The notes beneath the pieces are model-generated. The model saw only the letters and a program-made list of their open reading frames with translations, ran no database searches and was not told the DNA's origin. Below, piece by piece: positions 1 through 47,581 of a DNA stretch of 47,581 nt (position 1 is the first letter of the stretch; the number at the start of each line of letters is the position of its first letter). The stretch lies in assembly GCA_027451445.1 (NCBI GenBank), contig DAIDJG010000125.1, forward strand, positions 1-47,581. Reading direction: 5' to 3'. The stretch is from Singulisphaera sp. GTDB taxonomy: Bacteria; Planctomycetota; Planctomycetia; Isosphaerales; Isosphaeraceae. The position numbers were made by a program, and so were the translations under genes.

Positions 1-822
1 GAGATCGACGGCTGGCCCCGGGTCATCGTTCGGCGCTACAAGGGCAAGTTCCCCGTCCGTTATATCCGGATCGCCGGCAGTGATTCCTTTCTGCGAGGAA
101 GTCCCGAACGGGGCGGAAGCCTGAACGAGGTATGCCCGGAACAGGAAACCCGGGTGGCCAGCTTCTACATGCAAGAAACGGAAGTCACAAATTTTGAAAT
201 TCAAGTGTATAAGGATGATACGGGCAACGTCGAATCCCTCCGCAGTTGGAACCAGTACCTTGAAGAACTCAGCGAAAAACTGATGAAACCGACCGAAGAG
301 CTGGGCACTTATCCGGCAGTCGCCCTCGCCCACGATACGGCAGAACGGTTTGCCAGGAGCATCGGCGGACGGCTGCCTACCGAGGACGAATGGGAGTACG
401 CCGCCCGTTCGAAAGGCCTGCGGAACAAATGGTCGTGGGGCGACATTCCCGCCAAGGGCGGAAAGAGGAAAGCCAACCTCCTCGACACGGCGAATCCCGA
501 AATCTATCCGTCATCCGTTCAGCTCTACAAGGATGACCATACCGACCAGCATCTTTACGATATGATCGGCAACGTGCGCGAATGGTGCCGTGATGTCTAT
601 GTTCCTTGCGATCAGCGATCCGCGGGAACTGGAGCGATGCCTGACGATGTGCCGGACGGGAACGCGATCGCAAAGTACGTCGTCAAGGGGGGATCCTTCT
701 CTTGCGATCAGGACGATGCGGTAACATACGCGCGCCAGGGTGTCGATGGGTTCGACAGGAAGCTCGACCTGGGTTTCCGAGTCGTCATCGAGTGCCCCCC
801 TCATTTTGAACCCAGGCCTTGA
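1..822 (+). CDS. FGE-sulfatase (SUMF1-like) domain protein, 5' end outside the window
   Basis: The frame is open from base 1, so the gene starts upstream; the GTG at 154 is internal. The visible part reads as a formylglycine-generating-enzyme/SUMF1-like fold. It has FLRGSPE near the edge, then FYMQETEVTN, GGRLPTEDEWEYAAR, MIGNVREWCRDVY and a closing VVKGGSF...LGFRVV. Many bacterial members of this fold are non-catalytic or act as recognition modules in signalling and conflict systems; I do not see the paired catalytic cysteines of true FGE. It ends in TGA 101 bases before the caspase-WD40 gene on the same strand, so the two may be co-transcribed. What is fused to its N-terminus cannot be seen. 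The domain call is firm; the function is not. Confidence 0.85.
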   Translation, partial: EIDGWPRVIVRRYKGKFPVRYIRIAGSDSFLRGSPERGGSLNEVCPEQETRVASFYMQETEVTNFEIQVYKDDTGNVESLRSWNQYLEELSEKLMKPTEELGTYPAVALAHDTAERFARSIGGRLPTEDEWEYAARSKGLRNKWSWGDIPAKGGKRKANLLDTANPEIYPSSVQLYKDDHTDQHLYDMIGNVREWCRDVYVPCDQRSAGTGAMPDDVPDGNAIAKYVVKGGSFSCDQDDAVTYARQGVDGFDRKLDLGFRVVIECPPHFEPRP

Positions 823-922
823 GATCGATACACGTCACGGTCGCCGAGTGAGTCGTTAAACAGCCAACGTTGCTCGGCCTGTTTCCACCGGTTTTCTCAT
901 CAGACGACGAGAGCCAAGGGCC

Positions 923-3900
923 ATGCGACTCAGAATTCGGGCGGTTGGACTTCTGCCCCTGATCGTCCTCAGCGCCGCCGCGAACGCGGAGGATACCAAG
1001 ACCGCGCCGTTGCGCCGGCCGGAAGTCTGGGCGATCATCGTGGGCGTCGACGACTTCGACGACCCTGCGATCCCCGATTCAAACTCCGCGGTCCGTGAAG
1101 CGAATTCCGTCATTCGGTGGTTTCGAGGGCCTGCGGGATGGGATCGCCACCACTCGCTCTACCTGAGAGATTTAGGGAGTCGCGACCCGGGCCAGCCAGA
1201 CGCCCCCGCGGCGTTGATCACTCCCACCAGGAAAAACCTCGACTGGGCGTTTGGCACATGGTTGCGCAGCAAGGCGAAGCCGGGCGACACGGTCGTCTTT
1301 TACTTCGCGGGGAAGTCCATGGCTCTCGTCAAACCGCGCGCGGGCCTCGAGCCCGAGGTCTCCTATCGGATCGTCACGACGGACACGCGCAACGCCGATC
1401 TCCGCGGCTCGACCTGGTCGCTCGACGAGGCGCTCGACGACCTCGCGGAACGCGGGCGGTTCCAGATCGTCTGCTGGCTCGAAACATCAATCCAGAACCA
1501 ACCTCAGGGGGACAAGTCCACGGCTCGGCCCTCCGGGCGCGAATGGCTCCATGCGCTCGCGCGCTGGCCGGGCGTCACGGCCTGGCTCGCCGCGGACGAG
1601 ACCCTGGCCGGCGAACCGGCGGTCGTTGAACCGGGAAATGTGTTCACTGATTCTTTGCTCAAGGGCCTGGGTACGCTCGAGCACCCGCAGAACCTCGCGG
1701 CTTGCCTGCGCAGTCTGCAGGAGAATCCCGAGCTCAAGAAGCGAGGGTTTCACACGGTTGGTGGCGTCACCGCGGATGCGACCCTTTGGTCCAAGCTCAT
1801 CGCCGAGACGAAGAAGCCCGAAAAGCCCGAAATGGTGCTCCAGCTCGGTCACGCCGATCAGGTCACCGCGCTCACCACAACCGCGGATGGAAATCAGATC
1901 ATCTCGGCGAGCATGGATTCGACCGTGCGGATCTGGTCCACTCCGGATCGCGCCTTGCTGCGGATTCTCACGGGGCATCAGGTGGGCGCCACGTGTCTCG
2001 CACTCAGCGCCGACGGGCGGTGGTTGATCAGCGGCGGAGGCCGGAGCGAGGTGTTCGTGCGCGACACCACGCGTGAGTACGCGTCGAGGCTCATTCCGAA
2101 ACAGCCACACGAAAAAGCGATTGCGCAGATCGTCATGTTTCCCGATCGCACCCATTTCCTGTCGGTGGATCGCGGCGGCAAAGCCTACCTCTGGGACCTT
2201 TCCGTCACACCGCTCGACCCGCGACCTTGGCTCGCGGAAACCGAGGTCCTCGAGGTCGTCAGTGGGGGCGACGAGGAGCGAGGTGTCGTGGCAGCGAGAG
2301 GAAGCGATGGTTCGGTGCGGTATTTCGGACCCAAAGGGCAGGGGGGCGTCGTCCTCCCGTTGCCGGACCAGGGCCGGCCGAGCGCACTGGCGCTGTCGGC
2401 CGATGGGCGGTGGCTCGCCGCTGGATTCGAGAAGGGGACGGTGCTGCTCCGCGATATGCACTCGGGCCGCGTCAGCCCCGCGCAAGACGGATCGGCGCCG
2501 GTTCGTCTGTTGTCGTTCTCACGCGCGGGTGATCTCGTCGCCGGCAGTGACCAGGGCCTGAAGCTGCTCTGGGCGGCGACTCATTGGACCCAGGGCGCGG
2601 TGCTTACGGACCAACCAGTTCGTACGGCTCTGTTCTCGCCGGAGGGTGGCTACCTGGCCGCCTCTGTGTCAAACAAGGGGACGGTCCAGCTCTGGAAGAT
2701 CGCCGATGGCGCGAAAGTTGATCCTGTTTCGGTCGATGACGAGGGCCGGTGGTTCTCGCTCGCGTTCCGTGGCGACGGGCGGACGTTGATTCTGGGAGGG
2801 CACGATGGAACCATCCAGACGCGTACACTCGAAGGCGCTGAGAAGGACGACCTGGCGTGGCAATTCCGTCCGAACCGGGGAATGGTAAAGCAACTGAGTG
2901 CATCGCCCGATCGCCGTTACTTGCTGCTCCGAAACGAGCTTTCCAAGGTTCAGCTCTGGGACCTGAAATCACGCGTATGCCGAGGCCTTCCCGGGCGCTG
3001 GGGGTCGGCGGTCTTTCTCGACGACCAACGGGTCGCCCTCGCGGCCGCCGCCGAGGCCTCGGAGGGAACCTCGGGGTTGGTGCTGTTCGATACGACGACC
3101 GGGAAGTTTGATCCGTCCTACTTCGCGCGCGCCGCGGAGGGGTTCAAAGTCGTTGACGACGTCATCTTTGCAAAGCTGGTGGTGTCGGCCGATGGAACGA
3201 CGATCGCGGGCGCAGCGGAAGCCAGCCAGACCCCCCTGGTCTGCGTGTGGCAGGCGAAGACAGGACGGCTCACGCACTGGATCGAAGGGCTCGACAATCC
3301 GGTGGTTTCGGTCGATCTCGCGACGGACTCCCATTACCTGCTCACCGCGGCCGATGCGCCCGAGGCGAGGCTCTGGGACTTGAACGCGGGACGAGGAGCG
3401 CTCGCGGAACCCCTGGTCGTGTTCTCCGACCCGACCGCCCGCAACCTCACCTGCGCCGCGCTACGTCCGGACCACGCCGACCAGATCGTCACCGGCCACA
3501 GCGACGGCCGCGTGATGTACTGGACGTGGAAGGATGGAAAAGCCAGGCGGGAGAATGCGGGGCTCGTGAACGGGCTGTTCGCGGGCGAGGTCAAAGCCCT
3601 GGCGTTCACACCCGACGGCCGCCAGCTTGCCGCCGCGGGCGATGACACCACGATCTGGCTCGGCGAGATGGAACCCATCCCCCGCCGCCTCAAAGACCTC
3701 GAAGCCCGGCCGCACCATTTCGAACAGATCAACTCGCTCGTCATGTGGCAGGGCACGCCGATGTTGCTCAGCGGGAGCGACGACACCACCGTGCGCTTCT
3801 GGGACCTGAAGACGCGTACGCTATGGGGAACCTTCTCCGCGAACACTCATCTTCCCCCTGCTGAGGAGCCGAAGAACGACGCGCTCCGCGACCTCGACTG

Positions 3901-5341
3901 GGTTCTGTTTACCCCGGAAGGCGTGTTTGACGCGTCGACGGAGGGCCGAAGCCGCGTTCGGTTCCGGCACCGAGAACAGGCGCAGGAGATGGAGCAATTC
4001 GACAAGACGCTTTACTCCTTCGATCTCAGCGAGAAACTCCGGAGCGGCGAGATCACGAAGGTCTCGCTGAAGATGGACGACACGCCGCTGCTCGCGATTG
4101 ACCCGCCTGCGCGCGTGGACCTCTCGAATCCCGAGACAGTGCTCACCGTGTCGCTGAATGCGAACGACCTGAGGGACGTACGGCTGTATCATAACTCCGT
4201 ACCAATTCCCTGCGGGATCGAGCCGGATGCCCCGTCGGCCGCGAAGAAGTTCCAGGTGCGGGTCCGGCTGCTCAAAGGGCTCAATCGGTTCTATGCGATG
4301 GCGAGCCGCGAAGGTGCGCCGGACGGGCGGTCGCACGACGTGTTGGTGCGGTACGAGGGGCCCATGGAGCCCGGCCAGCTTCACGTCGTCGCGATCGGCG
4401 TGGGCGGCTATAGTCGTCGCCGGCTCCAGTTCGCCGTGCGTGACGCGGAGCAGCTTAGCGACGTCCTTCACAGCCGAGGATTTGAGAAAACGCCTGGCAA
4501 CGGGCTCCGGATCGTCTTGACGAACGACAAGGTGAACGACAAGAGCGTCGGTGAAGCCTTCCGCCAGGTCGCCCAGCGCGTGCGGCAGCGGCCTCAGGAT
4601 ACAGTAGTCGTCTTCCTGGCCGGTCACGCGGATGTCTTCTCAGGTCAAACCTGGTGCCTGCTCCTCCCCTCGTTCCCGTTCTCGACGAGTGAGCCGCTGG
4701 CGGTCGCAGCGCGTGCAGGGGTTGAGCAAGATAAGACGCTCAACGTGAAGGACAGTGATTTGCTGCCATACTCGTTGGTCGCACGTCACCTGACCCGCCT
4801 CGACGCCCTGAACCGTCTGGTGATCGTGGACGCTTGCCATACCGCGGCGATCCTCAACGATCCGCGCGTCAACGCCGTCCAGCGCTGGATGGAGATCGGC
4901 TCGCGCCAGGCGAGGACCTCGTACCTGATGGCCTCGCGTCGAGGCGAGCTAGCGAGCGACAGCGATCTCGCCCGGCAGGGCGAAGCGGCGGTCGAGATCG
5001 AGCCACTCAGGCACGGCCTCCTGACCTACACGCTGCTCCGAGGAATGCGAGCCGTGCCGCTTGATGATGAGCCCGAAAAGATCACCGAACTGTCGCTGCC
5101 GGAGGACGCGGATTTCGACCGCGACGGTGTGCTCACCACGGGAGAGCTCGACACCTACGTGAAACAGTCGCTCCCCCGGATCGCAGACAAGTTCCCGGAA
5201 ATCGTCACCGCACGCAGTGGGAACGTGAGCCCGGTGAAGCTTCCTCCGCCCCGCGCCGAGGAACGCAAGCAGGGACTTCAGATGCAGAGCGCCGAGCACT
5301 CGTTCCCGCTGCTGCCCCTGGGGCGTCCACGGCCAGGTTGA
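923..5341 (+). CDS. Secreted pseudo-caspase / WD40 array / caspase (peptidase C14) protein
   Basis: 1472 residues. A signal peptide (about 1-22, ending ANA) suggests export. Residues ~34-290 are a first caspase-like fold (AIIVGVDDF..., TVVFYFAGK) in which the catalytic His is replaced (K131 after AG) and the DACHSG motif is degenerate (CWLETS, 184-189), so it should be inactive. A WD40 propeller region covers ~300-965. A linker with DWVLFTPEGVFDAS and an Ig-like stretch follows. The second caspase fold starts near 1153 (HVVAIGVGGYS), with FLAGHAD (H1235) and VDACHT (C1305), so the catalytic dyad is present. A perfect EF-hand loop (DFDRDGVLTTGE, 1397-1408) lies in the C-terminal part. ATG at 923 follows AAGGG. 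It is probably a protease regulated by WD40-mediated binding and perhaps by calcium. Substrate unknown. Confidence 0.9.
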   Translation: MRLRIRAVGLLPLIVLSAAANAEDTKTAPLRRPEVWAIIVGVDDFDDPAIPDSNSAVREANSVIRWFRGPAGWDRHHSLYLRDLGSRDPGQPDAPAALITPTRKNLDWAFGTWLRSKAKPGDTVVFYFAGKSMALVKPRAGLEPEVSYRIVTTDTRNADLRGSTWSLDEALDDLAERGRFQIVCWLETSIQNQPQGDKSTARPSGREWLHALARWPGVTAWLAADETLAGEPAVVEPGNVFTDSLLKGLGTLEHPQNLAACLRSLQENPELKKRGFHTVGGVTADATLWSKLIAETKKPEKPEMVLQLGHADQVTALTTTADGNQIISASMDSTVRIWSTPDRALLRILTGHQVGATCLALSADGRWLISGGGRSEVFVRDTTREYASRLIPKQPHEKAIAQIVMFPDRTHFLSVDRGGKAYLWDLSVTPLDPRPWLAETEVLEVVSGGDEERGVVAARGSDGSVRYFGPKGQGGVVLPLPDQGRPSALALSADGRWLAAGFEKGTVLLRDMHSGRVSPAQDGSAPVRLLSFSRAGDLVAGSDQGLKLLWAATHWTQGAVLTDQPVRTALFSPEGGYLAASVSNKGTVQLWKIADGAKVDPVSVDDEGRWFSLAFRGDGRTLILGGHDGTIQTRTLEGAEKDDLAWQFRPNRGMVKQLSASPDRRYLLLRNELSKVQLWDLKSRVCRGLPGRWGSAVFLDDQRVALAAAAEASEGTSGLVLFDTTTGKFDPSYFARAAEGFKVVDDVIFAKLVVSADGTTIAGAAEASQTPLVCVWQAKTGRLTHWIEGLDNPVVSVDLATDSHYLLTAADAPEARLWDLNAGRGALAEPLVVFSDPTARNLTCAALRPDHADQIVTGHSDGRVMYWTWKDGKARRENAGLVNGLFAGEVKALAFTPDGRQLAAAGDDTTIWLGEMEPIPRRLKDLEARPHHFEQINSLVMWQGTPMLLSGSDDTTVRFWDLKTRTLWGTFSANTHLPPAEEPKNDALRDLDWVLFTPEGVFDASTEGRSRVRFRHREQAQEMEQFDKTLYSFDLSEKLRSGEITKVSLKMDDTPLLAIDPPARVDLSNPETVLTVSLNANDLRDVRLYHNSVPIPCGIEPDAPSAAKKFQVRVRLLKGLNRFYAMASREGAPDGRSHDVLVRYEGPMEPGQLHVVAIGVGGYSRRRLQFAVRDAEQLSDVLHSRGFEKTPGNGLRIVLTNDKVNDKSVGEAFRQVAQRVRQRPQDTVVVFLAGHADVFSGQTWCLLLPSFPFSTSEPLAVAARAGVEQDKTLNVKDSDLLPYSLVARHLTRLDALNRLVIVDACHTAAILNDPRVNAVQRWMEIGSRQARTSYLMASRRGELASDSDLARQGEAAVEIEPLRHGLLTYTLLRGMRAVPLDDEPEKITELSLPEDADFDRDGVLTTGELDTYVKQSLPRIADKFPEIVTARSGNVSPVKLPPPRAEERKQGLQMQSAEHSFPLLPLGRPRPG

Positions 5342-5359
5342 ACCCGCCGAAGCAACCTT

Positions 5360-5374
5360 CCGGCAAGCTGCCGG
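5360..5374. other. Short hairpin after the caspase gene
   Basis: CCGGCA and TGCCGG form a 6-bp stem with a 3-nt loop 19 bases after the caspase stop codon. No T-tract follows, so it is not a convincing intrinsic terminator. Confidence 0.3.
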
Positions 5375-5491
5375 TAGGTACTGCCCGTGGTGGCGCACTT
5401 TTGAGATGCACTTTCTGGTACTATCAACTTTGGCCGCGATCGTCCCTGGGGAAGTTGCGGACGAGCGTTGATCATCATCGGAGAGATGCCA

Positions 5492-5929
5492 ATGCCAAAT
5501 CCATGGGTTACACGAACTTTTCCGAAGTTCGAGGATAGGCTTCGACGGCTCACGGACCAACATCGGGAATTGGAGGATCAGCCACTTCACTTGGCCCTCA
5601 CCTACCTTCCGTCCGAGCGAGACCAAGATCATATTTTCCTTTTTGAGGTCATCGGAGGATCTGAGAGTATCAATCCCGAGCGCGACTTGTTCGAAATAAC
5701 CTTTGCGAGCAGCGCGGGATTCCCGATGGAGCCAGATCAAGAACTCCATCTCATTTTTACATATCCGGCTGAGCTTAAACTCGCTCTTTCGCAAGAATGG
5801 CCCTTAGCAAGGGAAATCGTCGACGCGATCCGTGCGGGGAACTTCACCGTACTCCATGCGGATAGAGTGGGAACGCGGGCTCTGAACTTGCTCAAAGCAA
5901 GAGCGCGTCAGAAGGCTTCGCATGGATGA
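5492..5929 (+). CDS. Hypothetical protein, first gene of a HEPN module
   Basis: About 145 residues, acidic and mixed alpha/beta in appearance, with no signal peptide or TM segment. I do not recognise the family. The C-terminal part (EWPLAREIVDAIRAGNF, then VLHADRVGTRALNLLKARA) looks like an ordered domain. I chose ATG 5492 because GGAGAG (5480-5485) sits 6 bases upstream; the in-frame TTG 5468 and ATG 5486 are alternatives. The stop overlaps the start of the HEPN gene by 8 bases, so the two are translationally coupled. That layout is usual for two-gene toxin-antitoxin modules with a HEPN member, but this protein lacks the GSxARG...SDxDL signature of MNT nucleotidyltransferase partners. A partner role is inferred from position only. 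Confidence 0.75.
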   Translation: MPNPWVTRTFPKFEDRLRRLTDQHRELEDQPLHLALTYLPSERDQDHIFLFEVIGGSESINPERDLFEITFASSAGFPMEPDQELHLIFTYPAELKLALSQEWPLAREIVDAIRAGNFTVLHADRVGTRALNLLKARARQKASHG

Positions 5930-6452
5930 GGCTGCGGCATTGATCTGTCAGGCCAGGGCTGACCGGCAAGCTGCTGAGCGCTTTGTGGCCGACGAAGCGG
6001 GCACGGGCCGCTGCCATGCGATCGCGAAGTGGCAACAGACCGTTGAGAAGGCGGTAAAGGCTTTGGTATGCGCCTTACACCATGCCGGGATACTGGGCGC
6101 CGACTATCGCCCGAGGCACGAAGTGGAACGATACGTCGGCCTGCTGATACGACTCCCTCGCGCGCCAGGCCATCGAGCTGTCCAACAACGGTCGGTCCAA
6201 CAACGCTTATACGGCCTCCTTGATCAAAACACCCGACAGGGTATCAGGGCTCTCGACGGACTCGTACCGCAATTGCCCCCGCGGCGCAATACAGAGTATC
6301 CGTTTCAGGATCCGCAAGGCCAGTGGACCTATCCGGCCGCAGAGGGTGTGTTTTCCGAAGACGAGATCCAACAATTTCGTGCTCTCGCCCACCGCGTCTT
6401 AGACGGTGCCGAGCGCATCGTCTCAGGCATCCGCCGCCAGCCAGGCCAGTGA
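5922..6452 (+). CDS. HEPN-domain-like protein
   Basis: 176 residues. Residues 33-53 carry a HEPN-like signature (AIAKWQQTVEKAVKALVCAL), matching the QQAxEKAxKAL helix of HEPN proteins, followed by a helical body. HEPN domains occur in RNases and in toxin or nucleotide-binding modules. I do not find a clean RX4-6H ribonuclease motif (nearest are RAPGH and RALAH, both R-x3-H), so it may be the non-nuclease type. The gene starts inside the end of the preceding ORF (ATGGATGA overlap). An AT-rich tract follows directly. It could be a toxin or a small-molecule-binding partner. It sits between two convergent caspase-WD40 genes, but those appear to be exported whereas this is cytoplasmic. Confidence 0.75.
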   Translation: MDEAAALICQARADRQAAERFVADEAGTGRCHAIAKWQQTVEKAVKALVCALHHAGILGADYRPRHEVERYVGLLIRLPRAPGHRAVQQRSVQQRLYGLLDQNTRQGIRALDGLVPQLPPRRNTEYPFQDPQGQWTYPAAEGVFSEDEIQQFRALAHRVLDGAERIVSGIRRQPGQ

Positions 6453-6644
6453 TATCAAGTAAACATTTAAAATTACTAAATATTCAGCATATCATAATTA
6501 TAAAACAGGCATTTTTACACGCAACCCTATTTTGCATTAACATGTACAATTAAACAAATTAAATAGCACTCCTGGTCGTCGGTCTCACGGGAGACACGGA
6601 AAGCGAGATTGGCCGATCGATCACCGGCCCGTTTATGGTCGGCT
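6453..6644. other. AT-rich intergenic island between convergent genes
   Basis: About 110 bases (6453-6565) are strongly AT-rich in an otherwise GC-rich region. They separate the HEPN gene from the end of the minus-strand pseudo-caspase gene. I see no ORF or strong hairpin in it. Similar islands follow the kinase, giant-protein and 254-residue protein genes. Confidence 0.6.
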
Positions 6645-9600
6645 TCACGGCTTCGCAAAGTACACTCGCGACGACACGCCCTTCGGGAAATAGCAGCCCA
6701 CGAATTGCTGGCGATTGCTTAGGGCGCGTACCTGTGCGTCGACGGCATTTTTGAACTGGTCGAGGGTGAGCGCGGAGCCTCGATTCGTGCGGGCGCTCGT
6801 TGCCCCGGAAGCTTCAAAGGCCTTCAGGATCGCCTCCGCGAAAATGCCGTGCTGCGACCTGGGATCGACATCGCTCGGCCCTTCTTTCGAGGCGATGAAG
6901 GTGATGACGCCGCGCTTGAGTTGAAGGTCGCGCACCCATTCCTTGACGTCGCTCTTAAAGCCGCCCTCGGGGAGTTGATGAACGCCGTCGAGGAAGACAA
7001 TCGTGCGACAGCCGTAGTTCGCCAGCTCCTCGAGTCGCTCTGAGAGCTCTGCGGCCGAAATTGACGGCCGCGGCAACGCGTCCTTCGCCGTATCGGTCGT
7101 GGTGATCAAGCCAACGTGTTCGAATTTAAGAACGTGAGACTCAACCACAAGTACAACGACGTCTTTCTCGTGCAGTTCCTTCTTCTCGACCTCTTCGCGG
7201 AGCTTGTCCATGTAGGCCACAAACGATTCGGCCGATGCCCGCTTGCCGGTCAGCACGACCTGGTCGTTGGGTTGCTTGCCGAAGGACTGGCTCGCGCTGA
7301 TGGGGATCAAGTGCTGCGCGAGAAATGAGGTCAAATCCTTCACGTCGTTCTCGGCGAACCTGACGGGTGGAAGTGCGTTACTCGGGAATTGCTCCGCACC
7401 CAGGCTCACGACCACTAAACGTGGCTTTTCCGGCGGCGGAGGCGGTGGCTTCGGCGGGCTGTAGAGGAGGTCCACGGCTTCGACGCGCGCATTCCCCTCT
7501 TCGTTGATACTCTTGACAGCCAGTCGGACAAGCCGGTTCGAGGGAAGCTGAAGCTCCAGCTCTTCGTTATACTTCTCGAGTGGTTCGCCCAGGGGGGCAC
7601 TCGGCAACAGTCGCTCATCAAAGAAAATCTGCCGGTCGCGGATCTTCGAGCGACCGCGAGCGGCGATGGCCACGCGCAGCCGCGGGGCCGCGACCGAGAC
7701 GTTCCAGTGGCCTTCAGCGGACGAGATCTTCATTGCCGGGTCGACGGTTCCAATCGTAATCGCCGGTGGTTGTGCGGCCTCAGCGATCGCCACAGGCGCC
7801 GGCGCTCGCGGTGGTAGAGTCGCGAGTGCCTGTCCCATGTTGGCCGTTCGCCAAAGCTGATCGAGCAGCACAGGCTGGCGCATTGTATCTGCGTAGGTGC
7901 TGATCGGTACGAAGTCGGTCGGGTTCGGCTGATCGAACCGCGGATTCGTCAGCCAACCGAGGAAGCGGCTGTCCCCCTCGATCGACGTGTCGTAATACCC
8001 TTGCGGCGTCCAGACGATCCATTCCTTGTCCAGGCCGGGAAACAGCGTGAGGGCCTGGCTATTGCGCTTGGTCGACGGCATCGGGTCGAGGTCGATCGGG
8101 AAAACACCCAGCCCTGGGACGTCCACCATCCGCCGCACGTAGATGCCCGTGATGAAGAGGCCGGGCGTCAGCGAATCGAGCCGTGTCACGAAGCGAGCGA
8201 GTTGATCGGGACCTTCGTACGTCTCCTTCGTGCTCAGGCTGGCGATTCCGGCCTTCATCACCTGGTCGCCGACCTGCAACCCCATCGCACGCGCGAAGCT
8301 TTGAGGGATCACGGACGTCACGATCCAGGCATTGCCCCTGCGTTCGATGGAAGCGCCGAACTTGGGGACGGTATCGCAACCCGCAAGCGGGTAGAACATC
8401 ACCATCTGGTCGACGGAACCGCTTGCGAGCCAACGCCCGTCAGGTGACGGGGCGAGCGCACTGATCGGCGCACTGTGGCCGACCAAAACGCGCGTTCGCT
8501 GACCCGTTTCCAAATCGTAGACAGTGATTCCCGTCTCGCAGCCGATCGCAAGCGTGGGCCGCGGATGACCCGGTCCGGGTGGGATAAACGTGTACGACCA
8601 CCAGAGTCGGTCGGTTGCCCGATTCAGGTCCGCCAGCCAGCGCCGGCCTGAATTGTGGACGGCCTCAAACCGATACGCGCTACTGTCAGCCGCGACGGTC
8701 CAGCCCTGGTACTGCTTGATCGCTCCCTGGAGCTGGTCGCGCGAAACGGCCTTGATGGCGCGGCGGCTGAGATCAAACCCCTCGTATTCCGGCAGCGCAT
8801 TGGGCGCACCGAGGGGGTCGTGCGTAAAGCCGATCGTCTGACTGTCGGCGGTGAAGCCCAGATCAAAGATCGTCGCCCCTTGCCCTTTGAGGGTGACCAG
8901 ACTCTGATCCCAGTTACTGAGATCACGGATGAAGATCGATTGCGACCGACCTCCCGAGTACGCGAGCCGGTCACCGGTAGGGCTGAACGCCAAAGTGCGA
9001 ACGAGACCGGGAACCCGGCGCGAGAATTCCAGGGTGCCCGTAGGGACAGATCGAAACTCCAGGTCGCACGCAAGGTTTGACGCGTCGAGCCCATCCCGCT
9101 TGTCACTCTTGATGCTAACCGCCAGATGCTTGCCGTCGCGCTGGAACGCGATGAACTCGACCGGTCCTTGTTCCGGTTTGGTCTTCCAGAGCGTTGGGCT
9201 GTTCTTGAGATTGTTGGCATCGAAACGGATCAACCGGCCGTTCTCATCGCCGGTGACGATCGTTGTGTCGTCCGGGCTAATGGCTACGGTGTTGTACGCG
9301 ATGGGGCGTCTGGCCGTGCTGAGCTGGGCGTCGATTATGACACCCCTGTCGAGATCCCAGACGCGGATCGACCCGTCGGCGCCCACCGAGACGAGACGGC
9401 GCGTCTTGTTGTAAAACGCCAGGGCTCGGACCGCCCCGGTATGGCCGGTCAGCGGCTTGAGCGGTCGCGACGTCGCCGCGTCCCAGATGATGATGGACCG
9501 ATCGTATTCATTGGCTCCCGACGCCAGCATCTTGCCGGAAGGGTCAAACGCAACGCACAACACTGAGTCTTGATGTCCACTCTCGTCCTTCTCGCCGCGC

Positions 9601-10049
9601 CTCATCAATCGGGCCAACGGTTCACCGGTCGCACTTCGATCGCGCCCCGGGAAGCGGAAGACCGTCATGTCCCCCCGCTTGTCCTGTACCCCGTAGCCGG
9701 CGACAACGAGACGGCTTTGGTCCACCTCGTTCGGCATCGGAGCCAGCGCCATCGTGTAGATCCAGCCCGCCGGCCCGCGCCAGATCGGCGGGCGAATCGT
9801 CTGGGCGAGCCGATTCCCATCGGCCAGGTCCCACACCTTGACGACCTTGTCTTCACCCGCGGAAAGCAAGCTGAACCGGTTCCGCCAGAGGAGCGCCCTC
9901 ACGGGCGCGTGATGCCCGTCCGTTTCAACGACGAGGATCGGCTTGCGGAAATCGCGCACTTCGTCCTGTGCGTGGACGGGGTGGAAACCGGCCCAACTCG
10001 TTGCCAGAAGAAGACCGACGGAGATCCGAACTCGCAGGCCCCTTGCCAT
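6645..10049 (-). CDS. Secreted WD40 / pseudo-caspase protein (catalytic Cys replaced by Val)
   Basis: I chose the ATG at 10049 because it gives a clear signal peptide (MARGLRVRISVGLLLATSW..., cleaved near HAQ) and follows AGGGAG; the longer frame to 10190 adds 47 residues with no export signal. The protein has 1134 residues. A WD40 array covers ~35-560, then comes a PDZ-like segment (AWIVTSVIPQSFARAMGLQVGD), a WIVWTPQGYYDTSIEGDSR linker, a proline-rich spacer (PPKPPPPPPEKP) and a C-terminal caspase fold (RLVVVSLGAEQFPSN onward). The GHG motif reads ESH (H972), and the DACHS motif reads FLDGVHQ with V1023 at the nucleophile position, so proteolysis is not expected. It shares its linker and fold order with the 923-5341 protein and is probably a paralogue acting as scaffold or decoy. 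Confidence 0.88.
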   Translation of the reverse strand: MARGLRVRISVGLLLATSWAGFHPVHAQDEVRDFRKPILVVETDGHHAPVRALLWRNRFSLLSAGEDKVVKVWDLADGNRLAQTIRPPIWRGPAGWIYTMALAPMPNEVDQSRLVVAGYGVQDKRGDMTVFRFPGRDRSATGEPLARLMRRGEKDESGHQDSVLCVAFDPSGKMLASGANEYDRSIIIWDAATSRPLKPLTGHTGAVRALAFYNKTRRLVSVGADGSIRVWDLDRGVIIDAQLSTARRPIAYNTVAISPDDTTIVTGDENGRLIRFDANNLKNSPTLWKTKPEQGPVEFIAFQRDGKHLAVSIKSDKRDGLDASNLACDLEFRSVPTGTLEFSRRVPGLVRTLAFSPTGDRLAYSGGRSQSIFIRDLSNWDQSLVTLKGQGATIFDLGFTADSQTIGFTHDPLGAPNALPEYEGFDLSRRAIKAVSRDQLQGAIKQYQGWTVAADSSAYRFEAVHNSGRRWLADLNRATDRLWWSYTFIPPGPGHPRPTLAIGCETGITVYDLETGQRTRVLVGHSAPISALAPSPDGRWLASGSVDQMVMFYPLAGCDTVPKFGASIERRGNAWIVTSVIPQSFARAMGLQVGDQVMKAGIASLSTKETYEGPDQLARFVTRLDSLTPGLFITGIYVRRMVDVPGLGVFPIDLDPMPSTKRNSQALTLFPGLDKEWIVWTPQGYYDTSIEGDSRFLGWLTNPRFDQPNPTDFVPISTYADTMRQPVLLDQLWRTANMGQALATLPPRAPAPVAIAEAAQPPAITIGTVDPAMKISSAEGHWNVSVAAPRLRVAIAARGRSKIRDRQIFFDERLLPSAPLGEPLEKYNEELELQLPSNRLVRLAVKSINEEGNARVEAVDLLYSPPKPPPPPPEKPRLVVVSLGAEQFPSNALPPVRFAENDVKDLTSFLAQHLIPISASQSFGKQPNDQVVLTGKRASAESFVAYMDKLREEVEKKELHEKDVVVLVVESHVLKFEHVGLITTTDTAKDALPRPSISAAELSERLEELANYGCRTIVFLDGVHQLPEGGFKSDVKEWVRDLQLKRGVITFIASKEGPSDVDPRSQHGIFAEAILKAFEASGATSARTNRGSALTLDQFKNAVDAQVRALSNRQQFVGCYFPKGVSSRVYFAKP

Positions 10050-10141
10050 AAGGCTCCCTTTATTCACGATGAGATTTATTTGGTTCCAAGCATCTGCCAT
10101 TCCGGCCGCTCCGCGACGAGCGCAGAGTGCCTCAAAGATAA

Positions 10142-10201
10142 CGGCCACAGCACTCTTCGCGTGACAGAGCCCGTGGCCGCACCTCAACATCCGGTGCGGC
10201 C
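10142..10201 (-). promoter_or_regulatory. Mutually exclusive hairpins between the GH51 and pseudo-caspase genes
   Basis: Two stems share sequence. CGGCCAC (10142-10148) pairs with GTGGCCG (10173-10179), and GGCCGCACC (10175-10183) pairs with GGTGCGGCC (10193-10201). They cannot form together. The region lies just after the GH51 stop and ~93 bases before the pseudo-caspase start on the same strand. It could be a terminator/antiterminator switch or only a processing hairpin. No U-tract follows either stem, which weakens the terminator reading. Confidence 0.35.
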
Positions 10202-10211
10202 GCGCGGGGAC

Positions 10212-12674
10212 TCACTCGAACCGGATCACCGTGAATGAGTTGGGGACCAGTGTGTATGACGCCCGCCCTCCCTCAATCCCATGACGCCACTGAGATTGTT
10301 TCGGCTGAATGCGATTGGGTGACTCCGCCGTGTTCACAGCATCGAGCGGCCCGGACAGTTGCTCAACCGAGGCTGACGAACGCGTGGGCGTAAATCCTTG
10401 CAGGTGCAGCCCGACCTTCCGGGGTCGGTCGTCCCAGTTGACAACCTGCAGGACGAGGCTCTTCCCGTCCTCGCTGCGCTTGGCGTTGAGGCTAAGTCGG
10501 TCCGACGGCCCGTCGATCGAACTCTCGACGAGCAGTGGTTGAGACGCGTTCCGCGCCATGCGCGTCACATAGCCCGGAGGCTGCAGCCAGACCTGGGACG
10601 GGTTCAAGAACAGCAACCCCTGGTCCCAACCGTTATCGTTCTGACCATCGGGCTGGAGGCAATTGGCGGAGCAGGCGATCGGCAGCAACGCACCGACCCG
10701 CTCCACCTCGTTGATGGCCAGGGCGTTCGACAATGCACGTCGTTGCGCGTGATTACCCGAATTGAATTCGAAAATGACGACCTTGTACTTCGCGCCCGGC
10801 GCAATCTTGCCAAGTTGGTCAATGTAACTACGCTCGACCTGGAAGTTTCCTGGGAGCGGAGGGTGATCCGTGTCGATGTGGATATCGAACCAGACTTCCC
10901 GGCCCCGTGCTTTCGCCAGCTCCAGAATCTTCTGGTGTCCGGCCAGCGTCTTCACCGCCACACCACCGTCGAACTGGAATGGGTTCTCAATCACTTTATG
11001 GTATGCGAAGTCGCCGACGATCAGGATGATCTCCGGGTCCTTCGCCCAGATCGCTTCGGCCATCGGCTGGAATTTCTGCCAGTAGGCGTCGTTGACCGCC
11101 TCCTCGTTGCCGAGCTCGAGGTACTTGAGTCGGTACGGCTCAGGATGACCGTCCGCGGCGCGCTTGCGGCCCCACGGGGTGTCGGCCGGCGCGTTCGCGT
11201 ACGCGATAAAGTCGGCCATGTCGCTGGGCGTCTCGCCCATGTTGATCGCGGGAATTCCGAGGAAGCCCGCGGCCTCGCAAAACGCGAGGAAATCGAAGAT
11301 CCCCCAACCGTTGCTCGAGTACGGATACCACATCCCCCCCGTCGGCGGACGGAGGTCGGTTGGGCCAATCATGTTCTTCCAGCGGTATTCGGGGTGGTTC
11401 ACCATCGACCCACCATAGCGCAGGACCGTCAGCCCCTGGGCGATCAAGGCGTCTGCGACGTCCTTGCGATCCTTCAAGTATTGAAACCGCCCCCAAGGGC
11501 CCGGGATGAGCGAGACGTATCCAACGGCGACGGAGCCCGGATTCTTCAGGGTGATCGCAAAGCGGCCGGCGCGATCGGTCTCGTTGGGCTTCAACTCGAG
11601 CGCGTAGGTCGTCCACGTCTCAAGGGTCACGTTTTCTGTCGCCTCAGCGTAAATACGGTCGCCCGTTCGGCTTTCCAGAGAAAACGTCAGTTCAGCAGGC
11701 CGATCGGCCCGGGCGCGAATCAGACCGAAGTAGGGCTTGTTGGCCACCAGGTTCAAGCCCCAGCGATTGAGCCCCTGATTTTCGATCCCGATCGCACCTT
11801 TGCCCTCCGTGAACGTGATTCGCTGGCTCTGCCGGCCGATGAACGCCTCCTTGGACTCCAGGGCATAACTCCCTCGAACTTCGCCTCTCTTCACGGGCCC
11901 CCACATCCCGCTCACGCCGTCGGCGAACGCGTCCGTGTCGCGATAAGCAAAGGGAAGACTCTCGGACGAGCCGTCGCTCTCGATCCGAAGGTTACGGAAC
12001 CGGGCAGGCCGCTGCCAGGTCCGCAGGCCAACCCGCCCTTTGGCGAGAGGGTGCTCCGTGTCTCGGAACGTGGTCATGCTCTTCCCATCGACCAGGACCT
12101 CCAGTTCGCCGGGCTTGAGCCGCACGCGCAGCGGGATCCAACGATCGACCGGCACCGGACATGCGATGCGCTGGAGCGGCTCCCAGTTCTGGCGATGCCG
12201 GCCCAGAACCAGGTGGCCCGTGGTTTCGAGTGAGACTTCGTACGCGGTGACTTTGTCGGCTCCAATCCCGGGCCGATCGACGTTCACGACCAAGCCGGCG
12301 TTGCCCCCCTGTTCCGAGGGAAAGAGAACCTCGACACCGACTTCGCCGGACGCAAACGCCGGCGCGTCAGAAACGAGCTTGGGCCCGTCGCCCGCATCTG
12401 CCAGCAGCTCGTCGTCACGTATTTGCCAATGACCTCCATACGTCGTGAACCCCTTGAGCGGGCGCGGGCGGGGCGGCTCCTGGAAGCTTTCGCCGAAAAT
12501 CATCTGACTGTAGAGACCGCCGTAGATCTCGTGGTTCACGTCCTCGATGCACGCCCCATACAGATAGGGCGAAAGCCGGTGGACCACCCGCTGCGCGTCA
12601 ACCTTGAAGACGGTCTCACCCGATCCGGGAGCGGCGGCGAGCGCGACCGCCAGGAGCATCGTCCAACCCGTCAT
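10212..12674 (-). CDS. Alpha-L-arabinofuranosidase-like glycoside hydrolase (GH51 type) with LamG-like insert
   Basis: 820 residues, exported (signal peptide MTGWTMLLAVALAAAPGSG). After a GH51-like N-terminus (LSPYLYGACIEDVNHEIYGG) comes a beta-sandwich insert at ~75-210 resembling laminin-G/DUF1080 domains (GHWQIRDDELL... to RFRNLRIES). A carbohydrate-binding-like stretch follows, then the TIM barrel. LELGNEEA places the likely acid/base at E524, and VVIFEFNSG places the likely nucleophile at E636. A C-terminal beta domain closes the protein. It probably releases L-arabinose from plant or algal polysaccharide outside the cytoplasm. ATG 12674 follows AGGAGAG at 7 bases. The SDR gene lies 63 bases upstream on the same strand and may be in the same operon, perhaps oxidising a released sugar. 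Confidence 0.88.
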   Translation of the reverse strand: MTGWTMLLAVALAAAPGSGETVFKVDAQRVVHRLSPYLYGACIEDVNHEIYGGLYSQMIFGESFQEPPRPRPLKGFTTYGGHWQIRDDELLADAGDGPKLVSDAPAFASGEVGVEVLFPSEQGGNAGLVVNVDRPGIGADKVTAYEVSLETTGHLVLGRHRQNWEPLQRIACPVPVDRWIPLRVRLKPGELEVLVDGKSMTTFRDTEHPLAKGRVGLRTWQRPARFRNLRIESDGSSESLPFAYRDTDAFADGVSGMWGPVKRGEVRGSYALESKEAFIGRQSQRITFTEGKGAIGIENQGLNRWGLNLVANKPYFGLIRARADRPAELTFSLESRTGDRIYAEATENVTLETWTTYALELKPNETDRAGRFAITLKNPGSVAVGYVSLIPGPWGRFQYLKDRKDVADALIAQGLTVLRYGGSMVNHPEYRWKNMIGPTDLRPPTGGMWYPYSSNGWGIFDFLAFCEAAGFLGIPAINMGETPSDMADFIAYANAPADTPWGRKRAADGHPEPYRLKYLELGNEEAVNDAYWQKFQPMAEAIWAKDPEIILIVGDFAYHKVIENPFQFDGGVAVKTLAGHQKILELAKARGREVWFDIHIDTDHPPLPGNFQVERSYIDQLGKIAPGAKYKVVIFEFNSGNHAQRRALSNALAINEVERVGALLPIACSANCLQPDGQNDNGWDQGLLFLNPSQVWLQPPGYVTRMARNASQPLLVESSIDGPSDRLSLNAKRSEDGKSLVLQVVNWDDRPRKVGLHLQGFTPTRSSASVEQLSGPLDAVNTAESPNRIQPKQSQWRHGIEGGRASYTLVPNSFTVIRFE

Positions 12675-12737
12675 GATCGTTCTCTCCTGTGAGTCTATCT
12701 GCGTTCGAGTCCGTCGCGGAGGGACTGCGATACCGGT

Positions 12738-13547
12738 TCACCAGTGCATGACATAGCCGCCGTCCACATTGATCGTCTGCCCGGTGACGTTCCCGGCGCA
12801 GGGCGATGCGAGGAAGACGGCCATCGCGGCAATGTCTTCCGGCGTCTGCCAGCGTCCCAGCGGCACGAGGGCCTTGACCTTCGCTCCGGCCCACTCGTCA
12901 TACGAGGGACGCTCGTGCGCGGGCTGCTGCCCGGCCCAGGCCTCGTAGACCGACCGGTTCAACGCGGTCTGCACCATCCCCGGACAGAGCGAGTTCACGC
13001 GGACGCCGAATGGGGCCAGATCCTTGGCGGCACACTGCGCGAAGTTGATGAGTCCCGCCTTTGACGCACTATAGGGGGGGTCCGTCTGGGAGCCGATCTG
13101 GCCCGCCACGGACGCCAGGAACAGCATGGTGCCGGCCTTCGCCTCTGCCATGCCCGGCGCGAACGCATGGGCAACATTCGCAGCCCCGATGAGATTGACA
13201 CGCAACACGCGCTCCCAGTCCGCCGGCTCGAGCGTCCAGAAGGGAAAGCCAAACTTCCCTGAGCCCACTGCGGCGGCAAAAATGACGTGATCGCACCGCC
13301 CGAATTCCCGTCTCACGCTCTCAGCCACGCCCTGAATCGCCGCGTAATCCGTCACGTCCGCCACCAGGCCGATACTCCGCCCCTTCCCAACGGGTTCGAG
13401 TTGTGCGGCGACTTGGACGACCTCAGGATCGCGATCGACGATCGCGACATGAGCTCCCTCCTCGAGGAACGCGACCGCGATCGCTTGCCCAAGTCCTCGG
13501 GCTCCGCCAACCACAACGGCGACGGCGCCGGCGAGTTGAAGATCCAT
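12738..13547 (-). CDS. Short-chain dehydrogenase/reductase (SDR family)
   Basis: 269 residues, the usual length for a classical SDR. The N-terminal Rossmann motif is GGARGLG (14-20). The acidic residue after beta-2 (VDRD) suggests NAD(H) preference. The catalytic set is S146 (FLASVAG), Y159 and K163 (YSASK), and the C-terminus has INVDGGYVMHW, typical of the family. It is cytoplasmic and lacks TM segments. I chose ATG 13547, after a G-rich Shine-Dalgarno (GGGGGTG); the frame reaches 13568 with no better start. The substrate cannot be read from sequence. Its position upstream of the GH51 gene suggests a sugar or sugar-acid substrate. Confidence 0.9.
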   Translation of the reverse strand: MDLQLAGAVAVVVGGARGLGQAIAVAFLEEGAHVAIVDRDPEVVQVAAQLEPVGKGRSIGLVADVTDYAAIQGVAESVRREFGRCDHVIFAAAVGSGKFGFPFWTLEPADWERVLRVNLIGAANVAHAFAPGMAEAKAGTMLFLASVAGQIGSQTDPPYSASKAGLINFAQCAAKDLAPFGVRVNSLCPGMVQTALNRSVYEAWAGQQPAHERPSYDEWAGAKVKALVPLGRWQTPEDIAAMAVFLASPCAGNVTGQTINVDGGYVMHW

Positions 13548-13783
13548 CAGAATCACCCCCTGAGCCAAGATCTCCGCCCAACTGCCGAGTCATCACGATC
13601 GCGCAGAAACGAGGCGCTGGGAACTGGCCGGGCAGCCTGCCCGTGAGTTCACCGCAGTCGCCGAGGCTCGAACATAACCTCATCGCGGGATCAGCCGCTA
13701 CGCGCTAATGCAGCGCCGCCACCGCTTTTCGCTGAGGACGTTGTGGAGATGGGGAGGGAAGGGGTGGTGTTGATTCCAACCGT
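13548..13783. other. Intergenic stretch upstream of the SDR gene
   Basis: About 236 bases between the SDR start and the tRNA terminator. It should hold the SDR/GH51 promoter, but I see no site strong enough to name. The short ORFs here look like shadows. Confidence 0.4.
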
Positions 13784-13829
13784 ATAAAAAACAACGCGGC
13801 GGATGAGGTCCGAGAAACCTCTCCGCCGC
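13784..13829 (-). terminator. Intrinsic terminator of the tRNA-Met gene
   Basis: On the minus strand GCGGCGGA (13796-13803) pairs with TCCGCCGC (13822-13829). An inner stem, GAGGT with ACCTC, closes the hairpin. A U-rich tract follows (A-run at 13785-13793 on the plus strand). It lies ~40 bases after the tRNA 3' end, in the right orientation. Confidence 0.85.
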
Positions 13830-13868
13830 ACCGTTCATTCTCACCAGAAAGCGCCGAAATAAAGGAAG

Positions 13869-13940
13869 TTGCGATGGGTGGAATCGAACCACCTACCTCC
13901 AGGTTATGAGCCTGGCGAGCTGCCGGTGCTCTACATCGCA
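13869..13940 (-). tRNA. tRNA-Met (anticodon CAT)
   Basis: The minus strand folds into a full cloverleaf. The acceptor stem is TGCGATG with CATCGCA, the D-stem GAGC with GCTC, the anticodon stem CCAGG with CCTGG around the loop CTCATAA, and the T-stem GGTGG with CCACC around TTCGATT. The discriminator is A and CCA is not encoded. The T1-A72 pair and the lack of three consecutive G-C pairs in the anticodon stem argue against initiator tRNA. A CAT anticodon can also be lysidine-modified tRNA-Ile2, which I cannot exclude. A terminator follows. Confidence 0.92.
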
Positions 13941-14564
13941 AGAGAAGTATAGACGGGCCCGCGCTCGAAGTCCAGCCCCCTGATACGTATTTTCTCAAGA
14001 TCAAGTGTCATAACGAGTTGCCGTCTGAAGACACAAAACCAGCGTGCTCGAGAGAGGGCCGGCCGACACTGACAGAGTGCCCGTGTCCTCGACCACCTCA
14101 TTGTGCCCGAGGAGAGCCGGCCCTGGCTGCGTAATAGATTGGAGGTGGCGAGTCACAAAACCGTCGTTCAGCGAGCTACGGTTTCGTTGGGGACCCAAAA
14201 AGCGGACGGTGGACACAGACGGAGTGTCCAATGCCTCGCTCACCTCGTCGTGACCGAGTCGATCCGTCCTGTCTGCGCGGTGTTTTGGGGCTGGATGCCA
14301 AGCGCGGAGAGATTCGACTCGGACAAGAGTTTGGAGAGTTTACGATGGCAGCAACAAGGGGGGGGGGAATCGTAGGCTTATGAAGGTGTTGCGTAAGGAG
14401 TTGGCAGGACGTTTTTCGGGGTTAGCTTCACGGCGGACGTCGCCTCCTGACTTCGTTCACTTTTCCGTTGAACTTGCGACACCCGTCTGACACCATCCCA
14501 TACGAACGCGCCTGTGCCCTGTTACAGCGACTGGGAAAACTGTTCGTAAACGGCTTACCTCGTA
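13941..14564. other. Intergenic region before the sigma factor, with a diverged direct repeat
   Basis: About 620 bases without a convincing gene. It contains two imperfect direct copies of a ~70-bp unit (separate entry) and a run of ten G at 14358-14367. Several short ORFs cross it on both strands, but none has a good ribosome-binding site together with coding-like sequence. The sigma-factor promoter presumably lies near its right end. Confidence 0.5.
14066..14281. repeat. Diverged direct repeat, two ~70-bp copies 147 bases apart
   Basis: The segment from about 14066 (GACACTGACAGAGTG...) aligns without gaps to the segment from about 14213 (GACACAGACGGAGTG...) for ~70 bases, with roughly three-quarters identity by eye. 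The offset of 147 bases is a multiple of three, so both copies also translate similarly on the minus strand (GHNEVVEDTG versus GHDEVSEALD). It may be an old tandem duplication or the remnant of a repeat protein gene. Confidence 0.5.
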
Positions 14565-15365
14565 ATGACCAGCGGAGAGTCCGGCGTGGCAGACTCGGGG
14601 GGCGCCTCCATGGGTATGGATTCGCAAGACCTTCACCTCAGCCGCATTACGACCGAATGGAACATCGTCTTCCAGGCGCACTGCGGATCTCCCGAGCAAG
14701 TGACCGAGGCGCAAACGATCTTGATGATGCGCTACGCGGGCGCCGTTCATCGCTACCTGCTCGCAGCGGTGCGTGATCCGGACACGGCCGCCGATCTGGG
14801 CCAGGAGTTCGCCGTCCGCTTCCTGCGGGGGGACTTTCATGGGGCGGATCCGTCGCGCGGGCGGTTTCGCGATTTCCTGAAACGCTGTGTCCGCAACCTC
14901 ATGATCGACCATCAGCGCCGGCAGGCGCGGTCACGCTCCCGCCCCTTTGCGGACGGCGATCCCGAACCCGCCGACCCTGATACGGGCCTCCCCGATCTCG
15001 ATGTCCAGTTCCTGGCGAGTTGGCGTAAGGAACTCATCGTCCGTACCTGGGCGGCTCTTGCCAGGTACCAGCAAGAGACCAAACGTCCCTACCATGATGT
15101 GCTCCGGCTGCGCACCGACCAACCGGACCTGCACTCCCCGGAAATGGCGGTTCAGCTCTCGGCCCAGCTCGGTGTGCCGCTGTCCGCGGGCTGGGTGCGC
15201 CAGGCGTTGCACCGGGCTCGTGACATGTTCGCGTCACTATTGATCGACGAGGTCACGAGCTCCCTCAAGGAGGCAACTCCCGAGACCGTCGAGCAAGAAT
15301 TGATCGACCTGGGACTGATCGAATACTGCCGCGCTGCGCTCGACAAACGGCTCGGCAAAGGGTAG
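14565..15365 (+). CDS. ECF-like RNA polymerase sigma factor
   Basis: 266 residues. Region 2 is visible at about 60-125 (RYAGAVHRYLLAAV, then AADLGQEFAVRFL, SRGRFRDFLKRCVRNLMIDH), typical of sigma-70 region 2 with the conserved Asp-hydrophobic-Ile-Asp-His end. The C-terminal half holds an atypical region 4 (LSAGWVRQALHRARDMFASLL, with the helix-turn-helix expected here), resembling the long planctomycete ECF proteins often found with WD40 Ser/Thr kinases. Start choice is uncertain: ATG 14565 has no clear Shine-Dalgarno, and ATG 14610 or 14616 is possible and would remove a low-complexity N-terminus. No anti-sigma gene lies next to it. Confidence 0.82.
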   Translation: MTSGESGVADSGGASMGMDSQDLHLSRITTEWNIVFQAHCGSPEQVTEAQTILMMRYAGAVHRYLLAAVRDPDTAADLGQEFAVRFLRGDFHGADPSRGRFRDFLKRCVRNLMIDHQRRQARSRSRPFADGDPEPADPDTGLPDLDVQFLASWRKELIVRTWAALARYQQETKRPYHDVLRLRTDQPDLHSPEMAVQLSAQLGVPLSAGWVRQALHRARDMFASLLIDEVTSSLKEATPETVEQELIDLGLIEYCRAALDKRLGKG

Positions 15366-15424
15366 GGCGGTGTACCTCAGCGAATCGAGGCAGAGGCGTT
15401 CCCGATGACCCGCGGTCGTGGGAA

Positions 15425-15775
15425 TCACCGAGGTGTGAGCACGCCTCTCGTCCCTTGAGCCGCTGATGCGTAGGGCGGTGCCGGCACAAACTCCGTACGA
15501 CTCTCCGTGCGAGGCGTTACTGGCGGCGAGGCTGCGGCGGCGGTCCCGGTCCCCTTCGCCGGGTCGTAGGCATCCGCAAGCCGATGCTGAAGCGTGGCGA
15601 GAAAGCCCACGAACTCGTTGGTGGGGTCGCAGTGCAGCCGTCCTTTGAGGGCAGCGACGCGCCACATCAGCTCGCGAATTTCCGTACCATGGAGTTCCGG
15701 GTTCTGGAGCGCCGCCCGAGCGCGGAGCGTGAGGTTCCTGACCTGTTCCACGATCGGCGTTTCTTCGGCTGTCAT
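15425..15775 (-). CDS. Small hypothetical helical protein
   Basis: 116 residues from ATG 15775, which follows a strong GGGGAGGGG Shine-Dalgarno; the frame to 15844 adds 23 unlikely residues. The N-terminal ~70 residues look helical (VEQVRNLTLRARAALQNPEL, EIRELMWRVAALKGRL). The C-terminus is a Ser/Pro/Ala-rich tail. No signal peptide or recognised domain. It is convergent with the sigma-factor gene, 59 bases away. It is plausible as a real gene because of its ribosome-binding site and amino-acid mix. Function unknown. Confidence 0.55.
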   Translation of the reverse strand: MTAEETPIVEQVRNLTLRARAALQNPELHGTEIRELMWRVAALKGRLHCDPTNEFVGFLATLQHRLADAYDPAKGTGTAAAASPPVTPRTESRTEFVPAPPYASAAQGTRGVLTPR

Positions 15776-15990
15776 CGCCCGCCCCTCCCCGACGGCGTCA
15801 TCGCCGCGCTGACACTCAGAGTCTAGAACACGTTTCGTGCTCACTAAGTTGGAGAACGCGTTCTGGCTCCGTTCGCGCTAAGATCGCCTCAGAATTGCGC
15901 CGATTTCGCTGACACGATGTTGACACACCGCAACACTTTCCCTGTCTATGGTGACGTTGTGCTGTCACCCCTCATGGGTATGCGTCCCTG

Positions 15991-17469
15991 TCATTTCACT
16001 CCCGAGGCGCCAAGAAAGCTTTCGACGGCTTTCTGAAATGCCTCGGGAGCGCGACCGCCGAACGGCTTCGCACTATCGTACGAGCGGGGAAACGCCAGGG
16101 TCTCCGCCATCGTTTTGAGCGCATCCTTAGATTTCGTCGAAGGGACGTGGCCCTGATCGGCCAGGCCTTGATCGAGCGAAGCGACCGCCAGGTAGATTTG
16201 CACCAGGTGTTCCCAGTCCCAATGGGGGCTCGCCGCCGATGGGCGGGAGATGCGACCGACAAGGGAGCACAGATCGGCGGTCGTAAAGCGGTTTGCGTCC
16301 CGGGCCAGCCAGGCGCGCAACGGTTCCGATAAAGTTTGCGCCAGTCGTTCGATCTCGTGTGCGCGAGGTTCATCGCGAACCATCTCGCGACCGAGGAGCG
16401 CGAGCGGTCCGCTGGCTTCGTGATCGCCTCCCGCCGTCAGCAGTTCGGCCATGCCAACGTTCCCGCGGTTCCAGCGGAGTATCCCTGATTCCTCGCCGCT
16501 CTGCTGAAAGCCGTGCAACCAGCTCGGCTCCGCCAGGTCGTGGTGGCATGCGAAACACGAGTATTCGGATAACTCCGGCCAGGGCGCCACGGCGGTCGAA
16601 CCACGCTGATCTTTGATGCGCAGGCCATCGGCCTGGGACGCAACATGCCCGAGACGGTCGAGAGCCGTGACGGCCGAGACGACCTGCCCGATCGCCCACG
16701 CCCGCGCTTCGAAGTCGGGAGTGTCACGTTTCTCTTTCGCCACGTCCCAATGCTTGGGCAGGTTGGCGAGGTAGGAGGAGAACTCGAACAGGAGCCGGGG
16801 GTGGCCGGCGGCGATCAAGTCGTGGTCGACCCGGCGTCGTGCGTCTCCCACATGACAGCCTGCGCATTTCGTTGCCCGCACGACCAGGTCTGTCGTCAGC
16901 ACCATCCCAAGCTCGCGGCGCTCCTGATCGCTCGCGGCCCGATCCCGCCAGGACGACCAGTGAGCGTCGATCCAGCGCGCCGCGGGCCCGTGGCAACTCT
17001 CGCAGCTCACACCGTCTTCCAGCGAATACGTTGGTGCTTCGCGCGCTGACGTCGCGTCCTGCCGCACGTGACAGTCGAGGCAGCGTGAATCACGCTGGGG
17101 CGGAATCGGCTCCTTGTCCGGCCGCACGAGGTTGGCCGCGATCTGCTGCGAAAGGGCGTTCTCGAGGACGCCATACGCCCGTGAATGAGGGTCTCGCGTA
17201 CGCCAGGTCGTATAGGCGCTCGCGCTGCCGGCCTGCATCTCAGTGCCCCCATGGCAGCTCACGGCCGAGCACGAGGCTGCCCCCATCCAGTCGAATTCTG
17301 GGCGAGGGGTATCGTTGAAACCGCGTCGGCTTGGTTCGTGCGGCGTCGCACGAGCCGGCGGGCGGGACAAATTGATGGCCAGACCGACCACGAATGCGGC
17401 GCTTGCGATCGAGGAACACGCCACGAGCGTTTTCCGAAACGGTCGGTTTGCTCGCCATGCCGTGTTCAA
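15991..17469 (-). CDS. Pentaheme cytochrome c (c554/c-prime-like)
   Basis: I place the start at TTG 17469. It follows GGGGG and overlaps the TGA stop of the upstream ferredoxin gene (ATTGA), indicating translational coupling. This gives 492 residues with an N-terminal TM or signal anchor (VACSSIASAAFVVGLAINL); the frame to 17583 has no better start. Heme sites are CSAVSCH (CX4CH), CLDCH, CESCH, CAGCH and CFACH, five in all. The pattern resembles planctomycete cytochrome c554-like proteins. It should act outside the cytoplasmic membrane as an electron carrier, probably in one chain with the ferredoxin, decaheme and cytochrome-b-like products of the same cluster. Donor and acceptor are unknown. 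Confidence 0.88.
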   Translation of the reverse strand: MNTAWRANRPFRKTLVACSSIASAAFVVGLAINLSRPPARATPHEPSRRGFNDTPRPEFDWMGAASCSAVSCHGGTEMQAGSASAYTTWRTRDPHSRAYGVLENALSQQIAANLVRPDKEPIPPQRDSRCLDCHVRQDATSAREAPTYSLEDGVSCESCHGPAARWIDAHWSSWRDRAASDQERRELGMVLTTDLVVRATKCAGCHVGDARRRVDHDLIAAGHPRLLFEFSSYLANLPKHWDVAKEKRDTPDFEARAWAIGQVVSAVTALDRLGHVASQADGLRIKDQRGSTAVAPWPELSEYSCFACHHDLAEPSWLHGFQQSGEESGILRWNRGNVGMAELLTAGGDHEASGPLALLGREMVRDEPRAHEIERLAQTLSEPLRAWLARDANRFTTADLCSLVGRISRPSAASPHWDWEHLVQIYLAVASLDQGLADQGHVPSTKSKDALKTMAETLAFPRSYDSAKPFGGRAPEAFQKAVESFLGASGVK

Positions 17470-20400
17470 TCGTTCCCCCGATCGCTGAGTGCGGCAAGCT
17501 CCGTTCGAGCATCGATCCGCATCGCGGCGTCGTGCGGGCAGGCCTTCACACAGGCTGGATCTTGCCCGGGCAGGGAACTGCACAAGTCGCAGACGACTGC
17601 CTTCTCCTCGACGAGCTTCACCGATTCACTCTCCTCGTGGTCCAGGAAGAGTTCGAGAAGCTGATTGCAGTCTCCTCGCTTCGGCGTCACCTGAACCGCG
17701 ACAACGTTTTGGCGGGCGCGAAGATAGTGCGCCGGGAAACGCACTTCCACCTCGAATCCTCCCGCATCGCGACGCGACCTCGCCTTCGAGATTTCGACGT
17801 CCGCTTGCCCGCGGTCGGGGACGAGCGACGCGCCGTTCACCCAGAGGGCAGGGTTGTCATCGAGCGTGAGCAGAACCAATACGAAAAAATGTCCGGGTTC
17901 GAGGAGCCTCGGCTCCACATCGAAGCTGTATCGGAAGCACACGGCGCTCAATGTTCCCGGAGCGGCTCCGTCGAGTTCTTGAAGGGCCGCCTCGAAATCG
18001 CGGTCGTAAACGAACGGCGTGTGGCCTCGTGCCCAGGACCGGTCGCTACGACCCGGCTGAAACCAGTCGGCCGAGACCTTCGACGCCGGCTGATAGCACC
18101 AGCCGTAAGACGACCCCGGGATCACGCCTACAGGATGCATCTGGATCGACGCGTACGGGCACTGTTTCGCGCACGCCGCACAGCCGATGCACCAGTCTTC
18201 GATGATGATCTCGTTATTACCGCCTCGATGGATCGAACCGACAGGGCAGCCGATCATGCACACCGGATCGAGACAGGAGCGGCACGTCGCCGGAACGAGG
18301 TATTTGTTATCGGCATAGCGCGGGCCGTCCAGGTACAGCCGCGAGCGGCCGTCGTCGTGGCTCGACACACACGCGCTGACGCACTCATCGCAGCGCGTGC
18401 AGCGATCCAGGTCGATCAGCATCAGCTTCTGCCCCTGGATGAGACCTAGCTCCTCAGCCCGGCCTGTGTGGGCACGTGTCGGCGCCAGGGCTTTCGAGGC
18501 TCGGACGCGAAGGTTCTTCTCCTCGGAGACACGCCGCGTCACCTCGGCTTCGAGCTGAGCCCGGAAGGTCGGCGATTCTTGCTTGAGCTCTTCGAACAGG
18601 CCTTGGCTGATGCGGACGAGTTGGACCGTACCAACTTCGCGCTCCGGGTCGTCTTCCATGTGACCGAACGCCACGCACGAAGCGCGGCGGGGCTGACCGC
18701 TGAGCAGGGCCATTTCCCCCACGAACTCGCCCCTCGACCGATACGCGAGCGTCATCGGCGGACCAGAGGGGCGCTTGGAACCGGCTAATCCCCGCGGGAA
18801 AACGGCGTCGAGCAGCATGCGGTTGTAAGCCCGTGTGTAACGATCGAAGTCGTGCGGCGACCAGGTCTCTTCGTTGGGCAGGAACTTCTTGACAATGGCA
18901 GCTCCCTTCGCCGACCGCACGTGGTCCTGGAAATCGGGCTCGAGCAGGAAGGGTTTTACCTGGAGGATAGCGTTGAGCGCAGTGATGACCGCGTCCTTTT
19001 CCTCCGCGGATATCTCGAGCTCCGTTTTCACCGCGCTTTCCGCCGTTTTCTTGGGCAGCTTCTTCGCTTCGTCCGGTTTTTTGAGTGCCCGCTTCGCCCG
19101 GTCGGCAAGCGTCCGCACGGATTCGGGGAGCTGGTCCCACACGCGACGCCTCGGGTCGTGCGTTTTCTCGCTCCCATCGGCCAGGGCGGCGCAAAACGTC
19201 GTCCAGTCCGAAATCTCCCCGACCCGAAAGAGGTACGAGCCCTCCTCGTTCGGCTCGCTCGAAGCCCATACGGGAAACTTACTGAAGAGCGATTCAAGCA
19301 ATCGGCGCTGACAGCGATCCATATCGCGTTCCGCCCCCTTCAAGGAGGCGGAAAGGAGTCGCCAAACCTTCCGGCCTGCCCTGGAAGTGTGGGCCTCGTC
19401 GTGCAAGCGCGCCGATTCGACAAGTTGCGGGTCTTTGACCAGGACGTTAAGCGCGTCGATCGTCGCGCTCTTCCTTGCGTCGACTTTCGTGAAGGATCCC
19501 TGCACGGAATCGCCCAATGACGCGCGAAGCGATTCCGGCAGCAGTTGCCAAATGCGATGACTCGGTCCGGCGTCAGGAGTTCGTGCCGCCGCAAGCTCTT
19601 CCTGGAGCCCGACCCAGTCGGAGATGGCCCCCACGCTCAGGAGGTAAGAGACGTTCGTCATCACCTGGATGATCCCGCTGCGGATCAGGTGCATGCCGTC
19701 GGTGGCATCGTCGTTTTCGTCGTAGATCAGCGACCCGATGTCGCACTCCACAAGGTCCGCGTTGCGCCGGACGCGTTCCAGGAGGCGATCGTCGAGCAGG
19801 CTCATAATGGGAATCGCCCGAAGTTGCGACTCGAGCACGCGGTCGCGATAAAGCTGGTCGAGATGGGCCTTGAGCGTTGCGTCCCTGAGCATCATCTCGA
19901 GCACGTTGCGCAGCATCTCGAGCATGTAGCAGTCGCGCGTGGCAATCACCGTCGCGGACCGAGGAGTGCGATACCGGCAGCTCATCTCCCCGAACAGCTC
20001 GCCCTCGTTCAATACCCCAACGGGGCTGCCGTAGTTCAGATCCCTCGGACCATCGATGGGTATGAACGACGGCCGCGCACGGGCCGTACTACCCGTCCTG
20101 GCGAAGAGCGTGTCCTTCAACCGCGTGAAAAAGCCGGTCTTGTTCCGCGAGCTTGACCTCGGGACCGAGAGCCGGACATCGGCCACGCGTCGTAGCTCAT
20201 CGGCCACGGCAGCCGCCCGCAGCCATTGCGCCAACTCCGGTTCTGAGCTAGCGAGCGCATCGGCACGAGACCGCTTCTCGGCGGGATCCGCCGCGATCAA
20301 AGCTCGATACAAGGCCGCTCCTGCGGTATCTCCCTCGGCCGTTGCCCGTTGCCGCGCTTCCTCGAGTTTCTGACTCGCCTGGCGCCCCGCTTCGAGCACG

Positions 20401-20894
20401 GGCTCGGTCGTATCGGGTGTGTCCGAGAGAACGACCTCGCGCTTGAGGTACGGGAGAGCGACCTTATAGTTTTCGATCTTTTTATGCCATTCCTCAACCA
20501 GGGCCTCGGCTTCTTCGAGCTTGTCCTCAAGGCTCGCGACCTGCTTGGGATCGTTACCCGCTTCCTCGAGCTTCTGCTCCAGCTCCGCTTGTTTTTTCTG
20601 GGCCTTGGCCAGTTCCTCAGCCGCCAGCGGCAACTGGCGCTCGGCAGCATCGCGATACTCGACCAGTTCGCGCGTCGTCGGAATGTAAAACGCCGTCCAG
20701 CCCGGGTCCCCCTGGCGGCAAATGACCTCGCCCTTGGCAAACCGTCGAAGCCGCAACGAGCCCGGGAACTTGTGCAGGCTTGGCGCTGTCCTGAGCTGCG
20801 AGAACGGCGGCAGCTTCGGAAACAGGTCCTCGGGCACCAGGACATCATTGTCGCGGGGCTCGAGCTCAACTCGGGGATTGATGTTGCGGGCCAT
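17466..20894 (-). CDS. Cyclic-nucleotide-binding modules fused to a four-cluster ferredoxin
   Basis: 1142 residues from ATG 20894 (AGGAAAGG upstream). The N-terminal part holds cNMP-binding-like jelly rolls: one near 45-75 split by a coiled coil (~85-165), then NEGELFGEMSCRYRTPRSAT (~295), a degenerate one near 375-430, and GEFVGEMALLSGQPRRAS (~715-740). The last is the classic phosphate-binding cassette with its Arg. From ~820 comes a DmsB/NrfC-type ferredoxin with CTRCDECVSAC, CRSCLDPVCMIGCP, CIGCAACAKQCP and CDLCSSLPGQDPACVKACP: 16 Cys, enough for four [4Fe-4S] clusters. A beta-rich insert of ~170 residues separates clusters 3 and 4. No signal peptide is seen. It probably passes electrons under cAMP/cGMP control, and a cyclase gene lies 6 kb away. 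Confidence 0.88.
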   Translation of the reverse strand: MARNINPRVELEPRDNDVLVPEDLFPKLPPFSQLRTAPSLHKFPGSLRLRRFAKGEVICRQGDPGWTAFYIPTTRELVEYRDAAERQLPLAAEELAKAQKKQAELEQKLEEAGNDPKQVASLEDKLEEAEALVEEWHKKIENYKVALPYLKREVVLSDTPDTTEPVLEAGRQASQKLEEARQRATAEGDTAGAALYRALIAADPAEKRSRADALASSEPELAQWLRAAAVADELRRVADVRLSVPRSSSRNKTGFFTRLKDTLFARTGSTARARPSFIPIDGPRDLNYGSPVGVLNEGELFGEMSCRYRTPRSATVIATRDCYMLEMLRNVLEMMLRDATLKAHLDQLYRDRVLESQLRAIPIMSLLDDRLLERVRRNADLVECDIGSLIYDENDDATDGMHLIRSGIIQVMTNVSYLLSVGAISDWVGLQEELAAARTPDAGPSHRIWQLLPESLRASLGDSVQGSFTKVDARKSATIDALNVLVKDPQLVESARLHDEAHTSRAGRKVWRLLSASLKGAERDMDRCQRRLLESLFSKFPVWASSEPNEEGSYLFRVGEISDWTTFCAALADGSEKTHDPRRRVWDQLPESVRTLADRAKRALKKPDEAKKLPKKTAESAVKTELEISAEEKDAVITALNAILQVKPFLLEPDFQDHVRSAKGAAIVKKFLPNEETWSPHDFDRYTRAYNRMLLDAVFPRGLAGSKRPSGPPMTLAYRSRGEFVGEMALLSGQPRRASCVAFGHMEDDPEREVGTVQLVRISQGLFEELKQESPTFRAQLEAEVTRRVSEEKNLRVRASKALAPTRAHTGRAEELGLIQGQKLMLIDLDRCTRCDECVSACVSSHDDGRSRLYLDGPRYADNKYLVPATCRSCLDPVCMIGCPVGSIHRGGNNEIIIEDWCIGCAACAKQCPYASIQMHPVGVIPGSSYGWCYQPASKVSADWFQPGRSDRSWARGHTPFVYDRDFEAALQELDGAAPGTLSAVCFRYSFDVEPRLLEPGHFFVLVLLTLDDNPALWVNGASLVPDRGQADVEISKARSRRDAGGFEVEVRFPAHYLRARQNVVAVQVTPKRGDCNQLLELFLDHEESESVKLVEEKAVVCDLCSSLPGQDPACVKACPHDAAMRIDARTELAALSDRGND

Positions 20895-21051
20895 CAATGC
20901 GCCTTTCCTGGGCGAGACACGACCCCTGCGTCAAATTCAGGTGGCTCGGCCCTCCGGCCAGAAACCACTCTTGCCAACGACGGAACAGCTTACCAGTGGC
21001 AAACATGCCGAACGGGAAGGATAGCAAATCCCTGTCTCGGGGAGCATCGCG

Positions 21052-21216
21052 CTACTTCGCTGCTCGGGAAATCAGGCACGCCGCGTGTCCGAGAACGACG
21101 TCACCGTCGACCGTGGGGGTGGCGGTTGGCGACCAGCCGCGCGCGAGCCGGGCCTCCAATAACTCATCCGCGGAAGGCGGATGACCCCAGACGGCGACCG
21201 CCGTCACAACCCCGAA
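21052..21216 (-). pseudogene. In-frame continuation of the small gene beyond its TGA
   Basis: After the TGA at 21217-21219 the same frame stays open for 54 more codons to TAG (21052-21054) and reads like protein (VTAVAVWGHPPSADELLEAR, GWSPTATPTVDGDVVLGHAA). It has no strong start of its own; GTG 21208-21206 with GGGG before it is possible. I believe related planctomycete proteins run through this point with a Cys, which would make the TGA a nonsense mutation or a recoded codon. A GACGGC/GCCGTC hairpin (21190-21205) begins 11 nt after the TGA. Confidence 0.6.
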
Positions 21217-21444
21217 TCAGGTCGAGTCGTAGACCAGCCACAGGTCACCCGAGTATGCCACGAGAGTGTCGTGGCTGAACTCGTCCTGCGTGACCATACC
21301 TGTCGGACCCAAAGGTGGGTCATGCGCTGCCAGCCAGTCGATGGCATGTTTGATCGAGCGCTGGCGACCCAAAGCGGCTGCGATGTGTGTGAAATCGTCA
21401 GTGTTGAGGGCGGAACGGTTTTCGATGGGAATAACCGTTTCCAC
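21217..21444 (-). CDS. Small planctomycete-type hypothetical protein, cut by an in-frame TGA
   Basis: 75 residues from GTG 21444 (GGAGCG upstream). It resembles a small conserved planctomycete protein, judging from AIDWLAAHDPPLGPTGMVTQ and FSHDTLVAYSGDLWLVYDST; this is recalled family character, not a search. No signal peptide or TM segment. It ends at TGA 21217, but the frame continues coherently to 21052, so the ancestral protein was probably ~130 residues. It lies between the decaheme cytochrome and the ferredoxin genes on the same strand. Function unknown. Confidence 0.65.
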   Translation of the reverse strand: METVIPIENRSALNTDDFTHIAAALGRQRSIKHAIDWLAAHDPPLGPTGMVTQDEFSHDTLVAYSGDLWLVYDST

Positions 21445-21751
21445 TCGGCGCTCCGGGACTCATCGCCGGCAGTTACAATCGTACGCGCGACGGAGATGAT
21501 GGAAGAGGTGTGCCGTGGTGGATTGCGACACAGAGGTGAGGCGCTCTCGCACGCGAGATTAGCTGTTCAAAACAGCACCCTGACGCCCCAGGTCATTACC
21601 ACCTCGGAAACCTGGTACTTGGGCCAGTCGTCTACCACCACGGCACATAACAATCATTACACCGAGACGCACAAAGTCAACGAGATTCTCCGCACGCCAC
21701 ACCCGTTTCATTCAAGATCATTCCGTCCGGGTCAAAACCCGTGGTTCGCGG
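21445..21751. other. Intergenic stretch inside the redox cluster
   Basis: About 307 bases between the decaheme cytochrome stop and the small gene. No convincing ORF. On the minus strand TTGACT (21680-21675) and TAATGA (21659-21654) could be promoter boxes, but the 15-base spacer is short, so I do not call a promoter. Confidence 0.35.
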
Positions 21752-23188
21752 TCACTCCTTCGAACGGACGGCTCGACCATGCTCGCGTAGCAACGCTTCA
21801 ATCGACAGACTTCCTGTCCACGCTGGCTCTGCGGCGGCAGGGTGGTAACGATGGCACTCCGTGCAGTCGGCCCTGGCGGCGGACCGCTCCGGCTTGTGGC
21901 ACTGTTGACACACGCCGATCCGCGGCATGAGGATCTGTGAAGTTTCCGCGCTCTGGCTCACGCCCGCGTGGCATTGCTGGCAATCGAGAGCGCGGTGGCG
22001 CTCGTGGTCGAAGATGCTGTGCGGAAGCCAGCGAGCCTTGATGCCGGGTGCGAAGGACGGTAAATCGCCAGCCTTGGGATCCTTGGCAGGCAACTCTTGA
22101 TGGCAGTAGAGACAACCGGCCTTGTTCCGAAACAGTGCGTGTTCAGCCTGCTTGAGCTGATCGCCGACCCAGTTCCATGCCTCGGTCGTCGCGGGCTCAC
22201 CGACGCGTTCGCGGCGGCCGGGAATCACCCTGCGGGGCTGTTCGGCGGACCGTTCACCCAGTACGGCGGGGTTGTCCTGCAGGAATCGCACGTAACGCTC
22301 TCGAAGCACCGCACGAACGGTCGCGGCATTTTCACCGCGCTGGGGGTGCGGAATCGGGCTCTCGGCGAATGCGATCGCCGCCTCGCGAAGACGACTGTCA
22401 TCCGACGTCCCCGCGACCCCAGCCTTCAGAGGATGGCACTCGGCGCAGTGGCGGTCGTAAGCGATCGACCGCATATAGCGGCGGTCCGCATCCGGCTCGT
22501 GACAGCGGTCGCACGAGAGGACCCGCAACCGACGATCCTCACCGACTGGGATTCCGCGCGGGTTGAGGTGTTTCTCATGGTTGAAGAGGATTGTCCCCTC
22601 GTCTCTTACACCCGGTTTCCAGAGGGCGAACTCTGGATGTCCCCTGGGCGTGAACGCACCGACGTTCCGAAACGAGCGCTCGCCCTCGCGGGGCTGGTGC
22701 GGATCGAGATGCAGGTTGAGGTCGGCATGACATGAGGTACATGATTGAGAATCCACCTGTGCCAGCAAGTTCTCCGACCTGTGCTCGCGATGGCAAGACG
22801 CGCATGCAGTCTCACCGACTTGCCGGCGGTGGTGAACGGGCCCCGGATGGCACTTCAAGCAGGACGCGTCGGCGACCGAGTGGACGCCGCTATCGCCGTG
22901 CCAGAGCCGTTTCGCGGTTTCGAAGCCGCGCGTGTGACAGGCGTTGCAGTCGTCGTTGATCAAGCGGTGGACCCGGGAGACAGGTCCCGCCTGAAACGCC
23001 CGCCGGTCGCGCGTGCTCAGCAAGAACAACCCGACACATCCCAGGCTGAGCACGAAGACCGCTGCGGAAAGGGCTCTCCGCCCCGCGCGCAAGGCCCCGG
23101 GGCGCCGGAAGTAATCCAGCTCGAGCCAATGAGGCAGCTCTTTGGGGTACTCGGATCGCGTCTTCGAATCACGCAGGGAAGGGAGCAT
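21752..23188 (-). CDS. Decaheme cytochrome c, membrane-anchored
   Basis: 478 residues. An N-terminal TM segment (AAVFVLSLGCVGLFLLS, ~45-62) anchors the protein with the heme part outside. Ten CxxCH sites are visible in order: CNACH, CLKCH, CASCH, CTSCH, CDRCH, CAECH, CLYCH, CQQCH, CQQCH and CTECH. Extra His residues, such as those around DPHQP, FNHEKHL and FDHERH, can serve as distal ligands, as in c7/c3-type multiheme proteins. It lies 31 bases after the cytochrome-b-like gene, so they are surely one operon. Its likely role is to take electrons from the quinone-linked membrane subunit and pass them on in the periplasm or to the outer surface. Confidence 0.9.
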   Translation of the reverse strand: MLPSLRDSKTRSEYPKELPHWLELDYFRRPGALRAGRRALSAAVFVLSLGCVGLFLLSTRDRRAFQAGPVSRVHRLINDDCNACHTRGFETAKRLWHGDSGVHSVADASCLKCHPGPVHHRRQVGETACASCHREHRSENLLAQVDSQSCTSCHADLNLHLDPHQPREGERSFRNVGAFTPRGHPEFALWKPGVRDEGTILFNHEKHLNPRGIPVGEDRRLRVLSCDRCHEPDADRRYMRSIAYDRHCAECHPLKAGVAGTSDDSRLREAAIAFAESPIPHPQRGENAATVRAVLRERYVRFLQDNPAVLGERSAEQPRRVIPGRRERVGEPATTEAWNWVGDQLKQAEHALFRNKAGCLYCHQELPAKDPKAGDLPSFAPGIKARWLPHSIFDHERHRALDCQQCHAGVSQSAETSQILMPRIGVCQQCHKPERSAARADCTECHRYHPAAAEPAWTGSLSIEALLREHGRAVRSKE

Positions 23189-23219
23189 TCAGGACCTTGG
23201 CTCGGCGAGGGTTTACCAC

Positions 23220-24095
23220 TCAGTAATAAAGCGATAGTACAACATGCAGGACGCCCAGAATGAGCAGGAGCACCGACAGCGGAACGTGGACGAGCAGCCA
23301 GGCGTGGAGCACGTGCTGGAGTCGTTGTTGTTCCCCGAGCGACCGCCGCTCGTTGCAGAGCGTCTCGAGCACTTCCAGGAGTTCCCGGTTCTTGGGCACC
23401 TGGGCGAGTTCCCGCAGGTCGGCAAACTTGCTCGCGGCGAACAAGGAGTCGGCGAATCCAGACGTCCGGCGGTAGTCGACTCCCAGGAACTGGCGCACGC
23501 CACTCTCGTAAAATGCGCGGACGCGCCTCCTCTCGTCCTCAACGGATCCCAGCGTATTGCCATCCTCGGTCGAAACCGCGGCAGCCTCGTAGCGTCCGCA
23601 AACCTCGTCCATCAGCGCATCGGCCTTGCGCCGCAAGAGGGTGCAGAGATGAGGAATCTGCTCGTAAGGCGTCTCCATGACGATACGCCGGGAAAGCATC
23701 CTCGGCACGATATTCTGCAGCAGGAGGCCCAGAACGCCCGTCGCTAGAATCAGGATCAGGACGATCCAGAGGCCGAATTCGACGGGTCCTCCCCAGCGAA
23801 AACCGCTGTGAAAGAGGATGAGCAACGCGCTCAGCGATCCGAGCCAGATGTGTCCCTTCAACCACGTCGCACGCCGGCCGATCCGCCACCACGAGGGAAG
23901 TTTTCGGTGCAGGCACAGCAAACCGGCGTAAACCATCAGCGCCGAGCCAAGAATCCCATACCAGAGGCCAACCGCGCTCCCGCCTGTCAGACCCCTGGGG
24001 CTTCGAAAGCTGAACCAGCCATAAATCAGAGAGGCCACGAATGCGCAGCCGATCGTGGCGAAACACCACCGCTTCTGCCGCCGATCGATCAGCAA
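23220..24095 (-). CDS. Membrane cytochrome-b-like protein
   Basis: About 291 residues from TTG 24095, preceded by GGAG at 8 bases; the frame runs to 24236, so a longer N-terminus is possible. TM segments appear at the start (FATIGCAFVASLIYGWF), GLWYGILGSALMVYAGLLCL, KGHIWLGSLSALLILFHSGF, FGLWIVLILILATGVLGLLL, and near the end HVPLSVLLLILGVLHVVLSL. His pairs in the third and last segments (GHIW...FH, VLHAWLLVH...LH) are good heme-b ligands. A long soluble loop lies between TM4 and the last TM. It probably exchanges electrons between quinone and the decaheme cytochrome encoded directly after it. Confidence 0.78.
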   Translation of the reverse strand: MLIDRRQKRWCFATIGCAFVASLIYGWFSFRSPRGLTGGSAVGLWYGILGSALMVYAGLLCLHRKLPSWWRIGRRATWLKGHIWLGSLSALLILFHSGFRWGGPVEFGLWIVLILILATGVLGLLLQNIVPRMLSRRIVMETPYEQIPHLCTLLRRKADALMDEVCGRYEAAAVSTEDGNTLGSVEDERRRVRAFYESGVRQFLGVDYRRTSGFADSLFAASKFADLRELAQVPKNRELLEVLETLCNERRSLGEQQRLQHVLHAWLLVHVPLSVLLLILGVLHVVLSLYY

Positions 24096-24390
24096 GACGA
24101 CGACTCCGCAAGGGCGTTTCGCATGCGCGCTGCCAGGACCTTGCAATCCAGGCCAACAGAAGCCGAGAGCGTGTTGTGATAGAATCGTTGCAACCGCACC
24201 GCGTGCACTCCTCGTGGGTGTTCCGTAGCGCTGCACATCTCGACAACCATAACGGATAGCACGTTCGACGCAAGGTGTGAGCCAAAGTCTAAGGTCTAAA
24301 GACCGCTACAGGCGATTTGACCCTGCGGCGGGCCGCAGAAGTTGATTGTGGTTCAATTCTCGCTTCGCCTTCGAGCGCGCAGAAAGGACG
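24096..24390. other. Divergent intergenic region
   Basis: About 295 bases between the start of the minus-strand redox cluster and the plus-strand signalling genes. It should hold both promoters. I see no operator palindrome strong enough to list. Confidence 0.4.
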
Positions 24391-25614
24391 ATGCCGACCG
24401 CGATAAGTGAGAGCACACTTGCCATCAAGCGTGCTCCGGCGGTCGACGACAATCCGACGAAGCGCTTGATCCTGGAAGAAGTTCTGGCACACTGGAGCAT
24501 TCGAGCTGTCGAGGTGGACAGCGGCCCTGCGGCGCTCCGAGTTTTGGAAGAAGCCGCTCAGTTGGGTGAGCCGTTTCAGGTTGTCTTACCCGACCAGCAA
24601 ATGCCGGAGCTGGACGGGCTGTCCTTGGCTGAGCAAGTTCGAGGCAACGACCGTATCGCGACCACCAAGATGCTCCTTTTAACCTCGGACGTTGGTCCGG
24701 AAGACGCGATCCGGTGTCGCGCGCTCGGGATCAGCGCCTGCCTCACGAAGCCTGTGCGGCATTCGGAGCTCATGAACGCTTTGATGGACCTGTTTCGCGT
24801 TTGCGAAGGCCCCGCTGATCGGTTGGAACGCGAAGTGCTTGACACCCAGCGCACGGAATGCCCGAATGGTTTCGCCAGCCAACGGCTTCGCATCCGGTTG
24901 GCCGAGGATCATCCGATCAATCAGATCGTTGCAGTACGCATGCTCGAGACATCTGGCCACCACGTGACGGTTGCTTGCGACAGGAGTGTTGCACTGGCCA
25001 GGCTGGAAAGCGACTGTTTTGACGTCGTTCTTATGGATGTGCAAAAGCCAGAGATGGATGGATCCAAGGCGGCGGCGACCCGGCAAAAGGAGGCCCACTC
25101 CGGGAGGCACATTCCGATAGTTGCGTTAACCGCACAGGCGATGAAGGGGGACCGCGAGCACTGCCTGGAGAGCGGCTTTGAACGCTACTCGGCGACGCCG
25201 GTTCAGGAAATGGAGCTGCGTGCGACGTTGGGCGTGGTGACTGCGGGGCACAATGGTGGTCACGATTCCCATGGGCGTCCTTTCATCACGGGTCTGCTCG
25301 AACAATGCGGCGACGACGAAGGTTTTGCCCGTGAGCTCGCGTCATCATTCCTGAAGACGGCGCCAGCATCCCCCGACGCAATGACGGAAGCGCGGGCGGC
25401 GGATAACTCGGTGGAAATCGGTACAACGGCGCATCGCCGCAAGGGCGCCTGTCCGACCATCGGCGCCGTGGACTTTGCTGAGGCCTGCGGACTTCTGGAT
25501 GCCGCAGGCCACCTCGATGACGAGGAAGCGGTGCGAATCGCGTTCGATGCCGTTCGCGAGGCCTGGGAACCGCTCAAGCAAGTTCTCGAAAGACTTATAG
25601 GTGAGAGGGCATGA
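24391..25614 (+). CDS. REC-REC-Hpt response-regulator-like protein, no kinase domain
   Basis: 407 residues from ATG 24391 (AAAGGA just upstream); TTG 24346 is an alternative. REC1 has the acidic pair D19/D20, D68 (VVLPDQQMPELDG), T99 and K120 (CLTKP), so it can probably be phosphorylated. REC2 has D216 (VVLMDVQKPEMDG) and T247, but the Lys is replaced (YSATPV, T269). An Hpt domain follows with the phosphorylatable H348 (AHRRKGACPTIGA). This is the C-terminal half of a BarA-type hybrid histidine kinase without its sensor and ATPase parts, so it is either a phosphorelay adaptor or a truncated remnant. Its stop overlaps the diguanylate cyclase start by 4 bases. Confidence 0.82.
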   Translation: MPTAISESTLAIKRAPAVDDNPTKRLILEEVLAHWSIRAVEVDSGPAALRVLEEAAQLGEPFQVVLPDQQMPELDGLSLAEQVRGNDRIATTKMLLLTSDVGPEDAIRCRALGISACLTKPVRHSELMNALMDLFRVCEGPADRLEREVLDTQRTECPNGFASQRLRIRLAEDHPINQIVAVRMLETSGHHVTVACDRSVALARLESDCFDVVLMDVQKPEMDGSKAAATRQKEAHSGRHIPIVALTAQAMKGDREHCLESGFERYSATPVQEMELRATLGVVTAGHNGGHDSHGRPFITGLLEQCGDDEGFARELASSFLKTAPASPDAMTEARAADNSVEIGTTAHRRKGACPTIGAVDFAEACGLLDAAGHLDDEEAVRIAFDAVREAWEPLKQVLERLIGERA

Positions 25615-26561
25615 AAGTATTAATTGCCGAAGACAACGCCCCGTCGGCTTTGTACCTGCGCCGCACGCTCGAGAGTTTGGGGCATCAAGTCATCGTCACC
25701 CTGGACGGTGAGCAGGCGTGGGAGGTGATCCAGAAAGAGCGAGTGCCTCTGTTGATCTCGGACTGGATGATGCCCAGGATGGACGGCCTCGAGCTCTGCC
25801 GCCGAATTCGAGGTCGAGTCGGTTGTGACTACACCTACATCATCCTGCTGACGTTGAAACACCTCCGCGAGGAGCGTCTGGAAGGTTTACGCGCGGGTGC
25901 CGACGACTTCATTACCAAACCGCCCCATCCTGACGAATTGGCCATTCGCATGGAGATCGCCGGCCGCATTCTGGGCGTCCAGGAGGCGCTCGCGCGACAG
26001 AACGCGCGGCTCGCCGAGCTCGCCACGACCGACGACTTGACGGGCCTCAAGAACCGTCGCCGGTTCCACGAGGACCTGAACGTTTTCTTCTCACTCTCGG
26101 CGCGTCGGTCGGAGCCGCTTTCGCTGGTGATGATCGACCTCGACCAGTTCAAGGCGTACAACGACTCGTTCGGCCACCCCGCGGGCGACCTGATCCTCAG
26201 CGCCCTGGCGGAGATTCTGCGGGAGAACATCCGCGAGCATGACGTGGCCGCACGCTACGGCGGCGAGGAATTCGTGGTCCTGCTCCCATCAACCGACGCC
26301 CACGAGGCGAACGCTCTTGCCGAACGACTTCGGGAGCGGATCGAAAACCGAGGTTGGCCGCTTCGAGGCGTGACCGCCAGCCTCGGCGTCGCCACCTCGG
26401 GGCCGACGATCGCAAGCATCGAAGCCCTCATCGAGGCTGCCGATCAGGCGCTTTACCTCGCGAAGCGGAAAGGGCGCAATCGCGTCTGCCGGTACGACCC
26501 CACCGTCGAAGGGACACCCCACGCCGGAACGCGTCGGCCGGTCGGGCCCTGGATCGGGTGA
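25611..26561 (+). CDS. Response regulator diguanylate cyclase (REC-GGDEF)
   Basis: 316 residues. The receiver domain (1-120) has phosphoacceptor D51 (LLISDWMMPRMDG), T81 and K103 (FITKPP). A helical linker leads to a GGDEF domain with TTDDLTGLKNRR, MIDLDQFKAYND and an intact GGEEF (217-221). RxxD (REHD, 208-211) lies exactly five residues before it, a normal inhibitory I-site. So it should make c-di-GMP when phosphorylated and be product-inhibited. It overlaps the REC-REC-Hpt gene by ATGA, so the two are translationally coupled and may be phosphorelay partners. PilZ, a likely c-di-GMP reader, is encoded 2.3 kb away. Confidence 0.95.
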   Translation: MKVLIAEDNAPSALYLRRTLESLGHQVIVTLDGEQAWEVIQKERVPLLISDWMMPRMDGLELCRRIRGRVGCDYTYIILLTLKHLREERLEGLRAGADDFITKPPHPDELAIRMEIAGRILGVQEALARQNARLAELATTDDLTGLKNRRRFHEDLNVFFSLSARRSEPLSLVMIDLDQFKAYNDSFGHPAGDLILSALAEILRENIREHDVAARYGGEEFVVLLPSTDAHEANALAERLRERIENRGWPLRGVTASLGVATSGPTIASIEALIEAADQALYLAKRKGRNRVCRYDPTVEGTPHAGTRRPVGPWIG

Positions 26562-26618
26562 TCCACGGTATGAGGCGGTGAAACGCCCTGTAAGAGTCTG
26601 TCCCGGAAGTGGAGTGGA

Positions 26619-26751
26619 GCCGAAAAAAGGGGACTGGCTCCGAGTCTTCGAGGTGCCTGTCCCCTTTTTCCGGCGGAGCGGGAGGCATGGAAATGGGGAC
26701 AGGCACCGTCCGATGACGTCCGGCGCCAGTCCCCATTTCCACGCCTCCCGC
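26619..26751. repeat. Pair of REP/REPIN-like palindromes between convergent genes
   Basis: Two adjacent imperfect palindromes share the core GGGGACWGGC. Unit 1 (26619-26674) runs from GCCGAAAAAAGGGGACTGGC to GTGCCTGTCCCC-TTTTTCCGGC. Unit 2 (26678-26751) has longer arms, GCGGGAGGC...GGGGACAGGC against GCGCCAGTCCCC...GCCTCCCGC. In both units one arm has CAGGC and the other CTGGC, leaving the same mismatch in the stem. This matches dispersed REP-type elements moved by RAYT transposases, none of which is in the window. It may also serve as a bidirectional terminator. Confidence 0.75.
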
Positions 26752-26762
26752 CGCGCTCCCGG

Positions 26763-28523
26763 TCATTTCTGCCCTAGCACGTAGACTGGGTCGAACGCCT
26801 TCGGTGCGCCTTTCAGGCACTCGATGCAGCGGCCGAGCAGCGCCAGCGTTGGCATATCGAAATCCTTATCATGCCCGCCCAGAAGCGGGTAAAGCGTGCG
26901 ACAGGCCGCGGCCCACTGTCCAGCCTCATACAGGGCGAGCCCGGATTGGTACGCATCCCGGAACCGGCTCCACGCATCGTCCGTCTCGGCCGCATGGAGC
27001 TCATACAACGCGACGATCCCGTCGATCCCCACGACCCGCGCACGGCAAAGCCTGCGCGTGGCGAACGCCCCCCCCAGGCGAGCATGAGTCGTTTCGGTAA
27101 CCAGAATCGGGACCCCCAACTGCTTGGTCGCACCCTCCACGCGACTCGCCAGGTTCACGGCATGCCCTTGCGGACCGTACATGAACTTCGACTTGCTCCC
27201 CGTATTCCCCACCAGGGCCTGGCCGGTGTTCAATCCGATGCCAACGCTGATCGTGCCGCCGAGCCGGTCCTTCCAGAGAAGATCCAGCTTCGGCAGCTCG
27301 GCACGCATCGACAGCGCTGCGCGGCAGGCGAGGAGCGCGTGCTCGGGCTGGTCGGCCGGCGCGTTCCAGAGCGCCATCATGCCGTCGCCGCTGTAGGCAA
27401 CGACCGTGCCTCCAAACTCGCGCACGCGCTCGGTCAAACGGTCCATGATGTCTTGTGCGAGCGAGCAGACCTCGCGCGGAGTGAGTCGTTCCGAGAACCG
27501 CGAGAACCCGCGCAGGTCGCTGAACAGAATGGTCACCTCGCGTTCCCGCCCTTCCAGCAGGTTCGGGTCGCGGTCGAGCTCGCGTGCCAGCTCCGTGGAG
27601 AAGAACTGCTCAAACTGAACCCTCCGGCGGGCCGCGTCGGCCTCGCTCTGCACCCGCGCGAGACCCGCCCCCACCGACGCCGCGAGCACTTGCACAAGCT
27701 GCGCTTCGAGCGGGCGAATCCCCAGTCCCGCTGAGCCCATGCGGCGCAACCGGGCTCCATAGACGATCCCGACAACCGCTTCGTTTTCATTAAAGACCGG
27801 CGCAGCCACCACGGCCCCCAACCCCATGAGGCTGCGCGTTGCCGAGTCGCCGGAAGGATCCTGGTAAAACGTCACGCGTTCTTGAAACACGCGATCAACA
27901 ACGGTCTGGCTGTAACCCGATTCGACCGTCGCATCCGCCTCGTGCCGCGCCAGGATCTCCCAACGATTCTCGCGCCGAAGCAAGACCAGGCCAAAATCCA
28001 GCCCGATCATCTCGACCACGGCGCGAGCCGTCTGGCGAAAGAACTCGCCCGAAGACGCCGACGCGCGCTGCACCAGCACCAGCGCTTCGAACCAACGCGC
28101 CAGCATCTCGGCGCTCACCTGCGTCTCGCCGAGCGCGAAACTACCGATCGTCTGGGTGACACCCGGCCGGATCGGCTTCGCGATCGTCCGCAGGTTGTCT
28201 TCGGCCGCAGCTTCCTGCGTTTCCTCGATCTGAAGAATCGTCTCGCCGAGCGTCAATCGAACCGGAGAGGGAAGCTCCCGGTTCATGCCGGGCTGCAAGG
28301 TCTCGCCACTCGCCAGGTTGACCGGCACCTTTTTACTCAGGTTTTCGATCCGAACCTTGCCCGCCGCCAGCTCCTCGATCCGCAAGTGATCGCCGGACAC
28401 ATAAAGATCCGGCAGAACCTTGCGGGGAGTCAACCCCTGGGGATTGCGGCCAAAGATCAGTGGCCCCCGATCGTGGTTGCAGCGCTCTTGATTGTTCTTA
28501 TACGATATATAGATCGTGAGCAT
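26763..28523 (-). CDS. FHA-GAF class III adenylate/guanylate cyclase
   Basis: 586 residues from ATG 28523; the frame continues to 28745, but the extra 74 residues look non-coding. Domains: an FHA fold (~1-110, LIFGRNPQG and DLYVSGDHLRIEE), a GAF domain (~150-310), a coiled linker (~310-330) and a class III cyclase domain. The two metal Asp are in LFSDLRGFSRFSE and YSGDGMMALWN, and FMYGPQGHAVNLASR carries the Asn and Arg of the active site, so it should be active. cAMP is more likely than cGMP but this is not certain. It is cytoplasmic. The FHA part suggests control by a Ser/Thr kinase, and the neighbouring cNMP-binding ferredoxin is an obvious effector. Confidence 0.9.
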   Translation of the reverse strand: MLTIYISYKNNQERCNHDRGPLIFGRNPQGLTPRKVLPDLYVSGDHLRIEELAAGKVRIENLSKKVPVNLASGETLQPGMNRELPSPVRLTLGETILQIEETQEAAAEDNLRTIAKPIRPGVTQTIGSFALGETQVSAEMLARWFEALVLVQRASASSGEFFRQTARAVVEMIGLDFGLVLLRRENRWEILARHEADATVESGYSQTVVDRVFQERVTFYQDPSGDSATRSLMGLGAVVAAPVFNENEAVVGIVYGARLRRMGSAGLGIRPLEAQLVQVLAASVGAGLARVQSEADAARRRVQFEQFFSTELARELDRDPNLLEGREREVTILFSDLRGFSRFSERLTPREVCSLAQDIMDRLTERVREFGGTVVAYSGDGMMALWNAPADQPEHALLACRAALSMRAELPKLDLLWKDRLGGTISVGIGLNTGQALVGNTGSKSKFMYGPQGHAVNLASRVEGATKQLGVPILVTETTHARLGGAFATRRLCRARVVGIDGIVALYELHAAETDDAWSRFRDAYQSGLALYEAGQWAAACRTLYPLLGGHDKDFDMPTLALLGRCIECLKGAPKAFDPVYVLGQK

Positions 28524-28864
28524 CTTAACAATACGTCGCCGAGCGCCGAGGTCGGTCAGCTTCCGTGGGCTGTCCACACCACCCAATGATATCAGTCGTG
28601 GCACTCGGGAACCAGCGGACGAGGCGTTGCTCGGTTCCGACCGCTCACCAACGGAAGAAGCGGCGAGCGTCGTACCGCCTCCCGGTCCCACGATCAGAAC
28701 CTGGTCCTCGGCGAGGCTGCCGCTGGCGTAGTCCCGTGCGGTCACCCCGACTGCCGAAGAGGCTCCGCGACCGGGAACCGCTCAGCGCAATAGCCGCGGC
28801 GACGTTTTGAGAGAGGAGGTGGCTGTCGAGCCTTTTTGCCAACCCCCGGAGCGAGCAAGGCGCG
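28524..28864. other. Intergenic stretch upstream of the cyclase gene
   Basis: About 340 bases. The frame of the cyclase stays open through most of it, but no start there has a better ribosome-binding site. A small GGCT/AGCC hairpin followed by TTTTT lies near 28821-28837 on the plus strand, with no plus-strand gene before it. Confidence 0.4.
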
Positions 28865-29272
28865 TTAGCGCCAGATCACCTGGTCCGCCTCTTCGGGTTC
28901 GGCTTCCAGGAACGTAGCGTCGAGCTGCTTGCCGTGGGTCGCGACCTTGAAAAACTCGAAGGGGCAGGTCGGCCGGAAACGGAGTCGGACGACGTACGAG
29001 ACTCGGTGCAGTAATAGCCCTTTTCGGACTTTCTTGGCTCCGACAACCAGGGTCTGAATCCAGGCCGTTCGTGCGGGCTGCTCCAGACAGATCCAGGCGG
29101 CTTGTTTCACAGGCGGGCAGTCCTCGGTGAACACCAAAGCCCCGGATTGGCTGATGTTCGCGATCTGCGCGGCGGTTTGCACCTTCTCTTCACCGACGCG
29201 CCAGCCCAATCGCCCCTCATTGGGAACCGTAGGATAGCGTGCGGAGTCTCGTTCGTCGGAGGAGTGAGCCAT
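28865..29272 (-). CDS. PilZ-domain protein
   Basis: 135 residues from ATG 29272 (AGGTGA 8 bases upstream); GTG 29284 is also possible. The c-di-GMP-binding signature is present as RDSAR (RxxxR) and, ~30 residues on, NISQSG (D/NxSxxG), followed by a beta-barrel-like region ending FRPTCPFEFFKVAT, a form common in planctomycetes. It is soluble, with no other domain. It is probably a small c-di-GMP receptor acting on an unknown partner. It follows and overlaps or abuts the 64-residue gene. A diguanylate cyclase is encoded nearby. Confidence 0.8.
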   Translation of the reverse strand: MAHSSDERDSARYPTVPNEGRLGWRVGEEKVQTAAQIANISQSGALVFTEDCPPVKQAAWICLEQPARTAWIQTLVVGAKKVRKGLLLHRVSYVVRLRFRPTCPFEFFKVATHGKQLDATFLEAEPEEADQVIWR

Positions 29273-29276
29273 GGAA

Positions 29277-29471
29277 TCATTCACCTAAAGTCGGCGCCAG
29301 GATCGCGATCAGTCGAATGCGTTGCTCTGAGGAAAGACGACCCTGCTCGAATCGCTGCTGGATATCTTCGATGTATTCTTCGACCACTTCCGACTTCCCT
29401 GGGAAGTAGGGGTGCCTCGACACTCGGTACGCCACACGCTCGAGGCTCTGATAATCTGGCATCGCGACCAT
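29277..29471 (-). CDS. Small hypothetical protein, operon partner of PilZ
   Basis: 64 residues from ATG 29471, which has AAGGAG six bases upstream; the GTG at 29495 lies before that site and is unlikely. The protein is helical and charged (DYQSLERVAYRVSRHPYF, SEVVEEYIEDIQQRFEQG, RLSSEQRIRLIAILAP), with no TM segment. I do not recognise the family. Its stop lies 4 bases before the PilZ ATG, so both are co-translated. It may be the direct partner of the PilZ protein. Confidence 0.7.
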   Translation of the reverse strand: MVAMPDYQSLERVAYRVSRHPYFPGKSEVVEEYIEDIQQRFEQGRLSSEQRIRLIAILAPTLGE

Positions 29472-29592
29472 GCCATGCTCCTTCTTGAGCAACACGAACC
29501 ACTCAACACGTCCCTCTTAAAAACTTATAGATTGAATCCGGGCACCGTGCCGGGAATTCTTCACGATGCTGGCGAGGTGTCCTCGAAACGGA

Positions 29593-30774
29593 TCAGGATT
29601 CCGCCCGATCAGGCGAAATCGCGGGTACCGTCGGCATGGGCTGCATTCCATTAAGGACAACGCGGCTCATAAGAATCAGGTGATCGCCCGCTTTCACAGG
29701 CCCGGCCTCGTCGTCAATGGGGTTCAGAATCATCTCTTCGCCGCGCTGGAGGCCGACCAGGAGACACGACCGCCGATCGTCGCGATAAGCCAGGAACATC
29801 GTGGCGATTTCGACAAAGTTGCGTCCGACCATCTCATCAGGGACTGGATAGAGGTACATCTCATTGGCGTTGCGGTTGACGGTCAGCAACTCTTGATAGA
29901 CGCGCGTCATACCGTGATAAATCGCGGTCCGAGCCAGCAGGCGCAGTCCGAGTTCGTCTGAGGCGATGATCTCATCCGCGCCGGCCTTGAGTAAATGGAG
30001 GCGGTTATTAGGGTTGCGACATTCGACGGCGACGTTGGGTGTCATATCGGACCGGCAGATGTTGCGAATCGCGATGCACGTCAAAATGGATTTTCCATCG
30101 GCGTGTTCACCCTGGCGATCGTCGATAAGTACGACCACGGAGTGCGCCCGATGCACCCCTGCGCGGCGGAGGATGATCTCGCTGGTACAGTCGCCCTTGA
30201 CGAGGTAGACGCCGTTGAATGCCGGATCGTCCTGTTTGTCCGGAAGATCGATCTGCTCGATGTTGTCGTGGACGATCACGATGGGACGCTTTTCCTGGAT
30301 GACTTTGCTATGGACCTCGCGGATCCAGCCCAGACCACGTTGACCCCAGTTGCAAAGAACCAAATGGTTTTCCATCTCGAAGTGCGACATTTCGCCTTTC
30401 CTCAATTGGTTGGCGACCAGGACCGAGGCCACCGCTCCGGTAAACAAGCCCGCAAGACCCACTCCCGTACTGAGCACGAGCATCGCGAAGATGCGGCCCC
30501 ATGTCGTCTTGGGTGCGCTCTCCAGGCCGCTGAAGAGCATGACCCAGACGCTCCAGAACGACTCGGTCAAGGTATCGAACCCGGGGTTGTCCCCGCGCTC
30601 CGCCAGATGAATCCCCACCGCGCCCACGATCCAGGCCAGCGTCATCCCCAAAATCAGCCGAAGAAACTGGTAACGGTGCCAGCGCGCCAGCGCGGCGATG
30701 ACGCGCTCGCGTCTCGAGCTCTGCTCGTCGTCCTCGTCGCGAGTCGATGCGGCGACCAGCCAGGTTCTCGCCAT
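29593..30774 (-). CDS. Two-TM ion-channel-like protein with RCK/TrkA domains and an unusual filter
   Basis: 393 residues. TM1 is LRLILGMTLAWIVGAVGIHL (39-58). A pore helix (TESFWSVWVMLFSGLE) follows, then TM2 (IFAMLVLSTGVGLAGLFTGA, 95-114). Where potassium channels have TVGYGD, this protein has FSGLESAP (81-88), so it is not a standard K+ channel. A cytoplasmic RCK/TrkA-N domain starts at HLVLCNWGQRG (137-147), with a degenerate nucleotide-binding glycine motif, and a TrkA-C-like domain closes the chain (ending LKAGDHLILMS-type). ATG 30774 has a weak Shine-Dalgarno. It is likely a gated cation channel of an atypical RCK class; ion selectivity cannot be read. Confidence 0.8.
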   Translation of the reverse strand: MARTWLVAASTRDEDDEQSSRRERVIAALARWHRYQFLRLILGMTLAWIVGAVGIHLAERGDNPGFDTLTESFWSVWVMLFSGLESAPKTTWGRIFAMLVLSTGVGLAGLFTGAVASVLVANQLRKGEMSHFEMENHLVLCNWGQRGLGWIREVHSKVIQEKRPIVIVHDNIEQIDLPDKQDDPAFNGVYLVKGDCTSEIILRRAGVHRAHSVVVLIDDRQGEHADGKSILTCIAIRNICRSDMTPNVAVECRNPNNRLHLLKAGADEIIASDELGLRLLARTAIYHGMTRVYQELLTVNRNANEMYLYPVPDEMVGRNFVEIATMFLAYRDDRRSCLLVGLQRGEEMILNPIDDEAGPVKAGDHLILMSRVVLNGMQPMPTVPAISPDRAES

Positions 30775-31088
30775 GTTGCGTGATCACAGGGGTTTAAGGT
30801 CAAAAGCGACCGACGGACCGCGATCCTTCCCTCGCCACTCAGCCGGCAGGGAGTGTTTGAAAAAGGCTGAATCGCCCGAGCCCGACGACGAGCGCTGACC
30901 TTCATCCGTCATGCCACGATCGGCTCTTTGTCGGATTCACCGATCGTGGCTCTCAAGAATTTACTTATAAGCAACCGAGCAATTCGAGCGTCCCAGCGCC
31001 GGATCACTCAGGAGGACTCACGCACCACGGGCTTAAGTCGCACCGCAAATACTGGACCGTCCACGACCGAGCAGCGGAATGCGCCAAC
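30775..31088. other. Intergenic region upstream of the channel gene
   Basis: About 314 bases with no gene. It holds an 11-bp perfect inverted repeat at 30913-30950 (separate entry) and the 3' side of the ppdK terminator at its right edge. The channel promoter should lie here, but I cannot place it. Confidence 0.4.
30913..30950. repeat. 11-bp perfect inverted repeat
   Basis: GCCACGATCGG (30913-30923) and CCGATCGTGGC (30940-30950) are exact reverse complements with a 16-base loop. It lies ~140 bases upstream of the channel gene. No T-tract follows on either strand. It could be an operator or an RNA hairpin. Confidence 0.55.
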
Positions 31089-31121
31089 AAAAAAGGCCGA
31101 CGGGGGTAGCCCGGCGGCCTT
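31089..31121 (-). terminator. Intrinsic terminator of ppdK
   Basis: On the minus strand AAGGCCG (31115-31121) pairs with CGGCCTT (31093-31099), with further G-C pairing inside, and is followed by a U-tract (six A at 31089-31094 on the plus strand). It lies ~40 bases after the ppdK stop, in the right orientation. Confidence 0.85.
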
Positions 31122-31161
31122 CGAAGGGAAACGGATTGCTCATAATCCGACGTCGGTCCGA

Positions 31162-33906
31162 TTAACGATCGCGGCTCACGACGCTCCCGTCCGCGAGTGC
31201 GGCCTGGGCGGCGGCGAGGCGGGCAATGGGAACGCGGAAGGGCGAACACGACACGTAGTCCATGCCCACCTTGTGGCAGAAGACCACGCTGTCCGGGTCG
31301 CCGCCGTGCTCGCCGCAAATGCCCACCTTGAGGTGTTCGCCGGCCTTCTCCTTGCGGGCCTTCCGACCCTTCTGGACGCCGATATCGATGAGCTGGCCCA
31401 CCCCGTTCACATCGATCGACTGGAACGGATCAACGGGGAGGATCTTCTCCCTGAGGTAAGTGTTCATGAAACCCTTGATGTCGTCACGGCTAAAGCCGAA
31501 CGTCATCTGGGTCAGGTCGTTGGTGCCGAACGAGAAGAACTCGGCCTCCTCGGCGATCCGGTCGGCCGTCAGGGCGGCGCGGGGGACTTCGATCATCGTG
31601 CCGATCAGGTACTCAACCTTCGTCCCCGCCTTCTTCATGACCTCTTCAGCCACGGCGATGGTCTTCTTCTTGAGGAGCGCGAGCTCCTCGACGGTGCCGA
31701 CCAGCGGGATCATGATCTCGGGCAAGACGGCGTGCCCGCGCTTCTGAACTTCGATCGCCGCCTCGATGATGGCACGGACCTGCATCTCGCCGATCTCGGG
31801 GTAGACGATCGGCAATCGGCAGCCTCGGAAGCCGAGCATCGGGTTGAACTCGTGCAGTTCCTCGACCCGATGCTTGATCTTTTCGATGCTGACCCCGATC
31901 TCCTTGGCGAGCTTCGCCTGCTCCTTCTCGTCGTGGGGCAGGAACTCGTGCAACGGCGGATCCAGCAGGCGAATGGTGACGGGGAGGCCCGCCATCGCCT
32001 CGAAGATGCCGATGAAATCGTTGCGCTGGAACGGCTCAAGTTCGTCGAGCGCCGCACGGCGAGCCGCGGTAGCGCGCTTGTTTCGCTTCTCGTCGCGCTC
32101 GGCCGCCGGAAGGTCCTTGTCCTCGGGCAACTCATCCCCACCATCGGCCAGGATCATCTTCCGCATCGGAAGGATGCGGTCTTCGCCAAAGAACATGTGC
32201 TCAGTGCGGCAGAGCCCAATCCCCTCGGCGCCGAACTCACGGGCCTTGGCCGAGTCCTTCGGCGTATCGGCGTTGGTGCGTACCTTGAGCGTCCGGACCT
32301 TGTCGGCCCATCCCATCAGCGTGGCGAAGTCGCCCGAAATCGTCGGTGCGACGGTCGGCACCTGGCCAATCATGACGTCGCCGGTGGTGCCGTTGATCGT
32401 CAGATACTCGCCGGCCTTCACCGTCTGGCCGGCAATGGTAATGGTCCCGGCCTTTTCGTTGATCTTGATCGCCTCGCAACCGACGATGCACGGCTTGCCC
32501 CACCCTCGGGCCACAACCGCCGCGTGGCTGGCCTTGCCGCCGGTGGACGTGAGAATGCCCTTCGCGAGGTGCATCCCCGCCACGTCCTCGGGGCTCGTTT
32601 CTTTACGAACCAGGAGGAGTGGCCGGTCCGGATGGGCATCGGCAATCACCACTGCCTCCTCGGCCGACAACACAACCTGGCCTGACGCCGCGCCCGGGCT
32701 CGCCGCGATGCCCTGGGCAACCGCCTTGACCTTCGCCTTGGGATCGAGCTGCGGCAGCAACAGGTGATTGAGGCTGTCGGGATTAACGCGCTGAATGGCC
32801 GTCTTCTCGTCGATCATGCCCTCGCGGACCATCTCGACGGCGATCTGGACGGCCGCGGTCCCGGTCCGTTTGCCGGTCCGGGTCTGGAGCATGTACAGCT
32901 TGCCTTCCTGGACGGTGAACTCGATGTCCTGCATTTCCTTGTAGTGTGACTCGAGTTTGCTGCGGATGCCCATGAGCTGCTTGTAGACGTCGGGCATGTC
33001 CGAATCGAGCTGGCTGATCGGCTCGGGGGTACGAATACCCGCGACCACGTCCTCGCCCTGCGCATTGATCAGGTAGTCGCCGTAGAAGACGTTCTCGCCC
33101 GTATTCGGGTCGCGCGTAAAGGCAACGCCCGTTCCGGAGCTGCCACCCATGTTACCGAAGACCATCGCCTGAACGTTGACCGCGGTCCCCTTGAGCCCGG
33201 TGATCCGTTCAATGCGGCGGTACTCGACGGCCTTCTTCCCCTCCCAGCTATTGAAGACGGCCATGATCGCCGCCCAGAGCTGCTGCTTCGGATCCTGAGG
33301 GAAGTCCGCGCCGGTGTGCTTCTTGTAAACCGCCTTGTACCGCTTGACCAGTTCCTTGAGGTCATCGGTCGAGAGGTCGGTGTCGAGGCTGACCTTCTTC
33401 TGCTCCTTGAGCGCGACGAGCTCGTGCTCGAAGTGCTCGTGGTCAACGCCCATGGCCGTCGAGCCGAACATATCGATGAGGCGGCGATAGCCGTCCCAGG
33501 CGAAGCGGTCGTTGCCGGTCTTCTTGGCCAGGCCCTCGACCGAGACGTCGGTCAGCCCAAGGTTGAGGATCGTGTTCATCATGCCCGGCATCGACAGCGC
33601 CGCGCCGGAGCGGACGGAAACGAGGAGCGGATTCGCCGGGTCGCCGAACTTGCTGCCGTACTCGTCCTCGACCTGTTTCAGGGCCGCTTCGACCTGCGGC
33701 TTGACGGCCTCGGGCAAATTCCGGCCGTTTTCATAGTACGCGGCGCATACCTCGGTGGTAATCGTAAAACCAGGGGGGACCGGGATGCCGATGACGCTCA
33801 TCTCGGCCAGGTTGGCACCTTTGCCGCCGAGCAGGGCCTTCATGTCTGCCTTGCCGTCAGCCTTGCCACCGCCGAAGGAGTAAACATACTTGTGCGTGTC
33901 GGACAT
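31162..33906 (-). CDS. ppdK: Pyruvate, phosphate dikinase
   Basis: 914 residues, close to the family length. It interconverts pyruvate, ATP and Pi with PEP, AMP and PPi in the cytoplasm, linking glycolysis and gluconeogenesis. The ATP-grasp part starts with GGKGANLAEM and has GGSSGTGVAFTRDP. The swivelling domain has TGGKASHAAVVARGWG, with catalytic His at 461. The PEP/pyruvate barrel has GIGLCRTEHMFF, FSFGTNDLTQMTFG and CGEHGGDP, with the catalytic Cys in the last motif. I chose ATG 33906 (MSDTHKYVY), with GGAG 11 bases upstream; TTG 33924 adds six residues. It is a single gene with its own terminator. No regulatory-protein gene is adjacent. Confidence 0.97.
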   Translation of the reverse strand: MSDTHKYVYSFGGGKADGKADMKALLGGKGANLAEMSVIGIPVPPGFTITTEVCAAYYENGRNLPEAVKPQVEAALKQVEDEYGSKFGDPANPLLVSVRSGAALSMPGMMNTILNLGLTDVSVEGLAKKTGNDRFAWDGYRRLIDMFGSTAMGVDHEHFEHELVALKEQKKVSLDTDLSTDDLKELVKRYKAVYKKHTGADFPQDPKQQLWAAIMAVFNSWEGKKAVEYRRIERITGLKGTAVNVQAMVFGNMGGSSGTGVAFTRDPNTGENVFYGDYLINAQGEDVVAGIRTPEPISQLDSDMPDVYKQLMGIRSKLESHYKEMQDIEFTVQEGKLYMLQTRTGKRTGTAAVQIAVEMVREGMIDEKTAIQRVNPDSLNHLLLPQLDPKAKVKAVAQGIAASPGAASGQVVLSAEEAVVIADAHPDRPLLLVRKETSPEDVAGMHLAKGILTSTGGKASHAAVVARGWGKPCIVGCEAIKINEKAGTITIAGQTVKAGEYLTINGTTGDVMIGQVPTVAPTISGDFATLMGWADKVRTLKVRTNADTPKDSAKAREFGAEGIGLCRTEHMFFGEDRILPMRKMILADGGDELPEDKDLPAAERDEKRNKRATAARRAALDELEPFQRNDFIGIFEAMAGLPVTIRLLDPPLHEFLPHDEKEQAKLAKEIGVSIEKIKHRVEELHEFNPMLGFRGCRLPIVYPEIGEMQVRAIIEAAIEVQKRGHAVLPEIMIPLVGTVEELALLKKKTIAVAEEVMKKAGTKVEYLIGTMIEVPRAALTADRIAEEAEFFSFGTNDLTQMTFGFSRDDIKGFMNTYLREKILPVDPFQSIDVNGVGQLIDIGVQKGRKARKEKAGEHLKVGICGEHGGDPDSVVFCHKVGMDYVSCSPFRVPIARLAAAQAALADGSVVSRDR

Positions 33907-34450
33907 CGGACGTACTAACTCCAAGAAGATCGCGTCGAACCCATCCTAGACCGCCGCGGACGCGTTTGGGCACGCGCGGTCTCCACTTTTGGTGTGGTGA
34001 AATCTCGTCAACTCATGAAACCGCAAAGAGTAACGTCTCACAGACCGCTCGTCAAGACGCCACCGCCCCAAACCCAGGGCCACTACGTTCTCGCGCCCGA
34101 GGCCGCACGTCCGAACTCCAACAGCGATGAGAGATCCCGAATGAAACGGGCGTCGGCCCCATCCGAACCCACCTTGTCCCGATGATGAGTCTTCGCGACA
34201 TGAAAACATCGCGCGTGGTCCCCGGCGTCGGCTCTCCACAGCGACTCCGCGCGCCACGAGGGATTGTCGGCATTTTGGTCCGTTGTTGAGCCCCTTCTCC
34301 AGGGCCATTCCGCAAAGCAACCATGGCGACGCCTTCCCACTGCGAGCTTTGCTCCGCGTGCCTCATCTGCGAGCACGCATCTTCGGCGCTATGACGCCAT
34401 ATATAGCTTAAAAACATGGAAAACACCTCCGATACTTACGAAATATCCCT

Positions 34451-34843
34451 AGCGCTCGCCAGTTGGCGTGCGAAAATGGGAAGCCTTGGGTGGCTGGGGC
34501 TTCGCCCTGCGGGCCACCCCTTCCAAGGCGAGTTTTGTGCTGGATTGATCACAGTTTAAATCGGTCTCCGTAAAATACGAGAAATACGCCGGAGTCGGCA
34601 AGCTTACGGAGCCGGTTTTTGGCGACGGGTTGGCCTTGACAGCCAATTCCATCATCCACGTCAAATTTTCTCAAATAAGTCTCAATATTATATATTTTCT
34701 TATATTTATTGTGGATTTATACTAAAAATGAGTTACGAATTGTTCAACCACATTGGAAGGGGTGGCCCTGCGGGCTCGACCCCAGCCACCCGACCTCGAC
34801 GCGTGTCTCCTAAAAACACAGCGCGCACCAACTGGCGAGCGCT
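34451..34843. repeat. MITE-like element with ~75-90 bp imperfect terminal inverted repeats
   Basis: 34451-34526 starts AGCGCTCGCCAGTTGG and ends CCACCCCTTCCAA. 34753-34843 is its imperfect reverse complement, starting TTGGAAGGGGTGG and ending CCAACTGGCGAGCGCT. The arms contain their own GGGTGGCTGGGG...CCACCC pairing. The interior is AT-rich and has a CTCCGTAA/TTACGGAG hairpin (34566-34611) followed by TTTTT. No transposase is inside. The form fits a non-autonomous mobile element. Confidence 0.7.
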
Positions 34844-35115
34844 TACAGGGGTTCCGAATTTCCGATAAGCGATGCCGAACACAGTGGAGTCTTCGTGAAG
34901 CTGGGAACAACGATCGCGCGTGGTCCCATCATCCGTGCGCCGGTCCTCGGCGTGCCAGGGTCCATAGGGCGCGTTCCGCAATCCGGAGTCTCGCCCCTGA
35001 TGTGGGCCGGCCGGACCAATGCGTCGCGCGCTGGAATCGAGCGGGCGGGGAGTTCTTAGAGCATGCACTTCGTCGGCTTCCGAGCGCGATGCCGCAGAGA
35101 TAAACGAACCGCTAC

Positions 35116-35202
35116 TGAGAGCCAGGAAAGTAATGTCCGTCCCAAGTCCAGTTTTTCCCTGGAAATCGGCCAATTCGGCGGACATTACTTTCCTGACTCT
35201 CA
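35116..35202. repeat. 24-bp near-perfect inverted repeat upstream of the kinase gene
   Basis: 35116-35139 (TGAGAGCCAGGAAAGTAATG+) and 35179-35202 are reverse complements with one mismatch in 24 bases, separated by 39 bases. A third partial match (GGACATTA) follows at 35220. It resembles terminal repeats of a small non-autonomous element, 130 bases before the kinase start, and could alternatively act as a strong RNA hairpin. Confidence 0.75.
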
Positions 35203-35330
35203 ATAAAATGTGTGTCCTGGGACATTAGATCTGCCGGCGCAGGACGCGCGCTCTTCGGGTTTGCGCGGCACGGTGCGCCGACCGATGGTCATTACCTTTC
35301 CGGCTTTGATCCACCGGACAGGAGCCCCTT

Positions 35331-38300
35331 ATGATTGACGGCTTCGACCACGACGGCGAAAGCTCACACGTCGCGCTGGCGCGGCAGATCGACGCGGTGT
35401 GCCGCCGCTTCGAGACCGATTGGCGCGAAGGACGACGGCCGCGGATCGAGGACTATTTCGAGGCCCAGACGGGCCGCGCCCGCGAGTTGGTGTTACTGGA
35501 GCTCATCGCACTGGAACGAGAGCTACGCGCGGAACGGGGCGAAACGTTCGTCAGCGCGGAATACCTCGAGCGCTTTCCCGGCCAAAGTCGTATCGTCGCC
35601 GAAGCTTTGCAAGGATCAAAGCGACTCGCGAGCGCTGCACGAGACAGGGCCGTTGTCGACGGGCCGACGCTGGGGCCTGACGCTTGCCGCAAACCGCCGA
35701 TCACCGAGGCCGACAGTCCGGCGCCAGGGGTGCCGCTCGGGCCTGAGACCGTCGCGCTTCCGAGTGCGCCGGGCGGCGATACCGTGGATCTCACTGCGAC
35801 CGAGCAGACCGGAGACCAGCCGGACACCGTCAGCTACTTCGGCGACTACGTGATCATCCGGGAATTAGCCCGCGGCGGAATGGGCGTCGTGTACAAGGCG
35901 CGGCAGGTGAAGCTCAACCGCGTCGTCGCGCTCAAGATGATCCTCGCCGGTCAACTGGCCGGCGAGGCCGATGTGAAGCGTTTCCACCTCGAGGCCGAAG
36001 CCGCCGCAAACCTCGACCACCCGGGTATTGTGCCGATTTATGAGGTCGGCATGCACGAGGGCCAGCACTACTTCAGCATGGGGTACGTTGACGGTCAGAG
36101 CCTGGCGCATCGAGTTGCCACCGGCCCACTGTCGCCACGTGACGCAGCGCAGCTCCTGGGCCAAGTGGCCGAGGCGGTCCAGTACGCGCATGAACGAGGT
36201 GTCGTGCACCGGGACCTCAAGCCGGCTAACGTCCTGCTCGACGCCAAGGGCCAGCCGAAGGTGACCGACTTCGGCCTGGCCAAGAAGCTCGAAGGCGACA
36301 GTGGCCTGACCGCGAGCGGCCAGGTCATGGGTACCCCCAGCTATATGCCGCCGGAGCAGGCCGAGGGCCGGGCCGATGTCGGCCCCCTGGCCGACGTCTA
36401 CAGCCTGGGCGCGGTGCTGTACCACCTTCTCACCGGTCGACCGCCGTTTCAGTCCGCGCGCGTGATGGATACGCTCTTGCAAGTGCTGGAACGTGAACCC
36501 GTACCGCCTCGCCAGCTCAACCGCGACGTGCCGCGCGACGTCGAAACCATTTGCCTGAAGTGCCTCCGGAAGGACCCGTCGCATCGGTACGGGTCCGCGC
36601 GCGAATTGGGAGCGGACTTGCAGCGATTCCTCGACGGCGAGCCGATCGCGGCGCGGCCGGTCTCCGGTAGGGAGCGCATGGTCAAATGGTGCCGCAGGCA
36701 TCCGTCCATCGCGGCGCTGACCCTGGGCATCGTCCTGGTGGCCATGGTCGGAGGCGCTGGAGTGATCTGGCAATGGCGCCAGGCCGTCGCCAATGCGAAT
36801 GCGGCCGATCAGGCGCGCGTCGCCGCGGAGCGGGCGCTCGATCGCTCCCGGCGCCTCGCATACGCGGCCAACTTGCATCTCGCCGAACGCGAGTTGAAGG
36901 ACGCCGCAGTCAGCCGCGTGCAGGAAATCCTTGACGACCTTCGTCCCGAGCGCCTGGGAGGCGCTGACCTCCGCGGGTTCGAGTGGCATTATTTGCGGGG
37001 CCAGTGCCATGGCGAGCTGCTGACCATCCGCGGTCAGGCCCCCGAGCTTCGGGACGTTGCTGTCAGCCCCGATGGCAGTCGCATCGCGGCGGCGGCAAGC
37101 AATAGCACGGTGCGGCTCTGGGACGCGACAACGGGCCGCGAGGTCTCCACCTTGAGCGCACCCGGGAACTCCGGCGACTCGGGACTCCAGCAGATTGCGT
37201 TCGCTCCGGACGGGCACTCCCTGGCGGCCATGAACTTTCACGGTGCGGCCACGGTCTGGAACGTCGAGAACCGCAAAATCGTGCCAGGGAAGTGGGACAC
37301 GCCGATCTCGGGCGTTGCGGGCCGCGCGGGCCTGGCAGTTGAACCCGACGGACGGCTCTGGACCGCGGACCACCTGGGCAACATCCGCCGCTGGGATCGC
37401 TCTGGCGGGGACGCGCAGCTCTTCATGATCGACGGGTACGTGCGCGATCTGGAAAGGGGAGCGTGCCTCGCGCTAAGCCCCGACCGGCGTAGCATCACGG
37501 TCGCCAGCGGTACGAATGTGACTGTCTGGGATCTGGCCGACGGCCGATTGAAAGGTACGTTCACGGGACACAAAGGATGGATCACAAGCGTCGTTTACAG
37601 TCCCGACAGCCGCTCGCTGGCCACGGCGGGCACCGACCGCCTGATCAGAGTCTGGGACGCCGAGAGTGGTGGTGAACAGTGTACGCTCTCGGGACACACG
37701 TGGACCGTCAACAGTGTCAGCTTCAGCCCGGACGGCCGCCGGCTGGCCTCGGCGGGCGCGGACCGCACGGTGCGGATCTGGGATGTGCAAACCGGCGAGG
37801 AGCGACTCACACTGCGCGGTCACACCGCCGGCGTCAAACGAGTGACCTGGTTTCCCGATGGCTCCCGGATCGCCACTGCGGGCCAGGACGGGACCGTGAA
37901 GGTCTGGAACACGTCGGACGGTCCCGAGGCGCGCGTGCTGCGCATCGCAACCCCGGTCCGGGTCCTTCGGGTCGCCGTTCGACCCACCACCCGCGAGGTT
38001 GCGGCTGCGTACGAGGACGGTACGGTGCGTGTCTGGAACCCGTCGAGCGGCCTCGCCACCTCGTTGCCCTCGAGACACGCTCGCTACGCCGGCGACGTTG
38101 CGTACAGCCCGGACGGGCGCCTCCTGGCGTCGGCCGGCCAGGACGTCGTGTGGGTCTATGACGCGGACAGCGGCCGCCGTCTGTACACGGTGCGCGGCCA
38201 TGCCGTCGCGTTCAGCCCCGATGGCCGTCAGCTCGCCACCGCATGTCGGGGAAGCGCGCACAGCATCCAGCTCTGGGATGTGGCTACGGGGCGCTTTGTC

Positions 38301-38870
38301 GGTGCTCTGAATGCGCGCCAGTTCGTGCGACGGCTCGCCTACCAGCCGGGCGGTAAGTACCTGGCGTCCGGCGGCGGAGGTCAGCAGGAAGGCGAACTGG
38401 TGCTCTGGGACGTGCCGTTGCGCCGCGCGGTCACGACCCTGACAGGGCATGAGGGCGGTGTCGAATGTGTCGCCTTCAGCCCGGACGGCAGGCGCCTCGC
38501 GTCCGCGAGCTGGGACGAAACCGTGAAGGTATGGGATGTGGCGACCGGCCGCGAAGTATCGACGCTGCACGGACACGTCGCGATGGTCGCGGGGGTCGCC
38601 TGGAGCCCCGATGGCCGGCGCATCGGCTCGGCGGCCACACAGTACGAAATCAAGGACGGACTGAGGCGCTATTCGAAAGACTGGACCACGCGCCTGTGGG
38701 ACGCGGTCTCCGGCCAGGAACTGCTGACTTTGCACGGGCACTCGGGATCGGTCCTCAGCTTGGCCTTCGACCCCGACGGTGAATGGCTCGCAACGTCGAG
38801 CGAAGATGGCACGGTGCGACTCTGGGGCTTGCGGGCTGGCGCTGTCCCACGTCCGCCGACAGCCCCGTGA
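35331..38870 (+). CDS. Ser/Thr protein kinase with C-terminal WD40 repeats
   Basis: 1179 residues. A planctomycete-type N-terminal region (IDAVCRRFETDWREGRRPRI...SAEYLERFPGQ) precedes a Hanks-type kinase domain (~170-430): RGGMGVVYKAR, K202 in VALKMIL, HRDLKPANVLLD with D295, DFGLA and GTPSYMPPEQAEG. All catalytic residues are present. One TM segment follows (ALTLGIVLVAMVGGAGVIW, ~462-480), then a coiled stretch and about a dozen WD40 repeats (~560-1170) that would lie outside the cytoplasm. ATG 35331 follows CAGGAG. It is probably a membrane sensor kinase whose extracytoplasmic propeller senses a ligand or partner. An FHA cyclase and an ECF sigma factor in the window are possible targets. 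Confidence 0.95.
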   Translation: MIDGFDHDGESSHVALARQIDAVCRRFETDWREGRRPRIEDYFEAQTGRARELVLLELIALERELRAERGETFVSAEYLERFPGQSRIVAEALQGSKRLASAARDRAVVDGPTLGPDACRKPPITEADSPAPGVPLGPETVALPSAPGGDTVDLTATEQTGDQPDTVSYFGDYVIIRELARGGMGVVYKARQVKLNRVVALKMILAGQLAGEADVKRFHLEAEAAANLDHPGIVPIYEVGMHEGQHYFSMGYVDGQSLAHRVATGPLSPRDAAQLLGQVAEAVQYAHERGVVHRDLKPANVLLDAKGQPKVTDFGLAKKLEGDSGLTASGQVMGTPSYMPPEQAEGRADVGPLADVYSLGAVLYHLLTGRPPFQSARVMDTLLQVLEREPVPPRQLNRDVPRDVETICLKCLRKDPSHRYGSARELGADLQRFLDGEPIAARPVSGRERMVKWCRRHPSIAALTLGIVLVAMVGGAGVIWQWRQAVANANAADQARVAAERALDRSRRLAYAANLHLAERELKDAAVSRVQEILDDLRPERLGGADLRGFEWHYLRGQCHGELLTIRGQAPELRDVAVSPDGSRIAAAASNSTVRLWDATTGREVSTLSAPGNSGDSGLQQIAFAPDGHSLAAMNFHGAATVWNVENRKIVPGKWDTPISGVAGRAGLAVEPDGRLWTADHLGNIRRWDRSGGDAQLFMIDGYVRDLERGACLALSPDRRSITVASGTNVTVWDLADGRLKGTFTGHKGWITSVVYSPDSRSLATAGTDRLIRVWDAESGGEQCTLSGHTWTVNSVSFSPDGRRLASAGADRTVRIWDVQTGEERLTLRGHTAGVKRVTWFPDGSRIATAGQDGTVKVWNTSDGPEARVLRIATPVRVLRVAVRPTTREVAAAYEDGTVRVWNPSSGLATSLPSRHARYAGDVAYSPDGRLLASAGQDVVWVYDADSGRRLYTVRGHAVAFSPDGRQLATACRGSAHSIQLWDVATGRFVGALNARQFVRRLAYQPGGKYLASGGGGQQEGELVLWDVPLRRAVTTLTGHEGGVECVAFSPDGRRLASASWDETVKVWDVATGREVSTLHGHVAMVAGVAWSPDGRRIGSAATQYEIKDGLRRYSKDWTTRLWDAVSGQELLTLHGHSGSVLSLAFDPDGEWLATSSEDGTVRLWGLRAGAVPRPPTAP

Positions 38871-39074
38871 ACGAAAAAGCCTTCGACATGCGGCTGAGGA
38901 GCAATCCTGGCCACGCATGTAATCTGAATGGCCTACGCGGACCGCGTCGCTCGATCGCCTCAAGGATATCAATTCATCAACGCGAACATGACTACACAAT
39001 TCACTAAATTATTTCATATTTAACGTATGTTTATTGTTCTCAAATTTATTTACAAGTGTTCATATTCTATTGAC
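38871..39074. other. Intergenic region with AT-rich island
   Basis: Holds the first copy of the 58-bp direct repeat (38903-38961) followed by ~110 AT-rich bases (38962-39075). It separates convergent genes. No terminator hairpin is seen. Confidence 0.5.
38903..38961 (+). repeat. Direct repeat copy 1 (pair with 45113)
   Basis: Starts AATCCTGGCCACGCATG. The first 44 bases match 45113-45156 at 36 of 44 positions, and weaker similarity continues to CTCA. Both copies have the same orientation and both are followed by an AT-rich island. Confidence 0.7.
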
Positions 39075-42000
39075 TTAAATCTCAGAATTCCGTGACGACA
39101 CCCGGGCGAGTTCTACGACGCGCCGGGAATGCCCGCGCACGAGGCGAAGCGGGCCGGCCGGAGCGGGGCGTGTCTCCTGGCGGGGCCGTCCGCGGCGGAC
39201 CGCAACCACCGGCTCCGTTGCCGTGACCGACGGCACGAGTTTCGAGGCCGCGGGCGCAACCGAGATTCTGGCGGGGCCGTCGGCGGCGGTCGACAACGCT
39301 GCGGAACGCGACGAGACGACCACGGCCGGGTCGAGGATGGGAGCGGACAGCAGAAATGTGGCGTAGAACGTCTGGAAAAAGTTCGGGCTGGCTGCGCCGT
39401 TGAGTGAAATCAACTGGACGAACTGCGATGCGAACGCCCCGGTCGGAACAATAACAAGCTGGTTGGTGTTCGGATTGAAGCTGAGCTTCGCGTTGTACGG
39501 CACGTCCGCGAAGCCCGAGGCACCCGTCGTCGCCCCCCCGGTCTGAGGGATGAGCATCACCGAGTAGCGGCTGAGCTGGTTGAGGTCCACCGATGCACTG
39601 TAGGTGACCGACACGTAGCCCAGCGGCGCGCCCCACGCCATATGGTCCACGGGAGCGGTGGAGAGCACATTGAGAGGTTGTGAATTGATCGGCGTGTTCG
39701 CGAGCGGCCTGAACGTGGCGTAGAACGTTTGGCCGAGCGTGATGCCTAGGTCGGGAAATTGGCTGGCGTCGCTCACAGTAGAGTCCACGGCGATGATGTA
39801 GGTCTCACCGGCGACGAGCCGCTCCTCGGGCGTGAGGTAAACCGTGTGCGTGCTTGGACTGTAGGCCACTGCCGACTGCACGGGTACGTACTGACCGGGG
39901 CTGGGATTGGCGACCAGATGGACCGTGGTGGAGCTCGCCGTCCAACTGTTGAGCGGTTTATTGAAGGCGATGCCGATCGTGTCCGGCATCGGGATCGTGT
40001 TGCCGTTGATCGGCACGGTCCCATGCAGCGTGGTCACGCCCGTGACGGTCAGGAGTGCGTTACCGGACAACGGGGGTCGCAAATCGAAGCTGCTGTATAC
40101 CCGGCCGCCGGGGACGGAGTTGCCGGCCAGGTCCATCACGGCGCCGATGGAGATGACGTAAATGTCCGCAGGTAGCGGAACGTGTGGCGTCAGTGTGATG
40201 GTGGAAGTGCCGTCGGCGTTCTCGGTGTAGACGGCCGTGGCGGGCACGGGCAGGTCCCCCGCATCGTATCCCGAGGGCGCGGTCCAGAGTGCCAACCCCT
40301 GCGCAGCGCGGGCTCCGCCGTCCGGTCCGCTGGGGATCAGCATCACGGCGTAGGGCGAGGCGGCCATGCCGTGGCCGTCGTACTGGTTGGCCACCAGTCC
40401 CGCCAGCCTGTGGCTGAACGTAACGACCACCTGGTTGTTCGGCAGCGACACCTGGAAATTGCTCGAGGGCGTGATATTGAGAACCTGGAGACTCGACTGG
40501 ATCGTGAATGCCGTTTGCCCGGACGCCGCACTCTGAGCTCCGCCCGCAGTCGCGGCGACGGTGGCATCTACGGTATACGTCCCATCCGCCAAGGGCGTGC
40601 CGCTGACCGTCACGGTCGCCACGCCCGCGACGGCCTGCGTCGGCGCCCCCAGCGGTTCGATGACGTCCTGAGGCAGCTTTACATAGAGTTGCACAAAGCC
40701 GTTCGCAGGACTGACGCCAGTGACCGTGAAGACGAGAGGCGCCGAGAGCGACCCGTTCTTCGCGGTCAGGCCGTCGGTCTGGCTTACACCCGTGTCACTC
40801 GCAGCCGTGAGGACCGGCGCGTTCGGCGGGCTGACCGTCGAGTCATTCTCGTTAATGGTAACGACGGCCGTCGACGGCGTGCCCAAAGCGGCGCCGCCAA
40901 CGGGTGTCAGCGCGACGTTGAACGTACGCGTGCCGCTGGTCAATCCGCGGTCAATGATCGGAATGTTCACGGTCTTCGGGTTGGTGTCCCCGTCGGACCA
41001 GTTCACGACCTGATTCGTCGCGGTGTAATCGGACCCGGCGGTCGCCGTGCCATCGCTCGTCGTGAGCGTCACCGAGACCGCGCCGTTGCTGCCGCCGGTG
41101 CGAGTGAGGGTGATCGAGGCGTTGCCGGCGTTCTCGTTCACGGTGAACGACGCCGTGCTAAACGCCAATGCGCCGCCCGTCGACACCGTCGCAAGCACGC
41201 CGTTGGAGAAGGCCGATGTGCCGAGTGCGGTGTCCGTCGCGGTGGCGGAGATCAACTGGTTGCCCGTCGAGCCGGCGGCGAGCATGCGGTTGATCTGCCC
41301 CGCGCCGGCGCCGTCGATGATCACCGAGAATGTATCCAGCAAGGTCTTCCCCTCAGCCGCGTTCTTGGCGTCGAGCGTCGGCGTGGCAAAGAGCTGCACC
41401 GTTACGGTGGCGTTTGGCGTCCCCTGCACGGTACCCGTCACGGTGAGGTTCGAGCCGACGAGCGCGGCCGACGTCAGCGCTGGGGGCGTCTGGAAGGTGG
41501 CGGGGTCTGTGCCGGACAGAATGCCAAGGTTCCCGTTGGAGAAGATGGAGTTGGAGAGGATCGCATTGCCGCCGGAGTCGAGCTCCACACCAGTACCGGT
41601 GTTCGCCGCGATGATGTTGCCCTGGCTCGCCGCAAGCCCGCCGATTGCGTTGGCGTCGGGAGTGTCATTGCCGGTGCCGATGGTGACGCCCGTCCCGTTC
41701 GGCAGCGCGGTTTTCCCATCGGCGCGAGTGCCGATGAAATTTCCTTCCACCAGGTTCTGGACGCCGGACTGCAAACTCACTCCCGTCAGATTTCCGGAGA
41801 TCACGTTCGCGGCTGCAGCGGTGGTGCCGCCCACGGTCGTCTTGTTGGCACGCGCCTGGATGAAAACACCAACGCCGTTCGGCACGGCGGCGGTCCCAGT
41901 GGCGTTGGTGCCGATGAAGTTGCCCTGGATCACGTTGGCGGTGGAGTTGCCGTCCGAGTCGTTGAAGGCCACCTCGACCCCCTCGACACCGTTGCCTGAG

Positions 42001-44459
42001 ATCACGTTGCCGATGACCTGATTGCGGGCCGAGCGTGAAATGCGAATTCCCTCAACGGTATTCTTCAGAGCCTGCGTGCCGGCGGCGTTGACGCCGATGT
42101 AGTTGTTCTGAACCACGTTGTCGGACGGGCTGGCAGCTCCCGTGGTAGACCCGGCATTCGCGCCGGACTGGTCAAGCCCGACACCCTCGTTGTTGCCCGA
42201 GATGACGTTGCGCGCCGCGGCCGTTGAGCCGCCAATCGTGTTTGCCGCGGGGTCGACAATCGAAACCCCCGCGCCGCCGTTGAAATGCATCGTCATGCCG
42301 CTCGGGTCGGTACCGAGGAAGTTGCCCACGACGACGTTCTTCCCCTTCGTCGCCAACGCGATCGCGTTACCGGCGAAGTTGCCGATGACCAGACCCTCGA
42401 CCGTACTGGAGCCTCCCGTGATGACCAGACCCTCGCCATTGCCCGACGTGTCCATGCTCCCGTCGAGCTGGATCCGCAGCACGGCATTGTCGCCCACGCT
42501 CAGAGTGTTGGCCGTCGCCCCCGGCTGTGAGTAGCCATTGATGATGACGGGGTTCGTGACGGTGTCGAGGTCCGACGTCGGCTGAATCGTACCGACGCCG
42601 GTTCCCGCGTCGAAACCAGGATCATTCGAGGGGATGTTAAAGTTAATGATGTCGGGTTGGGCCGCCGTGGCGGCCCCGTCCGCATTGACCTGCTGGATGG
42701 CCCAGCGCAGCGACCCGACGCTCCCGTCGTCCAGCGTGTTCGTGACAGTGAACACTTGAGGGCCGGTCACCTTCAGGTCGTCGGCGAACTCCGACGTGTT
42801 GGCGGTCGCATCGGTCGTGGAAGTGGCCGTCGCCGAAAGGAAAAGGCCGCCCGATGCCGCCGTCGGCGTGTTGTCGGTGAAGTTCTGCGTGCCGGAATTG
42901 GTCACCGTCACCGTTGCTGCGCCCAGGTAGATCTTCCCCTGTCCGTGCCCCGTACCGTCGGCCGTCGGGCTCGCGAAGAACTCCACGCGGTATGTCCCCG
43001 GCGCTGCGGTGAGGAACCCGCTGATGGTCGTCACGCCCGCTGCCGAGGTACTGGCCGTGGTGAGCGTTGGGAAGTTCTCGTTGCCGCCTGGCGAGTTCGT
43101 GGTCACGCCGTCGTCTCCCAGGTCGATGCCCAGCTTGCCGTTCGCGAAGATCGAGTTGCCCAGCACGGCGATGCCCGTGCCGGACGACACGCCGACGCCG
43201 ATGCCGGTGTTGAACGCGATGACGTTCCCCGCGCCCGCGGCAGTGCCGCCGATGGTATTTTTCGTGGCGCCGTTGGCAACCTCGATCCCCTCGCCGTTCG
43301 CCAGCGCGGAGGTGCCGGAGACGTCGGTCCCGATGAGGTTGCCCTCGATCACGTCGGCGTTGCCCTGGACGCTGATGCCCAGTCCCCGGTTTCCCGAGAT
43401 CAGGTTTCCCGCGCCGGCCGCCGTGCCGCCCACCGTGTTGTGGGCGGACCCGCCTCCCAGCGCGATCCCCGTGTTGGAACCAATGGTGGTCGTGCCGGTG
43501 ACGTCCGTGCCGATATGATTCCCCTGGATGACATTGAACTGACCGGTTTCAATATCCACGCTGATCCCGGTCCCCGAGAGTACGTTCCCCGCGCCGACGG
43601 CGGTGCCGCCGATCAGGTTGCCGTTCGAGTTCTGGATGTCAATATCGCCCACGCCGTTGCCATCTGAGAACGCGAACCCGCTGGGTTTGAAGGAGAGGCC
43701 GTCGGGCGTGGTGCCGAAGAAGTTCCCGATCACCGAGTTCTGCCCCGTGGTCCCGCTGAACCCGTCGATCTGGAGCCCGTACATCGTGTTGCCGCCGATG
43801 ACGTTCCCCGCCCCGATGCCGCCGATCTGATTGAACGACCCGCCCGCAATCGTGATGCCGTTGAAGTTCTCCTCCGAGGCTCCCAGGCCGTTCATGCCGA
43901 TGTAGCAATTCTCGATCGTGTTGCCGCCGTTTCCCTGGAGCTGGATCGCAGTGTCCGAGGCGTACACGATCGCCAGACCCCGCACGGTGCTCGACCCGGC
44001 GGTGATCGTTAGCCCCCGCGTCGCTGTCGAGGAGCCGAGCCGCACCACGATGTCCACGAGCGGGCAGCCCGCATACTCATAGCTCAGCCGCGGGCTGTTG
44101 TAGAACGGCTGCGTGGTGCCATCGATGAAAACCGGGTTCAGGATCGCGGGCAGGTCCGAGGTCAGGTTAATATCGAAAATGCTCCCCTGGATACCGCCGG
44201 GGATCTGGAATGAGATCACATCGGGATTGGCCGAGGTGTCGGAAAAATCGCCGTTCACCTTGTTAATCGCCCAGCGCAGCGTGCCAGCGCTGCCGTCGTC
44301 TTTGGTACTGTTGACGACGAACTGAGATGCGACCGCGGGCTGGATTTCGGACAGGAGCGTCCGCGTCTCGAGCGCGACGAGTACCGGTCGGCTCGCGTGC
44401 CGCGCGCGCCTCTCACGAAGTTTCCGATGCCATCCGTTCGCGAGGCGGTGCGGTCTCAT
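39075..44459 (-). CDS. Giant secreted beta-helix / Calx-beta / Ig-like protein (LEPR-XLL-type N-terminus)
   Basis: 1794 residues, Gly/Thr/Asn-rich. The N-terminus is basic and then has LVALETRTLLS, a variant of the planctomycete LEPR-XLL export/anchoring motif. Two blocks start with a LRWAI motif (VVNSTKDDGSAGTLRWAI near 48, VTNTLDDGSVGSLRWAI near 575), each followed by many beta-helix coils with the theme NxIGGTAAGAGNVISGN...GNFIGTD. A Calx-beta domain is at ~1100-1205 (FTVNENAGNASITLTRTGG). The C-terminal third holds Ig-like/SbsA-type domains (NQVVVTFSHRLAG, FNKPLNSWTAS, YVSVTYSASVDLNQLSRYSV). It is probably a cell-surface or secreted adhesion or polysaccharide-binding protein. ATG 44459 is the only good start; AGGA lies 10 bases upstream. 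Confidence 0.9.
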   Translation of the reverse strand: MRPHRLANGWHRKLRERRARHASRPVLVALETRTLLSEIQPAVASQFVVNSTKDDGSAGTLRWAINKVNGDFSDTSANPDVISFQIPGGIQGSIFDINLTSDLPAILNPVFIDGTTQPFYNSPRLSYEYAGCPLVDIVVRLGSSTATRGLTITAGSSTVRGLAIVYASDTAIQLQGNGGNTIENCYIGMNGLGASEENFNGITIAGGSFNQIGGIGAGNVIGGNTMYGLQIDGFSGTTGQNSVIGNFFGTTPDGLSFKPSGFAFSDGNGVGDIDIQNSNGNLIGGTAVGAGNVLSGTGISVDIETGQFNVIQGNHIGTDVTGTTTIGSNTGIALGGGSAHNTVGGTAAGAGNLISGNRGLGISVQGNADVIEGNLIGTDVSGTSALANGEGIEVANGATKNTIGGTAAGAGNVIAFNTGIGVGVSSGTGIAVLGNSIFANGKLGIDLGDDGVTTNSPGGNENFPTLTTASTSAAGVTTISGFLTAAPGTYRVEFFASPTADGTGHGQGKIYLGAATVTVTNSGTQNFTDNTPTAASGGLFLSATATSTTDATANTSEFADDLKVTGPQVFTVTNTLDDGSVGSLRWAIQQVNADGAATAAQPDIINFNIPSNDPGFDAGTGVGTIQPTSDLDTVTNPVIINGYSQPGATANTLSVGDNAVLRIQLDGSMDTSGNGEGLVITGGSSTVEGLVIGNFAGNAIALATKGKNVVVGNFLGTDPSGMTMHFNGGAGVSIVDPAANTIGGSTAAARNVISGNNEGVGLDQSGANAGSTTGAASPSDNVVQNNYIGVNAAGTQALKNTVEGIRISRSARNQVIGNVISGNGVEGVEVAFNDSDGNSTANVIQGNFIGTNATGTAAVPNGVGVFIQARANKTTVGGTTAAAANVISGNLTGVSLQSGVQNLVEGNFIGTRADGKTALPNGTGVTIGTGNDTPDANAIGGLAASQGNIIAANTGTGVELDSGGNAILSNSIFSNGNLGILSGTDPATFQTPPALTSAALVGSNLTVTGTVQGTPNATVTVQLFATPTLDAKNAAEGKTLLDTFSVIIDGAGAGQINRMLAAGSTGNQLISATATDTALGTSAFSNGVLATVSTGGALAFSTASFTVNENAGNASITLTRTGGSNGAVSVTLTTSDGTATAGSDYTATNQVVNWSDGDTNPKTVNIPIIDRGLTSGTRTFNVALTPVGGAALGTPSTAVVTINENDSTVSPPNAPVLTAASDTGVSQTDGLTAKNGSLSAPLVFTVTGVSPANGFVQLYVKLPQDVIEPLGAPTQAVAGVATVTVSGTPLADGTYTVDATVAATAGGAQSAASGQTAFTIQSSLQVLNITPSSNFQVSLPNNQVVVTFSHRLAGLVANQYDGHGMAASPYAVMLIPSGPDGGARAAQGLALWTAPSGYDAGDLPVPATAVYTENADGTSTITLTPHVPLPADIYVISIGAVMDLAGNSVPGGRVYSSFDLRPPLSGNALLTVTGVTTLHGTVPINGNTIPMPDTIGIAFNKPLNSWTASSTTVHLVANPSPGQYVPVQSAVAYSPSTHTVYLTPEERLVAGETYIIAVDSTVSDASQFPDLGITLGQTFYATFRPLANTPINSQPLNVLSTAPVDHMAWGAPLGYVSVTYSASVDLNQLSRYSVMLIPQTGGATTGASGFADVPYNAKLSFNPNTNQLVIVPTGAFASQFVQLISLNGAASPNFFQTFYATFLLSAPILDPAVVVSSRSAALSTAADGPARISVAPAASKLVPSVTATEPVVAVRRGRPRQETRPAPAGPLRLVRGHSRRVVELARVSSRNSEI

Positions 44460-44727
44460 CGGTCGTAGATCCTGAAAAACGCGTTGAATGTGCGGGAGAG
44501 GTCCCGCCGGATATCCCGGCGCAGCGATTCCGATCCAAGCAGCAACGCAACGGTCATCGCGGCCAGACGTGGATGAGCTTGATTGGTGAGAACAAAGCGC
44601 GAAACAAGAACACAGAAACGTAATCTAACGGCAAATCCTTGTCCAACAAATTCCGCAGGGTTGTTTTGCGCCTGCTATATTAGAAGTTACGCCGTTGACG
44701 TTTTGCTGGGCCTCACATAGAAATCCT

Positions 44728-44753
44728 CGTTCCCACGCTCCTGCGCGGGAACG
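44728..44753. repeat. Palindrome of the CGTTCCCACGC...GCGGGAACG type
   Basis: CGTTCCCACGC (44728-44738) pairs with GCGCGGGAACG (44743-44753), with one mismatch and a 4-base loop. The motif is reminiscent of a widely dispersed bacterial intergenic palindrome. Only one copy is in this window. Confidence 0.55.
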
Positions 44754-44799
44754 ACGGCACGCTGTTCGCGGCGGCGTGGTGATTCCAACTGCGTAACTC

Positions 44800-45027
44800 C
44801 TAGAGCGGTTTACAGTCGCATTGCGCACGGCCGCGACCGACCAGAAGGGCGACGGTGGGGCGGTCGTGCCACAGGCTCGCGTGGGCTTAGCCCCGGCATC
44901 TACTTCAGCTCCTACACTAACTCGAAGCCTGATCGATAAATAATTATATAATGCCCTCTTTCGCGATTCGGGTTAGTATTGGGATTCTTCGCCAGGATGT
45001 GCGTAACGCGGTCGTAAACCGCTCTAG
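44800..45027. repeat. 228-bp MITE-like element with 29-bp inverted ends
   Basis: CTAGAGCGGTTTACAGTCGC+ (44800-44828) is an imperfect reverse complement of 44999-45027, which ends GTAAACCGCTCTAG. The outer 14 bases are perfect. The interior has no ORF. It fits a non-autonomous mobile element. Confidence 0.75.
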
Positions 45028-45112
45028 ACATTTTGAAAAGGCAAGGGATGGCCGCCGCGCCATCGACTCACGGTCTGCGGTCGCCCGGCAGGTGCCTGAA
45101 CCGGAGGTAGGA

Positions 45113-45171
45113 AATCCTGACCAGGCATGAAATCTGTGTGGCCGGCGCGGACCGTGCCCCTTGATGGTCTC
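45113..45171 (+). repeat. Direct repeat copy 2 (pair with 38903)
   Basis: Starts AATCCTGACCAGGCATG and matches 38903-38946 at 36 of 44 bases, with looser similarity beyond. The two copies lie on either side of the giant secreted-protein gene, ~6.2 kb apart. Confidence 0.7.
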
Positions 45172-45276
45172 ACAAATACACACTAATTAGTTTACATACT
45201 ATTCACAATTCATTGGAACATCGCATATCTGATGTGCGCCTAATGTTCGCCGATCAACAACAGCGGAGGGCAACTC

Positions 45277-46041
45277 ATGGCTGAGCTCAGCGAACCGCTT
45301 CGGGAGAACGAAACCGGTCCCTTCGGGGAACTCGCGAAAAGGCCGAATCCTGACTCGCTTGTCATCCTGGCCATTCCGCCGATCGAAGACCTGATTCGCG
45401 CGCTCCAACAACGTCTGGACCGGGAGCTCACACCCGGTGAGATCGAGGCCCAGCGCCGCAAGGCGCCTGCGATCGTCGCTAGCCGCGAAGCCGCGGAGAA
45501 GGTCTTAGCTCAGCGAAGCTCCAAAGCGCAGCCGAGCGATCCGGGGCGTGCCGCCTCTAGGCCCGGACGACTGCCTCCGACGGTGAAGTGTTCCTACGAT
45601 GAAATGCCCGCCGACGCCAAGGAGCGGACGGAGGCCGCCGTCGAATTGTTCGGGCAGCATGTCTTCTCTCTGAGGAACCAGCTCGTCGAACGGCTCCGTC
45701 GATTCGTCGAATCGGCCGACGATCGCGGCCAACTCGGAACCCTGCACCGGAAGGAGTACGACGCCGTCGCGGCGCTCGATGCAACAGCACAAGAAGCCGC
45801 CCTCGCCCTGGCGCGGAAGGCGATCGAGAGCTGTTTACAGGATATCCTCATGCTCTTCACGGGCACCGGCGACTCTCTATCATTGGGCGGACAGCACGCG
45901 ATCAATTATCGGCTGACCCTTCAGGTCAAGGAGATTATCACCAACACGGTCGTCGACGAGTTTGATATCAACCGGGAATGTGAGAAAGTCTTCTACACTT
46001 ATTATGCTCGATGGCTCAATCGGTATGGCCAACAGCGCTGA
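45277..46041 (+). CDS. Hypothetical protein, 254 residues
   Basis: ATG 45277 follows GGAGG at 8 bases, so the start is good. No signal peptide or TM segment. Two ordered parts are visible. Residues ~25-80 are charged and helical (IPPIEDLIRALQQRLDRELT, then PGEIEAQRRKAPAIVAS). Residues ~110-250 are helical with a conserved-looking centre (ALARKAIESCLQDILMLFTG, GGQHAINYRLTLQVKEI). A Ser/Pro/Ala/Arg-rich linker (~85-100) separates them. I do not recognise either part. It stands alone on the plus strand between repeat-rich spacers; an AT-rich tract follows. The amino-acid mix and ribosome-binding site support a real gene. Confidence 0.75.
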   Translation: MAELSEPLRENETGPFGELAKRPNPDSLVILAIPPIEDLIRALQQRLDRELTPGEIEAQRRKAPAIVASREAAEKVLAQRSSKAQPSDPGRAASRPGRLPPTVKCSYDEMPADAKERTEAAVELFGQHVFSLRNQLVERLRRFVESADDRGQLGTLHRKEYDAVAALDATAQEAALALARKAIESCLQDILMLFTGTGDSLSLGGQHAINYRLTLQVKEIITNTVVDEFDINRECEKVFYTYYARWLNRYGQQR

Positions 46042-46131
46042 CCCGGTGAAAACCCTCGCTCAGTGCCCGCCGGCCTTCGGGTACCGAAATTGATGCCAAT
46101 CCATTTTATATTAAACATATATCAATTTGTC

Positions 46132-46338
46132 TTAAGATTGGAAAACCGAACCGACGCCAATGCCGACTCGCACCGAAGCCAATAAGGCGTGCCGCGCCCA
46201 CTCGCTCCGCCAAGTGTTACGTTCCTTCGCAATCCCGATTTCGTGGACGAGTGGGCCATGGCGCTCGGCCACCAGCACGTCTGGGCTGCAAGGGCCGGTC
46301 TCCAGGTGGTGGTAGACGTAGAGCGACGCTGGAATCAA
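46132..46338 (-). CDS. Small hypothetical protein, coupled to the gene upstream
   Basis: 68 residues from TTG 46338. The Shine-Dalgarno AAGGAG overlaps the TAA stop of the upstream gene and lies six bases before the TTG, so translation of the two is probably coupled. The sequence (IPASLYVYHHLETGPCSPDV, then LVAERHGPLVHEIGIAKERN) has no TM segment or domain I recognise. I take it as real mainly because of the spacing and the ribosome-binding site. Confidence 0.5.
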   Translation of the reverse strand: MIPASLYVYHHLETGPCSPDVLVAERHGPLVHEIGIAKERNTWRSEWARHALLASVRVGIGVGSVFQS

Positions 46339-46348
46339 AGCTCACTCC

Positions 46349-47167
46349 TTATACGGGCGCGCGTCCACACAACTCTCGAAGCTGCGCCTTGATGGCTTCC
46401 ATGGCGTCGTCAGCCGGATCCGGCGGGAGCGCCGTGAAGTAGTCGTGTGCGATGCCCATTAGCTCCAGTTTCAGACGCGCGACTTTCGGCGGGTCGTCCA
46501 GGAAATCATCGCCAGCGAGATAATCGCCATCACTCCAGAGCATGCGCTGGCCCAGCCACTCGTCGACGATCCAGTTCCATTCGTCGAGATCAACGCACGT
46601 CTCGGCGGGCAGTTCCGGAGGCCAGTCTGGGTTACCGTCGTCGGATTCCTCGTCTGTGGCGGAGTTGTCAAGCCAAGCTGGTGCGTCTGAGGCGGAGCTG
46701 TCAACCCATGCCGGTACGTCTCGACGTTCCGACCCGGTGTCGGCTTCCAGGTGTGTTTGCGGTCCGGTCGTATCCTCCTCCGTTTCGAGATCGTCAATCG
46801 CCGCGCGCGCTGCGTCCAGAGCCAGTCGGCGCCAGTAGGTTGGGTCGTCGCCCGGTTCGTCCGCGTAATCGATCTCGAACTCGATCATGCCGTAAATGTG
46901 GCCGTAGACCGCTGCGACAGTCCCCTCGGTGTATGCGGTCAACTCCGGAGCCGGTTCGGCCTCGTCGCGAAGGGCCTTGCCGACGAGCGCAAGCAGGGCA
47001 AGTTTTTGGTTTGTCTCCAACCGATCAAACACGGTGATCCCGGTCTCTGGAGACGTGGGGTCGCTTTCGTCCATTGTCGCGAAATCCCAGAGCGACCCCA
47101 TCCCCTCCTTGAACAACTCCCACTCGGCACCGCGCAAGACGTGATACCCGCGACCTGTCCGCCACAT
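46349..47167 (-). CDS. Hypothetical acidic protein with internal repeat
   Basis: 272 residues from ATG 47167, with GGGGGAGG 8 bases upstream; the frame reaches 47329 but the extra residues look non-coding. The N-terminal ~130 residues form an ordered helical domain (LKEGMG-like start: GAEWELFKEGMGSLWDFAT, then FDRLETNQKLALLALVGKAL). A strongly acidic middle (~150-200) carries a short imperfect tandem repeat (DVPAWVDSSASD / APAWLDNSATDE). The C-terminal part is again ordered (WNWIVDEWLGQRMLWSDGDY, then LELMGIAHDYFTALPPDP). No signal peptide. Family not recognised. First gene of a two-gene operon. Confidence 0.75.
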   Translation of the reverse strand: MWRTGRGYHVLRGAEWELFKEGMGSLWDFATMDESDPTSPETGITVFDRLETNQKLALLALVGKALRDEAEPAPELTAYTEGTVAAVYGHIYGMIEFEIDYADEPGDDPTYWRRLALDAARAAIDDLETEEDTTGPQTHLEADTGSERRDVPAWVDSSASDAPAWLDNSATDEESDDGNPDWPPELPAETCVDLDEWNWIVDEWLGQRMLWSDGDYLAGDDFLDDPPKVARLKLELMGIAHDYFTALPPDPADDAMEAIKAQLRELCGRAPV

Positions 47168-47581
47168 GGGGCGCCTCCCCCGCGAGAAACTCCGATGAAG
47201 GGAATACAGTGAGGTTAGCCAAGGGGCGGGCGGAAGTCGATGACGCGGGATCGGCGTTGGATGAACCTGGCGGCGTTGGGGCGATCGGAGACTGGCGGGA
47301 TGGGGCGTGTTGTGGCAAATGTGCCACATGCACTCGGCCGTAGACCAAATCGGTGACGTCGCCGGCGTGGGATGGATATGATCGGGTGACGGACGATCCG
47401 CCCACTGTCAGCGAGTTTTGAGCTGAATGAAATGACTGGCCGCGCATCGAATTTGAAAAGTTTGGCGGGGACTGCACCGTTACGTGGCCGCTCTGATTCG
47501 CCGCACTCATACATTTGAGCTCAACCAGTTCCTTCAAGCACCCTGGATTTCGTGCCGGGTCAGTATTCGTTTGCTAGTGCC
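47168..47581. other. Intergenic stretch at the right edge
   Basis: About 414 bases upstream of the acidic-protein gene. Overlapping short ORFs on both strands show no ribosome-binding site or coding-like sequence. I see no feature I can support. Confidence 0.4.

Follow-up and report, generated by a model that had tools for sequence, protein, structure and literature searches.

The window, by which we mean the whole 47,581-nucleotide stretch of Singulisphaera sp. DNA analysed here, carries on its minus strand a single intact open reading frame (17466–20897) for a protein, P0001, that joins two cyclic-nucleotide-binding (CNB) domains to a four-cluster ferredoxin (Table 1). The ATG at 20894, with AGGAAAGG immediately before it, is the likely start, in agreement with the end of the gene given in a preliminary description of this DNA. 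The order along the chain is CNB1, CNB2 and then the ferredoxin, which has an insert between clusters 3 and 4. A Pfam scan finds cNMP_binding over two stretches (E 1.5e-20; PF00027 at 73.3 bits against a curated cut-off of 27.5) together with several Fer4 models, and the AF2 model of the entire chain has a mean pLDDT of 82.9 and a pTM of 0.77. The preliminary description had proposed a fusion of CNB modules and ferredoxin in one chain, on which domain search, intact reading frame and model all agree. Because the same architecture is found in relatives from dozens of genera and the whole-chain model is confident, the fusion is not due to chance.

Table 1. Features of the CNB-ferredoxin gene and of the genes near it (positions in the window)
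Feature	Position	Strand	Basis and remarks
Tetraheme cytochrome c554-type protein, membrane-anchored	15991..17469	-	Cytochrome_C554 E 1.8e-10, 4 CXXCH
CNB-CNB-ferredoxin, P0001	17466..20894	-	~1143 aa; host Isosphaeraceae; ORF, Pfam, AF2 model
Ferredoxin cluster motif IV (residues 1098-1130)	17508..17606	-	Cys positions, HycB alignment
Jelly-roll insert (residues 924-1095)	17613..18128	-	Resembles GH2 sugar-binding domain (beta-galactosidase family)
Ferredoxin cluster motifs I-III (residues 825-922)	18132..18425	-	Pfam; HycB-like fold 7z0s_B
CNB2 second part, cassette GEFVGEMALLSGQPRRASC, C-terminal helix into ferredoxin	18498..18764	-	Cassette conservation, 5bv6 match
CNB2 insert, mostly helical (residues 416-711)	18765..19652	-	AF2 model, comparison with relatives
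CNB2 first part (residues 363-415)	19653..19811	-	AF2 model, structural match
CNB1 second part, cassette GELFGEMSCRYRTPRSATV	19815..20030	-	Pfam 292-338
CNB1 insert, helical coiled coil (residues 76-288)	20034..20672	-	AF2 model, comparison with relatives
CNB1 first part (residues 25-75)	20673..20825	-	Model strands 48-71; phmmer match to CNB channel mll3241 22-72
Decaheme cytochrome c, one N-terminal membrane anchor	21752..23188	-	10 CXXCH; Cytochrome_C7; conserved neighbour
Four-helix membrane protein, predicted diheme cytochrome b	23220..24236	-	Conserved His pairs H129/H143, H317/H331
GAF / FHA-like class III nucleotide cyclase	26763..28526	-	Guanylate_cyc E 1.6e-18, GAF

Where several CRP-like CNB folds had been described, there are two, and the appearance of more arises because each is split by a long insert; additional CNB domains were rejected, the extra stretches being these inserts. 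Both inserts sit at the corresponding place, upstream of the phosphate-binding cassette. That of CNB1 is mostly 44–145 aa long in relatives outside the subclade of the window protein, and that of CNB2, not present in compact relatives, carries a duplicated element (YLLSVGAISDW..IWQLLPES / YLFRVGEISDW..VWDQLPES). The cassettes themselves contain E304 and R313 in CNB1 (coded at 19947–20003) and E728 and R737 in CNB2 (coded at 18675–18731). A Crp-type regulator was also considered and rejected: the Pfam scan of the protein finds no HTH family, and so no C-terminal helix-turn-helix DNA-binding domain of Crp/Fnr type, and the C terminus of CNB2 leads into the ferredoxin.

The modelled CNB folds of the window protein and of a compact relative (L119:9968–11632) superpose on cAMP- or cGMP-bound domains of PKG, PKA, SthK and HCN (Z 17–20), with matches to 5bv6 (Z 19.9 and 17.0) and 4d7t (Z 19.8, 1.6 Å); the absence of a cNMP-binding pocket, an outcome that the preliminary description had allowed for, was not seen. 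CNB2 of the window protein (residues 346–797) aligns with cGMP-bound PKG II CNB-B (5bv6) at Z 17.0 and 2.3 Å over 148 residues, the alignment threading past the ~290-residue insert. In the AF2 model of L119 the CNB domains are of high confidence and are closest to PKA regulatory subunits and to cAMP- or cGMP-bound PKG and SthK, the tandem arrangement being best matched by PKA regulatory subunits (1ne4, E 2.8e-17); as the ferredoxin part of this model is poor (pLDDT mostly <60), the CNB part alone was used.

The residues expected to contact a ligand are strongly conserved. Among ~105 distinct family members the cassette Glu and Arg are retained in 96/100 and 101/101 for CNB1 (E304, R313) and in 99/105 and 102/105 for CNB2 (E728, R737), that is at 94–100%, while pairwise identity across the CNB domains averages 41%. 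In nearly all CNB1 domains the Arg is followed by Ser or Thr, and in CNB2 domains mostly by Ser, Thr or Asn, a pattern like that of E. coli CRP (Arg-Ser-Ala) and also of cGMP-binding domains. E728 is replaced by Leu in compact forms of one family (f2: L032, L033, L034 and L038), and as the CNB fold survives this loss, retention of the Glu in the other members is informative. We consider it likely that the CNB-ferredoxin binds a cyclic nucleotide.

The ferredoxin part contains exactly the 16 cluster cysteines previously counted, in four 4-Cys motifs (833/836/839/843, 872/875/880/884, 903/906/909/913 and 1103/1106/1116/1120). The earlier assignment to the DmsB/NrfC type holds for these motifs but not for the subunit type, since the NCBIfam equivalog scores lie far below their cut-offs (TIGR02951, DmsB, 38.8 vs 214.1 bits; TIGR03149, 31.1 vs 377.6 bits), and a true DmsB/NrfC subunit was rejected. 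By Pfam, no molybdopterin catalytic subunit or NrfD-type anchor is present among the four proteins of the window operon, the partners being cytochromes. The ~170-residue beta-rich insert between clusters 3 and 4 is present in the window protein (172 aa), but as an optional subclade feature, carried by roughly one family member in four, rather than as part of the core design. It gives a profile match to 6hpd (E 6e-7) and Foldseek matches to beta-galactosidases, and Pfam finds Glyco_hydro_2_N in 3 of 12 sequences; the role of the insert is probably structural.

Three cytochrome or cytochrome-like genes accompany the CNB-ferredoxin. The TTG start of the tetraheme cytochrome gene overlaps the CNB-ferredoxin stop codon, and the decaheme protein has homologues of which 65/72 carry exactly ten CXXCH motifs. 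The four-helix membrane protein, whose true start is probably near 24090, has two His pairs with 14-residue spacing (H129/H143 in 59/60 and H317/H331 in 53/60 sequences), a pattern that suggests a diheme cytochrome b. The operon of the window combines the parts by which a transmembrane multiheme conduit is recognized, namely a predicted membrane heme protein and periplasmic multiheme c cytochromes, and the set of CNB-ferredoxin, diheme-type membrane protein, decaheme and c554 proteins recurs in Planctomycetota, Acidobacteriota and Wallbacteria. An 857-bp spacer (20895–21751) separates the CNB-ferredoxin gene from that of the decaheme protein; close relatives (e.g. L059) have the two side by side. 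The spacer contains small ORFs, among them one of 75 aa on the minus strand (21217–21444), and may be an insertion.

Candidate electron donors are encoded beside the CNB-ferredoxin in many relatives. NuoEF (Complex1_51K, 2Fe-2S_thioredx and NADH_4Fe-4S) is found in 25 of 108 loci, and other loci have an NDH-2 carrying its own C-terminal CNB or an FNR-type reductase. Two NADH dehydrogenases of the NDH-2 type with such a C-terminal CNB lie near the CNB-ferredoxin, at L042:11095–12873 and L119:17409–19052. No NAD(P)H module is adjacent to the gene in the window, and NuoEF-like and NDH-2-like genes occur elsewhere in the same genome.

The fusion itself is widespread. In a survey of the kind envisaged in the preliminary description, 65 of the 294 genomes sampled from the phylum carry the family at a strict cut-off, and at least 565 family stretches are confirmed in a species-genome collection; among 59 related genomes 48 have matches, of which ~31 are true members as judged from match extents and the others are other ferredoxins. 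Most members are from Planctomycetota, with others in Acidobacteriota, Wallbacteria and on Sphingobium plasmids, and the closest copies of the window protein are in a genome of the same genus (G001, 65% identity). The core, CNB-CNB-ferredoxin, is 500–580 aa long, and the long CNB inserts and the jelly-roll insert are specific to a subclade. One variant (L045) has an added HoxU/NuoG-like N terminus with 2Fe-2S and 4Fe-4S motifs. In Sphingobium a Pyr_redox (pyridine-nucleotide flavoprotein) domain is fused at the N terminus; plasmid AP027325.1 (L141) encodes this as a single Pyr_redox-CNB-CNB-ferredoxin chain, near which are a cytochrome b561-like gene, an FHA-like decaheme gene and a CpdA-like phosphoesterase. 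RefSeq names the protein only as 'cyclic nucleotide-binding domain-containing protein', and no description of it was found in the open-licence literature on CNB domains with ferredoxin, 4Fe-4S, multiheme, NDH-2 or planctomycetes.

The family shows linkage to a class III nucleotide cyclase, by position as well as by presence or absence. In the window its likely start is the ATG at 28526, with the ORF extending to 28745; the FHA assignment comes from reading the sequence and from likeness to relatives, Pfam calling FHA only in L119. Although the 20 genomes checked have only 1–5 cyclase domains each, 13 of them have one no more than ~17 kb from the CNB-ferredoxin, where 0.25 would be expected (P ~1e-20), a figure that assumes uniform placement and independent genomes and is inflated by shared descent, with the 17 kb limit chosen after the data were seen; 12 of the 13 lie within ~10 kb. 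The linked cyclases occupy varying positions, on either side and either strand, and lie inside the operon in L118 and L119. Within the host family, full-length cyclases of the window type (E ≤1e-60) occur in 20/21 genomes with CNB-ferredoxin vs 2/16 without (Fisher 2.7e-7, likewise inflated by shared ancestry). Both the architecture and the cyclase linkage are real and strong. In the window cyclase the Lys that usually selects the substrate is missing (YSGDG context) and the Tyr is followed by Gly; across the subfamily of this cyclase, the orthologues included, the Lys is replaced by Ala, Asp or Asn, and YGPxG stands in place of the usual Thr/Asp after Tyr. The Sphingobium operon also has a metallophosphoesterase, named cAMP phosphodiesterase CpdA in one record, an automatic annotation where RefSeq gives only metallophosphoesterase. 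Between cyclase and operon, two response-regulator genes (24346–26561) diverge from the operon; the second encodes a receiver-GGDEF diguanylate cyclase, so that two kinds of nucleotide-cyclising enzyme lie next to the operon.

From these gene parts we infer a flow of electrons from NAD(P)H through ferredoxin and heme b to the decaheme protein, and we propose, as the best and a fairly probable explanation, that the ferredoxin is regulated by a cyclic nucleotide and supplies a transmembrane conduit with electrons. In this model the linked cyclase would make the cyclic nucleotide, be it cAMP, cGMP or another, which the two PKA-regulatory-subunit-like CNB domains would bind; binding would shift the helix that runs from CNB2 into the ferredoxin and would thereby alter, with either sign, docking of the ferredoxin or electron transfer. 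The donor would be an NAD(P)H flavoprotein (NuoEF, NDH-2, an FNR-type enzyme or a fused FAD domain), in the window a separate, unlinked one, and electrons would pass through up to four 4Fe-4S clusters to the diheme-b-like membrane protein and from there to the periplasmic decaheme and tetraheme cytochromes c. Direct control of electron transfer by the nucleotide is the single explanation that fits best, with somewhat better than even chances. We give about even odds to the broader proposal of a natural and widespread class of second-messenger-gated conduits, in which a ferredoxin taking electrons from NAD(P)H towards the periplasm would be switched directly by the product of its dedicated cyclase.

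It is also conceivable, if unlikely, that the CNB domains bind cyclic nucleotide yet govern assembly, membrane docking or protein lifetime and not electron flow. In PKA and HCN, CNB domains work by releasing or arranging partners, and the CNB insert sizes differ widely among clades, as those of scaffolding parts might; on the other hand, the C-terminal helix of CNB2 goes directly into the ferredoxin and the CNB2-ferredoxin order is constant in all aligned clades. More doubtful still is that the CNB domains are structural relics with no ligand and that the cyclase serves other targets. Many proteins with the CNB fold, such as FNR and EAG channels, bind no cyclic nucleotide, and the CNB2 Glu is lost in some Pirellulaceae-type forms, but the Glu and Arg of CNB1 are almost invariant although the fold tolerates loss in CNB2, and relic domains would leave the cyclase linkage unexplained. 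Least probable is a reversed or parallel signal, with the ferredoxin reporting redox state, the CNB domains acting as signalling sink or sensor and respiration ungated, for while cyclase and ferredoxin are linked and the cyclase has a GAF domain that might respond to redox or small molecules, the close grouping of donor modules with acceptor cytochromes in one operon suits electron transfer better than a pure sensor.

The regulated ferredoxin that we propose would share parts with several known systems. With PKA regulatory subunits, PKG, SthK and HCN, its best structural matches, it has in common the single or tandem CNB fold and intact phosphate-binding cassettes, but the effector there is a kinase or channel and here a ferredoxin, and in the window protein, unlike these, both CNB domains are split by long inserts. 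HydN, HycB and DmsB subunits have the four 4-Cys motifs and HycB-like fold but not the CNB fusion, and the window operon encodes no molybdo-enzyme partner among its proteins. Fusions of NDH-2 or FAD oxidoreductases to CNB, which adjoin the CNB-ferredoxin in some relatives, also pair a redox enzyme with a CNB domain, but are single flavoenzymes rather than a wire of several clusters leading to a membrane cytochrome. Conduits of the CymA, CbcL and ImcH type likewise consist of a membrane heme step and periplasmic multiheme cytochromes, whereas the system here has in addition a linked cyclase and, in the cytoplasm, a ferredoxin module that carries second-messenger domains.

Respiratory electron flow is normally controlled through gene expression, substrate supply or redox state. 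If our proposal is correct, second-messenger control of an electron-transfer protein would provide a fast post-translational valve with which a signalling molecule may turn an electric-like current on or off, a redox counterpart of cyclic-nucleotide-gated ion channels, and planctomycete class III cyclases would gain a concrete target. Engineered ferredoxins, in which domain insertion gives small-molecule control of electron transfer (PMC11886610 and references therein), are man-made, whereas the CNB-ferredoxin would be a natural case, and would offer bioengineers, who at present construct ligand-gated ferredoxins by hand, a template from nature. The compact relatives (~550 aa) make the idea testable.

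Elsewhere in the window there are large WD40 proteins (923–5341, 6645–10190 and 35331–38870), of which one has a caspase-type peptidase domain and one a protein kinase domain, and a single tRNA gene on the minus strand (13869–13940), which is the only Rfam match in the window.
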